DNA of 52,325 nucleotides, from IMG/VR virus record IMGVR_UViG_3300048597_000307, positions 1-52,325 of that record; one strand, 5' to 3'. The notes beneath the pieces were generated by a model. That model was not told where the DNA came from. It worked only from the letters and a program-made list of their open reading frames with translations, and did no database searches. Positions 1 through 52,325 of this stretch are shown piece after piece; within the stretch, counting starts at the first letter, position 1; each line of letters starts with the position of its first letter. Source of the DNA: a virus. The position numbers were made by a program, and so were the translations under genes.

Positions 1-127
1 GCCGGCAACGCCACCAACCCGCTCCAATACCTGATGTTCTTCTCGGAGTTCGGCGTCGGCGTCGGTGCAGACCGCACCAACGGCACGCCCCGCTACGTGA
101 ACAACGCAGCTTGGTCAGACGGCGTGG
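1..127. repeat. Terminal direct repeat (copy 1): circular assembly overlap
   Basis: Bases 1-127 are identical to 52199-52325. The repeat lies in the middle of one gene and joining the copies restores the reading frame. A length of exactly 127 matches the largest k-mer commonly used by short-read assemblers, so I read it as an assembly overlap marking a closed circle (or circularly permuted DNA), not as a biological terminal repeat. Confidence 0.9.
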
Positions 128-135
128 TGAGCTAG
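1..135 (+). CDS. Major capsid protein, C-terminal end (gene split by linearisation)
   Basis: This is the last 44 codons and the stop (TAG, 133-135) of the major capsid gene that begins at 51215. The first 127 bases repeat the last 127 of the window, so the two pieces join in frame on the circle to give a 372-residue protein. The end of the product reads ...NNAAWSDGVVS. The next gene can start at GTG 135, sharing one base with this stop. The capsid role comes from position directly after scaffold and decoration genes and from size, not from a diagnostic motif. Confidence 0.85.
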   Translation, partial: AGNATNPLQYLMFFSEFGVGVGADRTNGTPRYVNNAAWSDGVVS

Positions 136-590
136 TGTACGGCAGTCTGGATGGGGTGACGGCGCTGCTGCCCGCCTTGGGCGTGCTGACTCCTAACTCG
201 ACACCAACGGATGGCCAGGTTACGACCTGGCTGTCCGAGGCGTCGGCGATTATCGACCGCACGCTGTCGAGCGCCGGTTGGGTGGTGCCTGCGCCGGTCG
301 GCGCAGCCGTCATCCCCGAACTGAACGGGCTCGCCAACCTGTACGCGGCGGCGCAGGGCGTCATGGCCCGGGGGCTGGACGGGGCGTCCGGCGACAACGA
401 GAGCCGGTCCGGCGACTGGCTGGAACGCTTCGACAAGCAGCTCGAAAAGCTGGCGGCGTCCAACCTGACCCTGTTCGGCATTTCGCTGGCCCCGTCCCCG
501 ACGGAGCCGACCCCGACCTATCGCCGCCCGCTGCGCACGACACAGCTGCGGCGCATCGACGGCTACGCACGCAACGGGTGGGTAGAGTAA
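135..590 (+). CDS. Head-tail connector / adaptor-like protein
   Basis: A 151-residue protein immediately after the major capsid gene, where siphoviruses usually encode the gp6/gp15-type head-tail adaptor. It looks mostly helical (residues about 25-45 and 60-110) with a basic, proline-containing C-terminus, which fits that class. No motif proves the role. I chose GTG 135 because it overlaps the capsid stop; a TTG at 111 is in frame but would overlap capsid by 25 bases. The stop is coupled to the next start (TAATG, 588-592). Confidence 0.6.
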   Translation: MYGSLDGVTALLPALGVLTPNSTPTDGQVTTWLSEASAIIDRTLSSAGWVVPAPVGAAVIPELNGLANLYAAAQGVMARGLDGASGDNESRSGDWLERFDKQLEKLAASNLTLFGISLAPSPTEPTPTYRRPLRTTQLRRIDGYARNGWVE

Positions 591-1027
591 TGAGCGACAT
601 GGCCGAAATTGCGGCGGCGCTGGCAGAGGCGCTGCTGACCATCGAAAGCGTAGACCAGGCTTCGGCGACTGAGTTTCTGCCGGCGCTGGAATCCATGAGC
701 GTCATGGCGCTGGTGGTGCCCTTCGAGCAGGAGAGCAGCTACGAGCAGATGGACCTCAGCGGCGAGAGCATCTATGCCAAGCATATGCAGAAGGTGGAAT
801 TCTGGTGCAAGCATGACCAGAGCAACCCGGCCGACACGCTGGAAAGGGCACGCACCATCGGCCACAAAGCAGTGCAGGCGCTGATGCAGCATGACGGCGA
901 TGGCTACACGGTGGACCGCAACCTGGAATTCCGGGAGCGCATCGACAGCGGTTTCGTCGTCGTCGCCAACGTGCCCTGGCTGGTAGCGCACCTGTACGTA
1001 CCGTTGGAGCACGAAGTGACACTATGA
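590..1027 (+). CDS. Putative head completion / tail terminator protein
   Basis: A 145-residue protein starting at ATG 590, overlapping the previous stop by one base; a second ATG lies at 599. It is mixed alpha/beta, with an N-terminal helix (AEIAAALAEALLTIESVD) and a C-terminal beta-rich part ending FVVVANVPWLVAHLYVPLE. Size and place between adaptor and tail tube genes fit a neck or tail terminator protein. The assignment is positional. Its end overlaps the next start by four bases (ATGA). Confidence 0.5.
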   Translation: MSDMAEIAAALAEALLTIESVDQASATEFLPALESMSVMALVVPFEQESSYEQMDLSGESIYAKHMQKVEFWCKHDQSNPADTLERARTIGHKAVQALMQHDGDGYTVDRNLEFRERIDSGFVVVANVPWLVAHLYVPLEHEVTL

Positions 1028-1209
1028 CACGCTTCATTGTGGTTTTGACCATCGACCGGCACGCACCCGGCACGGACGTAACCGACCTCTACGACGCCGC
1101 CACGCTCGATGACCTGGTGCGCTTCGGCTATGTGGAGGCAGCGCCCGTCGGGGAGCAGCCGCAGGCGCAAAGCAAGCCGCCGCGGTCCCGGCGCAAGGAC
1201 GGTGAGTAA
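1024..1209 (+). CDS. Small structural-operon protein, unknown
   Basis: A 61-residue protein starting at ATG 1024 in an ATGA overlap and ending in TAATG shared with the next gene. The first 40 residues predict a strand-helix pattern (FIVVLTID, then DDLVRFGYVEA); the tail is basic and proline-rich (SKPPRSRRKDGE). I do not recognise a family. Tight coupling on both sides argues that it is translated with the neck and tail genes. Confidence 0.6.
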   Translation: MTRFIVVLTIDRHAPGTDVTDLYDAATLDDLVRFGYVEAAPVGEQPQAQSKPPRSRRKDGE

Positions 1210-1937
1210 TGCCCAGCCCGGGACACAAGACACGTTTCCTTCTGGACGAATTCGACTTCTCGACCGACACCTTCACGCTCGGGATGTCCATCGATATCCC
1301 GCAGGAGGATGCGACCACCTTTCAGGCGACGGCGGCGGCGTCGGTTGCCATGACGCCGGCGGGCAGTCTCGACATGAGCGGCTACTACTCCGGCGGGCAG
1401 GCGGGCAAGCTGGAAGCGGAAATCAAGGCCCGGCTCGGCGTAGGCGCAGTCGTGGCCGGGCTGTTTGGAACCGACATCGTCGCCTGTCCTTGCTACATCC
1501 TGCCCGGCACCCAGGGCGAGATGATGAAAATCTCAGCCGGGACCAAGCTCCTGCAGATGAGCGGCAAGTGGTCTTCCGGCGTCGGCGGCATCTTGCGGGG
1601 GCTGCGCGCCTACCAAGGCACGCTGGCCGCCACGGGCGCACAGGCGGGCATTGACTTCGGCAGCGCCGGGAGCGCCGGCGGCACGGCCTACCTGTTTGTG
1701 CAAGCTATCGGCGGCGCGGCTACGAATGCCCAAATCAAGGTGCAGTCGGATTCTGTGGCCGGGTTCACCGGCGCAGCGGACGAGGGCACATGGACCATCT
1801 CAGCCAAGGGCGCCTATGTGCTGGCGCTCACCGGGATTATCGGGCGGTATGTGCGCGTAAACGTCGTCAGCATGGGCGGCGCCACCAGCCTCACTGTGGC
1901 GGTCGTCGTGTGCGTCAACGGCGTCACCATGAACTAA
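1209..1937 (+). CDS. Putative major tail tube protein (larger of two candidates)
   Basis: A 242-residue, beta-rich, glycine/alanine-rich protein without Cys clusters or catalytic motifs, between the neck genes and the tail assembly chaperones. That is where the tail tube subunit lies in siphoviruses. The second half (GTAYLFVQAIGG, then TISAKGAYVLALTGI) alternates strands and small residues as in an Ig-like decoration domain. The next gene is a second tube candidate, so which one builds the tube cannot be decided from sequence alone. Confidence 0.5.
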   Translation: MPSPGHKTRFLLDEFDFSTDTFTLGMSIDIPQEDATTFQATAAASVAMTPAGSLDMSGYYSGGQAGKLEAEIKARLGVGAVVAGLFGTDIVACPCYILPGTQGEMMKISAGTKLLQMSGKWSSGVGGILRGLRAYQGTLAATGAQAGIDFGSAGSAGGTAYLFVQAIGGAATNAQIKVQSDSVAGFTGAADEGTWTISAKGAYVLALTGIIGRYVRVNVVSMGGATSLTVAVVVCVNGVTMN

Positions 1938-1947
1938 GGAGACCAGT

Positions 1948-2349
1948 ATGGCAGTCAAGGGACCGGGCAATGTCACGGTCATGTACAACTCGGTGAACAT
2001 CACCGCCTATTGCGACCAGGCGGACCTCGACAACACGCTAGAGCAGCTCGAAGCCTCCAACCTGGCGTCCACCGCCAACGAGTCGGTAGCGGGCTTCCCG
2101 ACGTGGAGCATCTCGGTCGGTGGGCCATGGGCGCCGGCGCTCGACAACGCGCTGGGGCCGGATGCGGTGACGCCCGGCAACAAGCGCAACGCGTCTATCG
2201 CCTTCGTGCATGGGGCGAACACCGTCACCTACTCCTGGACGGCGAACGCCGAGATTGCCAACTACAAGGTTTCGGGGGCAGTCAAGGCGGTGCACAAGTG
2301 GAGCGGCAAGCTGCAACTGTCGAACGCCCCGACCCGGACGAGCGTGTAA
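1948..2349 (+). CDS. Putative tail tube protein (smaller candidate)
   Basis: A 133-residue beta-rich protein with a good Shine-Dalgarno (AGGAGA) before ATG 1948. The pattern GNVTVMYNSVNIT, PTWSISVGGPWAP, VTYSWTANAEIANYKVSGAV and VHKWSGKLQLS resembles compact phage tail tube subunits. It directly precedes the small genes leading to the tape measure. The function is inferred from fold-like appearance and order. Confidence 0.55.
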   Translation: MAVKGPGNVTVMYNSVNITAYCDQADLDNTLEQLEASNLASTANESVAGFPTWSISVGGPWAPALDNALGPDAVTPGNKRNASIAFVHGANTVTYSWTANAEIANYKVSGAVKAVHKWSGKLQLSNAPTRTSV

Positions 2350-2351
2350 CC

Positions 2352-2621
2352 ATGGCCGAACGCGGGAACAAGTTCGCCATTGCCGTGTGCGAGGTGCTGG
2401 GTATCAAGCCCCACAACGTGAAGCGCATCGTCATTGAAGCCGACGCTCAAGATGTGCTGAATGTCCATGTGGACTTCATCCCCAGCCTGGAAGCGACGCA
2501 AGCGATGCCGGCCATCTGTGACGCGCTCAGCGCCGACCCCAAGGTAGTGGAGCTTCGCTGGGTCCGGGGCGTGCAAGACGCAACCAGCATCACCGACGAC
2601 CTCAAGAGGTGGACCGACTGA
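2352..2621 (+). CDS. Small tail-region protein, unknown
   Basis: An 89-residue protein from ATG 2352, ending in TGATG shared with the next gene. It has an alternating strand-helix layout (KRIVIEADAQDVLNVHVDFIP; LEATQAMPAICDALS; KVVELRWVRGV), like a small ferredoxin-type alpha/beta fold. I do not recognise the family. Related small proteins often occur between the tail tube and tail chaperone genes, so a tail assembly accessory role is plausible. Confidence 0.6.
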   Translation: MAERGNKFAIAVCEVLGIKPHNVKRIVIEADAQDVLNVHVDFIPSLEATQAMPAICDALSADPKVVELRWVRGVQDATSITDDLKRWTD

Positions 2622-2962
2622 TGCTCTACACATGCGATGACCCGCAGTTCGCTGGGGCCTTTGTCGAGTTCTCGGAACAGTGGAGCGTGCGGCAGCGACG
2701 GGCGCTGATTACGGAGACCGGCGAGGAGTATGTGCAGCTCCTCGCCGCCAAGATTGAGGCGCTGCATCTGCCGGCCGTCGAAGGCGAGCCCATCACGGAA
2801 CCGGCGCAGTTCAACCAGGAGAACATCGACCGCATCGACATCCGGTTGTTTGAGTGGGTGCGGCGGCAGACAGTGCAGCTCCTGGTGGACCTTGCCGAAC
2901 TGGGGGAAGCGTACAGGCGGAGGCTATACGGTACATCCGAGGAGAAAGCCGAAGCCGAGTAG
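2621..2962 (+). CDS. Tail assembly chaperone, G-like
   Basis: A 113-residue mostly helical acidic protein (EFSEQWSVRQRRALI, DIRLFEWVRRQTVQLLVDLAELGEAYRRR) immediately upstream of the tape measure region. Size, helical make-up and place match the lambda-G-type chaperone that coats the tape measure during tail assembly. ATG 2621 overlaps the previous stop and is preferred over GTG 2609. The reading frame that follows lies in the -1 frame and has no good start of its own, the usual arrangement for a G/GT programmed frameshift. The best slip site I see is GGGGGAA at 2902-2908, which is not canonical. Confidence 0.65.
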   Translation: MLYTCDDPQFAGAFVEFSEQWSVRQRRALITETGEEYVQLLAAKIEALHLPAVEGEPITEPAQFNQENIDRIDIRLFEWVRRQTVQLLVDLAELGEAYRRRLYGTSEEKAEAE

Positions 2963-2994
2963 ACCCGCCTGCTCCTCTCTTTGACGCCTACCTG

Positions 2995-3225
2995 ATGCAG
3001 CGTTTTCGCCATATGGCGCTGGAACAGATAGACGCCATGGACTACCGCAGGCTGATGCAGGCGCTGGCCGCCGAAGGCATCCTGGAAGTGGAAGCGAAGC
3101 GGCTGATGCTGATACAGGGCAGAATCGACAAGCTGAACGACATGGACGAAGAAGCCATTGCCCGCCACGATGAACTCGTCGGCACGGCGAGCGACGGCCC
3201 CATGTTGGATGAGGGCGACGCATGA
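2995..3225 (+). CDS. Tail assembly chaperone, T-like extension (likely made by -1 frameshift)
   Basis: An open frame in -1 relative to the G-like gene, closed by TGA overlapping the tape measure start (ATGA, 3222-3225). The part after ATG 2995 is a convincing helical protein (MALEQIDAMDYRRLMQALAAEG; KRLMLIQGRIDKLNDMDEEAI). That ATG has no Shine-Dalgarno, and coding quality begins around 2970 just after the G stop, so it is probably translated as a G-T fusion. The coordinates give the minimal open part; the real fusion would start at 2621. Confidence 0.55.
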   Translation: MQRFRHMALEQIDAMDYRRLMQALAAEGILEVEAKRLMLIQGRIDKLNDMDEEAIARHDELVGTASDGPMLDEGDA

Positions 3226-5948
3226 CGACCACACGCATGGAAATGCTCGTCCAGGCGCGCAACCAGGCGAGCGGAGTCTTTCGCGAAGTCAGGGGCGACC
3301 TCGACCAGTTGAACACGGCTGCGGCCCTGGTGGGCGGCGGTCTTATCGGCATTGCCGCAGCCGGTGGCATTGATGCCATCGTCAACATGGGGCGGGCGGT
3401 GTTCGACCTCGGGCGAGAAGCGCAGGGGCTGGAGGCACTCAAGAGCGCCTTCGATGACTTGTCCGGTTCCATCGGCGCCAGCAGCGACGCGCTATTGAAC
3501 TCGCTTAAGGGTGTCTCGCAGGGCATGATTGCTGACCAGGACCTCATCCTGGCCGCCAACCGCGCCATCATCCTGGGCGTTACCGACAGCACGCAGGAGA
3601 TGGAGCAGCTGATGCAGGTCGCCATCACCCGCGGGCGGGCGATGGGCCTCTCGGCAACGCAAGCCTTTAACGACCTCGTCACCGGCCTAGGGCGCATGAG
3701 CCCGCTCATCCTGGACAACCTCGGTATCGTGACCGGCGGCGAGAAGGTCTTTGACGCATACGCCAAGTCGCTGGGCAAGACGACCGAGCAGCTCAGCGAC
3801 GCCGAGAAGAAGCAAGCCTTGTTCAACAAGGTGATGGCTGAATCTCGCGACATCATGGCGGGCGGGATTCAGGGCAACCCCTTTGCGCAGATGGATGCGC
3901 AGATGGCAAATCTGCGCGTCAACGCCGGTAAGATGATGGCCCCGCTGGCAGGCGATATTGCCGGGAGTCTCGCCGACGGGCTGCGCGGGCTGAACGGCGT
4001 CATTGAAGCCGCCTTCGCCAAAACCGAATACGATTTCGCGCAGAAGTTCGGCTACGGCGTGGGGCTGCTGCTTGCCGAGGGCATCAAGGCCGGGCTGGGC
4101 GCAGGCGGGCCGATTGAGTTCCGCACCCTCTTTGGCGAGGACTTTTACAAGAGTGCGCAGGAGGCGGGCGCGGCGACACGGCAGGCGATTCTCGACGAAA
4201 TGCCGGCCATCAAGAACGCCGTCGGCGATGCGCTGGGCAGCACGGACACGCTTACGGAACGGGCGGAGACGCTGCGGCGCATCGGGGAACTGCAAGCCGA
4301 AATCGCCGTCCAGTACAACGCCATCTTGGAAGACGCCAACCGCGCCATCCAGTTGCAGGCAGCCGGCAACGGCGACCTGACCCCTGCCATCCATAACGAC
4401 ATGCAGCAGCGCACCGGCGTGCTCCGGGAACTGCGCGCCGAATACGACCGGCTTGCCGCCACCTTGGGCAAGGTGCAAGGGCCGCTCAGCGAAACAGAGG
4501 CAAAGGCGCGTGCCGCTGGCACGGCCTGGCAGACCTTTGCCGGGGGCGCACGTGCGGCGGGTGGGGCGGCATCCGGCACGGTTGGCCCCATGCAGGCAGC
4601 GGCGTCGGCAGGCTTCTCGCTCGACGCTGCCCTGAAAGCCATCTCCGGTTCGGCTGGGGCGGTGCCGGGAGCGTTGGCGGCAGCGGGCGCAGCGGTAGAC
4701 AGCATCCGCGGCAAGATGGTACAGGCGGCGCTGGCAGGCATGGAGATGGCGCAGGCGCTGGCTATAGCGCAGCGATACCAGGGCTTAGAGAAGCAGGGAC
4801 AGCAGATTGCGCAAGGCCTGGGCAACCTCGGTTTCTACGAGCCGCAGGACATAGCTTTCTATGTGGACGTCAACACACAGAAGGCGCTCCAAGAGGTCGA
4901 TGCGCTCGCTGCCGAGGCGCTGCGGGTCAAGACGACGCTGACCGACATCAATGTCGGCGTGCCCCTAGGCGGCGATGAGGCGGCCAAGCGTGGAGCGCGC
5001 ACGCAAGGCGAGTACCTGGACGCGCTCAAAGATACGAACGAGGAAACACGCGCAGGCGAGCGCGCGGCGGTCAAGTTTGGCGACAGCGTGGCCGGGTCGT
5101 CGTCCTATGCCAAGAAGGCAACTGACGACCTGCGCGAAGGATTCGGGCAACTGGGCGCCGGCATCGAGGACGCCATCGGCGGGGGCGGCGGTGGTGGCGG
5201 CGGGGGCGCAACTGGCGCTATCGACGGGTTGGGCGTCTCTCTCGATAATCTCCGGGGCAAGGTGGAGGGCATCCTCGGCAATGCGTTGAGTGTCGATGTC
5301 GGGGTCAACCCGGCCGACTTTCTGCCCCGTGAAGACGCGGTCAACGAAGACGCTCGCCGCCTGGCCGACGTCATGGTCAAGGGTTTTGAGTCGCCCTGGT
5401 ATGAGTTCCTGTCTCAGAAGTTCCCGGGCATGTTCGACGGCGCCGGGGACATCAAGGAGAAGGCGGCGGCCATCATGCGCGACTTTCAAGCTGGCTTGCG
5501 CCCTGAGCTTATCGACAAAGATACGGTCAAGGAGCAGGTCAAGCGCATGCTCCTCGGCGACGCCAACATGGCAGCCCTGGCCGATGAGATTGCGCAGGAG
5601 CTGGCGGCAGAGATGGGGGTCAGCCTGGAACGGGCCAAGCAGAGCGTGGGCGCGGTCATGGGTCTGAGCGGCGGCGACGCGACCGGCGCCGGGACAGGGC
5701 TGGCCGAAGGGTTTGCCGACGCCACCAACGGCGAGAAGATGGTGGGCGACCTGGTCGTCCGCATGGAAGCCGCCTACGTCAAGCTGCAGACCTCGGGCGC
5801 AAAAGCGGGCGAGATGTGGGGCACGGGGTTTATGTCGGTGGTGGAGACGGGCGTATCCGTGCCGCTTATCCACCTGTTGGCCGTCCTGGTGACGCCGGCC
5901 GTGCTGGCCGAAATCCAGCGCCAGGCGTCGCAGACAACCCCTCCCTAG
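3222..5948 (+). CDS. Tail tape measure protein
   Basis: At 908 residues this is the longest tail-morphogenesis gene, in the expected place after G/T. The N-terminal third has helices and a glycine/alanine-rich hydrophobic stretch (about residues 38-56). The middle contains Ala/Gly-rich helical segments and a poly-glycine linker (about residues 655-664). Near the C-terminus is a hydrophobic segment (VPLIHLLAVLVTPAVLAEI). By the usual 0.15 nm per residue, the tail would be about 135 nm long. No lytic transglycosylase or peptidase motif is visible. Confidence 0.9.
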   Translation: MTTTRMEMLVQARNQASGVFREVRGDLDQLNTAAALVGGGLIGIAAAGGIDAIVNMGRAVFDLGREAQGLEALKSAFDDLSGSIGASSDALLNSLKGVSQGMIADQDLILAANRAIILGVTDSTQEMEQLMQVAITRGRAMGLSATQAFNDLVTGLGRMSPLILDNLGIVTGGEKVFDAYAKSLGKTTEQLSDAEKKQALFNKVMAESRDIMAGGIQGNPFAQMDAQMANLRVNAGKMMAPLAGDIAGSLADGLRGLNGVIEAAFAKTEYDFAQKFGYGVGLLLAEGIKAGLGAGGPIEFRTLFGEDFYKSAQEAGAATRQAILDEMPAIKNAVGDALGSTDTLTERAETLRRIGELQAEIAVQYNAILEDANRAIQLQAAGNGDLTPAIHNDMQQRTGVLRELRAEYDRLAATLGKVQGPLSETEAKARAAGTAWQTFAGGARAAGGAASGTVGPMQAAASAGFSLDAALKAISGSAGAVPGALAAAGAAVDSIRGKMVQAALAGMEMAQALAIAQRYQGLEKQGQQIAQGLGNLGFYEPQDIAFYVDVNTQKALQEVDALAAEALRVKTTLTDINVGVPLGGDEAAKRGARTQGEYLDALKDTNEETRAGERAAVKFGDSVAGSSSYAKKATDDLREGFGQLGAGIEDAIGGGGGGGGGGATGAIDGLGVSLDNLRGKVEGILGNALSVDVGVNPADFLPREDAVNEDARRLADVMVKGFESPWYEFLSQKFPGMFDGAGDIKEKAAAIMRDFQAGLRPELIDKDTVKEQVKRMLLGDANMAALADEIAQELAAEMGVSLERAKQSVGAVMGLSGGDATGAGTGLAEGFADATNGEKMVGDLVVRMEAAYVKLQTSGAKAGEMWGTGFMSVVETGVSVPLIHLLAVLVTPAVLAEIQRQASQTTPP

Positions 5949-5955
5949 GTGAACT

Positions 5956-6312
5956 ATGCCCGCTCCTGTACTAGCCGGCCAGACGCTGGCGCACCCAAAC
6001 GCATACCGTCGCCCACGTGGGTACCGCGGCGGCCACCAAATCATGGCAGATGGGTCGCTGCTCACGGATCTGGTCAGCACCTCGCCGAAGTGCCGCTTCG
6101 AGCTGTCGTGGAACGTGCTCACCGACGCCCAGCGCAGCACGCTGCAAACGGCCGTGGACGCCATCAAGGACACGACCGGCAGCTATACAGACATCGACGG
6201 CACGGTCTACAGCGTGACGCTGGATGAGAACTTCTTGGAGCTGGAATTTGAAGCCGTCAAGAAGCCCGGCGGGCCGCTGTGGCGGGCAACGCTGAAACTG
6301 AGGCAGGTATAG
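5956..6312 (+). CDS. Putative distal tail / tail-tip accessory protein
   Basis: A 118-residue beta-rich protein directly after the tape measure gene. The second half (GSYTDIDGTVYSVTLDENFLELEF then WRATLKLRQV) looks like a small beta-barrel of the distal-tail type. It begins at ATG 5956 seven bases after the tape measure stop and abuts the next gene (stop 6310-6312, next ATG 6313). The role comes from gene order. Confidence 0.55.
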   Translation: MPAPVLAGQTLAHPNAYRRPRGYRGGHQIMADGSLLTDLVSTSPKCRFELSWNVLTDAQRSTLQTAVDAIKDTTGSYTDIDGTVYSVTLDENFLELEFEAVKKPGGPLWRATLKLRQV

Positions 6313-7797
6313 ATGCCCCGCGCAATAGCCTTTCGCCTCTATGTTGCCTGGGACGGCAGCAACTATATCAACGAGTCGGCGCGGCTTGTGCAGGCGACCG
6401 GCGAGAACCGTCTCACCAGCCCTGACCAGGTGGGGAGCGGGCGCGGCATTGTGGACCGCTGCAACCTCGAACTCGCCAACCAGGACGGCCGTTTCAGTCC
6501 GCTCAACACGGGGAGCCCGCTCTACGGCAGCCTGCAAAACGGCGGCGCCTACCACCGGCCGATGTATTTGGAAGTGAGCATTGACGGCGGCGGCACGTAT
6601 GCCAGGGTCTTCTCCGGAGTGGTCAAGCTGCCCCAGGAGCGCACGGCCAACCAGAACGGCACCGCGGCGGTGCAAATTGAATGCCGCAGCCATGACGAGC
6701 TGCTGCTCGGGCGGCGCATGTCCACCACGTCGGCCAACCTGCGGGCCATCAATGCCGCCGGTTACACCGAGGCCGACATCATCGCCGACTGGCTGACGCA
6801 GGCGGGCAAGAGCGGCGTCATCGACGACGGCCTGTTTGTTATCCCCTGGGCCTGGATGGACGACGAATCCGTCTTGGAGGAGTTGTGGCAGCTCGCCTTT
6901 GCGTGCGGCGGGCGTTTTTACTGCGACCCCGACGGCGTCTTCCGCTACGAGGATGCTACCCACTGGCTGAAAGCGCCGCACACCACCAGCCAGGAGACGC
7001 TCTCCCGCAGCACCTTTTTCAGCTTGGAACCGGTGTATGCCGACAATGAGCTGTACAGCAACATCAGCGTCGAAGCCTCGGCGCGGCAGCGGGGAGCCAA
7101 TGCCCTGTTGTGGGAACCGGATGAGCCGGTAGTGGTGCCGCCCAACAGCAGCAAGAGCATCACCGCACGGCTGCGGCAGCCCGCCTACAGCATCGATGCG
7201 CCCAACTTTGCGGCAGCGACGGCCGGGGGCAACAGCATCACTGGCAACGTCTCCGTCGCCGTCGTGACGGCCAACGCCCAGCGCATCGAGCTGAACGTCA
7301 CCAACACGCACGCCACGGAAGCGGCCTACCTGCACCCATTCAGCATTACCGGCGTCAACCTCCTGGGTGGGCCGACGTTGGAGGAGACACGCGACAGCGC
7401 AACGCACGGCAGCAACGGCGCCTGGTGGGCGGCACGCGGCACGCGCTCGAAGACGGTGCGCGGCAACCCCTACATCCAGACCGGCGCGCACGCCGCCACG
7501 TTGGCGACGTTCCTCTTGCAGCGCAGCGAGCGGCCCCGGCTGACCTACAAGCTCGGCCGGTGCGCAGGCAAGCCCAGCCGCCGCTGCGGCGACCGTGTGA
7601 CCCTCAGCGACCCTACTATCATGAGCAGCGACCGGGCAGCCTTCATCACCGGTATTTCATGGCGCCTGACGTCGAACGGCTTCTCGCAGGACATCGAAGC
7701 CATTGACGCCGCCGGGCTCTACCCGTATGAGACGGAGGGATACTTCGTCCTCGGCACGCACACCCTGGGGGCGGCAACCAAGCCGATATTCTACTAA
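6313..7797 (+). CDS. Putative tail hub / tail-associated protein
   Basis: A 494-residue protein two genes after the tape measure, where the baseplate hub or Tal-type protein is encoded. The N-terminal region reads as a beta-rich hub domain: a GRGIVDRCNLELANQDGRFS stretch followed by short strands (YARVFSGVVKL, AAVQIECRSHDELLLGRR). The later part carries FYCDPDGVFRYED and a C-terminal domain near WRLTSNGFSQDIEAID. No catalytic motif is evident, so I do not call it a lysin. The stop overlaps the next start (TAATG). Confidence 0.65.
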   Translation: MPRAIAFRLYVAWDGSNYINESARLVQATGENRLTSPDQVGSGRGIVDRCNLELANQDGRFSPLNTGSPLYGSLQNGGAYHRPMYLEVSIDGGGTYARVFSGVVKLPQERTANQNGTAAVQIECRSHDELLLGRRMSTTSANLRAINAAGYTEADIIADWLTQAGKSGVIDDGLFVIPWAWMDDESVLEELWQLAFACGGRFYCDPDGVFRYEDATHWLKAPHTTSQETLSRSTFFSLEPVYADNELYSNISVEASARQRGANALLWEPDEPVVVPPNSSKSITARLRQPAYSIDAPNFAAATAGGNSITGNVSVAVVTANAQRIELNVTNTHATEAAYLHPFSITGVNLLGGPTLEETRDSATHGSNGAWWAARGTRSKTVRGNPYIQTGAHAATLATFLLQRSERPRLTYKLGRCAGKPSRRCGDRVTLSDPTIMSSDRAAFITGISWRLTSNGFSQDIEAIDAAGLYPYETEGYFVLGTHTLGAATKPIFY

Positions 7798-8207
7798 TGC
7801 CCTACACCAACATTCCGACCCTCGCCGATGGTCAGATTCTGACGGCGGCGCACCTGAACCTGCTGGCAGGCAATGCCAACTTCCTCGGCGGCTTAGGTGG
7901 CGTACCGGCGGTTTCCTTCCCGCACTACACCACCTCCACCGGCGGCAGCAAGAGCTGGCACATCCGGCACCGGCACCGCTACCTGCACGTCTACGTGGAC
8001 TTCGTCGCCAATCCCGACTATTTCCAGGTCTATTACAACAATGTCCAGGTGTACAACAACGGCGACCCGAGCGGCACGCTCACGCTGAACCTGGACCTCA
8101 ACGGTCTGACCCTGGCTGTCGGCGGCTGGTATGAAGTGCGGGTTAACGCCGGGTTTGTTGGCGGGTCGAGCATGTCGGTCAAGCTCATCTGGGAATCGCC
8201 CACGTAG
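7797..8207 (+). CDS. Minor tail protein, unknown
   Basis: A 136-residue protein whose start ATG 7797 shares a base with the previous stop. The N-terminus (ADGQILTAAHLNLLAGNA) is a motif I associate with phage tail-tip and fibre-attachment proteins. The rest is strands rich in Tyr/Asn/Gly (YFQVYYNNVQVYNNGDPSGTL), as in a small carbohydrate-binding or receptor-binding beta-sandwich. The next gene has a similar N-terminal motif. Confidence 0.6.
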   Translation: MPYTNIPTLADGQILTAAHLNLLAGNANFLGGLGGVPAVSFPHYTTSTGGSKSWHIRHRHRYLHVYVDFVANPDYFQVYYNNVQVYNNGDPSGTLTLNLDLNGLTLAVGGWYEVRVNAGFVGGSSMSVKLIWESPT

Positions 8208-8215
8208 GAGGCGCT

Positions 8216-8581
8216 GTGGCCATCAAAGTCTGGCAGCATGGCGACCGGCCCACGGCGGCGCAAATCAACGAATACAAAACGGTGCTCGATGCCGCCAATG
8301 CGGCAATGTCCCCGCGCGACGCCTACAGCCCCGGTGCACCCATGCAGTTGGCGGCGGAGCACATGACGGAGGGCAGTTTCACCGTGTTTCATGCCTATCG
8401 CTACCTGCACTTCGGCAGCACCGGCAAGCTGGTCAGCGCCGACGGGACGCAGGAGGTCAGTCTCAGCGAAGGCGATAACGAAGTCGGCGTCGTTGACCTG
8501 GAACGGCTCGACTGGCTGGCCTATGGCGTCACCTATTTTGTCACCGGCGTCACCTGGTGCCAGGAGGATTGGGAGGGCTGA
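8216..8581 (+). CDS. Minor tail protein with fibre-attachment-like N-terminus
   Basis: A 121-residue protein starting at GTG 8216 behind a clear GGAGG. Its N-terminus (WQHGDRPTAAQINEYKTVLDAANA) is analogous to the previous protein's start, suggesting the two share an anchoring segment. The rest is beta-rich (FTVFHAYRYLHFGSTGKLVS) and closely parallels the Arg/His-Tyr-Leu-His pattern of its neighbour. The pair may be paralogous tail-tip proteins. Confidence 0.6.
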   Translation: MAIKVWQHGDRPTAAQINEYKTVLDAANAAMSPRDAYSPGAPMQLAAEHMTEGSFTVFHAYRYLHFGSTGKLVSADGTQEVSLSEGDNEVGVVDLERLDWLAYGVTYFVTGVTWCQEDWEG

Positions 8582-11004
8582 TGCCAAAGAACACGCCCGG
8601 GCGCATCATCGATGAGGCAGCCATCCGGTCCGCCGTCGCCTTTTACGGAGGCGGGGGCGGCGCAGGCGGCGCGCTGCCCAGTCACAACATCCTGCCCGAC
8701 CTCGAAGTCGGCGACGCTCACCCGCACTATCTCAACGCTGCGCGCGGCGATGCCCGCTATGTGCCGCTGAGTCGCAATGTGGCCGCCGGTGAGGGCCTGA
8801 CGGGCGGCGGCGCGCTGTCCGGCAACATCTCGCTGGCTCTGGCGCCGTCCATTGCCGGGGCGGCGCTCGCCTACAATGCGGGGGTGCTGGCCGTCGTGCC
8901 CGGCGAGGGCCTGGAACTTGAGACCGACGCCATCGGGCTCTCGGCAAGCGTGGCCGGGGCGGGCCTGACGTATGCAGCCGGGATACTGTCCGTCTCAACT
9001 GGGGCGGGCTTGGCGGTGGTAGTTGACAGCGTGGCACTGGTTACGCCGGGCACGCTCGCCGTCGGCACCAACAACGACGCGGACGGGCCAAGCAACAACG
9101 GGCAGCACACGCACGCCATTACCAGCAGCAGCAACCCCGGGGCAGCGGCTGCTCTCCTGGCAACGGATGCGAGCGGCTACCTGCAACTGGTGCGGCTGAC
9201 CCTCAGCGACCGGCTGCGCGCCAGCTTGCTGGATACGGCCGCAGCCGAAAACATGACGCTGCAGCCCGGCGGCGACGTCGTCCTCGACCCGACCGGCAAT
9301 GACGTCTTGCCCGGCAACGCCTATGACATCAATCTCGGCACCCTCTCAAAGAAGTTCCTGAGCTTGCATGCTGCGGAGCTGTGGGTAGAGACGCTCGTCG
9401 CCCAAAGCACCATCGCCACCATCGGCGGGCGCATCATGGTAGGGCCGACCACGATTCTCACACGCGACCTCGCCCCTGCAGCGACCACGGTTTACGTCAA
9501 GCACAACCAGATGGTGTCAGGCGACCGCGCTTACATGGAAGCAGGCGGCCAGTTGGAGTTTCTTGCCGTCACCTCGGCGGGCACGCTGCAAGGCGCCGGA
9601 GATTATGCCTACACCGTGACGCGGAATCTCGACGGTACCGGCGCAAACCAGTGGTATGCCGGGGACGCCCTGTTTAACACGGGCCAGGCGGGCAACGGCT
9701 TCATCGACCTGTACAGCCTGTCGGGGATTCCGCGCGCTGGACAGAGCGGGCAGCGGGCGGGGCCGACCATCGTCGGCAACGTGCGGCTGTCGGCTACCTA
9801 CAACGATTTCCGCGAGCGGTGGGCCGTGGGCAACCTAAATGCGCTCTACGACTATGGGGCCAACGAGTACGGCGCAGCGTTCGGCAATCCGCTGGCCTCA
9901 TGGCTGGGGGCAGATGCTACCAACGGCGTGCGCATCATGCAGGGCACGACCAAGCGCACGCAACTGGACATCAACGGCAACCTGCGCTTCTACAACAGCG
10001 CCGGCAATGAGGTCATTGTGCTCGACAACGCCGGCAACAGCTTTTTTGCGGGCGTGATGAGCATCGGCACGGCGGGCGAGATTCGGCAGGGCACCGGGAC
10101 GCTCGGCGTGAGCTACACCGGCCTGCGCATCTGGCGCGACACGAACGTCGGGCGCATTGCCGGCTACAGCAACGACCTGCTGCAATGGCACGTCGGGACG
10201 GATGGCAAGCTCTATGCGGGCGGCGGCAATGTCAAGCTCGATGCAAACGGCGTAACGCTGCCGCTGTGGGCGCCTGAACTGGTGGAGCTGTCGGGGAAAA
10301 TCAAATGGCTTGTTCCTGGTACGGAGAACGGCTACAGCCTATATGCGGCGTCGGGGGTGTTTGTCCTCAACGTCCCTGTGCCACTCAACACGCATGTGCT
10401 GGAACTGCGGACTAATACCAATACCTACAAATTCTGGTCAGAACTCAATCTCCCCTCGCCCGCCAGTCTCACCGGCGCAACCTTCAGCGGCGCAGTCAGT
10501 GTCCCGAGCTTCAAAAACGTTGGCGGCGCCTACGCCAGTGACAATGCCCACGCATTTACGACAGCAAACGGCAGCGCCTATCAAGCCGTTGTCGCGCTCA
10601 GCTTCACGGGCACAAACCTGAGTCTGTCGGGCGGCGTGTTCTCCGCCAGCGCACTTGGCTTCCGGGACGGCTTATCTGTGCCGCAGCGCATTTATGCCGG
10701 CGGGTTGCTGGTGGCAAATGACTACAGCACTTCCGCCCCCAACTATCCTGGGCGCATCCCCGCCAACGGCATCTACAGCCTCGGTCCGGTTGCCATTGCC
10801 ACCAGTGACGGCGCAGGCAGCGGCTACAACCTGGACGTGTCTGGTGATGCGCGCGTGCGCAGCAGTGTGGCGGCCCCGTTACTGCGTCTGACGACGACAA
10901 CAGCACCCACGGCGGTGGCAGGACAGGCGGTAGTGCAGTTCGACGGCACTAATCTCAAGGTGACTCTCCCGGGTGGGACGGTCAAGACAATCAACTGGAC
11001 ATAG
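8581..11004 (+). CDS. Tail fibre-like protein
   Basis: An 807-residue protein starting at ATG 8581 (TGATG overlap). It begins with a short basic N-terminus and a Gly-rich stretch. It then carries recurrent fibre motifs such as GEGLTGGGALSGN, near-repeats GVLAVVPGEGLELETDAIGLSASVAGAGLTY, NNGQHTHAI, and alternating turns of the type found in trimeric beta-helical fibres (LDINGNLRFYNSAGNEVIVLDNAGNSFFAGVMSIGTAGEI). There is no chaperone or peptidase motif at the end. It is the best candidate for the main receptor-binding fibre. Confidence 0.75.
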   Translation: MPKNTPGRIIDEAAIRSAVAFYGGGGGAGGALPSHNILPDLEVGDAHPHYLNAARGDARYVPLSRNVAAGEGLTGGGALSGNISLALAPSIAGAALAYNAGVLAVVPGEGLELETDAIGLSASVAGAGLTYAAGILSVSTGAGLAVVVDSVALVTPGTLAVGTNNDADGPSNNGQHTHAITSSSNPGAAAALLATDASGYLQLVRLTLSDRLRASLLDTAAAENMTLQPGGDVVLDPTGNDVLPGNAYDINLGTLSKKFLSLHAAELWVETLVAQSTIATIGGRIMVGPTTILTRDLAPAATTVYVKHNQMVSGDRAYMEAGGQLEFLAVTSAGTLQGAGDYAYTVTRNLDGTGANQWYAGDALFNTGQAGNGFIDLYSLSGIPRAGQSGQRAGPTIVGNVRLSATYNDFRERWAVGNLNALYDYGANEYGAAFGNPLASWLGADATNGVRIMQGTTKRTQLDINGNLRFYNSAGNEVIVLDNAGNSFFAGVMSIGTAGEIRQGTGTLGVSYTGLRIWRDTNVGRIAGYSNDLLQWHVGTDGKLYAGGGNVKLDANGVTLPLWAPELVELSGKIKWLVPGTENGYSLYAASGVFVLNVPVPLNTHVLELRTNTNTYKFWSELNLPSPASLTGATFSGAVSVPSFKNVGGAYASDNAHAFTTANGSAYQAVVALSFTGTNLSLSGGVFSASALGFRDGLSVPQRIYAGGLLVANDYSTSAPNYPGRIPANGIYSLGPVAIATSDGAGSGYNLDVSGDARVRSSVAAPLLRLTTTTAPTAVAGQAVVQFDGTNLKVTLPGGTVKTINWT

Positions 11005-11012
11005 GAGGCTCT

Positions 11013-11447
11013 ATGGCACTCACGCAGCGCCAAATCAATTGTTTCGAGAAGAACTCGCAGTTTGTGAACGAGGTGGCGGCGGCGCTGCTGGTCATTGCCG
11101 CCAACACCATGGCGCAGGCGCTGGTCGTGCTCAACACGCCCGAGGCGAGCGAGGTCGAGCGAACCTTTGCGGCCATCCGGCAGCGCATCGCTGACCAGAT
11201 TCTGCGTGAGCAGGGCATCAACGTACAGGGTGCAACGATGGGCATGGGTATGCCCGCACTCCCAGGTCAGACCGCAACCGGGGGGAGTACGGCCATGAGA
11301 TACCTGATACAACAGATGCTGCTCCAATCCACCTGGACGATGACTCCCGACCAGTGGGCGGCAGACGAGATGCTGGCGCGGGCCACCATCACGGCGAGCA
11401 TGGCGACCCTGATGCAGAATCTCACAGCTATTCCGACGCAACCATGA
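11013..11447 (+). CDS. Helical protein after tail fibre, unknown
   Basis: A 144-residue protein with a strong AGGAGG before ATG 11013. It is largely helical and Ala/Met-rich (EVAAALLVIAANTMAQALVVLNT; VERTFAAIRQRIADQILREQ; LIQQMLLQSTWTMT), with a Met/Gly-rich linker in the middle (TMGMGMPALPG). There is no transmembrane segment of convincing length. It may be a fibre chaperone by position, but that is only context. Confidence 0.6.
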   Translation: MALTQRQINCFEKNSQFVNEVAAALLVIAANTMAQALVVLNTPEASEVERTFAAIRQRIADQILREQGINVQGATMGMGMPALPGQTATGGSTAMRYLIQQMLLQSTWTMTPDQWAADEMLARATITASMATLMQNLTAIPTQP

Positions 11448-11470
11448 GCAACCGAAGGAGACGCAGACAC

Positions 11471-11821
11471 ATGGATACGCAGCAGCAACAGGACGACGTA
11501 ACCGAGGTTACAGCCACGCCGGAACCGGGCACGCCGGAACCGGGCACGGCCGAACAGCCCAGTGAACAGACTGCCGCCGTGCCGGACCCGATTGCGGTCA
11601 AGGCGCAACAGGCGCTGGAACGCATGAGCTATTTGACGCTCAGCCTCGTCCAGCAGCGTGAGGAGCTGGCGCAGCAGGAGCGCGAGGCTGAGCTGCTGGC
11701 GGCAGACATTGCACAGCGCCGGCTGCGCATCACGGCGCAGGAGGAGGAACTGCAACGCGTCCGCGGCGCAGTGACCGTCCTAAACCAACTGCAACAGGAA
11801 CTTGCCCAGGGGGCCAAATGA
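11471..11821 (+). CDS. Coiled-coil protein, unknown
   Basis: A 116-residue protein: an acidic Thr/Pro/Glu-rich N-terminus containing a repeated TPEPG element, then a long Glu/Gln/Leu coiled coil (residues about 45-114; QQREELAQQEREAELLAADI and onward). I chose ATG 11471 because of AAGGAG at 11454-11459. ATG 11444, overlapping the previous stop, is in frame and would add SNRRRRRH. The stop overlaps the next start (ATGA, 11818-11821). Possibly a linker or trimerisation partner for the surface proteins on either side. Confidence 0.6.
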   Translation: MDTQQQQDDVTEVTATPEPGTPEPGTAEQPSEQTAAVPDPIAVKAQQALERMSYLTLSLVQQREELAQQEREAELLAADIAQRRLRITAQEEELQRVRGAVTVLNQLQQELAQGAK

Positions 11822-14784
11822 ACACGCACCGCACCCACATCACCGCCATCACGATCCTGACCATCCTCTTGAGCCTGCTGGCGTTCGCACCGGCGCAAGC
11901 GCAGACACCCACCGCTACCCCGGCGACAGGCAGCTACATCCTGCGGCCGGGGGCTGGCGGCGGTTTTATCATTGAGCTGCGACCGCACACGCCGACGCCG
12001 CGCCCGACCGCAACGGCGACGCGCACGCCTGTGCCGACGATGACGGCTACGGCGACCGCTACGCCCCAGCCGCCCACGGCGACCGCCACGGCACTCCCGG
12101 CGACGGCCACCAATACCCCAACGGCGCTCCTGCCCACGGCGACGGCCACAGCCACACCGACACAGACGCCGCCTGTGCAGGCGACAGGGCCGCTGACGGT
12201 CAACGTGCCACTAACGGGCCTACTGCCGGGCGACGAGGGCTTTAACGCCAACAACTGGGGCATCGTCTGGGCCGGGGACATTTCGCCCGCAGGCGGCTAC
12301 AGCCAGGCACGCATCATTGGGGGCGACTCTGGCGTGCTGGTGTACGTCCAAAACATGACGCCTAACGCAGGCGGCACGTTCGGACTCAACCTCAACGGCC
12401 GCGCCTTTCCCGGTACGCTGCGCGACGGCAGCGGCTGGGAGTACGGCGGCACAGGCATCGGCTGGCGCGGCTGGTCTGCGTCGCGGCTGATACCGTGGGC
12501 CGAGTTGGGCGGCAAGCCGCAGCCGGGGGACGTGTGGCCGCTGGTGCTGACCAGCGTGGGCGGCGAGCAGTGGGTGGGCGTGCTGCACTGGGGCCTGCCC
12601 GAATACGCCGGACAGACCGGCACGCATACCGTCACGGTGCCTGTAGTGCGCGACGCCAGTCTTGGCGGCGGCACTGATTGTGGCAACGATGACGACCCCA
12701 ACAACAGGCTCTCGCCGACGTGGTTTGCGGACTGGGGCGGACTCTCGCGCGGGATGTGGGGCAGCGGCACAATCAACCTCGGGCAAATCACCTACGCCAA
12801 CGTGCAGAACCAGTGGGATACGACCGACTGGCCCTGCTATGCGCGCTACCTCGCAGCCTGGCAACTGCCCGCACTGCCGGCCGGCGCCACTGTAACCGGT
12901 GCGTGGCTAGATGTATACAACTTCGGGCATAGCTGGCCCCGGCCCGGCGACCCCCAAATGGACACGCTCTACACCACCATCCAGGCGCACGACGTGTCGC
13001 CGCAGTGGGATGAGACGGCGGTCACCTGGGACAATGCGCCTGCGCCGCGCGAGAATGTGTCATGGACGCGGTGGGACCTCTGTGCCGAGGGCGCAAACTG
13101 TACGCGGGCCCTGGACGTGACCGAGATTGTGCGCCGGGCCTACGCTGCCGGGTTGCCGGATGCGGCGGCGCTGCTGTATACCGCTGCGGGGAGCTATCAC
13201 AGCGGTCCCTACATTTACACGCGTGAGGGCGGTACTCCGCCCGTCGTGCGGATTAGCTACGAGCTGCCAGGAGGGCCAGTATGGACACCCACCCCACCCC
13301 CACTGCCTACCGCAGAGCCTACCAAAACACCGCCACCCGCACCGCCGAGTGCCACGCCTACCGCGACGAGCGCGCCGCCTGCGACGGCAACGCCAACCAT
13401 TGCGCCGAGCGCAACGCCTACACGCGCTGCGCCTACTGCGTCACCTACGCCGTCGTCAACCTCGACGCCTACGCCGGTGCCGCCACAGACGGCGGGCCGG
13501 ACCTACTACCTAAGCCCAGCGGGCAGTGACAACGCAGCCGGTACGTTCGCCGCACCCTGGCGCACGTTCGCCAAGGCGTGGCAGACACTCCAGCCGGGCG
13601 ACCTGCTCTTCCTGCATGATGGCACCTACACGCCGGACACAACCGGGGTCATGCAGCCCAACGGGCGCAACGGGGAACCGGGCAAGCCGATTACCATCAA
13701 GGCGCTGAACGACGGCAAGGCCACAATCGACGGGCAAGGCACGGCCATCCCCGTCAAGCTCGGCGACAACTGGCCGGGCAACATCGGGGATTGGTACGTC
13801 CTGGAGGGCGTGGTCGTGCGCAACGGCATGGACAGCGTGCTCCAGGTGCGCGGCAACCACAACGTTCTGCGCCGCGTGTCGGTCTACAATGGCGACCCGG
13901 ACGACAACACGCAGAACGTGCTGCTGTGGGGCAATGACAACCTGCTCGAAGACGCCATCGTCGGCGGTGCGGGGCGCTACATGGTCAACGCCTACACGTC
14001 GCGCGGCAACACCATCCGGCGCGTGCTGACGCTCTGGCAGGGGTGGGACGGGCGGCATTTCTGCGGGGTGACGTGGCCCAACGGCAACGCCATCGGCGTG
14101 TACAACGCATCTAACACCACGATCGAGAACGCCATCGCCTACGGGCGGGCGGTGACGGGGATTTTCATCCAGGCGAACGCGGACAACGCCACTGCCAACA
14201 ACAACGCCATCCTGGGGAGCATGGCGCTCAACAGCGGGCGCGACTATGACGGCAGTGTATGGCGCTACGGCTCCCCGACGTGGCCCGACCCGACGCGGCC
14301 AGGGCCGACCGCGGACAGGTGGAACGGGCGAGACTGCACGGACGCGGTCACCAACCTCGGACCGAATCAGCGCACCGGTTTTGAGCTTTGGGGACAAGGC
14401 ACCGTCACCGCCAACACCTACCGCGACGTGCTGGCGGCGGGCAGCGTGGGCTACGGCCTGAGCGTGCAACACCCCTATGGCGCGGGCGCGCAGGGCACGG
14501 TCATCGACCATGCGACCGTGCGCGGGACGGGCGGCGTAGAGCTGGATAGCAGCGATTACACCATCACCAACTCGCGGCTGGAGGGCACACGGTACGCCAC
14601 CCAGGGCGCGGGGATGCGGCCGTTGGCCTATGTGGACCGGGCGGCAGTCGGCACGCTCACTAGCTGGCCGATGGATGGCCGGGCGCGGGCCGAGTTGGGA
14701 CTGAGCATCGACGAGCTGTGGGCAGCGGCGTTGGCAGACGCGGCGCTGCCGGTGCCCGCGGGCGGGACGCAGTTGGGCAGGTAG
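11818..14784 (+). CDS. Secreted multidomain beta-helix protein with Thr/Pro linkers
   Basis: A 988-residue protein that begins with a textbook signal peptide (residues 1-28: basic start, hydrophobic core ITILTILLSLLAFAPAQA, AQA cleavage site). Next come a Thr/Pro/Ala linker (about 53-122), a beta domain (about 125-275), a domain resembling the DNRLRE/CBM96 module (about 280-478; note LPALPAGATVTGAWLDVYNF), a second Thr/Pro linker (about 485-560), and a right-handed beta-helix of pectate-lyase/DUF1565 type (starting GRTYYLSPAGSDNAAGTFAAPW, then NTT/NN turns). Such linkers and modules are typical of secreted proteins of Chloroflexota. It is embedded in the tail operon, so it could be a spike-like depolymerase or a host-derived secreted enzyme that acts on sheath polysaccharide. 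The substrate is unknown. Confidence 0.75.
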   Translation: MNTHRTHITAITILTILLSLLAFAPAQAQTPTATPATGSYILRPGAGGGFIIELRPHTPTPRPTATATRTPVPTMTATATATPQPPTATATALPATATNTPTALLPTATATATPTQTPPVQATGPLTVNVPLTGLLPGDEGFNANNWGIVWAGDISPAGGYSQARIIGGDSGVLVYVQNMTPNAGGTFGLNLNGRAFPGTLRDGSGWEYGGTGIGWRGWSASRLIPWAELGGKPQPGDVWPLVLTSVGGEQWVGVLHWGLPEYAGQTGTHTVTVPVVRDASLGGGTDCGNDDDPNNRLSPTWFADWGGLSRGMWGSGTINLGQITYANVQNQWDTTDWPCYARYLAAWQLPALPAGATVTGAWLDVYNFGHSWPRPGDPQMDTLYTTIQAHDVSPQWDETAVTWDNAPAPRENVSWTRWDLCAEGANCTRALDVTEIVRRAYAAGLPDAAALLYTAAGSYHSGPYIYTREGGTPPVVRISYELPGGPVWTPTPPPLPTAEPTKTPPPAPPSATPTATSAPPATATPTIAPSATPTRAAPTASPTPSSTSTPTPVPPQTAGRTYYLSPAGSDNAAGTFAAPWRTFAKAWQTLQPGDLLFLHDGTYTPDTTGVMQPNGRNGEPGKPITIKALNDGKATIDGQGTAIPVKLGDNWPGNIGDWYVLEGVVVRNGMDSVLQVRGNHNVLRRVSVYNGDPDDNTQNVLLWGNDNLLEDAIVGGAGRYMVNAYTSRGNTIRRVLTLWQGWDGRHFCGVTWPNGNAIGVYNASNTTIENAIAYGRAVTGIFIQANADNATANNNAILGSMALNSGRDYDGSVWRYGSPTWPDPTRPGPTADRWNGRDCTDAVTNLGPNQRTGFELWGQGTVTANTYRDVLAAGSVGYGLSVQHPYGAGAQGTVIDHATVRGTGGVELDSSDYTITNSRLEGTRYATQGAGMRPLAYVDRAAVGTLTSWPMDGRARAELGLSIDELWAAALADAALPVPAGGTQLGR

Positions 14785-14793
14785 GGGCGACAC

Positions 14794-16866
14794 ATGGCAA
14801 TCGCGTTTCGGGCAGCGGCCACCGCGCAGGGCAGCGGCAACAACCTCACCATCGCCAAGCCTACGGGGGTAGTGCAGGGCGACCTGTTGTTGGCGGCGTT
14901 TGGCATCAAAACCAACGACGGCATCAACAGTGCGCCGTCTGGTTGGACGCTGCTCGATTCGCTGCTCAACGGCGGCCACGGTTGCGCGGTCTACTACAAA
15001 GTGGCCGGGGCGTCGGAGCCGACTTCGTACACGTGGAACTACGGCAACGAAGAATGGGACGAGATGGCGGGGGCCATCGTCGCCTACAGCGGCGTAGACA
15101 CCACGACCTCCGTCGAGGCGTACACCGAATTTGGCACGACGCATAGCAATTTCAAGGCGCTCAGCGTTACGACGCTCAGTGCCGATGCGGTTCTCCTGGC
15201 CATCGCCGGTACGGGCGAATGGGCGTTCGCCAACTCGACCACGACCGTGCCAAGCGGCTACACGCAGCGCGCATCCATCAAGACGGGCGGCACGGGCGGC
15301 GTGCTGCTGGCCGACAAAACGCAAGCCACTGCGGGCGCGAGCGGCGACGCGTCGTTTACGCCGAGTGACTTGTATTTTGTCGTCACCTACCACCTGGCGC
15401 TCAAGCCCGCGGGCGGCGGCAGCGTAACCAAGACTGTCACGGACGCCGGTGCAGGCAGCGACGCCATTGCCCAGCTGCGCGTGGCGTTCGGCGTCACCGA
15501 TGCGGGCGTAGGCGCAGACGGGCTGGGAGGACGGGCGGCGGCGGTCGCAACTACCGACAGTGGTACGGGTGCGGACGCGCTGGGCCAACTGCGGGCGGTG
15601 CTGGCGGCGGTTGACGCCGGCGCAGGCACGGATGCGCTGGCCCAGATGCTGGCGGCGCTTGCGCTGGCAGACAGCGGCGCCGGAGTGGACGCGGTGAGCG
15701 TGCTCGCGGCTGCGCTCAAGCAAGTCCTGGACAGCGGCGCAGGCGTGGACAGTGTGCTGCAACTGCTGGCAGGGGTGACGGCCGCTGACGCCGGGACGGG
15801 GCTCGACCTCGTGGCGCAGCTGCTGGCGCGGCTCAACCAGGCCGACGCTGGAGCCGGGACCGACGTCATCGCCGGCCTCGCTGCGGCGCTGGGCATAGCG
15901 GACAGCGGCGCAGGCGTGGATGCGCTCGGCAGTGTGGCTGCGGCGCTGACGGTCGCCGATGCCGGGACCGGGGCCGACAATCAGGCGGTGAGTGTCACGC
16001 TGACGGTGACGGACAGCGGCGCGGGGGTTGATGCGGCGCTCCAGCTGATCCTCATTGCCGTAGCCGATGCGGGCAGCGCAGTAGACAGCCTCAGCAGCAT
16101 CACGGCGACGATGACTGTGCCGGACGCTGGCGCAGGCGGCGAGCTGCTGACGGTGGCGGCAACGGTGAGCGTGGCCGACGCGGGCAGCGGGGCCGAGGCG
16201 CTGGCGCTGTTGACGGAGGCGCTGAAACAGGTGTTTGACGCCGGCTTTGGCGCTGACACCGTGCTCCCGCCTGCGGTGAGCGTGACGGTGAGCGACGCCG
16301 GCAGCGGGGCCGAGGCGCACACTATCAGCGTGACGCTGAGTGTGGCTGACGATGCGGCCGCGAGTGACCTTGTAACCATCGTTACGGGGGCGATCCGGAC
16401 GGTGCTGGACCTGGGCGTCGGGGCCGACCTGGTGAGCGTGGCAGTGGCGCCGCTGCTGGTTGCGGATGCGAGTGCAGGCAGTGAGACGACGGGCGTCAAT
16501 GTGGCGCTGACGGTGAGCGACGCCGGCAGCGGCGCAGACAGCGTACTGCAGCTCATGCTCATTGCAGTAGCGGACCTGGCTACCGGCGTGGATGCGGTCG
16601 GCAGTGTGAGCGTCAGTGTGCCGGTGGCGGACCTTGGCCAGGGCCTCGACGTGCTGGGCCAGGTGCGGGCGGTACTCAATCTGCTCGACGCTGGCGCAGG
16701 TCTGGATGTCACGGTTTCTTTCGATTCGGCGGTGCGGATCGTGAAGATCATCTTCACGCTGCGCGCCCGCCGGATTGTGTTCGGTTTCAGCACGCGCAGC
16801 ATCACATTCGGGTGGGCGCTGCGGTTGGTTGGGTTTGAACTATCAGGAGTTGGAGGTAACGAGTGA
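14794..16866 (+). CDS. Repetitive surface/tail protein with about 23 DAGxGxD repeats
   Basis: A 690-residue protein. Residues 1-206 form a beta-sandwich domain seen in phage tail and secreted proteins (AKPTGVVQGDLLLAAFGI, APSGWTLLDS, VYYKVAGASEPTSYTWNYG). From about 213 to 640 there are roughly 23 tandem units of 18-21 residues with consensus [V/A]-x-D-[A/S]-G-[A/T/S]-G-x-D-x-(hydrophobic rich, about 11). The GxGxD core resembles the RTX calcium-binding nonapeptide but the period is about double. The last 45 residues are hydrophobic and basic (IVKIIFTLRARRIVFGFSTR). An elongated fibre or adhesin role is likely by structure; no function is proven. Confidence 0.7.
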   Translation: MAIAFRAAATAQGSGNNLTIAKPTGVVQGDLLLAAFGIKTNDGINSAPSGWTLLDSLLNGGHGCAVYYKVAGASEPTSYTWNYGNEEWDEMAGAIVAYSGVDTTTSVEAYTEFGTTHSNFKALSVTTLSADAVLLAIAGTGEWAFANSTTTVPSGYTQRASIKTGGTGGVLLADKTQATAGASGDASFTPSDLYFVVTYHLALKPAGGGSVTKTVTDAGAGSDAIAQLRVAFGVTDAGVGADGLGGRAAAVATTDSGTGADALGQLRAVLAAVDAGAGTDALAQMLAALALADSGAGVDAVSVLAAALKQVLDSGAGVDSVLQLLAGVTAADAGTGLDLVAQLLARLNQADAGAGTDVIAGLAAALGIADSGAGVDALGSVAAALTVADAGTGADNQAVSVTLTVTDSGAGVDAALQLILIAVADAGSAVDSLSSITATMTVPDAGAGGELLTVAATVSVADAGSGAEALALLTEALKQVFDAGFGADTVLPPAVSVTVSDAGSGAEAHTISVTLSVADDAAASDLVTIVTGAIRTVLDLGVGADLVSVAVAPLLVADASAGSETTGVNVALTVSDAGSGADSVLQLMLIAVADLATGVDAVGSVSVSVPVADLGQGLDVLGQVRAVLNLLDAGAGLDVTVSFDSAVRIVKIIFTLRARRIVFGFSTRSITFGWALRLVGFELSGVGGNE
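15430..16715 (+). repeat. In-frame tandem repeats, about 57-60 bp each, about 23 copies
   Basis: The DNA coding for the DAGxGxD units forms a long degenerate tandem array in a GACGCCGG/GACAGCGG-type pattern. Units differ in third bases and in a few residues, so the array is old or under selection and not a recent slippage product. Such arrays can change copy number by recombination. Confidence 0.8.
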
Positions 16867-17594
16867 ACACGGAACAGATTTTTTACAGGACACGCTGGCA
16901 GGTCACCCGCTACGCCGATGAAGCTGGGTTTGCGGCGGGGAAGGCTTCGGCGGTGGTGGGCGGCGACGGCAAACAACTGCCGGCCGTCTCGGTCGTGGAG
17001 GGGAACCTCCTGCTGCAAGAGGGCATTACCCGGCTGCTGAACCTGCTGATCGGCGGCGGCGGCACGGTGTACAGCAATGCTAACGCCCGCATCGGCGTCG
17101 GCGACGGCGCACCCAGCGCGCTCGCCGGCACGCTCGGCTTCACCAGCGGCTCGGCCAACGTCACCGGCACCGGCACGTCGTTCACCACGGCGCTGGCGGT
17201 GGGGGATCACCTGGTGGGGCCGGACGGCCAGATCTACACCGTCCAGACCATCACCAACAACACGGCGCTGGTCCTGACCGGCAACTACGCCGGCGCGACG
17301 CAGAGCGGCGTCACGGTCAACAAAATCACCCGCGCCATTGCCACCCAGACGGACCTGCTGGCAAGCACTAACAAGCTCTATAAAGCGATGGACGCCACGT
17401 TCCCGCAGATCAGCGCGCAGACCGTCACCTTTCAGGCGCAGTTTACCGGTGCGGAGGCAAACTACGCGTGGAACGAGGTCACGGTAGACAACGGCAGCTC
17501 GGCGGCGGAGAACTTCAACCGCAAGGTGGCATACAACGGGGTCAAGGCCTCGGGCCAGGTCTGGACGTTACAGCTGAGCGTAACAATCGGATAG
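16863..17594 (+). CDS. Tail-module structural protein, unknown
   Basis: A 243-residue protein starting at GTG 16863 behind GGAGG. It is beta-rich with a central Gly/Thr/Ser segment (GTLGFTSGSANVTGTGTSF) followed by FTTALAVGDHLVGPDGQIYTVQTITNNTALVL, a pattern frequent in phage tail and baseplate-associated proteins. It overlaps the previous gene by four bases. The role is not known; its place suggests a fibre-associated or tail-tip protein. Confidence 0.6.
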   Translation: MNTEQIFYRTRWQVTRYADEAGFAAGKASAVVGGDGKQLPAVSVVEGNLLLQEGITRLLNLLIGGGGTVYSNANARIGVGDGAPSALAGTLGFTSGSANVTGTGTSFTTALAVGDHLVGPDGQIYTVQTITNNTALVLTGNYAGATQSGVTVNKITRAIATQTDLLASTNKLYKAMDATFPQISAQTVTFQAQFTGAEANYAWNEVTVDNGSSAAENFNRKVAYNGVKASGQVWTLQLSVTIG

Positions 17595-17597
17595 ACT

Positions 17598-17927
17598 ATG
17601 AGGCAACCCATTGAGCAGGTGAACGAGAAGTCCACCGCATATCTCACCGCCACCTTCAAGGACAAGGCTGGGGTCGCACAGGCCCCAGCTTTGGCCCACT
17701 ACCGCATCGACGATGTCGAAAGCGGGCAGACGGTGCGGGGAGAGACGGAAATCACGGCGCCGGGCGCAGTCGTCGAGCTGGTCCTCACCGTGGTCGATAA
17801 CACGCTGGTCAACCAAGCTGCCAAGCATGAGTTGCGGCGTGTCACTGTTGTAGGAGAGTATGGCGCGGGCGACGCTGTGACGGCTGAGTATATCTATGAT
17901 GTCGTCAATCTGAAGGGCGTCAGTTAG
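17598..17927 (+). CDS. Ig-like beta protein of the tail module
   Basis: A 109-residue protein starting three bases after the previous stop. It reads as a single beta-sandwich (STAYLTATFKDKAGV, APALAHYRIDDVESGQTV, AVVELVLTVVDNTL, HELRRVTVVGEYG). A fragment with clear similarity (VEIHLTVTDNTLKNSEAPREH) is found at 35617-35733, so this family has moved or been duplicated within the genome. Function unknown; likely a structural accessory. Confidence 0.65.
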   Translation: MRQPIEQVNEKSTAYLTATFKDKAGVAQAPALAHYRIDDVESGQTVRGETEITAPGAVVELVLTVVDNTLVNQAAKHELRRVTVVGEYGAGDAVTAEYIYDVVNLKGVS

Positions 17928-17938
17928 GCAAGAAGTTT

Positions 17939-18580
17939 ATGCGCGTACTGGTCATCGCACCCGACCAGCCTGGAATCAACACACGGCCGGAAATCCGGCA
18001 GATTCAGCGCCGCCACCACATGTCAGTGCTGGACGGCACGGTAACGGCAACGGACATCTATGAATGCTGTAGAGAAACGCACTTCGATGTGCATCACTAC
18101 GCAACGCACTCGGGGCCGGATGGCGTGGAGCTGTCCAACCAGGTCATCTTCGGCCCGGAGGAGATTGCGCAGGTGGCGCGTCTCAAGGAAACGCAGACGT
18201 TGTTCTTCAACAGTTGTCAGGCGGGCAAGCTGGCGAGCTATGCCGTGCGTCACGGCTTGCGCTATGCTGTCCACACCAACATCGACCTGGAGGACGCCGA
18301 AGCCTGGAAGGCGGCCATTGCCTTCTATGGCAGTATGGAGAACGGGCACGCCAAGGACATCGTCGGTGCCTATGTAGTGGCGGATTCGGGCGACGGCGAA
18401 TATGGGCTCGCCGTTTCGCCCACCTATATCCAGGAACTGCAAGCCCGGGCAGCGGCGGCCATTTTGCCCACAGCGGGCATGGTGACCATCAACCGCTGGC
18501 AGATGGTGCTATTCGGCATCGGCGTCCTGCTGGCGTCGGGTGCCTGGACGATGCTCATCAATGTGCTGTCGGGCCGGTAA
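17939..18580 (+). CDS. CHAT-family (caspase-like) protease candidate with C-terminal membrane anchor
   Basis: A 213-residue protein that follows the CHAT pattern through its length. The first strand is RVLVIAPD (2-9), then a basic helix (EIRQIQRRHH, 18-27), FDVHHYATHSGPDGVELSN with candidate catalytic His57, a hydrophobic strand and LFFNSCQAGKLASY with candidate Cys93. Then comes LEDAEAWKAAIAFYGSMENG (117-136), matching the family's D-x-x-A-x-x-F-x-x-x-FY block. Residues about 186-209 are one transmembrane helix. It lies right after the tail genes and 13 bases before a membrane protein gene, where lysis genes are expected. The protease call is by motif recognition. Substrate and role (lysis, exclusion, host killing) are unknown. 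Confidence 0.7.
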   Translation: MRVLVIAPDQPGINTRPEIRQIQRRHHMSVLDGTVTATDIYECCRETHFDVHHYATHSGPDGVELSNQVIFGPEEIAQVARLKETQTLFFNSCQAGKLASYAVRHGLRYAVHTNIDLEDAEAWKAAIAFYGSMENGHAKDIVGAYVVADSGDGEYGLAVSPTYIQELQARAAAAILPTAGMVTINRWQMVLFGIGVLLASGAWTMLINVLSGR

Positions 18581-18593
18581 CAGAGGGGGAACC

Positions 18594-18902
18594 ATGCATG
18601 TAGGCTTTCTGGCGCAGGAATCCGCCACGGTCGCCAGCGCAATGTCACTTGTCTTCGCGGCGATTATCTTGTTCGCCTGGCTGCTGGGCTTTCGAGCGCG
18701 GTGGATGCTGTTTGGTGCGGGCGGTCTGCTGGGGCTCTGCGTCTACTGGGGAATGCTGGCGGTGTCCGCCGGGCCGGCGCCGGTGGTCAGTCGAGCGGAC
18801 ATCGCCTTGTGGGTGCGCGTCGTCTTGCTGGTGGCGTTCTCATTCCTCACCGTCGCCTTCGGCCTAATCGCCGGGCGGCTGTGGCGGTGGGGTAGGATTT
18901 GA
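18594..18902 (+). CDS. Small membrane protein, holin-like
   Basis: A 102-residue protein with three predicted transmembrane helices (about 14-34, 37-57 and 72-95), short loops and a basic end (GRLWRWGRI). A Shine-Dalgarno (GAGGGGGA) precedes ATG 18594. Size and topology fit a holin, and it is the partner of the CHAT-like gene. Its stop codon TGA is formed partly by the first bases of the palindrome at 18898-18923. Confidence 0.6.
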   Translation: MHVGFLAQESATVASAMSLVFAAIILFAWLLGFRARWMLFGAGGLLGLCVYWGMLAVSAGPAPVVSRADIALWVRVVLLVAFSFLTVAFGLIAGRLWRWGRI

Positions 18903-18923
18903 CTGCGAATTTTCGCAGTCAAA
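18898..18923. promoter_or_regulatory. Dispersed palindrome, copy 1 (12-bp arms)
   Basis: A perfect inverted repeat, TTTGACTGCGAA and its complement around TT. It sits between the ends of two convergent operons. The 9-bp core GACTGCGAA/TTCGCAGTC recurs at four other loci. It could be a protein-binding site; a bidirectional terminator is less likely because there is no clear T-tract and the loop is only two bases. Confidence 0.75.
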
Positions 18924-18928
18924 GGCCG

Positions 18929-19150
18929 TCAAGCGGCAAGAGAGTCAGCAGCACCTTCGCTCCACCTCTGTTCCAACTCTGCCCGGTCGCCAAAGCGCAA
19001 GTTTGGCGGCTGCAACTGCCCGCCGCTGCGCAGCCGCATCAACGCATCCTGGACGTTGTCGCAGTAGCGGGGCGAAAACTCAATGACCTCGAAGTGCAAG
19101 CCGCCGTCCGGCTGCACTGTCACGCGATAGCATTTCGTATTACCGGCCAT
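18929..19150 (-). CDS. Small protein at the end of the early leftward operon, unknown
   Basis: A 73-residue protein (MAGNTKCYRVTVQPDGGLHFEVIEFSP... in outline), with a strand-rich first half and a C-terminal helix rich in Glu/Arg. It starts five bases after the upstream gene's stop with a GAGGAT Shine-Dalgarno. It is the last gene of the leftward operon and faces the palindrome at 18898-18923. No family recognised. Confidence 0.6.
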   Translation of the reverse strand: MAGNTKCYRVTVQPDGGLHFEVIEFSPRYCDNVQDALMRLRSGGQLQPPNLRFGDRAELEQRWSEGAADSLAA

Positions 19151-19155
19151 GTTGC

Positions 19156-20319
19156 CTATCCTCGTTTCGCATGAAGCAGTAGGGGTTGACTGACAATCTC
19201 ACCGAACGCATCCACGGTGTAGGCGTCCAGCGCCACATCACCGTTGACCTCGGTGCCGTCCCATTTTTGGGGCCATGTGTTGGCGGCCCAGAGTTCGCGA
19301 ATGCGAGCTTCCTCCTCGGCGTTCACCAGGTCCACCCGCGCCCGCAGTTGGATGTCCTTGATGCGCTCTAGCCCATACGCACGGGCCTCCATGGTCAACG
19401 GTCCCAGGCGCTGCACGTTCTGCGCCCACTTGCCGTCTTTGCGTAGCTCTGGTTCGCTCTTGCGCTTGCGGTTGCGTGCCAGCTTCAGCTCGGCAAAGAA
19501 CGGCTTGAGTTCGAGCAGGGGCCGCAGGTGCTCCCATTGGGGTTGTCTGACTAAGCGTTCCAGGGCGTTGTCGCGGCTGGCGAGGTTGCAGCCGACGCAG
19601 CCTGTCCTGACCTCGTCCTCGCCGTAGACGGCGGCGATGCCGGATGTGTCTAAGCCATGGCGCTCAGTCTCGAAATAGAGAAAATCGAAGACGTGGCATA
19701 GCCGCCAGTGCAGGAGCGGAGCCAACGTATCTGCGACGCTCTCCGGTGTCGCTACCTGGAACCAACCCTGGCCGCACTCGCCGCTGTCCTTGCTGCAAGA
19801 GACCGCGATGCGCTGGTCCCTGACCGCCGACTCACCAAGGCGCACACCGGTGAGCATGAGCACCTTTTGTCCTGCAGCCTCTCGAATATGGTTTAGTGCG
19901 GCGTACATCGGCAGAATCTTGAGCTGTTCCGTGCACCAGCGAAAGGTGTTGCTGGGCGGGGGGACGCCCCTGCCCAGCATGTAGACATAGAAGCGGTCGT
20001 CCATCTCCGGTAGAACTACCTGAGCGTTGCAGCCACGCGTCCGCACGCTCTCCAAGATGCGCAGCGCCGCAGCTTGCAGCGGCGGCAGCTCCTGCCGGGT
20101 GTCGGCGTAGAGCACCGTGAGCGACTGCGGCGCTTGAACCCGACCGGCAGCCAATGCCCACAGGACAAAGGCAACTGTCGCCGTCGAGTCTTTGCCGCCG
20201 CTGTAGCCGATAGCCCAGTGGTCATAGCGCCGGCCGTACTCTTGCAGGCTGGCGACACTCATCTCGATGGCGTCGTCGAGCGTCAGCCGCTCGGCTTCAA
20301 AAAGGGATAAGTTGCGCAT
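19156..20319 (-). CDS. DndC/PAPS-reductase-like PP-loop enzyme
   Basis: A 387-residue protein of the adenine-nucleotide alpha-hydrolase superfamily. The PP-loop is SGGKDST (40-46). Further matches to the DndC branch are LYADTRQELP (70-79), FYVYMLGRGVPPPSNTFRWCTEQLKI (110-135, with Cys129), TGVRLGES (157-164), and cysteines 175, 182, 241 and 244, which could bind an iron-sulfur cluster. DndC works in DNA phosphorothioation with DndA, DndD and DndE; none of these is seen here, so a complete Dnd pathway is not encoded. It overlaps the helicase-methyltransferase gene (TAATG), implying joint work on DNA. Confidence 0.75.
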   Translation of the reverse strand: MRNLSLFEAERLTLDDAIEMSVASLQEYGRRYDHWAIGYSGGKDSTATVAFVLWALAAGRVQAPQSLTVLYADTRQELPPLQAAALRILESVRTRGCNAQVVLPEMDDRFYVYMLGRGVPPPSNTFRWCTEQLKILPMYAALNHIREAAGQKVLMLTGVRLGESAVRDQRIAVSCSKDSGECGQGWFQVATPESVADTLAPLLHWRLCHVFDFLYFETERHGLDTSGIAAVYGEDEVRTGCVGCNLASRDNALERLVRQPQWEHLRPLLELKPFFAELKLARNRKRKSEPELRKDGKWAQNVQRLGPLTMEARAYGLERIKDIQLRARVDLVNAEEEARIRELWAANTWPQKWDGTEVNGDVALDAYTVDAFGEIVSQPLLLHAKRG

Positions 20320-22946
20320 TAGTCCGCCGCCATCGGTCGCTCGTCGAGCAGGTCAAACAACGTCGGCGCCGCCCGCTCTGCTTCTGCGTCCTGGCAGTAG
20401 CGCACGCCCCAGGCAAAGTATTCCGGGTTCAGCTCGCACGCCATGCCCCTGCGCCCCAGCTTGATTGCCCGGTAGGGCACGGTCATCAACCCGCCGAAGG
20501 GGTCGTAGACCAGCTCGCCGGGGTTGCTCCACCGCTCGATAACCCGGTCCACGATATCAAATGGCAACGGGCAGACGTGGTTTTCCACCCGTCGAGACGC
20601 CTGCTCCATGTTGAGGGTGCGCATGCTGACGACGTCCGTCCAGACCAGCGGCGATGCACCGGCCGGCGCTTGCGGCAGCATCAACCCGTAGGTCTTCGGC
20701 AGGCGGTCGGCATCGTCCAGCGCGTCGACGGCCGCCCGGTGCTGCTGGTAGTCATACTGCATATTGCGGCTGTATTCGGCGTACCAGCGATACACCTGGT
20801 TCCCCTCCATGCCCACCAGCCGCTCCGGAGGCAGGGCCGCCACTTCGTGCGGCGTCGGCATGCGGTCACCCGAGGAGCGCCAGAAACTATGGGCGTCGAG
20901 CTGCCAGCGGGAGACGGGGTACTCGTCCTTGGTGTGCACGACAGGCTCATCGGCGTACATGCGGGAGATGTCCGTCTGCCGCTTGCGGAACAGCAGCACA
21001 TACTCCGGCATACCGACGCCCATTTTCGACCCGTCCTTGACCATCTCGGACCAGGTCAGACGGTAGGTTGAATTGTTCTCTCGCACCACATCGGTGGTGA
21101 TGGTGATGCGGCCCATGAAGATAAAGCCGTGCTTGCGGAAGGCGGCGACGCAATCGTCGCTGAAGGGGTCCACGCTCATCACGCCTAGACCGTTCTGGTG
21201 CCCATAGAGCAGCCGGTCCTTCACGTGGATGGCCGCCACCCGGCCGGGCTTGAGCGCCCGCAGCAGGTGGGGGACCAAGAAGTCCATCTGCTGCCAGAAG
21301 ATGACGTCTGTCGGGTTGTGGCCGAAGTCGTTCTTGCTGGGAGAGTATTCGTAGTGATTGCCGAACGGGATGGACGTGTGAATCAGGTCCAGGCTATCGT
21401 CGGCCAGGCGCTCCGCTTCGACCACGGTGTCATTGTTGATGGCGGCGAACAGGCTGCCCCGCACCTCATGGCGCTCGCTGCCGATGCTGCGTGTCAGGTT
21501 CATCTTGAGAGCCTCCGAACTGAGACCGAAGTCCCGGATAATCTGCGACATGTTGGCGACCAGGCGCTCATGCTGCGCCCACTTCTTCTTCATCACCTCG
21601 ACCACTGTATCCTCGGCGTCGGTGTGGATGATGTGAATCTCGACGGCGCCCGTCTGGCCGAACCGCTGCGTGCGGTAGACCGACTGGATAAACTCCTCAA
21701 ACTGGAAGCGGACGCCGACATAGACGTTCTTGCGGCAGTGGCGTTGGAAGTTGCAGCCGGAACCGGCAATCTCCGGCTTGGTTGCCAGAATGCGAATGTG
21801 GCCGTGCGAGAAGTCCAAGATGCGGCGCTCCCGTTCTTCCAGGTCCTGGCTGCCGAACACGTCCATGGCGTCGGGCACGGCCCGCATGATGGCGTGGCGC
21901 TCATCTTCCAGGTGGTGCCACAACAGCCAATGGTCGTCGGCGGCGCCGGCCGCCACAATCTCGGCAGCCTTGGCGATACGCGCCGGGAGGCTGTCTCGCT
22001 TCTCCCGGATGGCCTGCTGGATGGAGGCGGCGGAGTCTTTCAGCAAGAACCGCTGTCCCCGGTTGTCGCTCATCTCCCACGCCTTCTCATGGTCCGAGGC
22101 GATGCGGTGCCAGTAAATCTGCAGCGGCGGCAGGATGTAGCCGTCGTCACTGTAGCCAAGGTCAGAGGGCTTCTGGATGAAGATGGCCCACGACGCCACC
22201 CACATCCAGAACTCTCGCTCGCCGTGCGGGTGCAGCCGCAGGTTGCCCGCCTTCTGCGGGTCCCGCTTGAACCAGCGGGTCAATGCCTGCCCGCTGTCCA
22301 TGACGCCTAGGAACTGGGCGTAGTAGATAAGCTCCTTGTAGTCGTTGGGCGACGGCGTCGCCGTGCAGACAAAGCGGTAGGGCACATCGGCGAGCACCAC
22401 CTCGAACGTCTGCTGTGTCTGGCTTCCCAGGCTGCGCAGGACGGAGCCTTCGTCCAGGGAGACGCACTCGATATGTTCGCTCAAGAACTTGTGCGAGATG
22501 TCGCCATCCCGCACCCGTTCATAGTTGGTGATGAGATAGGGGGTATCGGCGGCCAGGGCTTCGGCGTCGGTGCGCACATACTGGAAGCGCACGCCCATCT
22601 CGGGGCCGTCTTCTTCGCTGAACTGGTGCTTCACCCCCAGCGGGCAGATGATGAGTGTCCGGCCGCCGGTGCGGGCGTGAATCTGCCGCACCATCTCCAC
22701 CTGCATCCGGCTCTTGCCCAACCCGAAGGCGGCGGCGACGAGGGCCTTACCCCGGGCCAGTGCCCACAGGACGATGTCCCGCTGATGCGGGAACAGTGAC
22801 GGGTGAAGCTTCGACGGGTCAGCCGCAAAGCCGCCCGTCGGCTTGATGTCGATTTTGTTCTCCGCAATCCAGCGGTAATAGGCGTCGATGCGGGCGGAGG
22901 CGGCTGCGCCCAGGTCACCGGTGCGAATGATGCTGTCCCAGTTCAT
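20319..22946 (-). CDS. SNF2-type helicase fused to a DNA methyltransferase
   Basis: An 875-residue fusion. The N-terminal part is a superfamily 2 helicase: Walker A AAFGLGKS (72-79), DEGS box (165-168), CTATPSPND (motif III region, 194-202) and motif VI QSVYRTQRFGQ (421-431). From about 510 there is a beta-class amino-methyltransferase: atypical catalytic motif TSIPFG (524-529, where N4/N6 enzymes usually have S/D-PPY), then LKPGRVAAIHVKD, and the cofactor motif DPFGG (815-819). Related helicase-methylase fusions occur in phages and mobile elements and are thought to modify or protect incoming DNA. Whether the SIPF variant is active cannot be judged from sequence. ATGA overlap with the upstream gene. 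Confidence 0.85.
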   Translation of the reverse strand: MNWDSIIRTGDLGAAASARIDAYYRWIAENKIDIKPTGGFAADPSKLHPSLFPHQRDIVLWALARGKALVAAAFGLGKSRMQVEMVRQIHARTGGRTLIICPLGVKHQFSEEDGPEMGVRFQYVRTDAEALAADTPYLITNYERVRDGDISHKFLSEHIECVSLDEGSVLRSLGSQTQQTFEVVLADVPYRFVCTATPSPNDYKELIYYAQFLGVMDSGQALTRWFKRDPQKAGNLRLHPHGEREFWMWVASWAIFIQKPSDLGYSDDGYILPPLQIYWHRIASDHEKAWEMSDNRGQRFLLKDSAASIQQAIREKRDSLPARIAKAAEIVAAGAADDHWLLWHHLEDERHAIMRAVPDAMDVFGSQDLEERERRILDFSHGHIRILATKPEIAGSGCNFQRHCRKNVYVGVRFQFEEFIQSVYRTQRFGQTGAVEIHIIHTDAEDTVVEVMKKKWAQHERLVANMSQIIRDFGLSSEALKMNLTRSIGSERHEVRGSLFAAINNDTVVEAERLADDSLDLIHTSIPFGNHYEYSPSKNDFGHNPTDVIFWQQMDFLVPHLLRALKPGRVAAIHVKDRLLYGHQNGLGVMSVDPFSDDCVAAFRKHGFIFMGRITITTDVVRENNSTYRLTWSEMVKDGSKMGVGMPEYVLLFRKRQTDISRMYADEPVVHTKDEYPVSRWQLDAHSFWRSSGDRMPTPHEVAALPPERLVGMEGNQVYRWYAEYSRNMQYDYQQHRAAVDALDDADRLPKTYGLMLPQAPAGASPLVWTDVVSMRTLNMEQASRRVENHVCPLPFDIVDRVIERWSNPGELVYDPFGGLMTVPYRAIKLGRRGMACELNPEYFAWGVRYCQDAEAERAAPTLFDLLDERPMAAD

Positions 22947-23464
22947 GCCGGCACCTGCTTTGTGCTCATGTACTCGTTGCAGCGGGTCAAGGCGTCGCCG
23001 CCGCGGATGTTGTTGGCCGCCATCCAGCGCAGGACGTCAGCCTTGGCGTCGTCGAACAGCGGCGGCAGGTCACCGGCCATGACCAGGATGCAGGCGATGT
23101 CATGGGCCAGTTCATTCGCCGCTTCCTGGCAGAAGCCGCCGCGCGTGCAGATGGAACACTGCCACTGCTCGTCGTACACCGGCGCCGGCCAGTGTTCGAG
23201 CGGGTCAGCCGGCGCACTGGCGGCAGCACTGCGAATCTTCGCAGTCACGTAGGCGGCCTGTACGTCCCCGGCGATGCGGGCGGGCACGTTGGCGGCTTTG
23301 CATTCCAGCAGCGTCTCGACCGCCTGCTGCACCGTGTCGGCGCAGGGCCATAGAGATGCGTACATACCAACCTGCGGCGTCGCTTGCCCGAACACCACAG
23401 ACAGACTCACCCGCCCATCCGCCATGCGGTAGATTTTGCGGTGTCCTCGCATATACTTAGCCAT
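22943..23464 (-). CDS. Cys-containing early protein, unknown
   Basis: A 173-residue protein with a central cysteine cluster (CSICTRGGFC), possibly metal-binding, and alpha/beta surroundings (VSLSVVFGQATPQVGMYASLWP; ELAHDIACILVMAGDLPPLFDDAKADVLRW). One copy of the dispersed palindrome lies inside the gene and is read as TAKIRS. Its position before the helicase-methyltransferase, with an ATGA overlap, suggests a linked DNA-metabolism role. I do not recognise the family. Confidence 0.6.
   Translation of the reverse strand: MAKYMRGHRKIYRMADGRVSLSVVFGQATPQVGMYASLWPCADTVQQAVETLLECKAANVPARIAGDVQAAYVTAKIRSAAASAPADPLEHWPAPVYDEQWQCSICTRGGFCQEAANELAHDIACILVMAGDLPPLFDDAKADVLRWMAANNIRGGDALTRCNEYMSTKQVPA
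23227..23246. promoter_or_regulatory. Dispersed palindrome, copy 2 (one mismatch)
   Basis: CACTGCGAA-TC-TTCGCAGTC on the + strand, inside a leftward gene. It differs from the consensus by one base in the left arm. In the reading frame it encodes Thr-Ala-Lys-Ile-Arg-Ser, the same peptide as the copy at 32156. Confidence 0.65.
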
Positions 23465-23549
23465 AGTTCCTCAGCCTTTCTAGGAGATGGGGGTCCGGTC
23501 TGCCGTCACAGGCCAGCGCGACCAAGCGCCGCAGATGGCGCTTCGACAC
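23457..23549 (-). CDS. Possible 30-residue basic peptide
   Basis: A short open frame starting at GTG 23549 (MSKRHLRRLVALACDGRPDP... in outline) whose stop TAA overlaps the next gene's start (ATGGCTAA), as in coupled translation. It has no clear Shine-Dalgarno. A competing 29-codon frame from ATG 23574, overlapping the upstream stop, is Cys-rich. At most one of them is likely real. Confidence 0.3.
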   Translation of the reverse strand: MSKRHLRRLVALACDGRPDPHLLERLRNYG

Positions 23550-23568
23550 GGGCAGACCAGACAGCCCA

Positions 23569-23997
23569 TCAGAATGTCTTGAACCCGGCAATGCTCCACA
23601 GCACCTTATTGCGCTCGACTTCGAGCCGGGCGAGGTCCACTTCGAGCTTGGCGTTTATCTCGGTGACCTGGCACGCATGCAACTCCTTCTCGTAATCCTC
23701 CGTCGCCAGCAGCAGCGCCCGGTCGCGCTCCTTGTCGTTCTTGCAATCGGCGGTGGCTTGCTCGTACAGCTGCGCGCGCATAAACCGCAGCACCAGTTCC
23801 CATTCGTTGACGTCGAGACGGGCCCGCGTGTGCTTTTCCAGCGCATCGGCCAGCGCCGTATAGGCCAGGTCGAATGTGTCGGGGTGCAGGTGGTCCAGGA
23901 CCGATGCCAGGTCCATCTCGGGCGTCTCAGCCGCCGCCTGCTCGTTGGCGGTCGCCGGGAGAGTGGCCGGCTCCGAAGTAGTGGTTTGGTCGTACAT
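23569..23997 (-). CDS. Helical acidic early protein, unknown
   Basis: A 142-residue protein: Thr/Ala-rich acidic N-terminus, then helices with heptad-like character to the end (LEKHTRARLDVNEWELVLRFMRAQLYEQAT; KERDRALLLATEDYEKEL; INAKLEVDLARLEVERNKVLW). It is the first gene behind the perfect promoter at 24038-24066, with AGGAG before ATG 23997. No family recognised. Confidence 0.65.
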   Translation of the reverse strand: MYDQTTTSEPATLPATANEQAAAETPEMDLASVLDHLHPDTFDLAYTALADALEKHTRARLDVNEWELVLRFMRAQLYEQATADCKNDKERDRALLLATEDYEKELHACQVTEINAKLEVDLARLEVERNKVLWSIAGFKTF

Positions 23998-24021
23998 GCG
24001 TCAGCTCCTGTGTGGAAAGAA

Positions 24022-24038
24022 TTACAGCAATGTTGAAA
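24022..24038. promoter_or_regulatory. 17-bp operator, downstream copy at the 24.0-kb promoter
   Basis: TTACA-GCAATGT-TGAAA, a match to the TTTCA-N7-TGAAA dyad. It abuts the -10 of the leftward promoter, covering the probable start site, where a bound repressor would block initiation. Confidence 0.65.
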
Positions 24039-24066
24039 TTATAAGCGATAAAAAACTAATTGTCAA
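24038..24066 (-). promoter_or_regulatory. Leftward early promoter (consensus sigma70-type)
   Basis: On the minus strand, TTGACA (complement of 24061-24066), a 17-bp spacer and TATAAT (complement of 24038-24043): a perfect consensus. It drives the operon 23997 to 18929. Operators lie on both sides. Confidence 0.85.
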
Positions 24067-24073
24067 CTATTAT

Positions 24074-24090
24074 TTTCAATATTGCTGAAA
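24074..24090. promoter_or_regulatory. 17-bp operator, upstream copy at the 24.0-kb promoter
   Basis: TTTCA-ATATTGC-TGAAA, a perfect 5-bp dyad. It lies seven bases upstream of the -35 hexamer, the same placement as at the 25.5- and 40.7-kb promoters. Confidence 0.75.
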
Positions 24091-24106
24091 TCAGCGGGCA
24101 AAGAGA

Positions 24107-24129
24107 GACCTCCCCGCACGGAGGAGGTC
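24107..24129 (-). terminator. Probable terminator of the Sak4-like unit
   Basis: Inverted repeat GACCTCC/GGAGGTC with a 9-base loop. On the minus strand it is followed by TCTCTTTG. It lies just after the small membrane gene (stop 24136) and before the next leftward promoter, so it likely ends the first leftward transcript. The T-run is imperfect. Confidence 0.55.
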
Positions 24130-24135
24130 AGTGTG

Positions 24136-24303
24136 CTACAGGTCGTCGCCTTCGACTGAGGCGGGGTCAATCCCCATGTGGTGCAGAAAGGCCAGCCGCC
24201 TGAGCTGGTCGTCTTCGTCCCGGTGCGCGGCTGCGATAGCCAGGATGAGCGCCATGCTCACCAGCCAGGAGAGACCGAGCAGCGCACCGGCGACGAAGTA
24301 CAT
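24136..24303 (-). CDS. Small single-span membrane protein
   Basis: A 55-residue protein starting at ATG 24303 in an ATGA overlap with the Sak4-like gene's stop. Residues about 3-26 form one hydrophobic helix (MYFVAGALLGLSWLVSMALI in outline), followed by an acidic/basic cytoplasmic tail (HRDEDDQLRRLAFLHHMG). Translational coupling supports expression. Function unknown. Confidence 0.6.
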   Translation of the reverse strand: MYFVAGALLGLSWLVSMALILAIAAAHRDEDDQLRRLAFLHHMGIDPASVEGDDL

Positions 24304-25361
24304 CACTGCGGGAAGGCTCCCACCTGCATCGCCCGCACAGCCTCAAACTCCTTGGCGAAGACGGCAGCGAACTTTTCCAACGTCTCGGCGACCATGACCA
24401 GTTCGTCATCAGACAGCGTGTGCCAGTCGGTGCGAATGTTGTCCGGCGTCTTGCCCTTGGTGTAGCGGGTCACCATCCACTTCGATGCGCTGTCGGTGTT
24501 CGACTTGCCGAAGACGGCCGCCACCCTGTCCAGGTAGTGCGCCTGCGCCGGGTTGAGTGCGCCGGCGTCGTCCTCGCCGACTTCGTCTAGCAGCTTGCGC
24601 TCGTAGTCCGTGCCCGTGACGTCGGTGGCCGGGGGCGGGGCCTTAGGGACTGCGCCGGCGTTCAGCCAGTCGAGGATGATGTCGGCCAGCTTGGCGTCAG
24701 GCTTGGCGAAAACCTTGTCCGTCAATGCCGAGCAGCGGGTCTTGACCACAGCCGCCACATTCTGCAAGTCCATGCTCAGGGTGATGTCGAACTCGTACTC
24801 AAGCCCTTCGCGCTGGATGGGGGCGGTGCCGACTTTCGTAATCTTGGTACGCCCGTCCTTGTCCTTGTCCTGGACGTAGTCGGCCTTGGCGCGCAGCGTG
24901 GCGATGATGTGCAGCGGCGAGCGGATGATGGTATCGGCCAACTGGTTCTGAATGGCCGTGCCATCCTTCCAGGCGGCATAGCTGTTGGGCGCCGTCCGGT
25001 TCTTGGCGGCCTGCGCCTTGGCGATTTCGTCCACCAGGTCAAGCAGACCACCCTCGCCAAACCAAGCATGCGAGAGCGAATCAATGACCAGGACGGTGTA
25101 GCCGGCCGCGGCGGCTTCGCCCATCAGTCTGATGTAGCGCCGCGGGTCGAAAGGCGGTTCCAACTCGACGACGTCGAAATCGAAGACGTCGGCGTACTTC
25201 GATGCTGAACCGTGCTCGGTGTCGAGCACGGCAATGCGCCCGCCGTGGCGCTCGACGATGCGGCTCGCCAGCTTGAGCGCGGTGTAGGTCTTGCCTGAAC
25301 CGGAGACGCCGTCGATGCTCAGCCGCAGCTTGGCTTGCTCTTTGGTTGCCTTGCGAAACAT
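24303..25361 (-). CDS. Sak4-like RecA-fold recombination ATPase
   Basis: A 352-residue P-loop ATPase. Walker A is GVSGSGKTYT near residue 18. Then come a strand and LDTEHGSASKYAD (like Sak4/AAA_24 proteins), a Walker B-type strand TVLVIDSLSHAW and an acidic C-terminal part. Sak4-like proteins are phage single-strand annealing/recombination ATPases. I chose ATG 25361 because AAGGAG precedes it; the frame is open further upstream but that part crosses the promoter and leader. It is the first gene of the leftward early region. Confidence 0.8.
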   Translation of the reverse strand: MFRKATKEQAKLRLSIDGVSGSGKTYTALKLASRIVERHGGRIAVLDTEHGSASKYADVFDFDVVELEPPFDPRRYIRLMGEAAAAGYTVLVIDSLSHAWFGEGGLLDLVDEIAKAQAAKNRTAPNSYAAWKDGTAIQNQLADTIIRSPLHIIATLRAKADYVQDKDKDGRTKITKVGTAPIQREGLEYEFDITLSMDLQNVAAVVKTRCSALTDKVFAKPDAKLADIILDWLNAGAVPKAPPPATDVTGTDYERKLLDEVGEDDAGALNPAQAHYLDRVAAVFGKSNTDSASKWMVTRYTKGKTPDNIRTDWHTLSDDELVMVAETLEKFAAVFAKEFEAVRAMQVGAFPQ

Positions 25362-25459
25362 ATGTGCTCCTTGGGACTGCGTACATGGTTGCGTTTGCGC
25401 TGTGACTGTGCTAGAGTCGTAAGTGTTACTCCTGTGGGACGCCGAAGTTCCTTTCGCAC

Positions 25460-25491
25460 GGCCGGGGCCTTGCCTCCCCGGCCTTCTTTTT
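25460..25491 (+). terminator. GC hairpin in the Sak4-like leader (terminator-like on + strand)
   Basis: GGCCGGGG/CCCCGGCC with an 8-base loop, followed on the + strand by TTCTTTTT. The local transcript runs leftward, so in that RNA it is only a leader hairpin. On the + strand it could stop antisense read-through towards the integrase/repressor region. Confidence 0.5.
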
Positions 25492-25498
25492 GCCCAAA

Positions 25499-25515
25499 AT
25501 TCAGCAGATACGAAA
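25499..25515. promoter_or_regulatory. 17-bp operator (weak), downstream copy at the 25.5-kb promoter
   Basis: ATTCA-GCAGATA-CGAAA: 8 of 10 dyad positions match. It directly abuts the -10, as at the 24.0-kb promoter. Confidence 0.5.
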
Positions 25516-25544
25516 ATAATAAGCCTAAATCGCCTAAATGTCAA
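25516..25544 (-). promoter_or_regulatory. Leftward promoter for the Sak4-like gene
   Basis: Minus strand TTGACA (complement of 25539-25544), 17-bp spacer, TATTAT (complement of 25516-25521). The leader to ATG 25361 is about 150 bases and contains the GC hairpin. Confidence 0.8.
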
Positions 25545-25551
25545 CTGCTAT

Positions 25552-25568
25552 TTTCAGCTTAATTGAAA
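25552..25568. promoter_or_regulatory. 17-bp operator, upstream copy at the 25.5-kb promoter
   Basis: TTTCA-GCTTAAT-TGAAA, a perfect 5-bp dyad seven bases upstream of the -35. Confidence 0.75.
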
Positions 25569-25605
25569 ATATGAGACAAAGACGCAGCGCGGAGGAGAGC
25601 GGCCG

Positions 25606-25637
25606 GCGGCGCTTGCGCCGCGGTTACGAAGTAACCG
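25606..25637. repeat. Two adjoining palindromes beside an AT-rich tract
   Basis: GCGGCGC-TT-GCGCCGC (25606-25621) is followed, sharing one base, by CGGTTAC-GAA-GTAACCG (25621-25637). An AT-rich stretch (25638-25671) with TATACTTATACTTAATATT comes next, then the 11-bp array. No gene lies between 25545 and 25801, so this block is a cis-acting region. Confidence 0.75.
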
Positions 25638-25685
25638 TATTAGTATTGGATTTATACTTATACTTAATATTGGGCCGGACTAAAT

Positions 25686-25806
25686 CATGATTAACTCATG
25701 AGTAGGTCATGACTAACTCATGATTAACTCATGAGTGCTGCATGATGTTTACTTGCATAGCTCATGCGTGGCTCATGCGTCGGTCCTGAGCAGTTCATGC
25801 GCTACT
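25686..25806. repeat. 11-bp-phased tandem array (11 units): origin, centromere or integrase-arm candidate
   Basis: Starting at 25686, a CATGA/CATGC-type word recurs every 11 bases: 25686, 25697, 25708, 25719, 25730, 25741, (25752 degenerate), 25763, 25774, 25785 (CCTGA) and 25796. The best units read CATGATTAACT. One unit per helical turn puts all sites on one face of DNA. Possible roles are a ParR/RHH-type partition site (R1 parC also has 11-bp repeats), replication iterons next to the AT-rich tract, or arm/Xis sites for the adjacent integrase. Confidence 0.8.
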
Positions 25807-26749
25807 CAGGTTTTCGTCTTGCCTTGAGGGTCTCGACGGGGCTGTACTGGGCATGGGCGCGGCGCAGGTCTTCGTCGAGGAGCTTGAGATAGCGGTTGAT
25901 GACCCGCAGGTCGCTGTGCCCCATGAGGCGTTGCAGCGTGGCGACGTCGCCGCCGTTGCGGAGGTAGCTCAAAGCAAAGGCGCGGCGGAAATCGTGCATG
26001 CCGGGCGTGGGGATGTCGGCCTGGGCGGCGCGGCGGCGGACAATCTGGAAGATGCCGCTTTTGGTCAGAGGGGTGCGCTGGCGGGTGCGCCAGAGCGGCT
26101 CACTGGCCTGCAGCTCTGGCAGGTGGCGCAGGTAGGCGTAGAGGGCGCGGCGCGTGGTGGCGCCGGCAAAGACGGTGCGCCACTTGCGACCTTTCCCCTC
26201 GCGCACCAGCACGGCCCCCGTGGCGAGGTCCACGTCGCCCATGGTCAGGGCGGTCAGCTCGGCATGGCGCAAGCCGGTATCGAGGAGCAGGAGCAGCAGC
26301 GCCCGGTCGCGGTCACCGGCAAAGGTCTTGCGCTCGCAGGTGGCGAGCATCTTGTCCAGGTCGCCCAGGTCGAGCGGGTCGAGCGGCGCATCGGGGCGGC
26401 GCGGGGCCTTGACCTTGGTGACGGGATTGACCCAGCCCGCCGGCGCATATTCGGCGGCGTACCAGTTGAGAAAGGCGCGCACGCTGCCGTAGATGTTGGC
26501 CCGGCCGCCGTCGCCGTGCTCCCGTTCGGCGAGATGCACCAGAAAGCGCCGCAGCGTTGCCGCGTCCACCTGCTCGGTGCGGGCGACGTCTTGTGCCCGG
26601 CAGAACGCCTGAAAGAGGGGCAGATTATGCTTGTACCAGTTGAGGGTTCCCGGCCGCAAGCCTTGCGCCTGGCGGTCGAGTTGGAATTCGGCGATGTCGC
26701 GGTCGAGGGGATTCTGGGCCGCCGATTTGTCGATTTTGGGGCGTCGCAT
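25802..26749 (-). CDS. int: Tyrosine recombinase (phage integrase)
   Basis: A 315-residue site-specific recombinase of usual length. Residues 15-105 form the SAM-like core-binding domain. The catalytic domain shows Arg161 (DTGLRHAEL), Lys in GKGRKW (186 or 189), His252-x-x-Arg255 (HDFRR), His278 (MGHSD) and Tyr287 (INRYLKL). It integrates and, with a directionality factor, excises the prophage. It lies next to a tRNA-Asn gene, and tRNA genes are frequent targets of this family. Its Shine-Dalgarno AAGGAGG lies in the stem of the hairpin at 26759-26793, so translation may be limited. Confidence 0.92.
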   Translation of the reverse strand: MRRPKIDKSAAQNPLDRDIAEFQLDRQAQGLRPGTLNWYKHNLPLFQAFCRAQDVARTEQVDAATLRRFLVHLAEREHGDGGRANIYGSVRAFLNWYAAEYAPAGWVNPVTKVKAPRRPDAPLDPLDLGDLDKMLATCERKTFAGDRDRALLLLLLDTGLRHAELTALTMGDVDLATGAVLVREGKGRKWRTVFAGATTRRALYAYLRHLPELQASEPLWRTRQRTPLTKSGIFQIVRRRAAQADIPTPGMHDFRRAFALSYLRNGGDVATLQRLMGHSDLRVINRYLKLLDEDLRRAHAQYSPVETLKARRKPE

Positions 26750-26758
26750 AAAGCAAAA

Positions 26759-26793
26759 CCTCCTTGCCTACTACATCTAGTAGGGCAAGGAGG
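26759..26793 (-). terminator. Hairpin upstream of integrase: terminator and/or RBS sequestration
   Basis: Arms CCTCCTTGCCTACTA and TAGTAGGGCAAGGAGG pair over 15 bp with one bulged G and a 4-base loop. On the minus strand the stem is followed by TTTTGCTTT, as in an intrinsic terminator for the tRNA transcript. The integrase AAGGAGG is inside the distal arm and pairs with the CCTCCTT arm. Either way integrase output from upstream transcription should be low. Confidence 0.7.
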
Positions 26794-26815
26794 CTGCACG
26801 CCTGCGCGTTGTGTT

Positions 26816-26891
26816 TGGCTCCCCGGGTTGGACTCGAACCAACAACATTTCGGTTAACAGCCGAACGCTCTGCCGATTGAGCTACCAGGGA
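26816..26891 (-). tRNA. tRNA-Asn (anticodon GTT), CCA encoded
   Basis: On the minus strand the full cloverleaf is present. The acceptor stem TCCCTGG pairs with CCGGGGA; the D-arm is AGCTCAATCGGCAGAGC. The anticodon stem-loop is TTCGGCTGTTAACCGAA with anticodon GTT, and the T-arm is GTTGGTTCGAGTCCAAC. The discriminator G is followed by an encoded CCA, 76 bases in all. A complete tRNA beside the integrase could be a translational helper or carry the attachment core that restores a host tRNA-Asn gene after integration. Confidence 0.93.
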
Positions 26892-27000
26892 TTGGCGGAG
26901 CGCCATCTTGCGCATGGTGCAACCTGTGCCTACTGCCTGTAGTGGTTTGCCGTCTGTTCCTCGCTCTTGCCGTCAGCGGCGCTTGCCCGCCGCCGAATAG

Positions 27001-27402
27001 TTACCGTTCGCGCGCCGTCTGCGTGTCCAGCTCGCGCCGCAAGCCTTGCAAGCTGGCGAGCATCATCCGCAGCATGTCCAGGGGCAGGGGCAGCAGGAAG
27101 TGCGCCCACTCCTCCAACACGCTCCGCTTTTCCTCGTCCACCTCCACCACCAGCCGCCCGTTGCCCGGCCAGCAGGGCACGGGGTCCGCCGTACGGCAGG
27201 CGATGTAGTCAACACTCACCGCGAAGATGTCGGCCAGCGCCGTCGCCTGCGCCAGCGACATGGCAATCTCGCCGCTTTCCAGCATCGAAATGCCGGATGT
27301 GCCGCTCTTGACCCCGTTGCGGCTCAGCTCCTCGGCCAGCTCGCTTTGCGTCCATTTTCGTCCTTTGCGCAGGTCGCGCACTCTCGCCCCCGGCGTGCTC
27401 AT
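27001..27402 (-). CDS. XRE-family repressor (immunity repressor candidate)
   Basis: A 133-residue protein with an N-terminal helix-turn-helix (residues about 5-65: ARVRDLRKGRKWTQSELAEELSRNG, SGISMLESGEIAMSLAQATALADIF). An acidic, then helical C-terminal part follows (EVDEEKRSVLEEWAHFLLPLP), probably for dimerisation; there is no peptidase motif. ATG 27402 has a consensus AGGAGG; the longer open frame would start inside the operators. It is divergent from a small DNA-binding protein gene across a promoter with two 17-bp operators, the classical cI/cro layout. The same operator occurs at three other loci. Confidence 0.8.
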   Translation of the reverse strand: MSTPGARVRDLRKGRKWTQSELAEELSRNGVKSGTSGISMLESGEIAMSLAQATALADIFAVSVDYIACRTADPVPCWPGNGRLVVEVDEEKRSVLEEWAHFLLPLPLDMLRMMLASLQGLRRELDTQTARER

Positions 27403-27431
27403 CTGTCCTCCTGTCCGGCTGTGATGCAAAA

Positions 27432-27448
27432 TTTCAATTTGGCTAAAA
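27432..27448. promoter_or_regulatory. 17-bp operator, left copy in the genetic switch
   Basis: TTTCA-ATTTGGC-TAAAA. It lies six bases upstream of the rightward -35 and in the start region of the repressor gene, so it can serve both directions. Confidence 0.7.
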
Positions 27449-27454
27449 TAATGG

Positions 27455-27484
27455 TTGACAATTCGCCCGCTTTGGTGGTATTCT
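27455..27484 (+). promoter_or_regulatory. Rightward early promoter (PR-like)
   Basis: TTGACA (27455-27460), 18-bp spacer, TATTCT (27479-27484). It drives the rightward operon 27524-35617. A strong Shine-Dalgarno, GGAGGTGAT, precedes ATG 27524. Confidence 0.75.
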
Positions 27485-27500
27485 GTCAGTATCGTTGAAA
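27484..27500. promoter_or_regulatory. 17-bp operator, right copy in the genetic switch
   Basis: TGTCA-GTATCGT-TGAAA, overlapping the end of the -10 and the start site of the rightward promoter. Confidence 0.7.
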
Positions 27501-27523
27501 TTTGTTCGAGGGGAGGTGATTGC

Positions 27524-27715
27524 ATGGGTCGCAAGAAGATTTATCTGCGTCCGCCGAAGGTCGTCAAGATTCGCGCTGAGGACAAGGACCGCTTGAAGGT
27601 TCTGAGCGGCATGCTGGGCCAACAGCGCCAGCAGGATGTGCCGGAGACGCAGGTCATGACGATGGCGCTGGACGCGCTGGAAGCTCGGTTGTCGGAGGGT
27701 GCGCATGCCGCATGA
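27524..27715 (+). CDS. Small ribbon-helix-helix-like DNA-binding protein (Cro position)
   Basis: A 63-residue basic protein; RKKIYLRPPKVVKIRAEDKDRLKVLSGMLG followed by VPETQVMTMALDALEARL has the strand-helix-helix arrangement of RHH proteins. It is the first gene behind the repressor-controlled rightward promoter. It could be the Cro equivalent or a ParR/Omega-like protein that binds the 11-bp-phased array at 25686-25806. Both readings are inference. Confidence 0.6.
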   Translation: MGRKKIYLRPPKVVKIRAEDKDRLKVLSGMLGQQRQQDVPETQVMTMALDALEARLSEGAHAA

Positions 27716-27738
27716 GAGCATGATGTTGTCCTGTGTGA

Positions 27739-27757
27739 ATTCCAGCCACGCTGGAAT
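27739..27757. repeat. Short palindrome between early genes
   Basis: ATTCCAGC-CAC-GCTGGAAT, 8-bp perfect arms, between the RHH-like gene and the replisome organiser gene. There is no T-tract, so it is perhaps an mRNA hairpin or a protein site. Confidence 0.45.
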
Positions 27758-27820
27758 CTCTGCCCTTGCCTACCTTAAGACTAAAGGTGCCGGGGCGAAT
27801 TGTCAAGACGGGAGCCGAGA

Positions 27821-28621
27821 ATGGCAAAGGGGCGCATGCTCGCACGCAGCATCGCCTACGACCCAGCCTTCAACAAGCTGACCGTCGAGGCGCAACTGCT
27901 GTTCCTGCGTGCCATCCCTCATCTTGACCGGGATGGGTTGGCGCCGGGAGAGCCGGTAGTGCTGTGGGGGCATATCGCTCCGTTGTGCCCGCAGCTGCGC
28001 GACGTGACGGAGCGAGCGATAGGCGAGTGGGTGGCGCAGGGCCTGGTAGAGCGGTATGAGACCGACATGGGTCCGGTGCTCTGGTTCACGGGGTTCAGCC
28101 GCAACCAGGTCGGCATGGTGTACGCCCGGGAGGGGGCCAGCATCTACCCCCCGCCGCCGGGCTGCTGCCGGGAGGCAGACGGGTTGCAGCGCATGGCAAA
28201 CAAGGAGGCGGCGGTGCCCTCAGTTGACCCCCCGCCGTCGGAAGTGAGGGCCGAGCCGGGCAAGTCCGCAGAGCCGCTCAGCCAGACGTTTCAACGCCTG
28301 CTGGACGAACTGCGGGAGACGCCCAACAAGACAGGCAAGCTAGGGGAAATATTCAAGCTCTGCTTCGGCGAGGAGCCGAACTTTGGCAGACTAGGCAAGC
28401 TGGCAAAGCAGGGCGGCGCCGGCCGGTTGGCGCAGGAGTTGTGGCAGTTGTCGGCGGACCGACCAGCCGGTGATGTGCTCGACTATCTGACCAAGCGGCG
28501 GCAGGCGCAGACGAAGAAGAACGGCGCCGCCAACGGCACCCAGGAGCAACATGAACAGCAATCTGAACCCGATTCGGAGTTTCTTGAACGGTTCCGTGCC
28601 GTCCAGCGCAGCGCCACGTGA
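27821..28621 (+). CDS. Replisome organiser / replication initiation-like protein
   Basis: A 266-residue protein starting at ATG 27821 behind GGAG. Its N-terminal 110 residues follow a pattern common in phage replication proteins (MAKGRMLARSIAYDPAFNKL, LLFLRAIPHLDRDG, ERAIGEWVAQGLVERYETDMG, WFTGFSRNQVG), probably a winged-helix DNA-binding domain. A Pro-rich linker and a C-terminal helical region ending near LERFRAVQRS follow. It overlaps a DnaC-like loader gene, supporting a role in starting phage replication with the host replisome. Confidence 0.75.
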   Translation: MAKGRMLARSIAYDPAFNKLTVEAQLLFLRAIPHLDRDGLAPGEPVVLWGHIAPLCPQLRDVTERAIGEWVAQGLVERYETDMGPVLWFTGFSRNQVGMVYAREGASIYPPPPGCCREADGLQRMANKEAAVPSVDPPPSEVRAEPGKSAEPLSQTFQRLLDELRETPNKTGKLGEIFKLCFGEEPNFGRLGKLAKQGGAGRLAQELWQLSADRPAGDVLDYLTKRRQAQTKKNGAANGTQEQHEQQSEPDSEFLERFRAVQRSAT

Positions 28622-29414
28622 GACCGGCTGCGACCTCTGCACCTTCGGTCTGATAGACCCGCCGGCGCTGGCGCACGTCAAGAACCACATCGAGGAGCGA
28701 CTCGACCAGTACCGGGCCGGGCTGCTCGCCTTCTGCACCTGCGACTTCGGACAGCGCCAGGCGGCCTACTATGCCCGCATGGCGAGCGTAGACTATGCCG
28801 CGCAGCTGGCGGCGGAACAGCAGGCACGGCGCGCTGCATGGTTGCAGCGCATCGACGGTCTCAAGCCGCAAGAGCGCACCATCACCTTTGACCGCATCGT
28901 CATCGGCGAGCACAACCAGCGGGCCTATCAGGCGGTGACGCAAGCCGTGGATGCCGGCGTCGGCATCGTGACGCTGACCGGCACCTTTGGCGTCGGCAAG
29001 AGCGCGCTGCTCATGGCAGCCGTCAATGCCGCCCGCGGCAAGGGCACCCCGGCCGTCTACACCACCATCACCGACCTGCTCGACTGGCTGCGGGAAGCCT
29101 TCGACCCGCACCGCGACACCTCGGACGGCCCCGACCTCTCCTTCGACAGCCGCTGGCGGCTGCTGACCACCTGCGACGTCCTGGCCATCGACGAGCTGGA
29201 CGAGTTCAACGCCACACCCTGGGCGACGGAGCGTTTCCTGCGGCTCATCGACGAACGGTGGCGCAGCATGGATGACACCCTCACCCTCTGCGCGCTCAAC
29301 CAGCCGGTCGAGCGCCTGGTGGGCAAGGTGGCGTCACGGCTGCGTGACGGCCGCGCCGTCGTCGTCGAGGTCAAGGGTGCGGACATGCGCCGTTACCAGG
29401 AGCGGGTGCGATGA
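28551..29414 (+). CDS. DnaC-like helicase loader (AAA+)
   Basis: A 287-residue protein. Cys27/Cys30 and Cys62/Cys64 suggest an N-terminal zinc-binding part. Walker A is GTFGVGKS (144-151), Walker B LAIDELDEF near 204-212, and a sensor-type CALNQP segment follows. DnaC/DnaI-type loaders place the replicative helicase on DNA. The phage shows no polymerase or helicase of its own in this operon, so it would recruit the host DnaB. It overlaps the upstream gene by 71 bases. Confidence 0.85.
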   Translation: MNSNLNPIRSFLNGSVPSSAAPRETGCDLCTFGLIDPPALAHVKNHIEERLDQYRAGLLAFCTCDFGQRQAAYYARMASVDYAAQLAAEQQARRAAWLQRIDGLKPQERTITFDRIVIGEHNQRAYQAVTQAVDAGVGIVTLTGTFGVGKSALLMAAVNAARGKGTPAVYTTITDLLDWLREAFDPHRDTSDGPDLSFDSRWRLLTTCDVLAIDELDEFNATPWATERFLRLIDERWRSMDDTLTLCALNQPVERLVGKVASRLRDGRAVVVEVKGADMRRYQERVR

Positions 29415-29698
29415 ACGTCTACCGGGAACGCATCGAGCAACTGGCAGAGAGCGGCGCACTGTTCGAGCTGGAGGTGCAGGAGTTGGTTACCTGCGCCGGC
29501 GCCGCCGGGGTGACGGTCTCCCTGGAACGGGTGGACCTGACGGACGGTTCCCGCCACACCTGGACGGCCAACGCCGACGGGACGGTAACGGGCAGGCGGC
29601 CACCGGCACAGGGGGAGAAGGTCGGCCGGGCGCGTCGGGTGCGGCGCGGGGTGGCAGTCGTGGGCGAGTTCAAGTGGGAGGTGCCCAGTGAAGTATAA
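29411..29698 (+). CDS. Small early protein, unknown
   Basis: A 95-residue protein in an ATGA overlap with the loader gene. It has an N-terminal helix (ERIEQLAESGALFELEVQELV) and a beta-rich middle (GVTVSLERVDLTDGSRHTWTANADGTVTG), then a basic segment. No family recognised; co-transcribed with replication genes. Confidence 0.6.
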   Translation: MNVYRERIEQLAESGALFELEVQELVTCAGAAGVTVSLERVDLTDGSRHTWTANADGTVTGRRPPAQGEKVGRARRVRRGVAVVGEFKWEVPSEV

Positions 29699-29957
29699 GC
29701 AGGACCGCAGCCGCCGCAGCGGGCACAAGCACAGCCTCAACATCCAAGATTACGGTGGGCAGAGGCTGGACATGGGGCAGCGGGCGGTGAGCATGTTCGT
29801 CAACATAGCGGGCCTGCTGCCCAAGCCCGAGAGCGATTATTACCGCCTGCTGCCGCCTGGGGCACGCATGGCAATCGATGCCTGCCGGCGGGAGGCTGGT
29901 TTATTGCAGGGAGCAGCGAAGGATGGCAACGACAATCAGGACACTGGCGCAGGATGA
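29688..29957 (+). CDS. Small basic early protein, unknown
   Basis: An 89-residue protein from GTG 29688 with GGAGGTG upstream. Its N-terminus is basic (KYKQDRSRRSGHKHS) and might bind nucleic acid; the middle is helical (QRAVSMFVNIAGLLPKPESDYYRLLPPGA). It overlaps both neighbours. Confidence 0.55.
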   Translation: MKYKQDRSRRSGHKHSLNIQDYGGQRLDMGQRAVSMFVNIAGLLPKPESDYYRLLPPGARMAIDACRREAGLLQGAAKDGNDNQDTGAG

Positions 29958-30135
29958 CCCAATCCTGGCGCTATTTGCAGCGGTCATCAGGCAAGCGCTG
30001 CGCGACGCCTGCAAAGGCAGTGCGACGCAGCGAGAAGATGCCCGGCGCTTTCTCAGCGAAGTCCAACGTGACCTCGGCAATCCCAAGGTCACATTCCTAC
30101 AGGAGCAACAGAGTAATGAAACTCGCCGCATTTGA
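29923..30135 (+). CDS. Small helical early protein, unknown
   Basis: A 70-residue protein (ALFAAVIRQALRDACKGSATQ and onward), mostly helical, with start ATG 29923 inside the previous gene's end and stop inside the next gene's start. Tight overlap supports translation. No family recognised. Confidence 0.5.
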   Translation: MATTIRTLAQDDPILALFAAVIRQALRDACKGSATQREDARRFLSEVQRDLGNPKVTFLQEQQSNETRRI

Positions 30136-30850
30136 CATTGAAATCGCCAAGCAACTGCCCGCAGGCTGCGAGAACTGGCTTGAGCACGCGCCACTCGGCA
30201 TTACCTGTGCGGCCATCGCCTACCGTGACGCCGCCGGGACACTGGTCACGACGGTGCATTATACCGATACGCAGTTTTGGGCGACCGACGCCGTCAGCTT
30301 CCTGGCCCATCTCTACCAGTTGCGCGAGGAGGGCTATACCCTCTTGAGCTGGAACGGCTGCGGCTTCGACCTCCAGGTGCTGGCGCAAGAGAGCGGCTTC
30401 TACCACCTCTGCGGCGACTTGGCACTCAAGCATGTGGACCTGATGCTGGAAGTGTTCTGCCGGCAGGGGCACTATCTGGCGCTGGACAAGGCGCTGGCCG
30501 GCGCCGGGCTCAAGAGCAAGCTGCATGACGTCACCCTCAAAGACGGCACGGCCGTGAACGACATGAGCGGGGCGGCGGCGCCGCAGTTGTGGGCGGCCGG
30601 TGAGCACGAAGCCGTGCTGGCCTATCTGCGCCGGGATGTGGAGGGCCTGCTGGAACTGGCGGAGTGGGTGCTCGCCAACGGCTGCATCCAGTGGACCAGC
30701 ACCAGCGGCAAACGGCAGCAGGTGCCGGTGCTGAAGCTGTCGCCGGTGGCGCAGTTGTTTGCGCTGCCCGAGCCGGATACCTCCTGGATGCAGAACCCCA
30801 AGCCGCGCACGCAGTTCACGGCCTGGATTCCGATGGGGGTGAAACTGTGA
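30116..30850 (+). CDS. DnaQ-like (RNase H fold) 3'-5' exonuclease
   Basis: A 244-residue protein with the exonuclease pattern: Asp7/Glu9 in AAFDIEIAK, Asp85 in LLSWNGCGFDLQVLA, Asp108 in KHVDLMLEVF, and Tyr170...Asp174 in AYLRRDVEGLLEL. This matches predicted ribonuclease H-like nucleases of the YprB/DnaQ group. ATG 30116 follows AGGAG. It may process recombination or replication intermediates. The stop overlaps the ParA start. Confidence 0.75.
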   Translation: MKLAAFDIEIAKQLPAGCENWLEHAPLGITCAAIAYRDAAGTLVTTVHYTDTQFWATDAVSFLAHLYQLREEGYTLLSWNGCGFDLQVLAQESGFYHLCGDLALKHVDLMLEVFCRQGHYLALDKALAGAGLKSKLHDVTLKDGTAVNDMSGAAAPQLWAAGEHEAVLAYLRRDVEGLLELAEWVLANGCIQWTSTSGKRQQVPVLKLSPVAQLFALPEPDTSWMQNPKPRTQFTAWIPMGVKL

Positions 30851-31608
30851 TTGTCACCGTCACTTCCCAAAAGGGCGGCGTCGGCAAGACCACGACGGCC
30901 GTCAACCTCGCCGCCGGTCTGGCGCGCGACAACATTGCGACGCTGCTGGTAGACCTGGACCCCCAGGGGCATGACGCCGTCTCCCTGGGCTGCGACCGCG
31001 AAAGCGGCTTGTTCAACTGGCTGGTAGGCGAACAGCCGCTGGTCAACTGCGTGCGCATCATGACCGAGGTCAGGACCAAGCGCCTGGACCAGCTCTGGCT
31101 GCTGCCCTCGGACAGCCGCACCAAGACGCTGGAAGCGGTCTTTCGCAGCGAAGCCGACGGCCCCGCTCGGGTGCGCGCTGGGCTGCAGGGCCTGCGGGCG
31201 CACTATCCCGCCGTCGTCTTCGACACTTCCGCAACGGGGCTGCTGCAAGAGACGGCGCTGGCCGTGGCCGACATCGTCGTCATGCCGACGCGCACCGAGG
31301 CGCTGGCCGTGGACGGCATCGAGAAGAATCTCGCCACGCTGCACAAGCTGCGCCCCAACTTCGGCAATTACTGCATCCTGCCCGTCGCCTATGACGAGCG
31401 GCTGCGGGAGCACCGCTACCAGTTGGGCCAGCTCCGCAGCTCGTATGCCGGCGCCGTGCTCCCCCCGGTGCCCGCCAGGACGGCGGTCGCCGAGGCGCAA
31501 GCCTACGGCCAAACCATCTGGGAGTACAGCCGGGACGGCATGGCGGAAGTGACCGCTGCCTACACCAACCTTGTCCGTCTGGTCAGGGGGGAACTATGCA
31601 ACGGGTAG
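30847..31608 (+). CDS. parA: ParA-family ATPase
   Basis: A 253-residue protein with a deviant Walker A KGGVGKTTT (residues 9-17), LLVDLDPQGH (Walker A' region) and VVFDTSATG (Walker B strand, Asp but with SA in place of the usual PP). It has ParA length, without an N-terminal HTH, as in small type Ib or phage ParAs. It starts at GTG 30847 overlapping the previous stop and overlaps a ParB-like gene by 13 bases, so the pair could partition a plasmid-like prophage or position DNA in the cell. Confidence 0.85.
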   Translation: MIVTVTSQKGGVGKTTTAVNLAAGLARDNIATLLVDLDPQGHDAVSLGCDRESGLFNWLVGEQPLVNCVRIMTEVRTKRLDQLWLLPSDSRTKTLEAVFRSEADGPARVRAGLQGLRAHYPAVVFDTSATGLLQETALAVADIVVMPTRTEALAVDGIEKNLATLHKLRPNFGNYCILPVAYDERLREHRYQLGQLRSSYAGAVLPPVPARTAVAEAQAYGQTIWEYSRDGMAEVTAAYTNLVRLVRGELCNG

Positions 31609-32981
31609 TGCGCAAGTCAACCGAAGACGTCACCCTGGCGGCTGACGTCGTGCGGCCGGGGGTGGAGCTCCTGAGCCTGCGCAATCTGCGCCTGGACGGC
31701 GGCACCCAGAAGCGCAAGACAGCAGCCGACTTTGTGCCGCCCTATCCCGGCGTGACCGACCTCGACACCCTGCACGAATACGCCGCCCTCATGGTGCAGG
31801 CGGGCGGCTGGGGGCCATTCCCGCCCGTCGATGCCGTCGAAGACGAGGAGCGCAATGTCTGGGTCTGGGACGGCTTTCACCGGCTGGGGGCACTGGCCGA
31901 GGCGCTGCGTCTCAGCAGCAACATCCCCGACACCGTCCTGGTCAAGGTGGCGTCGGGCAGCCGCCGCGACGCTGTCAGGCTGGCCTGCGGCGCCAACGCC
32001 CAGCATGGCCTGCGCCGCACCAACGCCGACAAGCGCAACAGCGTAACCACGTTTCTGCTTGACCCAGAATGGTCGCAGTATTCGGACCGCGAGATTGCGC
32101 GCGAGTGCAAAGTCAGCGACCGCATGGTCAACCAGGTGCGCGCCGAGCTTGAAGCGACTGCGAAAATTCGCAGTCAAACCGAGCGCCGAGGCGCAGACGG
32201 CCGGGTTATCAACGTCGCGCCCATCGGCGGCAAGGTGCGCTACGTGCCGGCGCACGAAGACCTCCCGCCTGCCGACGACTTCCCCGTGCGGCAGGTGGAG
32301 GACGGCAACGTCGTCCAGTCGAGCGCCCCGGCCTCGCGCGTGACCATGCCCGCGCTGGGCGTCTGCTCCGTCTGCCACCGGCCGCTCAGCGACCCCGAGC
32401 ATGCCGCCAACGGCTGCGGTCCGGTCTGTGCCGCCAAGAAGGCGACGGCCGCCGCCGAAGCGCAGCCCGAACTGCCGGTGTCGCTGCGACCCGACTACGA
32501 CGGCGACGAGTGGTATACGCCCCGGCGCTACATCGAACTGGCGGAACAGGCAATGGGCGGCATCGACCTCGACCCATGCAGCACCGCGGCGGCGCAGACG
32601 GTCATCGCCGCGGGCATGTTCTACGACAAAGCGCGCGACGGTCTGGTGCACATGTGGCACGGCCGGGTGTGGCTGAACCCTCCCTACTCGGACCCGGCGC
32701 CGTGGGTGCGGAAGCTGCTCACGGCCTACAACCTGGGCAACGTGACGGCGGCGGTGGTGCTGGTCAACAACGCCACCGAGACGGGGTGGTTTCAGTCGCT
32801 GCTGCGGCGTTTTCCGGCGTGCTTCCTCAGCGTCCGTATCGCCTACTGGCGGCCGGGCTATGCAGAAGACACCCTCGCCCGCCAAGGTCAGACGGTGTTC
32901 TACCTGGGGCCGAACGAAGACGCCTTCTGGCAAGCATGGAACGGCGTCGGCATTGTCGTCAAGAATCTGGCGGACCTATGA
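31596..32981 (+). CDS. ParB-like / HTH / zinc ribbon / Dam methyltransferase fusion
   Basis: A 461-residue composite. Residues about 15-145 form a ParB/Srx-like domain (WDGFHRLGALAEAL, 91-104, with the usual G-x-H-R loop), and 160-187 an HTH (QYSDREIARECKVSDRMVNQVRAELE in outline). Cys257/260 and Cys274/278 suggest a zinc ribbon. Residues 303-461 are an N6-adenine methyltransferase of the phage Dam type (DEWYTPRRYIELA, GGIDLDPCS, WLNPPYS at 359-365). ParB-like domains in phages can be partition CTPases or nucleases. The Dam fusion makes a DNA-modification role likely. A copy of the dispersed palindrome lies within its gene after the HTH. Confidence 0.8.
   Translation: MQRVVRKSTEDVTLAADVVRPGVELLSLRNLRLDGGTQKRKTAADFVPPYPGVTDLDTLHEYAALMVQAGGWGPFPPVDAVEDEERNVWVWDGFHRLGALAEALRLSSNIPDTVLVKVASGSRRDAVRLACGANAQHGLRRTNADKRNSVTTFLLDPEWSQYSDREIARECKVSDRMVNQVRAELEATAKIRSQTERRGADGRVINVAPIGGKVRYVPAHEDLPPADDFPVRQVEDGNVVQSSAPASRVTMPALGVCSVCHRPLSDPEHAANGCGPVCAAKKATAAAEAQPELPVSLRPDYDGDEWYTPRRYIELAEQAMGGIDLDPCSTAAAQTVIAAGMFYDKARDGLVHMWHGRVWLNPPYSDPAPWVRKLLTAYNLGNVTAAVVLVNNATETGWFQSLLRRFPACFLSVRIAYWRPGYAEDTLARQGQTVFYLGPNEDAFWQAWNGVGIVVKNLADL
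32156..32175. promoter_or_regulatory. Dispersed palindrome, copy 3 (perfect)
   Basis: GACTGCGAA-AA-TTCGCAGTC inside the ParB-Dam gene, read in frame as Ala-Thr-Ala-Lys-Ile-Arg-Ser. Location inside a ParB-like gene is suggestive for a parS-like site but proves nothing. Confidence 0.75.
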
Positions 32982-33445
32982 CCATCGCCTACAACTTTCA
33001 GCAGCAACTCAGCGAGGGGCAGAAGGGCGAGCGGTTCCTGGACGAGTTCTTCCGTCCGGACTACGCCATCACGCCGGCGACGCCGCAGGAGCAGCGGCAG
33101 GGCATCGACCGCATCTTCACGCATCGCCGCACCAGGCGGCGGCTGAAAGTGGAGTACAAGACCGACAGCTGGTCCGGGCGGACGGGCAATGCGTTTGTGG
33201 AGACGGTGAGCGTCGATACTGCCGGCAAGGCGGGCTGGGCGCTCACGTCGCAGGCGGACTTCCTGGTCTACTACGTGCCGGACCCGGCGACCATCTACAT
33301 CGTAAAGATGGCGGCTCTGCGGCGCCAGCTCGCCGCCTGGCAGACAAAGTACGTTAGCCGCACTGTGCAAAACGACAACTATCAAACAACCGGCCTGCTC
33401 GTACCGCTGGACGAGTTCGAGCGGCTGGCAACGGAGGTGTACTGA
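32978..33445 (+). CDS. PD-(D/E)XK nuclease-like protein
   Basis: A 155-residue protein with a possible nuclease core: Asp in GIDRIFTHRRTRRRLKVEYKTD, then Glu-Tyr-Lys (E-x-K) and an FVETVSVD strand, followed by FLVYYVPDPATIYIVKM. This layout fits small restriction-endonuclease-fold proteins found in phages. ATG 32978 overlaps the ParB-Dam stop. The partner methyltransferase directly upstream could protect sites it cuts, but no specificity is visible. Confidence 0.6.
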   Translation: MTIAYNFQQQLSEGQKGERFLDEFFRPDYAITPATPQEQRQGIDRIFTHRRTRRRLKVEYKTDSWSGRTGNAFVETVSVDTAGKAGWALTSQADFLVYYVPDPATIYIVKMAALRRQLAAWQTKYVSRTVQNDNYQTTGLLVPLDEFERLATEVY

Positions 33446-33633
33446 TGGAAGTAAATCCCGCACTCGGCAAAGACCGCGTTGCCCCGCAGGTGCTCCCGCT
33501 GCTGGAAGCAGTGCGCCGCACCCCGCCCGGCATCTATATGTGCATGCCTATCTCACGGGCGCAGGCGATTGTCATTCTGGAATACATTCACGAACTGGAG
33601 GAGCAGCATGCTCGCCAATCTTCCCAGAGTTGA
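33445..33633 (+). CDS. Small protein, unknown
   Basis: A 62-residue protein in TGATG overlap with the nuclease-like gene. Two helices flank a Cys/Met strand (APQVLPLLEAVRRTPPGIYMCMPISRAQAIVILEYIHELEEQ in outline). No family recognised; overlaps the next start. Confidence 0.5.
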   Translation: MEVNPALGKDRVAPQVLPLLEAVRRTPPGIYMCMPISRAQAIVILEYIHELEEQHARQSSQS

Positions 33634-33841
33634 AACGCCCGTACCCGGCAGCGACGATGCACTCGCTTGCGGCTGTACTTGTCCCATCGTGCTCAACCGG
33701 CACGGCGAAGGCATTGGCCAGGTCGGCACTGAGCCCTGCTTTTGGTACTGGCTCGACCATCGCTGTCTGGTGCACGGGCACCTGACCGGCCAACCGGCCG
33801 CCGCCCGGCTCGACCATTACATCGCCCGCCCGCTGTATTGA
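33608..33841 (+). CDS. Small Cys-rich phage protein
   Basis: A 77-residue protein with GGAGGAG before ATG 33608. The core (VPGSDDALACGCTCPIVLNRHGEG, then FWYWLDHRCLVHGH) matches a frequent small phage protein with G-C-T-C-P...N-x-H-G-x-G and a later C-x-x-H, probably binding zinc. The family is widespread but, as far as I know, without assigned function. Confidence 0.65.
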   Translation: MLANLPRVETPVPGSDDALACGCTCPIVLNRHGEGIGQVGTEPCFWYWLDHRCLVHGHLTGQPAAARLDHYIARPLY

Positions 33842-33859
33842 CGTCACACTCACCCGCCT

Positions 33860-35617
33860 ATGAAATACTTCTGGTTCGGCTTCTGGCTCTTCTTGACCTT
33901 CCTGGTGGTAGCGGCTGCCGCCGTGCGGCCGGAGACCATCGACGGCATCCTGTTCTACACAGGCGCCTACCTGGTCGTTGTCGGCTGGGTGGTCGTCATC
34001 CTGGTTGCCATCGTGCCCGTTGCGCTGGTTATCGGCGGCGGCGTGCTGTTGTGGTCCTGGGTGCGGAAGGTGCGCACGGAACATCTGCGCCAGCGGGACG
34101 GCAGCTTTGCGCTGCAGCAGCTCAACCCGAAAAAGCCGGCCGTCTTCTACGACCCCAACCAGCAGGTTGGTTCGGCGGCGGCCTGGGTGCCGGGCACGGG
34201 CTGGGTGGAGTACGATGGCGGGGCCGGGTGGGACAACCAGCGGCAAATCGCCGCGCAGCGGTCGCTGGTGGCACGCGTCCAGGCGGCGGCTCCCGGCGAC
34301 CGGGCGCTCGGCGACATGGCTCGCGAACTGAAGCACAGCGACGGCGTCGGCGGCTGGCTCAAAGGTATGCGGGCCGTCGACGCGCGCTGGGCCGAGCGGA
34401 CGCCAAAGGGCTGGGGCGATGAGAAGCCGCCCAAGCCCGTACTGCAGCCGCCGCAGCAGCTCCCGCCGCCCCCGCTTGAACCTGCCGTTCCGTCGCAGCT
34501 CCCGCCGCCGACTATCGGCGAGCTGGTGCAGGCGTCGCAGGCGACCCGCATCGCCTTTGGCCGCCAGCCGGAGACCGGCGACCTGGCTGTCTGGGACCTG
34601 CTTGAGACACCGCACCTGCGGCTGCACGGCGGCACGCAGAAGGGCAAGACGTCGGCGGCTATCGCCGTCGTGGCAGGGATGCTGGTAAGCGGAACGCAGG
34701 TCGTCGTGCTCAATCCCAAGGCGGGCAACTGGCAGATGCTGCAAGAGTACGCCGAAGTGGCCGACGTGCGCCGGCCGGAGGCGTTCGCCGCGGCGCTGCG
34801 CCTGGTGCATGCCGAGTTTACGCGCCGGGATGCGCTATTGGCGGCGCAGAAGGCGAAGGACATCCTCGCACTCAGCCGGGCCGTGCGCCCGCCGCGGCTG
34901 GCCGTGGTCGTCGAGGAGTACGGCGCGCAGCGGTATCGAGCGCAGGCGGCAGGGACGCTGCCCGAGGTGGACAAGCTCATGAGCGAGCTCGCGTCGGAAG
35001 CAGCCGCCAGCGGCATCCACCTGATTGCCATCGACCAGCGGCCCACGAACTATGACCCGTTCGTCAAGGCCAACCTCGGCGCCGTGGCAGTGTTCAACCT
35101 GCCCGACGATGGCGCCGGCAAGGCGTCGGGGTATGCGCGGGCCCACAAGTTGCCGCAGTATCACTTCTGGTATGACGGCGACGTCTACCGTTCCGCCGAC
35201 GCCACCGGCATCGAGGCGCTGCTGCGCCGGGCGCTGCCGCCGCAGTATCCGCCGGTGCTGGTAGCCCCTCCGCCTGTTCCTCAGCCTGTTCTCAGCGCAG
35301 TGTTCGCGGGTGTTCCCCCAGAGGTAGACGTGTCACAGGACGACGTCGCGAACACTGCGAACGCGGCCGACCTGGGCAAGTGGTACGAGTTCATTATCGA
35401 CTACATGGCGCGCTCTGACGGCCGGGAATTGTGGCAGACGCCGCCGCGGGGAGTGCGCCAACTGGCCCGGGCCATGAGTGTTGCTGAGACCGGCCGCGAG
35501 GACAATGAAGACAGCTATGTCGGCATTGCCAGCCGGGTAACGAAGCGCATCCGGGAAGAGGCGAGATTGTCTAACGGCAGTCAGCTCGGCGTGGATGTAA
35601 CGCTGCAAGGGGAATAG
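33860..35617 (+). CDS. Membrane-anchored FtsK/TraB-like DNA translocase
   Basis: A 585-residue protein. Two N-terminal transmembrane helices (about 4-21 and 33-66) are followed by a cytoplasmic linker rich in Pro/Gln/Leu (about 188-220). The ATPase domain has Walker A GGTQKGKTS (257-265), Walker B LAVVVEEYG (347-355) and an FtsK-like SGIHLIAIDQRPTNYD stretch. A winged-helix-like C-terminus follows (REDNEDSYVGIASRVTKRI). This is the plan of FtsK/SpoIIIE and of TraB translocases of integrative-conjugative elements. It is unusual for a phage and ends the ParA/ParB operon. Possible roles are segregation, transfer or DNA movement through the membrane. Confidence 0.75.
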   Translation: MKYFWFGFWLFLTFLVVAAAAVRPETIDGILFYTGAYLVVVGWVVVILVAIVPVALVIGGGVLLWSWVRKVRTEHLRQRDGSFALQQLNPKKPAVFYDPNQQVGSAAAWVPGTGWVEYDGGAGWDNQRQIAAQRSLVARVQAAAPGDRALGDMARELKHSDGVGGWLKGMRAVDARWAERTPKGWGDEKPPKPVLQPPQQLPPPPLEPAVPSQLPPPTIGELVQASQATRIAFGRQPETGDLAVWDLLETPHLRLHGGTQKGKTSAAIAVVAGMLVSGTQVVVLNPKAGNWQMLQEYAEVADVRRPEAFAAALRLVHAEFTRRDALLAAQKAKDILALSRAVRPPRLAVVVEEYGAQRYRAQAAGTLPEVDKLMSELASEAAASGIHLIAIDQRPTNYDPFVKANLGAVAVFNLPDDGAGKASGYARAHKLPQYHFWYDGDVYRSADATGIEALLRRALPPQYPPVLVAPPPVPQPVLSAVFAGVPPEVDVSQDDVANTANAADLGKWYEFIIDYMARSDGRELWQTPPRGVRQLARAMSVAETGREDNEDSYVGIASRVTKRIREEARLSNGSQLGVDVTLQGE

Positions 35618-35733
35618 AAAAGGACGGCTGCTCCCCCGAAGCCGCGCCGGCCGCCACAGTCGAGATCCATTTGACGGTCACCGACAACACGCTCAAAAAC
35701 TCGGAGGCCCCGCGTGAGCACAGTGGGCGCTAG
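35617..35733 (+). pseudogene. Remnant of an Ig-like tail gene (relative of 17598-17927)
   Basis: Directly after the translocase stop, one frame reads PEAAPAATVEIHLTVTDNTL, then KNSEAPREHSGR, stop. It aligns with ITAPGAVVELVLTVVDNTLVNQAAKHELRR of the 109-residue tail-module protein: identical VDNTL/TDNTL core and the same spacing. There is no start codon or Shine-Dalgarno, so it appears to be a degraded fragment left by recombination. Confidence 0.55.
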
Positions 35734-35767
35734 GTGAGGACGACGGGCGCGGGTAGAGGGGAAAGAG

Positions 35768-35791
35768 ACCCGGCTCCGTGTGGGGCCGGGT
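35768..35791. terminator. GC hairpin ending the rightward early operon
   Basis: ACCCGGC and GCCGGGT with a 10-base loop in the 35734-35865 gap between the rightward operon and a leftward one. There is no T-run (TATCG follows), so termination is uncertain. I see nothing else in this gap. Confidence 0.4.
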
Positions 35792-35865
35792 TATCGTCGG
35801 GCGAGTGGGCGGTTATCGCTCGGACAATACAGTTCGAACGACAAGGCTGATTATTGCCGGAACGG

Positions 35866-36249
35866 TTACTCCGCCTTGTATCGCCACACCGGGAGCGTGT
35901 CCGGCCAATCACCCGTTACATCTTCCTGCCAGTCAGGATCGCTCTTTGCATAATCCAGCGATACAAATTCAAAGTCGGCGATGCTGCTGCTATAGTCGCG
36001 GGGGTCATCACCGAGTTGCGCCGCCAACTCAGAATACTGCTCAAAGCTCAGTCCGGTATCATATCCGCTTTCGAGGAGGACTACTGTGCGCTGCGCGGTT
36101 GCGGTTGTCATGGCTGCAATCTCCTGTTGGTAAATGCGGTCAATAACGACGGTTAATGTTTCAGTCTGACTGGTGCCCCAACTCTGCATCAGGGCGTCCA
36201 ACTGGCGGGCGGTCAAGTCGCTGGCCCGAAAATTGATTTGCTGTTTCAT
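35866..36249 (-). CDS. RHH-domain protein, antitoxin-like
   Basis: A 127-residue protein. Its first 50 residues (MKQQINFRASDLTARQLDAL in outline, then QTETLTVVIDRIYQQE) have the ribbon-helix-helix look. The C-terminal part is acidic (DDPRDYSSSIADFEF; DPDWQEDVTGDW). RHH plus an acidic tail is typical of antitoxins and autoregulators. It lies just downstream (by 9 bases) of the ADP-ribosyltransferase-like gene and is probably co-transcribed with it. Confidence 0.6.
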   Translation of the reverse strand: MKQQINFRASDLTARQLDALMQSWGTSQTETLTVVIDRIYQQEIAAMTTATAQRTVVLLESGYDTGLSFEQYSELAAQLGDDPRDYSSSIADFEFVSLDYAKSDPDWQEDVTGDWPDTLPVWRYKAE

Positions 36250-36258
36250 GGTTGCCCC

Positions 36259-36735
36259 TTAGCGGTTGATGATGATGACTTCGCGTGCGCACTCCAACCC
36301 CAGACCGTTGCGCCATGTGCAGAGTACGTCATTGCGGGTCACGGTGCGCTCGACAACCGCGCCGCCGTTGCGCTGTGCGTAGAACTCCGCAATCTCTCGC
36401 TCCGTGGTCCACGACTCAAGCGGCGCGCCCTCGTTGCCTGTGCCCCGGTAGACCGTTACCGTTTCGATGCTCTCCCGGTTGCGCAGCCACCGCAGCAGCG
36501 CCTGGGCGTCGGCTGTGTCGGTGATGTACGGGTTGGCGTTCATCCAGACCGGCAAGGCGCAACCGAACTCAGCACAAGCGGCCATCTGCATGATGATGGA
36601 GCCGCCATCGCTTACCCATCCGCCGAACACGGTTTCGACAAACTCAGGGTCCATTTCCAGTTCTGCCGCCGCTTCGCTAACTAGGCCGGTCAGTCTTTCC
36701 ATTTCCTGCATTTCGTTCATGTTTAGAGTATTCAT
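36259..36735 (-). CDS. ADP-ribosyltransferase-like protein
   Basis: A 158-residue protein whose C-terminal half follows the mono-ADP-ribosyltransferase R-S-E plan. Arg97 is in VTVYRGTG, Ser108-Trp-Thr110 in LESWTTEREIAEFYAQR, strands follow (GAVVERTVTR, DVLCTW), and Glu148/Glu152 lie in LECAREVIII. The N-terminal 85 residues are helical. It could be a host-takeover enzyme (as T4 Alt/ModA) or a toxin paired with the RHH protein. The catalytic call rests on motif spacing only. Confidence 0.55.
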   Translation of the reverse strand: MNTLNMNEMQEMERLTGLVSEAAAELEMDPEFVETVFGGWVSDGGSIIMQMAACAEFGCALPVWMNANPYITDTADAQALLRWLRNRESIETVTVYRGTGNEGAPLESWTTEREIAEFYAQRNGGAVVERTVTRNDVLCTWRNGLGLECAREVIIINR

Positions 36736-36769
36736 CGTTCGCTCCGTTTGTTGCTGCCTTATGTATCTT

Positions 36770-36797
36770 AGTATAGCATATTGCTATACAATGTCAA
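36770..36797 (-). promoter_or_regulatory. Leftward promoter with an embedded 19-bp palindrome
   Basis: Minus strand TTGACA (complement of 36792-36797), 16-bp spacer, TATACT (complement of 36770-36775). The perfect dyad GTATAGC-ATATT-GCTATAC (36771-36789) covers the -10 and most of the spacer. This is a likely operator for a regulator different from the XRE repressor, perhaps the RHH protein of the same operon. Confidence 0.65.
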
Positions 36798-36917
36798 CCC
36801 CCTAAAATGACAAGTTTCAAAACTCGTTCCGCCGCCGTGCGCGGCAACAAAAGCGCCCCAGCTTGGCGGCCGGGGCGGGGCGGGTCAGTGGGGATAATCC
36901 CCCTTACCTGAACAGGG

Positions 36918-37370
36918 CTACCATTCGGTAGCGACCTCGATATGGTCTATGTCCCAGCCGCGCGCCTTTAGGGCATCCCGCACCGGCACAATCAACCGAT
37001 CCTCCCCTGGGGACGCCTCCTCGATAACCACCCGCAGCCAGGTGTTGCCGTCAGAGTCGAATACGCGGGCAACCTCCCGCGCGCCCAGGTCTGCCCAGTT
37101 GACCGCGCCGCCGATCTGGTTGGGGTCGAGGGCTTGGCAAATGTCGTCAACATCTCTCTTCAGCCGGTGCAACTCGGAGATGTCCACTGACACGGCTACC
37201 TGCAGGCCGTTGACAGCACTCACGATGTGCTGAGCAAGCGCGCCGTTGAGGATGCGCTCTGCTACATAGTTGTCGTTGGCGGCGCGGATGTGATAGTTGT
37301 AGCCGCGCGCACGCCAACGGTTGGTGGTTGTCACCCGCCACGGGCGGGGATAGTCTGCGAGTTCGCTCAC
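36918..37370 (-). CDS. Hypothetical accessory protein
   Basis: A 150-residue protein. The N-terminal strands (WRVTTTNRWRARGYNYHIRAANDNYVAERIL) are followed by helices (LAQHIVSAVNGLQVAVS; LHRLKRDVDDICQALD) and a last alpha/beta segment (TWLRVVIEEASPGEDRLIVPVRDALK). It starts in an ATGA overlap with the upstream gene. No family recognised. The 36798-36917 gap behind it holds only GC-rich inverted repeats (for example GGGGAT-A-ATCCCC near 36893). Confidence 0.55.
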   Translation of the reverse strand: MSELADYPRPWRVTTTNRWRARGYNYHIRAANDNYVAERILNGALAQHIVSAVNGLQVAVSVDISELHRLKRDVDDICQALDPNQIGGAVNWADLGAREVARVFDSDGNTWLRVVIEEASPGEDRLIVPVRDALKARGWDIDHIEVATEW

Positions 37371-37771
37371 GGCTGCTCCTCCCTATCCCCGCCGGCGAGC
37401 CAGGCATGGAACGGCATAGCCTCGATACGGATGGCCTTGCTGGCAATCACGTAGTTAACGTACCCGTCAATCACCATGTCCGGTATGTCCGCCTGCCGTC
37501 TTGCGGCGGCGAGCTCAAGCTTGAGGTTCACAATCTCATGCGCCAACTCACTGCTCTCGGCGGCCGCCTGGCGTTGACAGTGACAAACCAGCCAGTCGGC
37601 AATAGCACCTAGATCGTGCAATGTCTCTGTGATTGCCTCTAAGATCGGTCCAGAGCCTGGCATTTGCAGATTAGCTAATTTGTCTCCTGCCACTCCAACG
37701 GTGACAGTAGCCGTAGCTATCAATGCCCCGGCCTTCTCAAGTTCAGTCAGTTGCTTATCTACTTCGCTCAT
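37367..37771 (-). CDS. Hypothetical accessory protein
   Basis: A 134-residue protein starting at ATG 37771 behind AGGAG. It has an N-terminal coiled helix (MSEVDKQLTELEKAGALIA), a central helix with Cys-His-Cys (IADWLVCHCQRQAAAE), then a long helix (LAHEIVNLKLELAAARRQAD) and a C-terminal strand-helix. No recognisable family. The longer open frame upstream lacks a Shine-Dalgarno. Confidence 0.55.
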   Translation of the reverse strand: MSEVDKQLTELEKAGALIATATVTVGVAGDKLANLQMPGSGPILEAITETLHDLGAIADWLVCHCQRQAAAESSELAHEIVNLKLELAAARRQADIPDMVIDGYVNYVIASKAIRIEAMPFHAWLAGGDREEQP

Positions 37772-37856
37772 CTCATGACTCCTAGTATCAATAACGGCGA
37801 TTATCATTACTGCGGCATCGTCCGAGTGATGATGCCGTTTATATTCGGAAATATTC

Positions 37857-38510
37857 TCACACTGTCTCAATGAGATATTCCCCTAGATACTCAGTGTATG
37901 CGGGGGGGATAGCTTCCGCTAGCTCCTTAGCACTCATCCAACTAATCCCCATTGCCTCCCGCCAGTCGATGACGTTGAACATGGGGACGCCCTGCCTGGT
38001 TGACTTTCCTCCCGTGTGTCCCCATACGCCAACAACACGCCCTTTCGTGTGTTCGCATGAAGGTGTCAACACAAACGGCATGGATGTCTCGAAATAGCGG
38101 TGGCGGCGCAGTTGTGCCCCGCACTTGGTTTGTCTCCTGAACATAGTCCCGCAAAGCATGATCGGATTGATTAGATGTAGGCGCGAACCGCTTACGTTCT
38201 CAATCACATATGGTTTGCCTGTGGCAATCAATAGCTGCCGCACTTCTGGAATTAGAAGAGGATGCTCCCGATCCTTCCATAACCCTTTCGTTAATTCGCT
38301 GTACCCCTGGCAAGGCGGGGAAGCGTGGATGGCGTCAAACTCATGCCCATGTGCTGCTACGTATTCCAAGGCGTCTGCCTGGTGGAACTCAAAGGGATAC
38401 CGGGGCTGTGGAAGAATGTCCACCCCTACCACGTCAAAGCCTGCACGGTGGTATCCCATTCCTGCGCCGCCTGCCCCTGAAAATAAATCTAACAGTCTAG
38501 GCTTGGTCAT
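37857..38510 (-). CDS. Compact C5-cytosine DNA methyltransferase
   Basis: A 217-residue enzyme. Cofactor motif I is LDLFSGAGGAGMGY (7-20), catalytic motif IV ASPPCQGYS with Cys67, motif VI VIENVSGS, and motif X-type AIPPAYTEYLGEYL at the end. It is much shorter than bacterial Dcm enzymes because the target-recognition region is small, as in many phage C5 methylases. Likely role: protect phage DNA from host restriction. Specificity unknown. Confidence 0.85.
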   Translation of the reverse strand: MTKPRLLDLFSGAGGAGMGYHRAGFDVVGVDILPQPRYPFEFHQADALEYVAAHGHEFDAIHASPPCQGYSELTKGLWKDREHPLLIPEVRQLLIATGKPYVIENVSGSRLHLINPIMLCGTMFRRQTKCGAQLRRHRYFETSMPFVLTPSCEHTKGRVVGVWGHTGGKSTRQGVPMFNVIDWREAMGISWMSAKELAEAIPPAYTEYLGEYLIETV

Positions 38511-38537
38511 CTCTATATCTCCGCGTATATCTGTTAT

Positions 38538-38864
38538 TCAACGCCGAACTATCGTACCCGTCGCACCATCCACCAGCGCCGCCTGCCCCGGCCGCGCCCC
38601 ATGCACCACGCGCACCGAACGGGCAGCGCGGTCTATCTGCGCCTGCTCCCAATCGGTAATCACGCACTGCGCTGCCAACCGCCGGATTTCCTGCGGCGTC
38701 AGCTCCGGCTCCGGCGCCTGCTGGCCCTCAACGCTCAGGGCAACCGTGATATGGATCTGCGGCTGCTGCGGGCCGAGCATGGCCCGCACGAAGAACACAA
38801 ACAGCGTCAGCAGAATCAGCATCACGGCAAACAACGCCCCCCAGTCCCCGACGTTACTGGTCAC
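38538..38864 (-). CDS. Single-span membrane protein
   Basis: A 108-residue protein with one hydrophobic helix near the N-terminus (WGALFAVMLILLTLFVFFVRAML) and a soluble C-terminal part (ELTPQEIRRLAAQCVITDWEQAQ). I chose GTG 38864 because GAGGTG lies six bases upstream; an ATG at 38891 is in frame but lacks a Shine-Dalgarno and would run into the divergent promoter region. Function unknown. Confidence 0.55.
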   Translation of the reverse strand: MTSNVGDWGALFAVMLILLTLFVFFVRAMLGPQQPQIHITVALSVEGQQAPEPELTPQEIRRLAAQCVITDWEQAQIDRAARSVRVVHGARPGQAALVDGATGTIVRR

Positions 38865-38920
38865 GACTGCACCTCGCTCTCTTGCGCACATGGCGCCGGG
38901 CTTATGCTACAATAAGCAGC

Positions 38921-39151
38921 ATGTGCACCGTCCCCTACATCTGCCGCCGGTGCGGGCAGACGCTCGGTCATGTCAAAGATGGCGTGCTCGTCCTCAACGG
39001 TGAGGACGCCATCGAAGTCGGCAAGGCCGCCGTCATTACCTGCCCGGCTTGTGAAGCAAAGAGGCGCTGGTATGACATTCGCAGACATCACCCCCGAAAA
39101 GCGGGCGGCCATCCTGCGCCGCATCCGCAACGTGCAAGCGCAAATCGTTAG
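38921..39151 (+). CDS. Small zinc-ribbon protein
   Basis: A 76-residue protein: C-x-x-C in YICRRCGQTLGHVKDG and a second C-x-x-C in ITCPACEAKRRW, 35 residues apart, as in zinc ribbons. A TACAAT -10-like hexamer lies at 38908-38913. The last 24 residues overlap the next gene in another frame and are basic and unstructured. Confidence 0.55.
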   Translation: MCTVPYICRRCGQTLGHVKDGVLVLNGEDAIEVGKAAVITCPACEAKRRWYDIRRHHPRKAGGHPAPHPQRASANR

Positions 39152-39263
39152 CGCCGCCGTCGCCGAGGGCCTGTTGAGCCCGGAGGACGCCGAAGCCGAG
39201 CGCCAGCGGCTGCTCACGGCCGGCTCACCCGCCCGGGCTGCAGCGGAGGTCAAACCGCTATGA
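39072..39263 (+). CDS. Small helical protein, unknown
   Basis: A 63-residue protein starting at ATG 39072 (AGAGG upstream). It has two helices (PEKRAAILRRIRNVQAQIVSAAVAEG; SPEDAEAERQRLLTAG). It overlaps the zinc-ribbon gene by 80 bases and the next gene by four. No family recognised. Confidence 0.5.
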   Translation: MTFADITPEKRAAILRRIRNVQAQIVSAAVAEGLLSPEDAEAERQRLLTAGSPARAAAEVKPL

Positions 39264-39664
39264 GACGCCCGCTGCTGGTCCCCATCCTGGCCATCCTGCT
39301 CCTGCTCGCCGTGGCCGTCCCGGCGCAAGCCGTGGACCTGTCCGGCTACCGACGCCCGCCATTGCCGCAGCGCGTCACCGTCCCGGAGGGTGCGCACCTG
39401 GTGCGCTACGTGGTCAACACCAGTCGCGGCGGTACGCTCACCTACATGGTAGGCGGCGCCACCTCGCAGCGGGACGCTGACCCCGGCGAGCGGTATGTGC
39501 TGTTTGCCGCCTACCCCGGCGATTTCCTCTATATGTCCGTCCAGAACGCCGGCGACCGGGGCGAGGTGTCCTGCGCCATCTACGTAGACCGGCAGCTTGT
39601 GCAGCAGGCGGAGAGTGACGCCGCCTATGGGATTGCGAGCTGCCAGGCGCAGACGCCGAACTGA
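39260..39664 (+). CDS. Secreted MmpS-like protein
   Basis: A 134-residue protein with a clear signal peptide (residues 1-24: MRRPLLVP, LAILLLLAVAVP, AQA). The mature part (VRYVVNTSRGGTLTYMVGG; RYVLFAAYPGDFLYMSVQNAG; VSCAIYVDRQLVQQAESDAAYGIASCQ) has the beta pattern and paired cysteines of MmpS-like secreted domains. It would be exported by the infected cell or lysogen. Role unknown; surface alteration during lysogeny is one possibility. Confidence 0.55.
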   Translation: MRRPLLVPILAILLLLAVAVPAQAVDLSGYRRPPLPQRVTVPEGAHLVRYVVNTSRGGTLTYMVGGATSQRDADPGERYVLFAAYPGDFLYMSVQNAGDRGEVSCAIYVDRQLVQQAESDAAYGIASCQAQTPN

Positions 39665-39682
39665 CTGCGAATATTCGCAGTC
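39663..39682. promoter_or_regulatory. Dispersed palindrome, copy 4 (perfect)
   Basis: GACTGCGAA-TA-TTCGCAGTC between two convergent genes. As at 18898, the upstream gene's TGA stop is formed with the first two bases of the palindrome. Confidence 0.75.
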
Positions 39683-39684
39683 AA

Positions 39685-40002
39685 TCACTGGCAGGACGGC
39701 GCCGGCGACCATCGCCCCGCGCCATCCTGCACCTGCTGCGCACCGCAGTTCTTGCAGCGGCGCGTGCCATCCGGCTCGACCGGCCCCCAGCGATGCCGCA
39801 CGATGCGCTGCCCGGTCGGCCGGCCGCCCGTGCTCGCCACTGCGGCCAGCTTGCGCACGTCGGCGGCAGAGAACGCCCAGTACGTCCCCACCCGCTGCCC
39901 GATAGGCTTGCCGCTGCGCTCGTAGCGCAGGGCAAGCGCGCGCACCGTTTTGGGTGATTTTCCGGTCATCTGCGCTGCTTGGGTCACGCTGTACATTTTC
40001 AT
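39685..40002 (-). CDS. HTH (excisionase/MerR-like) protein with Cys motif
   Basis: A 105-residue protein. Residues 1-52 (MKMYSVTQAAQMTGKSPKTV in outline, then GTYWAFSAADVRKLAAV) look like a winged HTH of the excisionase/HTH_17 type. The C-terminal part has C-x-x-C (RRCKNCGAQQV) and a last Cys. It could be the recombination directionality factor for the integrase or a transcription factor. I prefer ATG 40002 (AGGGAG upstream) over ATG 39996. Confidence 0.6.
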   Translation of the reverse strand: MKMYSVTQAAQMTGKSPKTVRALALRYERSGKPIGQRVGTYWAFSAADVRKLAAVASTGGRPTGQRIVRHRWGPVEPDGTRRCKNCGAQQVQDGAGRWSPAPSCQ

Positions 40003-40084
40003 GCTCCCTATTGTACATCTGTCCTCCTCGTAACTGCCGCAAAAACGGGGCGGCCTGTGCGACCGCCCCACCGTGCCGGCGTGC

Positions 40085-40594
40085 CTACTTGCTGGCCCGG
40101 GCGACCTTCGTCGTCTGCGGGTCGGCCCAGCCCTGCTCTTTCAGGTTCTGCGCCCACATCCTCACAAACGGCCCCATGTCCCGTTGGAAGCGGACGTTGA
40201 TGAGGGTGCGGCTGCCCTGGCGGTGGTATTTCGCCCGGTAGCTGCCCAGCGGATGCTGCGTGATTTCCGTCGGCTCCCAGGCGTCGGCGGTGAAGACGAC
40301 TTCCGGGTCCATCATCACATCACCCTCCTGGACGAAATAATGCATCACGGCGACGGCCGGCACCACACCCCCAGCGCCGAGCGTCGTCACCCGTTCAATC
40401 ACCAACGGCATATAGTTCGCCTTCGTCAGCTTGACGGATGTCACCTCGCCCTTCTGCCACTTCTCCCACAACCCGTGGGCCTTCAGGATGCCTTCAATCC
40501 GTACCTGCATGATGGGCCGTTTGGCGGCCGTGGTGGCCGTGGTCTGCGCGTCGGTCTGGTGGCCGGTCTGGACTGTCTGTGTGCTGCCGTTCAT
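40085..40594 (-). CDS. Phage protein of unknown function (possibly DUF6908-like)
   Basis: A 169-residue protein. After a Thr/Gln-rich N-terminus comes IEGILKAHGLWEKWQKGEVTSVKLTKANY and the notable MDPEVVFTADAWEPTEITQH, similar to DUF6908-type phage proteins by memory only. It is controlled by a divergent promoter that shares a 17-bp operator with the amidoligase operon, so it belongs to the repressor regulon. Confidence 0.6.
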   Translation of the reverse strand: MNGSTQTVQTGHQTDAQTTATTAAKRPIMQVRIEGILKAHGLWEKWQKGEVTSVKLTKANYMPLVIERVTTLGAGGVVPAVAVMHYFVQEGDVMMDPEVVFTADAWEPTEITQHPLGSYRAKYHRQGSRTLINVRFQRDMGPFVRMWAQNLKEQGWADPQTTKVARASK

Positions 40595-40622
40595 GGTTTG
40601 TTCCCTTTCGTCTTGCGCTAAA

Positions 40623-40639
40623 TTTCTTGCCTGCTGAAA
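40623..40639. promoter_or_regulatory. 17-bp operator at the leftward 40.6-kb promoter
   Basis: TTTCT-TGCCTGC-TGAAA, abutting the leftward -10 on its downstream side. Confidence 0.6.
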
Positions 40640-40668
40640 ACATTAGCATGTTTGGCTATGTTTGTCTA
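40640..40668 (-). promoter_or_regulatory. Leftward promoter of the divergent pair
   Basis: Minus strand TAGACA (complement of 40663-40668), 17-bp spacer, TAATGT (complement of 40640-40645). The -35/spacer sequence GACAAACATAGCCAA is identical to that of the opposed promoter at 40710-40738. Confidence 0.65.
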
Positions 40669-40685
40669 GTGCCTGAACCTTAAAA

Positions 40686-40702
40686 TTTCAGTCTCTTTGA
40701 AA
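40686..40702. promoter_or_regulatory. 17-bp operator between divergent promoters
   Basis: TTTCA-GTCTCTT-TGAAA, a perfect 5-bp dyad, seven bases upstream of the rightward -35 and 17 bases from the leftward one. Confidence 0.75.
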
Positions 40703-40709
40703 TTTTGTA

Positions 40710-40738
40710 TTGACAAACATAGCCAAGTGTGCTAATCT
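40710..40738 (+). promoter_or_regulatory. Rightward promoter of the amidoligase operon
   Basis: TTGACA (40710-40715), 17-bp spacer, TAATCT (40733-40738). A weaker operator-like site (TGTCA-ACGGCAA-GCAAA, 40741-40757) follows the -10. Confidence 0.75.
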
Positions 40739-40782
40739 GTTGTCAACGGCAAGCAAAACCCTAGTTGCACAGGAGACGACAG

Positions 40783-41571
40783 ATGACAAGCCAGTTGACC
40801 TCTCAGAATATCCGGTTCGGTGTCGAAATTGAATGCCTCATTCCGTCGGCTTACTCCGACATCTTCGTCCCTGGTGGCTATCACAACGGCAACCCCTTGT
40901 TGGGCGAGGGGCTCACCGGTTGGAACTGCCAGCATGACGGCAGCATCCGAACGGAAACCGGCTACGTAGGTGTCGAAGTTGTCTCCGGTGTCCTCTCCGG
41001 TGAAGACGGTCTGGTGCAGGTGGTGGCCGTGTTTGACCAGCTCAAGGCCATGGGTGCCAAGGTCAACGATTCCACCGGTCTGCATGTCCACATCGACGGC
41101 CGGCATATCCCCGACAGCCGGATTGCCGAACTGGTAGCCAACTATCGGGCCTACGAACGTCTGCTGTACGGGGTAAACGGCAAGAAGGCTGTCACCCGTT
41201 GGAACAACAGCACATACTGCAAGCCCTCTCACCTGTGGGGCACTGAGGGGTCAGCTTCGGTTGACCGGTATCGCGGCTTGAATCTGAAAAACTACTACAA
41301 CTACACCCAAAAGAAGACCGTCGAATTTCGCATGTTCGCCGGTACGTTGGATGCCGAAGTAGTTGTCGGGATTCTCTACATCCTCACCGGTCTGGTAGTT
41401 CGGACCCTCAACGACGGCACGTTTGCCGAGGATGCCGGACAGACGGCTGCACAGCAATTTCGCTCCTTCGGTGAGATGTTCCGGGGCACCCAGTATCGAA
41501 TTATCCCGGATGCACCGGTTTGGGACGTGTTGCTCCCTCTTGGCAAGTTGACCAAAAAGGCCAACATCTAA
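40783..41571 (+). CDS. Amidoligase-family (COOH-NH2 ligase) enzyme
   Basis: A 262-residue protein of the glutamine-synthetase-like amidoligase family (Amidoligase_2). FGVEIE carries Glu15/Glu17, then come HDGSIRTETGYVGVEVVSG (51-69), STGLHVHIDG with His101/His103, RYRGLNLKNYYNY and KTVEFRMFAGTLD (Glu181, Arg183). These are the expected metal/ATP-binding positions. The enzymes form amide bonds between carboxyl and amino groups in peptide modification or wall-like compounds. AGGAG precedes ATG 40783. The glutamine amidotransferase downstream is the typical partner. Confidence 0.85.
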   Translation: MTSQLTSQNIRFGVEIECLIPSAYSDIFVPGGYHNGNPLLGEGLTGWNCQHDGSIRTETGYVGVEVVSGVLSGEDGLVQVVAVFDQLKAMGAKVNDSTGLHVHIDGRHIPDSRIAELVANYRAYERLLYGVNGKKAVTRWNNSTYCKPSHLWGTEGSASVDRYRGLNLKNYYNYTQKKTVEFRMFAGTLDAEVVVGILYILTGLVVRTLNDGTFAEDAGQTAAQQFRSFGEMFRGTQYRIIPDAPVWDVLLPLGKLTKKANI

Positions 41572-41747
41572 GGCAACAGGGGCAAGACAAGGGACCGGAT
41601 ACTCAATCCGGTCTCTTGGTTAAAAGCCCCTAGAACGGCCTGGAACGGTTCAGACGGGCAAAACGGCAAATGTACTTTCAGCATTGCACAAACAAACGTC
41701 GGCCATCCTGTACAGCCAGTGAGCCGAATTTCAATGAAGGTGAAATC

Positions 41748-42359
41748 ATGATTGCACTCACACACCGGGGCACAGGGACCGACATCGTGGCCGGTATCGT
41801 CTCGGAACTCGGGGGCAAGCTGCAAACGGTCTCCGACAAACACACGGCCTACACTGCGCGGATGGACCGGCTGCTGCTGCTCGGGGGTGCCGACGTAAGC
41901 CCCTTTTTCTATGGTGAGCCGATTATTGATGCTCAACCCCCAGACCGCGACCGTGACGTCGTTGAATGGATTCTCGTTCGCCGTGCCATCACGGAACGGG
42001 TCCCCATCCTGGGTATCTGCCGGGGGCACCAGATGCTCGCCGTCGCCCACGGGGGCACGTTGTGGCAGGACATTGTCAACGGCCCCGGGGCCTACGAGCA
42101 TGGCACCTATCACAAGCTGAACCAGGTGCATAGCAAGCTGGCCGGTCGGTTGCCCACGCGAACGGTCAACAGCCTGCATCACCAGGCTGTGCGCGTGGTG
42201 CCGTTCGGTTTCGATGTGGCAGCACGCTCGCCCGACGGCATTATCGAATCGGTCTATCGCCCGGGCGCGCTGGGGGTTCAGTGGCACCCGGAGCTGCTCT
42301 ATCCGCGAGACCGCAAGTGGTTGGGGCTCTTTCAGTGGTGGTGGGACGGTCTCAAATGA
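41748..42359 (+). CDS. Class I glutamine amidotransferase-like (peptidase C26 type)
   Basis: A 203-residue protein with the triad nucleophile Cys91 in LGICRGHQMLAVAHGG and the His180/Glu182 pair in GVQWHPELL, plus LLLLGGADVSPFFYGE typical of gamma-glutamyl hydrolases. It may remove gamma-glutamyl groups or supply ammonia for the amidoligase encoded just before it. ATG 41748 has GAAGGTGA upstream. The 41572-41747 gap holds a hairpin (GACCGGAT/ATCCGGTC, near 41600-41620) without a T-run. Confidence 0.85.
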   Translation: MIALTHRGTGTDIVAGIVSELGGKLQTVSDKHTAYTARMDRLLLLGGADVSPFFYGEPIIDAQPPDRDRDVVEWILVRRAITERVPILGICRGHQMLAVAHGGTLWQDIVNGPGAYEHGTYHKLNQVHSKLAGRLPTRTVNSLHHQAVRVVPFGFDVAARSPDGIIESVYRPGALGVQWHPELLYPRDRKWLGLFQWWWDGLK

Positions 42360-42390
42360 CCGTCCCCCAAAACTCGTAAGGGGGGGTTAC

Positions 42391-42420
42391 TTGCAACCGC
42401 TAGAACAAAAGTGCTATCCT
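42391..42420 (+). promoter_or_regulatory. Candidate internal promoter with LexA-like motif
   Basis: TTGCAA (42391-42396), 18-bp spacer, TATCCT (42415-42420). The spacer contains TAGAACAAAAGTGCTA (42401-42416), found again with one change at 49963-49978 inside another promoter. A half-site of the dispersed palindrome (TTCGCAGTC, 42443-42451) follows. Confidence 0.5.
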
Positions 42421-42479
42421 GTCTGCACATCGCATTGCCATCTTCGCAGTCAACATCTAACAGCGAACGGTAAGAGGTC

Positions 42480-42692
42480 ATGAACGAAGAAACCATTGCC
42501 CTCATGGGAGAGCTGGTCGAGTTGCCGCACCTATGGGGCGTCCAGCACTTGCCGGAAGATTGCCCGCTAGGCCCCACCGGCTATCTGGTCAACATTGGGT
42601 ATGAGCACTTCTGGGCCGCCGACCTGCCGTCGGCGCTCCGGCGGGCGCTCGCATTCGCCAAAGGAGAGAAGGATGCAATTCGCCGACAGTGA
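42480..42692 (+). CDS. Small protein, unknown
   Basis: A 70-residue protein with AAGAGG before ATG 42480 (LMGELVELPHLWGVQHLPED, GYEHFWAADLPSALRRALAF). Its alpha/beta look is similar to small phage proteins that precede PP-loop enzymes. Its end overlaps the next gene by 20 bases. Confidence 0.55.
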   Translation: MNEETIALMGELVELPHLWGVQHLPEDCPLGPTGYLVNIGYEHFWAADLPSALRRALAFAKGEKDAIRRQ

Positions 42693-43416
42693 CGAGCTGT
42701 GCGCGTACATCCGGCAGCAAACGGACACCGTCTTGCTCAGCTTCAGCCGGGGCAAGGACAGCATCGCCGCCTACGTCAAGCTGCGCCGGCACGGCTTCCG
42801 CATCGTGCCCGTGCACTATCACCTAGTGCCGCACCTCTCGTTTATCGACGAGAGCCTGGCCTACTACGAACGCATCTTCGGGACCAAGATTTACGACCTG
42901 CCGGCGCCAGGGCTGTACGGCATGTGGAATGAGTTCGTCTACCAGCCGCCCGAACGGCTGCGCCACATCGAACGTCTGAACCTGGAAACTTACACCTATG
43001 ACCAGCTTTTTGCCATCGTGAAGCTGGCCGTCGGGCTCCCGCTCGACACTTACACCGCCGTCGGCGTGACCATGAACGACAGCCTGAACCGGCGCGCGAC
43101 CATCAACAAGCATGGCCCCGTCAACCAGGGCCGGAAGCAGTTCTTTCCCATCTACGACTACAACCGCAGCCGCATCATCTCGGAGGTGCGGGAGAGCGGC
43201 ATCTCGCTGCCGAAGGATTACCGGATGTTCGGACGCAGCTTTGACGGCATCGACCACCGCTTTCTGGCCCCCATCCGGGAGCATTACCCGGAGGATTACG
43301 CCCGCATTCTTGAATACTTCCCGCTCGCCGGTCTGGAACTGGACCGCATGGCCTATCGACAGGCGTACTACGCCGCAAAAGGATTGATTCATGAGCCTCA
43401 ACTTGACCTTGAATGA
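42673..43416 (+). CDS. PAPS-reductase-like PP-loop enzyme (second copy type)
   Basis: A 247-residue adenine-nucleotide alpha-hydrolase. The PP-loop is SFSRGKDS (23-30), with YVKLRRHGFRIVPVHYHLVP (the strand after the loop) and a C-terminal region rich in Arg/Tyr. It lacks the paired Cys and GRGVPPP block of the DndC-like protein at 19156, so the two are different subfamilies. Such enzymes are common in phages beside ParB-like genes; the substrate is unknown. AAGGAG precedes ATG 42673. Confidence 0.75.
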   Translation: MQFADSDELCAYIRQQTDTVLLSFSRGKDSIAAYVKLRRHGFRIVPVHYHLVPHLSFIDESLAYYERIFGTKIYDLPAPGLYGMWNEFVYQPPERLRHIERLNLETYTYDQLFAIVKLAVGLPLDTYTAVGVTMNDSLNRRATINKHGPVNQGRKQFFPIYDYNRSRIISEVRESGISLPKDYRMFGRSFDGIDHRFLAPIREHYPEDYARILEYFPLAGLELDRMAYRQAYYAAKGLIHEPQLDLE

Positions 43417-43840
43417 CGACGACAGCAGCCTGAGCCTGGACGGCGACAACCCGCCGGCCGTCCAGTTGGAAACGGAAGCCTGGCAAGTCTCGCCGGACGT
43501 CGCCTTTGCCGATGTGGACATCGAGGATACGGCCGAGGCTGAAATCTCGGAAGCCTTGCAGCAGTTTAAGCAGAAGGCGACGCGCGAAGAGCAGCGCATG
43601 CTCGACGCCACCGACAGCGAGTTCTGGGTTGCCCTGTGCTTCCAGAACCGGGCGCAGAAGGAGGAGTTTCTCCGCCGGCTTGACATTCTGGACCTGGGCG
43701 ACAAGTACCTGGACGGCATGGCCGTCGCCAACCGTCTGGCCATCGACCTCGAAACGACCTTCGAGGGTATGCCCATCCGCACCATCGACAGCAAGCTGAC
43801 CGGCATGGCGCCGGACCTTGACGAGCCCTATCCCGTCTGA
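43391..43840 (+). CDS. Acidic protein preceding the terminase operon, unknown
   Basis: A 149-residue strongly acidic protein. Its N-terminus is disordered-looking (NLTLNDDDSSLSLDGDN), the middle helical (ISEALQQFKQKATREEQRMLDATDSEFWVALCFQ; QKEEFLRRLDILDLGDKYLDGMAVANRLAI). Similar helical proteins often lie just before packaging genes of siphoviruses. It is the last gene before a strong terminator. Confidence 0.6.
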   Translation: MSLNLTLNDDDSSLSLDGDNPPAVQLETEAWQVSPDVAFADVDIEDTAEAEISEALQQFKQKATREEQRMLDATDSEFWVALCFQNRAQKEEFLRRLDILDLGDKYLDGMAVANRLAIDLETTFEGMPIRTIDSKLTGMAPDLDEPYPV

Positions 43841-43868
43841 TAGGCTGTAGATGGGTATGGGCTACCTG

Positions 43869-43914
43869 GCAAGAGGGGTGCACTGCGGCGGATAGTGCCC
43901 CCTCTTGCTTTTTT
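43869..43914 (+). terminator. Intrinsic terminator of the amidoligase/PP-loop operon
   Basis: Arms GCAAGAGGGG(T)GCACT and AGTGCCCCCTCTTGC pair over 15 bp with one bulge and a 9-base loop, followed by TTTTTT (43909-43914). Its last bases are shared with the -35 of the next promoter. Confidence 0.9.
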
Positions 43915-43934
43915 GCTTGCGGCGGGCTTACAAT
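43905..43934 (+). promoter_or_regulatory. Promoter of the packaging operon
   Basis: TTGCTT (43905-43910), 18-bp spacer, TACAAT (43929-43934), overlapping the terminator of the previous unit. The start would lie near 43941, upstream of the hairpin at 43960. Confidence 0.6.
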
Positions 43935-43959
43935 AAGGGTATATCGCTGTTGGGGAGAT

Positions 43960-43995
43960 GAGCGCCACCGTCTATTCGGGGCGCTCTTTTTGTTT
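43960..43995 (+). terminator. Leader terminator/attenuator of the packaging operon
   Basis: GAGCGCC pairs with GGCGCTC (7 bp, plus three inner pairs after a bulge), followed by TTTTTGTTT. It lies between the promoter and the first gene (44013), so transcription of the operon must read through or depend on antitermination. Confidence 0.7.
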
Positions 43996-44012
43996 CCCAG
44001 GAGGGATATCAC

Positions 44013-44168
44013 ATGAACGGTCTCATGAGTCGTCTGCGCAACAGCGCCGTCGGGCGCGGCATTGCCGGGGTAGGGAATCGCGTGCGCGGCGCTATCAGCC
44101 GCATGCGTGGCGGCGGCGGACGGCGTGCCGGCGGCGGCAGCACTACCAACAGCCCGCGCGGCCGGTAA
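44013..44168 (+). CDS. Small Arg/Gly-rich basic protein
   Basis: A 51-residue protein with a strong Shine-Dalgarno (CCAGGAGGG) before ATG 44013. Composition: many Arg and Gly (NRVRGAISRMRGGGGRRAGGG), no acidic residue. It could bind nucleic acid (leader RNA, DNA near the packaging site) but no family is recognised. Confidence 0.55.
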   Translation: MNGLMSRLRNSAVGRGIAGVGNRVRGAISRMRGGGGRRAGGGSTTNSPRGR

Positions 44169-44175
44169 TAGGAGC

Positions 44176-44199
44176 AGTGGGGAGGTCCCTCTCCCCACT
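44176..44199 (+). terminator. Hairpin before small terminase gene
   Basis: AGTGGGGAG and CTCCCCACT, 9-bp perfect arms with a 6-base loop, followed by ATTAGC, not a T-run. It may separate or stabilise messages upstream of the terminase gene. Confidence 0.5.
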
Positions 44200-44213
44200 A
44201 TTAGCAATCCAAC

Positions 44214-44711
44214 ATGACCGAAGCAGCTACTAGCGCCAGGCGCATCGCCGTCAAAGAGCGTCGCGCCCTGGCCCTGGACCTGCGCAAGCAGGGCGGGACC
44301 TACCGCAAGATTGCCGACATCCTGCGCAAGCAGCCGGGCGTCAGTCCCAAATACGACTTTTCCCAGGCGTATGAGGACGTCAAAGCGGAGCTCGACCGGC
44401 TCAACGCTGAGAACGCCGAGAGCGCCGAGGAGCTGCGCCGGTTGCAGGCGGAGCAGCTCACGGAACTGTACAGCAAGTATTACGCCGCGGCGGCCAAGGG
44501 CGACATCGGGGCGCTGGACCGTATCTTGTCCATCATGGACCGCCTTGCCAAACTCTATGGCCTCTACACCAACACCGTCAACGTGGCAGGCGAGGTGAAG
44601 CAATCCGGGACGCTCACCCATGCCGGCAGCGTAGACGTCCAGCATATCGTGCCGCAGGTGCGCATCTTCATCCCGGACAATGGCAGAGGCGACAGCACCA
44701 TCAGCGATTGA
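44214..44711 (+). CDS. terS: Terminase small subunit
   Basis: A 165-residue protein. An N-terminal HTH-like segment (RRALALDLRKQGGTYRKIADILRK) is followed by a coiled-coil region (VKAELDRLNAENAESAEELRRLQ) and LDRILSIMDRLAKLYGLY, a pattern typical of phage small terminases. It overlaps the large subunit gene by 32 bases. It recognises the packaging site and delivers DNA to the motor. Confidence 0.8.
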   Translation: MTEAATSARRIAVKERRALALDLRKQGGTYRKIADILRKQPGVSPKYDFSQAYEDVKAELDRLNAENAESAEELRRLQAEQLTELYSKYYAAAAKGDIGALDRILSIMDRLAKLYGLYTNTVNVAGEVKQSGTLTHAGSVDVQHIVPQVRIFIPDNGRGDSTISD

Positions 44712-46119
44712 CATCAGCCCGCAGCCCGGGCAGCAAACCGCGTTCCTGAGTTCCACCGCCGACGTCGTCGTCTACGGCGGCGCCGCAGGGGGCGGCAAAT
44801 CCTGGGGCCTGCTGCTGGAACCTCTCCGGCACATTGACAAAGCGCAGTTCAACTGCGTCATATTCCGCAGAACCTACGCCCAGGTCACCAACCCCGGCGG
44901 TCTCTGGGACCAGAGCATGAAACTCTACAGCAGCATCGAAGGCGCACGCGGCAAAGGCGGCAACCTCGAATGGTCTTTCCCGTCGGGCGCCCGGGTGAAG
45001 TTCGGCAACCTGCAGCACGCTGGCGACGAGTATAACTACCAGGGCAGCGAGATTGCGCTCATCTGTTTCGACGAGCTGACACACTTTGAGGAGGCGCAAT
45101 TCTGGTATCTGTTCAGCCGCAACCGCTCGCTCTCCGGCACCCGCCCCTACATCCGAGCCTCCACCAACCCCGACGCCGACAGTTGGGTCGCCAAGCTTAT
45201 CGAGTGGTGGATAGACCCGGACACCGGCTATCCCATCCCCCAGCGGGCGGGCCGGTTGCGCTACTTCGCCCGCGTGGCCGACGTCGTGGAGTGGGCCGAT
45301 ACGCCCGAGGAGCTGACCGCCCGCTTCCCCCATCTGCCGATTACGCCGAAGTCGTTCACCTTCATTCCGGCCAAGCTCAGCGACAACCGCAAGCTGATGG
45401 AAGCGGACCCCGGCTATCTCGCCAACCTCATGGCCCTGCCGCTCGTCGAGCGGGAGCGGTTGCTGGGGGGCAACTGGAAGATACGGCCGGATGCGGGCAA
45501 AGTTTTCAACCGCAGTTGGTTCGATATCGTGCCGGAAGCGCCCAGCCGGGGCCTGGCCTGTCTGTTCTGGGACCTGGCATCCACCGAGAAGGAGCTGGCC
45601 GCCGATGACCCCTCCTTTACGGCGGCGGTGCTGATGCAGATGACCGACGGCGCATTCTACGTCCGGGATTGTCTTGCCTTCCAGGGCGGCCCGGCCGAGG
45701 TGGAGCAGCGTTTCCTCAGCCATACTGCACTGGTGCAGCAGCAGATGCGGGCGCTCAACATCCCGCTCATCGTGCGCTGGGAAGTGGAACCGGGCAGCGC
45801 CGGGCGGCGCGAGGCGGCACGCTTTGTCAAGATGCTGCGTGGCATTGACGCCGGCGGCATCCCGGCCGAAGGTGACAAGCTGGTCAGGGCTCGACCCCTG
45901 GCGGCGCAGGCGCAGGTGCGGAATGTATTGCTCGCAGCGGGCGAGTGGAATGAGCGTTGGCTCAGCCATATGCACGCTGTGCCCACCGGGGCGCACATGG
46001 ACATCATGGACGCATCTTCCGGTGCATTTAACGTCCTGGTCGCCGGGCCGACCCGCCGGGCGACATCCAAGGAATATGGCAGCAAGACGCCGCAACAGCG
46101 GCGAAGGCGAGGCAGATGA
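44680..46119 (+). CDS. terL: Terminase large subunit
   Basis: A 479-residue packaging motor. Walker A is GGAAGGGKS (33-41), Walker B LICFDELTHF (Asp131, Glu132), coupling region IRASTNPD; the RNase H-like nuclease has FWDLAS (Asp298) and DD (309-310) and further acidic residues near DIMDAS towards the end. It belongs to the Terminase_6-like group with separate ATPase and nuclease. The overlapping terS start/stop arrangement is typical. Confidence 0.92.
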   Translation: MAEATAPSAIDISPQPGQQTAFLSSTADVVVYGGAAGGGKSWGLLLEPLRHIDKAQFNCVIFRRTYAQVTNPGGLWDQSMKLYSSIEGARGKGGNLEWSFPSGARVKFGNLQHAGDEYNYQGSEIALICFDELTHFEEAQFWYLFSRNRSLSGTRPYIRASTNPDADSWVAKLIEWWIDPDTGYPIPQRAGRLRYFARVADVVEWADTPEELTARFPHLPITPKSFTFIPAKLSDNRKLMEADPGYLANLMALPLVERERLLGGNWKIRPDAGKVFNRSWFDIVPEAPSRGLACLFWDLASTEKELAADDPSFTAAVLMQMTDGAFYVRDCLAFQGGPAEVEQRFLSHTALVQQQMRALNIPLIVRWEVEPGSAGRREAARFVKMLRGIDAGGIPAEGDKLVRARPLAAQAQVRNVLLAAGEWNERWLSHMHAVPTGAHMDIMDASSGAFNVLVAGPTRRATSKEYGSKTPQQRRRRGR

Positions 46120-47660
46120 TAGACATTTCCAAACTTACCCCGCAGCAATTGGAGCGGTTTATCCACTTGCAGGCGCTGGTGGAACGGCAAGCGAAAGCCA
46201 ATGCCCGGGTGCGGGCCTTGCGCGCCTACTACGATGGCGAACATCCCGTCCTGCTCACCGAGCGCCAGCAGGAGTTTCTAGGCGACCTGCTCGACAGCGA
46301 AGACACCTTCACCTTTGCGCACAACCTGGTGCGCACCGTCGTGGACACGCTCAGCGAGCGCCTGAACGTCACCGGCTTCGACGTCAACCCCTCCGACGAT
46401 GAGGCGGAGCGCGGTCCCGAAGACGACCTCGCCGCTACGCTCTGGCGCTGGTGGGAAGACAACCGTCTCAGCTCCAAGCAGGATGACCTCTATCTGGCGG
46501 CGCTGCGGGACGGGCTCAGCTTTGCCGTCGTCTCCTACAATGCCGTCGAAGACCGGCCGGATATCGTGGTGCACCAGGTGGACGACGGCACGGCCGGGGT
46601 GCGGGTCCACTACGACCCCGAGAATCCGCAGAAGATGCTCTTTGCCGTCCGCTATTTCTGGACCTTCAACCCGCTGCGCCCCGGCGAAACCGGCATCGAG
46701 CGCAAGACCGTCTACCTGCCCGGCGAAATCCGCAAGTATCAGCGTGACAGCCGCGTTGAAAACGGCTGGATTCCAGTGCAGGACTCTGGCGACCTCGGTT
46801 GGCCTCTGCCCTGGGTGGACAGCCGCGGCGAGCCGTTGGGGATTCCCGTCGCACCCTTTGCCAACCCGGGCGGCTCGGAGATGGCGCAAATCATCGGCTT
46901 GCAGAACGCGCTCAACAAAGCCTGGCTTGACCTCATTGCCGGCGCCGACGCCCACGGCTTCCCCATCCTCGTCGCCGAGTATGCCGAGCGCCAGCAGTTC
47001 GCTACAGTGGACGACGCCGACCTCGACGGCCCCGACGAGCTCTTAGTTGCCCCCGGGCGCGTGCTGGAAATCGACAAGGGCACCATCCGGCGCATCGAAG
47101 CCGCCAACCTCAGCAGCATCATCGAAGTCATTTGGACCCTCACCACGGCCATCTCCGGCGTCAGCCGCACCCCGCAGTATTATCTGCGGCCCGTGGGCGG
47201 CGGCGAGGTGCCGTCGGGCGAGTCGCTCAAGCAGTTGGAGAGCGGCATCGTGAACCGGGCCATGAAGCGCCATCTCGTATTCGGCCAGGGCTGGCAGGAT
47301 GTGATGCAGATCGCCTACCGGGTGCAGCAGACCTTTGGCCGGGAGGCGCTGCCAAGCTTCGAGCGCACCCCGACCATCCAGCCCCAGTGGAAGGACCCCA
47401 ACGTGCGCAACGAACTGGCCGAGGCGCAGGTCGCTAAGGAACATCAAGGCCTGAACGTGCCGCAGGATGAGGTATGGCGTCGCCTGGGCTACACGCCCGA
47501 GCAGATTGAGCAGTTCAAGCGCATGCAGCAGGCGACCGACGCCGCCAAGCTGGTACAGGTGGCGACGGCCATGCGCGACAAGATGCAGATGGAGCAGCAG
47601 CAGCGGGCACAGCAAGAGCAGCGGGCGCAGCAGGAGCCGCGGGCGGGAGGCGGGCAGTGA
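46116..47660 (+). CDS. Portal protein
   Basis: A 514-residue protein of SPP1 gp6 type, directly after terL (ATGA). The N-terminus (PQQLERFIHLQALVERQAKANARVRALRAYYDGEHPV) and NLVRTVVDTLSERLNVTGF match the family. The middle carries PEVRYFWTFNP-type strands (VRYFWTFNPLRPGETG) and the end is a Gln/Glu-rich helix. It forms the dodecameric vertex ring for DNA entry. Confidence 0.88.
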   Translation: MIDISKLTPQQLERFIHLQALVERQAKANARVRALRAYYDGEHPVLLTERQQEFLGDLLDSEDTFTFAHNLVRTVVDTLSERLNVTGFDVNPSDDEAERGPEDDLAATLWRWWEDNRLSSKQDDLYLAALRDGLSFAVVSYNAVEDRPDIVVHQVDDGTAGVRVHYDPENPQKMLFAVRYFWTFNPLRPGETGIERKTVYLPGEIRKYQRDSRVENGWIPVQDSGDLGWPLPWVDSRGEPLGIPVAPFANPGGSEMAQIIGLQNALNKAWLDLIAGADAHGFPILVAEYAERQQFATVDDADLDGPDELLVAPGRVLEIDKGTIRRIEAANLSSIIEVIWTLTTAISGVSRTPQYYLRPVGGGEVPSGESLKQLESGIVNRAMKRHLVFGQGWQDVMQIAYRVQQTFGREALPSFERTPTIQPQWKDPNVRNELAEAQVAKEHQGLNVPQDEVWRRLGYTPEQIEQFKRMQQATDAAKLVQVATAMRDKMQMEQQQRAQQEQRAQQEPRAGGGQ

Positions 47661-47905
47661 CGACGCTGGCGCAGGCGCGCTACGAGGAGTATCTGCGCTC
47701 GCCGCGCTGGCGGCTGCTGCGGGCGCTGCGCCGGTGGCTGGACGGCAACCGCTGCCGTGTCTGTTTCAGTCCCTACCATTTGGAAGTACACCACCGGGCC
47801 TATCGCAACCGGGGCCGGTCACTGGTGGGTGAGTTGCGAGACTGTGTGACGTTGTGCGCCGCCTGCCATGCAGCCGCGCACAGGAAAGGGCTCTATGAAA
47901 AGTGA
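47657..47905 (+). CDS. HNH endonuclease
   Basis: An 82-residue protein with the HNH fold signature: C-R-V-C (49-52 approx.), LEVHHRAYRN, and LCAACHAAAH near the end (the second pair of zinc cysteines and the last His). HNH proteins next to terminase/portal genes are often needed for genome packaging in phages of the HK97 type. It starts at GTG 47657 overlapping the portal stop. Confidence 0.8.
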   Translation: MTTLAQARYEEYLRSPRWRLLRALRRWLDGNRCRVCFSPYHLEVHHRAYRNRGRSLVGELRDCVTLCAACHAAAHRKGLYEK

Positions 47906-48242
47906 ACCGGTAGTCAGTGCGCAGGTCCTGGCCGGGCTTGTGCAAGTCGCCATCATGGCGGGTCTGGGGATGGCCGTCTCCCTGGGATGGGTGGCGCTCG
48001 ATTCCAGCCAGATGGGCAGCATCGAAACGTTCGTCAAGGCCGCTCTCGCCCTGCTGGCGCTCATCGCCCCGCAGATTGTGGCGGCGCTGTGGGCGCGGGC
48101 ACAGGTAACGCCCGTCGCCAACCCGAAGACGGCCGCAGGCGAGCCTGCTTTGCTGGTGCCCATGTCATTGATAACACCGCAGACGGCGGCGCAGGTAGCC
48201 GACTACGAATATTCGCAGTCAAAGGAGCGACCCTTCGCATGA
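47895..48242 (+). CDS. Two-helix membrane protein
   Basis: A 115-residue protein with two likely transmembrane helices (about 10-33 and 43-66) and a hydrophilic C-terminus. AGGAAAGGG precedes ATG 47895. The topology could be holin-like, but the gene sits among head genes, so a head-module role is equally possible. The C-terminal codons contain a copy of the dispersed palindrome (read Asp-Tyr-Glu-Tyr-Ser-Gln-Ser). Confidence 0.5.
   Translation: MKSEPVVSAQVLAGLVQVAIMAGLGMAVSLGWVALDSSQMGSIETFVKAALALLALIAPQIVAALWARAQVTPVANPKTAAGEPALLVPMSLITPQTAAQVADYEYSQSKERPFA
48201..48220. promoter_or_regulatory. Dispersed palindrome, copy 5 (one mismatch)
   Basis: GACTACGAA-TA-TTCGCAGTC: one change in the left arm. 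It lies 19 bases before the next gene's ATG (48239), close to its Shine-Dalgarno (AAAGGAG, 48221-48227). Confidence 0.65.
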
Positions 48243-48469
48243 GCGAACCTCTCTACTTCAAGTCCCAAGACGGCGCCATCTTGCTGACGTATTCGCCCAC
48301 GGCGGCGGCGGCGCTGGCAGCGCGAGGTTGCATTGCCATCTCGCCCGAGGAGTATGCTGCACTCAGCGCCGAGTTGACGGCCGCAGCGCCGCCCGTTACA
48401 CCTGAGCCGCCGCGATCTGTGGGCGAGTACACGCCACCTCCGGCCAAGCCGAAGGGAAAAACCAAGTAA
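48239..48469 (+). CDS. Small head-module protein, unknown
   Basis: A 76-residue protein: N-terminal strands and helix (PLYFKSQDGAILLTYSPTAAAALAARG; AISPEEYAALSAELTAA), then a Pro/Lys-rich tail. It overlaps the upstream gene by four bases (ATGA) and its stop TAATG leads into the Mu-F-like gene. No family recognised. Confidence 0.55.
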   Translation: MSEPLYFKSQDGAILLTYSPTAAAALAARGCIAISPEEYAALSAELTAAAPPVTPEPPRSVGEYTPPPAKPKGKTK

Positions 48470-49314
48470 TGGACCCGCTGCTGACGGCCCTGGTGCAGGC
48501 TGGCCTGCTGGCGCAGGATGCCGCCGACGCCCTGGCGCGCATGCTGGACCCGACGGCGCAGCGCATGTATGCCGAGGGCCTGCTGCGCAATGCGGTCTTC
48601 AACGCCTTGCAGGAGCAGCAGCAGCGGATTCTGATGCTACTGGCGAGTTCCCAGGGCGATGTCTCTCCGGCGCAGTTTGACGCCTTCTGGACGGCGGAAC
48701 GGGGCGCGCTGCTGGGCGTCGTGCTCCCAGCCCTGACAGCCGCAGCGGCAGAATCGCTGGCGGCGGCGGTGCTGCAAGGCGGGGATGTATCAAATTGGCA
48801 GGAAGTACACACTCAAGTAGTGGATTGGGTGCGGCGGTACTACCTGGACCCCAACGCCCGCGCGTTCGGGAGCATCCCCAACCTGGACGCCGTCAGCCGG
48901 GGCCAGCTCGGCGAGCAGTTCATCGCCTGGCAGACCGGTGCGCTGCGGCAGCGTGGCTATCAAGAGGGCTTGCCCGACCTGATACGGGCCATCGAACCCA
49001 TCTTCGGCATCGGGCGCGCCGAGCGCATTGCGGCCACGGAGACGACCCGCATCTATGCCCAGGTGACCCAGCAGATGGCCGACGCCAACGACGCCGTCGG
49101 TTATCTGCGGTGGTTCACGGCGGCGGATGAGCGGGTCTGCCCCATCTGCGGACCTCTGCACGGTGCGACCCGGCCGAAGAATCAGCCGTTCTACCTGCAT
49201 CCGACGTTGGGGCGCATCCAGTTGCCGGCGCATGTCAACTGCCGCTGCTGGGAGGGGCTGGAGACGACGGCGACGCTGGCTGTACCGTTCGAGTCGCAGT
49301 GGAGGTATCGCTGA
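48469..49314 (+). CDS. Mu-F-like minor head protein
   Basis: A 281-residue protein with the Mu gpF C-terminal signature: RWFTAADERVCPICGPLHG followed by LPAHVNCRCW. The N-terminal region is helical (LTALVQAGLLAQDAADALARML). In SPP1-like and Mu-like phages, this family is a minor head protein needed for assembly or ejection. It is coupled to the previous gene by TAATG. Confidence 0.8.
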   Translation: MDPLLTALVQAGLLAQDAADALARMLDPTAQRMYAEGLLRNAVFNALQEQQQRILMLLASSQGDVSPAQFDAFWTAERGALLGVVLPALTAAAAESLAAAVLQGGDVSNWQEVHTQVVDWVRRYYLDPNARAFGSIPNLDAVSRGQLGEQFIAWQTGALRQRGYQEGLPDLIRAIEPIFGIGRAERIAATETTRIYAQVTQQMADANDAVGYLRWFTAADERVCPICGPLHGATRPKNQPFYLHPTLGRIQLPAHVNCRCWEGLETTATLAVPFESQWRYR

Positions 49315-49799
49315 TGGAAATCCATATCGTCGTCAACGATGGCCAGGTGCGCCGCGACCTCGACCGCATGCCCCCCGCCATCACCAACGCCCTGCGGTTC
49401 GCCACGGAGGACACAACCCTCTACTGGCAGCGCATCGTCAAGACCTACCCCCCGCCACCCGACGCCATCCAGGGCACGGCCGCCAACCCCGTGCGCTTCA
49501 CTGCCATGGGGCGAGCAGTGAGCTTCATGGCCCGGCGCCGGGAAGGGTATGTCCGCACCGGCACGCTGGGCCGCTCCTGGACCATGCCCGACAGCCGCCG
49601 GGTCGAAGTCAGCCCCACCGTCGTCACCGGCCGCACCTCCTCGTCCGGCAATATCGCCCCCTACAACCGCTACGTGCAAGATGCAGCATATCAAGCAAGG
49701 ATTCATCAAGGCAGATGGGAACCAATACAGGCAACCATGCAGCGCACAGCGCCCCAGGTGCAAAGGTTTTACGCCAATCGTCTGAACGCCATCCGCTAG
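49314..49799 (+). CDS. HK97 gp10-like / head-tail completion protein
   Basis: A 161-residue protein with GGAGG upstream of ATG 49314. Features are NDGQVRRDLDRMPPAITNALRFATEDTTLYWQRI, a Tyr/Pro loop (YPPPPDA), a basic stretch (RRREGYVRTGTLGRSW) and YNRYVQDAAYQARIHQG, as in minor capsid and tail-completion proteins of the gp10 group. The assignment is by pattern and place. Confidence 0.6.
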   Translation: MEIHIVVNDGQVRRDLDRMPPAITNALRFATEDTTLYWQRIVKTYPPPPDAIQGTAANPVRFTAMGRAVSFMARRREGYVRTGTLGRSWTMPDSRRVEVSPTVVTGRTSSSGNIAPYNRYVQDAAYQARIHQGRWEPIQATMQRTAPQVQRFYANRLNAIR

Positions 49800-49831
49800 G
49801 CGAGGAGAACGCAGTCGCGTTTTTGCGGCGC

Positions 49832-49942
49832 ATGGCCGGGCTGCAGCCGGGCACCTACCTCGTCATCGTGGACATCGGCGAGCAGGGGCCAACCGTCGGC
49901 AGCCTCACGCCGCTGGGCAAGTTGGAGAGCTGGCACAGATAG
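49832..49942 (+). CDS. Short open frame after head gene, unknown
   Basis: A 36-codon frame from ATG 49832 (AGLQPGTYLVIVDIGEQGPT and onward). The protein-like pattern continues upstream in frame (ENAVAFLRRM) into the preceding gene, so the true start may be earlier or at a TTG. It has no clear Shine-Dalgarno. Confidence 0.35.
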   Translation: MAGLQPGTYLVIVDIGEQGPTVGSLTPLGKLESWHR

Positions 49943-49954
49943 ACAGCGGCATAG

Positions 49955-49982
49955 TTGACAGATAGAACAGAAGTGCTAAAGT
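49955..49982 (+). promoter_or_regulatory. Promoter of the capsid/tail operon, LexA-like motif in the spacer
   Basis: TTGACA (49955-49960), 16-bp spacer, TAAAGT (49977-49982). The spacer contains TAGAACAGAAGTGCTA (49963-49978), nearly identical to 42401-42416. Confidence 0.65.
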
Positions 49983-49997
49983 AGACAGTAAGGCACT

Positions 49998-50138
49998 GGC
50001 GGCCGGGCGTTATTTTAACCTACACTGGCGATGTGTTTTGTCGCCCGGCCGCCGGCCTTATACCGCACAGGACCACGCAAGCGGCGGGAGGACCACAGAC
50101 ACACCCCGCCATCTCGATAGGCAACCAACCGCCTATCG
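49998..50138 (+). ncRNA. Structured leader RNA of the capsid operon
   Basis: Two perfect stems: GGCGGCCGGGCG (49998-50009) with CGCCCGGCCGCC (50042-50053), 12 bp closing a 32-base loop; then CGATAGGC (50115-50122) with GCCTATCG (50131-50138). Together with the terminator at 50154 they form the 5' leader between promoter and scaffold gene. The 240-base stretch encodes no convincing protein. It is a candidate for antitermination or attenuation control. Confidence 0.6.
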
Positions 50139-50153
50139 GCGCCCAAGTGAAAC

Positions 50154-50193
50154 ACGGCGGCTTCTCCTTCATCGGAGAGGTCGCCGTTTTTTT
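50154..50193 (+). terminator. Strong intrinsic terminator in the capsid-operon leader
   Basis: A 14-bp stem (ACGGCGGCTTCTCC / GGAGAGGTCGCCGT, with two G-U pairs) and 6-base loop, followed by seven T (50187-50193). It lies 42 bases upstream of the scaffold start, so capsid and tail expression should need read-through. Confidence 0.85.
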
Positions 50194-50235
50194 ATGCCTT
50201 CAACACGCCGACGGGCGGCAAAAACGGAACCTACT

Positions 50236-50814
50236 ATGCCAGAAGCAACCGAGAACACACCGCAAGACGGCCAGCAGCCAGCTCCAAACACGGCCGACGC
50301 CACCGGCACCAACGGCGGGGAGCAGCAGCCGACGCAGCAGTCGCCAGCGGCTGAGAAGACCTTTACGCAAGCGGACATCGACCGCATCGTCACCGAGCGC
50401 CTGGCCAAAGAGCGGACCAAGAGCGAGGCGGCGGTCAAGAAGGCGCAAGAGGACGCCGCGCGCAAGCAGGCGGAGGAGCAGGGAAAGTACGAGCAGCTCT
50501 ACAAGGAGACGCAAGCCAAGCTGGAACAGGCGGAGGCAAGAACCCGGGCCGCCGAACTGGCTACGCTCCGGCGCCAGGTGGCCGACAAAATCGGATTGCC
50601 TGCCACGCTGGCCGAACGGCTCCACGGCGAGACGGCCGAAGACCTCGAAGCCGACGCCAAGACCTTGCTCGCGTCACTGCCCAAGCCTGCGGCCCCCAAC
50701 CTCAACAATGAGCCGGGCGCGGGCGGCAAGCCGGCCAATGGCCAGATGTCCGAAGCGGAGAAGGCGAATCTCGCCAGCATTCTCGGCGTCAACCCGAAGT
50801 ATTTGTCTATTTAG
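50236..50814 (+). CDS. Scaffold protein
   Basis: A 192-residue acidic coiled-coil protein. Its N-terminus is Thr/Gln/Pro-rich and disordered; TFTQADIDRIVTERLAKERTK is the typical beginning of phage scaffolds (DUF4355-like). Then comes a long charged helix (KKAQEDAARKQAEEQGKYEQLYKETQAKLEQAEARTRAAEL in outline), and a C-terminal capsid-binding-like tail. ATG 50236 is preferred; ATG 50194 at the end of the T-run is in frame but lacks a Shine-Dalgarno. It organises procapsid assembly. Confidence 0.82.
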   Translation: MPEATENTPQDGQQPAPNTADATGTNGGEQQPTQQSPAAEKTFTQADIDRIVTERLAKERTKSEAAVKKAQEDAARKQAEEQGKYEQLYKETQAKLEQAEARTRAAELATLRRQVADKIGLPATLAERLHGETAEDLEADAKTLLASLPKPAAPNLNNEPGAGGKPANGQMSEAEKANLASILGVNPKYLSI

Positions 50815-50823
50815 GAGGCATCT

Positions 50824-51201
50824 ATGGCAATCGCCAGAGACACCACTGCCCAAAACATCAAGCCGCTGGAAGGCGCCATCGTGCGGCGCTTTACGGCCGG
50901 TGCGGTTGTGGCAGCGGGTGAACTCGTTTCCATGAAGTCTGACGGCAAGGTGGACCCCAGCGATTCCACGGCCGCCAAGGACCCCGTCTTGGGGGTAGCC
51001 ATCGCCGCCGGGTCTGACGGCAGCCGCATCGACGTCGTCGTCTTCGGCCCTATCCTCTGCCTTACCGGCGCTACGCCCGGCGCACTGGTCTACAACTCGA
51101 CCACGCCCGGCGAGCCGCTTGAGACGGTGGCGGGCAACCAGACCGTCGCCGGTATCGCCGAATCTGCGACCGTGCTGTTCGTGCGGCCCAGCAACGCATA
51201 A
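50824..51201 (+). CDS. Capsid decoration (cement) protein, DUF2190-like
   Basis: A 125-residue protein with AGGAGG before ATG 50824. Its all-beta pattern with KPLEGAIVRRFTAGAVVAAGELVSMKSDGKVDPSD, DPVLGVAIAAGSDGSRIDVVVFGPILCL and ESATVLFVRPS is that of DUF2190-type trimeric decoration proteins encoded between scaffold and major capsid. It stabilises the expanded shell. Confidence 0.75.
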   Translation: MAIARDTTAQNIKPLEGAIVRRFTAGAVVAAGELVSMKSDGKVDPSDSTAAKDPVLGVAIAAGSDGSRIDVVVFGPILCLTGATPGALVYNSTTPGEPLETVAGNQTVAGIAESATVLFVRPSNA

Positions 51202-51214
51202 GGAGCAATGACCT

Positions 51215-52325
51215 ATGGCACTTGGACCACGCGACCTTTCAACCCTGGTCACGCTGCCCGGCTGGGACCCGGCGGAAATCCGCAGGTTCGAGCTGGAAGA
51301 CGGGACCAGTTACGCCACCGTCGTCAGCCAGCTATCGGCTGCGCTCGGCGCGGTGACGGCGGAAATCATCAACGACCCGCTGTACAGCTCGCTCGTTTCC
51401 TACACCGACCGTCCCGAGGTGGAATACCGGCAGGGCGGCGGCAGCGACATGGAGGAGCACACCGAATACGGGCGGCCGGATGTCGAGCGCGGCGACACCA
51501 CGGGGCACATGCTGCCCTTCAAGAAGTTCGACAAGGCGCTTGGCTGGACCTGGGACTATCTGCGCGAGGCGCGGCTGCCCCAGATTCAGGCAGACATTGC
51601 CGACGGCGTGCAGGCAGTGCGCAACCGCTACCGCAAGGCGTTCCTCAGCCGCCTGTTCAAGCGCGCCGACGATTCCGGTGCGGCGCTCGGTCTGGGCACG
51701 TCCGGTTACAGCCCCGGCTTCGCTACCGCAGCGGCCAACACCAATGTCGACTTTATCCCCGTCCCCTACGGCGGCATCTCGTTCACGTCGGCCCACGAAC
51801 ACTATGTAGCGGCGGCCGGCGGCTGGACGGTGGACATCCTCAAGGACATCAAGGCGGAGCTGCGCGAACACGGCCACCAGCCGCCCTACAACCTGATTGT
51901 GTCCCCGCTCGACGAAGCCGCCATCACGGCGCTGACGGGCTTCATCCCGACTGCGCGCATGCTGGTCAACTACGGTTCGCAGACGGCGCTCGCCACCTTC
52001 AGCAGCGATGAAATCTCGCCGGGCATCTACAGCATCGGCACACTGGAAGACATCCGCGTTTGGGTGGTGCCGGGCGTCCCGCAGTATTACGGCTTCGCTT
52101 GGAAGACCTACGGCGCCAACTCGCAGCTCAACCCGCTGCGCGTGCGCGTGCGCAAGGGCCAGACGCGCCCGACCGTCTTCGCCATGACCGACCCGCGCGC
52201 CGGCAACGCCACCAACCCGCTCCAATACCTGATGTTCTTCTCGGAGTTCGGCGTCGGCGTCGGTGCAGACCGCACCAACGGCACGCCCCGCTACGTGAAC
52301 AACGCAGCTTGGTCAGACGGCGTGG
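51215..52325 (+). CDS. Major capsid protein (continues at 1-135)
   Basis: The open frame from ATG 51215 runs to the window end and, via the 127-base overlap, to TAG at 133-135: 372 residues on the circle. AGGAGC lies eight bases upstream; an out-of-frame ATG at 51208 is too close to it. Landmarks: VEYRQGGGSDMEEHTEYGRPDVERGDTTGHMLPFKKFDKALGWTWD (N-arm and E-loop-like), YNLIVSPLDEAAITALTGF, IRVWVVPGVPQYYGFAW. Position after scaffold and decoration genes makes it the HK97-fold capsid subunit. Confidence 0.85.
   Translation, partial: MALGPRDLSTLVTLPGWDPAEIRRFELEDGTSYATVVSQLSAALGAVTAEIINDPLYSSLVSYTDRPEVEYRQGGGSDMEEHTEYGRPDVERGDTTGHMLPFKKFDKALGWTWDYLREARLPQIQADIADGVQAVRNRYRKAFLSRLFKRADDSGAALGLGTSGYSPGFATAAANTNVDFIPVPYGGISFTSAHEHYVAAAGGWTVDILKDIKAELREHGHQPPYNLIVSPLDEAAITALTGFIPTARMLVNYGSQTALATFSSDEISPGIYSIGTLEDIRVWVVPGVPQYYGFAWKTYGANSQLNPLRVRVRKGQTRPTVFAMTDPRAGNATNPLQYLMFFSEFGVGVGADRTNGTPRYVNNAAWSDGV
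52199..52325. repeat. Terminal direct repeat (copy 2): circular assembly overlap
   Basis: Identical to 1-127; see copy 1. Removing one copy gives a circle of 52,198 bp. Confidence 0.9.

Follow-up and report, generated by a model that had tools for sequence, protein, structure and literature searches.

The window analysed here is the whole stretch of viral DNA, 52,325 bases long. Its two ends are identical over 127 bp (1-127 and 52199-52325); with this exact repeat at its termini, the window represents a complete genome of about 52.2 kb that is terminally redundant (circularised). The G+C content is 64%, and the genes recognised include those for a major tail protein, a tape measure protein, a terminase large subunit, a portal, a head morphogenesis protein and an integrase (25802-26749). 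By its sequence, the virus is a temperate tailed phage. A rightward run of genes passes through the tail module and ends at base 18902, where a leftward block starts. The last genes of this run are a tail-fibre-type gene (16863-17594, plus strand, with PHROG tail-fibre matches), a gene for a 109-aa protein (17598-17927, plus strand), the gene of interest (17939-18580, plus strand), which starts 11 nt further on with an ATG and encodes a predicted CHAT-domain cysteine protease of 213 aa (P0001), and a gene for a 102-aa protein with three predicted membrane helices (18594-18902, plus strand). The coding score of the P0001 gene is strong (67.5 bits in a codon model trained on the other genes of the window). 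Intergenic gaps in the run measure -4 to 50 nt, leaving little space for a separate unit around the CHAT gene, and no plus-strand promoter and no terminator were seen in this region. An earlier note made from the sequence had taken the last two genes for a phage late-gene pair, and the CHAT gene does lie at the end of the late (tail) operon.

The surroundings of the gene were also inspected for relatives. The 109-aa protein matches ORFs of other phages (L006-L009, phmmer, 50 bits), aligning with the N-terminal portion of a longer product of 316 aa encoded there at about 7487-8437; the rest of that product resembles a head-tail connector. No CHAT gene was found downstream of the tail-fibre relatives on reading loci L005-L024, and a search with the helicase-methylase neighbour returned no relatives. 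The tail region also encodes a 988-aa protein with a signal-peptide-like start and CBM96 and beta-helix matches (11818-14784). The 690-aa protein encoded at 14794-16866 has many DAGAG/DSGAG-type repeats, and repeats of this sort are also present in proteins encoded at several loci linked via the neighbouring gene.

The translation of the P0001 gene has the THSG motif with His57 and the NSCQAG motif with Cys93 at the residues given by the earlier note. The codon of the predicted catalytic histidine, within HYATHSGP, lies at 18107-18109 and that of the predicted catalytic cysteine, within FFNSCQAG, at 18215-18217 (both plus strand). Both residues are invariant in an alignment of eight CHAT sequences, in which the complete set of invariant positions, in the numbering of the relative P0003 described below, is L4, E18, H53, H57, N91, C93, A122, F129, Y130 and A149. 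The landmarks that had been read by eye thus coincide with the invariant residues of the alignment. A search for the HxATHSG...C pattern, spacing included, finds it a single time in the window and in none of 100 shuffles.

A motif scan of IMG/VR DNA, with the His and Cys blocks spaced as in CHAT proteins, yielded one true relative, the 226-aa protein P0003, encoded on contig IMGVR_UViG_3300031539_000683 (L026). The same gene, identical in its DNA, is present on a longer contig of 37.9 kb, IMGVR_UViG_3300031565_000153 (L028), so that the relatives found amount to one protein sequence in two contigs. The scans did not return L028 despite this identity; possibly they omit duplicates or are not exhaustive. 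The other matches of the scans were due to chance and lay outside any CHAT reading frame. P0001 and P0003 share 43% identity over 166 aa (147 bits), with the start codon, His57 and Cys93 in register. On L028 the CHAT gene follows a capsid-type gene after 56 bases, within which there is a stable hairpin, and precedes a head-tail connector gene, whose ATG overlaps the TAA stop codon of the CHAT gene. This hairpin (7962-7980 of L028) is a perfect GGGGGGC-UUCG-GCCCCCC structure with z = -3.6 and is not followed by a U run.

P0001 used alone gave no match in Pfam, including PF12770, or in PHROGs, NCBIfam, PADLOC or the PDB (phmmer), and searches of the collections with it as the query returned nothing. 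Weak tblastn matches in phages and plasmids were at chance level (E 2-9), and the phage matches proved on inspection to have no CHAT gene. P0003 exceeds the Pfam gathering cut-off for CHAT (26.4 against 24 bits, repeated in whole-record searches), a cut-off that is a detection threshold and not a biological feature; the assignment of P0001 to PF12770 therefore relies partly on transitive homology. The earlier note had suggested a search with CHAT profiles. A profile was built from seven plasmid proteins obtained by tblastn with P0003, several of them annotated as CHAT; it contains no phage rows, and its rows were chosen through P0003 and not through P0001. The four plasmid rows that were scanned (L036, L038, L039 and L041) all pass the Pfam CHAT cut-off. 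Against this profile P0001 scored 49.0 bits, while the best of 2,000 shuffles of P0001 reached 5.6 and the next ORF of the window 2.6. Comparison of P0001 with six of the plasmid CHAT proteins by hhalign gave a probability of 97.6% (E=3.3e-12).

Searches with the two phage proteins combined pointed in the same direction. The sole PDB match of the P0001-P0003 profile was 8tl0 (E=0.017), and when the plasmid CHATs were added the same entry was matched at 9.8e-27; 8tl0 is SAVED-CHAT (PMC11417357). Among 396 genomes of one phylum, the two-phage profile had matches in two genomes only, each time to a CHAT protein that scores above the Pfam cut-off (39.6 and 41.2 bits). The nearest relatives found among cellular proteins are short CHAT domains from Bacteroidota and cyanobacteria; they are effector-like domains, some of them fused to TIR/AAA or encoded beside NACHT or SIR2 genes. 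Taken with the homology to P0003, these results bear out the CHAT identity proposed for P0001, which by these comparisons carries a CHAT-type caspase-like domain with an intact His/Cys pair and would be expected to have protease activity.

Structure prediction contributed supportive evidence. The model of P0001, for which the input was an alignment of two sequences, was unusable (pLDDT 43.7) and had no Foldseek match below 0.001. The model of P0003 was also of low confidence (pLDDT 57.8), and its order of strands and helices fits the caspase-hemoglobinase fold. Its best four matches among 350,542 PDB chains were all SAVED-CHAT, with E values of about 1e-4; since the later matches were generic alpha/beta folds, we regard this result as supportive only. 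Among predicted viral structures, the best matches of the P0003 model were A0A1P8DJ94 (E=1.7e-6) and, second, A0A8S5MXG5 of a myovirus (E=1.1e-3), neither of which has a known function, followed by weak matches to caspase-fold proteins of eukaryotic viruses. On the strength of the models, A0A1P8DJ94 and A0A8S5MXG5 may be additional CHAT-like proteins of viruses; their resemblance to the P0003 model suggests that other viral cases may exist.

P0001 has a single strongly hydrophobic segment, at its extreme C-terminus, in agreement with the one transmembrane helix proposed there in the earlier note. The predicted helix covers residues 188-212 (core 189-207, hydropathy peak 2.06; 18500-18574, plus strand), and P0003 has a counterpart at residues 202-220. 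The sequence of the anchor is not conserved between the two proteins, and tail anchors are expected to vary. Basic residues precede the helix of P0001 and few charges follow it, so that by the positive-inside rule the CHAT domain would be located on the cytoplasmic side.

The 102-aa protein encoded next to P0001 raised the question of whether the two genes form a pair. Its gene begins 13 bases after the CHAT gene and has a codon score of 16 bits, weaker than that of the CHAT gene; despite this score it is probably a gene because it has a AGAGGGGGAACC-ATG start. The protein has three hydrophobic segments, and its charges fit an N-out/C-in topology, the arrangement of class I holins, so that a holin-like, three-helix product next to the protease gene is found as had been described. 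It resembles class I holins in its small size, three predicted helices and positive C-terminus, its gene lying here after tail genes; unlike them, it has no holin family match (Pfam, PHROGs) and no adjacent endolysin gene. No family match was obtained in PADLOC or NCBIfam either, and no phage homologue was found. The adjacency of the two genes holds in the window, but a fixed pairing is not supported: L028 has no counterpart of the 102-aa protein beside its CHAT gene and has the head-tail connector gene instead. The earlier note had named the lack of a conserved pairing as evidence against its proposal, and the pairing is lacking in this relative, the only one available. On present evidence the two genes do not appear to be a conserved unit, and the 102-aa protein is a possible partner of the CHAT protease.

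The two carriers of the gene are unrelated phages. An all-against-all comparison found no other convincing protein shared between the window phage and L028, two further matches of about 20 bits involving short or biased ORFs. Their G+C contents are 64 and 45%, respectively, and their terminases and portals belong to different families. The site of the CHAT gene also differs, after the tail-fibre-type and 109-aa protein genes in the window and between capsid and connector genes in L028. A common cargo located at different sites in unrelated carriers is what a mobile accessory gene would show, and judged from these two phages the CHAT gene looks like one. In both cases it lies within structural genes, which suggests that it is probably expressed late.

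A search of 50,697 deposited phage records with four cellular CHAT queries, P0001 and P0003 recovered no credible CHAT gene, so that such genes are at least rare in phages or overlooked. The sole repeated match of the cellular CHAT queries, MT836801.1 (L047, deposited as 'Bacteriophage sp.'), was rejected as a phage example. No phage gene is recognisable in it; its CHAT gene is accompanied by genes for a subtilisin-like protein and for a ROK-like regulator, and on account of this content it reads as a fragment of an actinobacterial chromosome. No description of a sensor-less, tail-anchored phage CHAT in structural operons was found in a literature search outside of which most subscription journals lay. 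The domain itself was already known. The occurrence of such proteins in two unrelated phages would mean that phages use this class of enzyme themselves, and the phage CHAT offers a catalytic pair that can be tested.

CHAT proteases are known chiefly as bacterial anti-phage weapons and cell-death enzymes, and those known are switched on by sensor parts such as SAVED, TPR or STAND NTPases. P0001 shares with the short effector-type members of PF12770 the active-site His and Cys and the order of the conserved blocks. Cellular CHATs occur as fusions with sensor or NTPase parts or within longer proteins. P0001 has the CHAT domain by itself with a tail anchor behind it, and its gene belongs to a phage structural operon. 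SAVED-CHAT, which is linked to type III CRISPR and is the best match among solved structures by both profile and fold, has a SAVED domain that binds cyclic oligoadenylate and starts a proteolytic cascade (PMC11229360). P0001 has neither the SAVED domain nor the CRISPR context. TPR-CHAT (Csx29, Craspase) is another CHAT protease used in conflict between phage and host (PMC9729208); it has an RNA-guided partner and a TPR region, both absent from P0001, and the solved Craspase chains were not matched in the PDB search with the profile of phage proteins and plasmid CHATs. No SAVED or TPR sensor and no CRISPR or CBASS neighbour was recognised in the complete window genome.

The reading that we prefer, to which we assign a probability of about one half (0.5) as a whole, is that P0001 is a late, tail-anchored, host-directed CHAT protease encoded by a mobile accessory gene. 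According to this reading, a single-domain protease with an intact active site would be tethered by its tail anchor to the host cytoplasmic membrane, on the inner side. The gene would be moron-like, moving between unrelated tailed phages, and its product would probably be made late in infection. Because the protein has no built-in sensor domain, it would probably be activated as it accumulates or clusters at the membrane, or else by a partner. The active protease would then probably cleave a host membrane or membrane-proximal protein, disabling a host function or defence late in infection. Of this scheme, the CHAT homology, the conserved His/Cys pair, the hydrophobic C-terminal segment, the place in the operon and the occurrence in two unrelated phages are observed; protease activity, late expression, the cytoplasmic orientation, a host substrate and the purpose are inferred.

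A role in lysis, in which P0001 and the three-helix protein form a module and the protease cuts its partner or a host envelope protein, triggering or timing lysis, is doubtful but survives best among the alternatives. The two genes close the tail operon, and the end of the tail operon is a usual place for lysis genes. The three predicted helices and the charges of the 102-aa protein would fit a class I holin. No lysis cassette with an endolysin beside a holin was encountered, and neither Pfam nor PHROGs recognised an endolysin among the called genes; since the genome is complete, this observation prevents a lysis role from being dismissed. An unrecognised endolysin may nevertheless be encoded, as many genes of the window match nothing. 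A further point in favour is the precedent of bacterial gasdermins, membrane pores activated by proteases, whose genes neighbour those of caspase-like proteases including CHAT (PMC9612521). As in those pairs, the protease gene of the window adjoins a gene for a membrane protein; unlike in them, the neighbour is a three-helix protein of 102 aa with no Pfam gasdermin match, and the pairing is not kept in L028. There, P0003 is encoded between capsid and connector genes and has no membrane partner, which argues against the module. The window also encodes a second small, hydrophobic protein of holin-like appearance near the portal gene (47895-48242, no PHROG match), another point against assigning the holin function to the 102-aa protein. 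The bolder proposal that phages have domesticated a cell-death protease of their hosts, the tail-anchored CHAT, beside a holin-like partner and in a genome with no recognisable endolysin, executing or timing lysis by proteolysis and not by cell-wall hydrolysis, is quite unlikely.

It is also unlikely that P0001 is an infection-triggered effector that guards the phage-carrying cell against other phages. Such a function would agree with that of most known CHAT proteases, which act in anti-phage or conflict systems (PMC11229360, PMC9729208, PMC10907252). The nearest cellular CHATs are effector-like, with TIR/AAA fusions or NACHT or SIR2 neighbours in some cases, and, the phage being temperate as indicated by its integrase, lysogens could benefit from the protection. 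On the other hand, P0001 has no sensor domain and no NTPase partner, PADLOC gave no match, and, with the gene in a late operon where no promoter of its own was detected, expression in a lysogen is not expected.

A protease acting in the virion or in assembly, which would process a structural protein of the phage or be packaged and delivered with the DNA, is improbable. The gene is surrounded by structural genes in both phages (capsid and connector in L028, after tail genes here), but a C-terminal membrane anchor is ill-suited to the assembly of soluble heads or tails, the neighbours differ between the phages and no substrate-like protein is common to them. The least credible alternative is a catalytically idle decoy, a dominant-negative anti-defence protein that would bind CHAT effectors of the host, or the partners of these effectors, at the membrane and so block them. 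P0001 does resemble the short effector-type CHAT domains found in host conflict systems, but His57, Cys93 and the active-site block are kept between distant phage copies, and a mere decoy would not need them.

Other features of the window genome were noted. Beside the integrase gene there is an array of 11-bp direct repeats of the GATTAACTCAT type (25678-25787), possibly binding sites for the integrase, an excisionase, or a replication or partition protein. A complete tRNA-Asn gene (26816-26891), a possible attachment site, has the integrase gene on one side and a repressor-like gene on the other. In addition to the integrase, the phage has a ParA-like ATPase gene that adjoins a gene for a fusion of ParB-like and DNA-methyltransferase parts (30847-32981), and the ParA-like and ParB-like genes may provide a plasmid-like partition. 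At 40783-42359 an amidoligase gene precedes one for a glutamine amidotransferase (peptidase C26). Finally, the region 39260-39664 encodes a small protein with an apparent signal peptide, the sequence of which may resemble that of MmpS-like secreted proteins.
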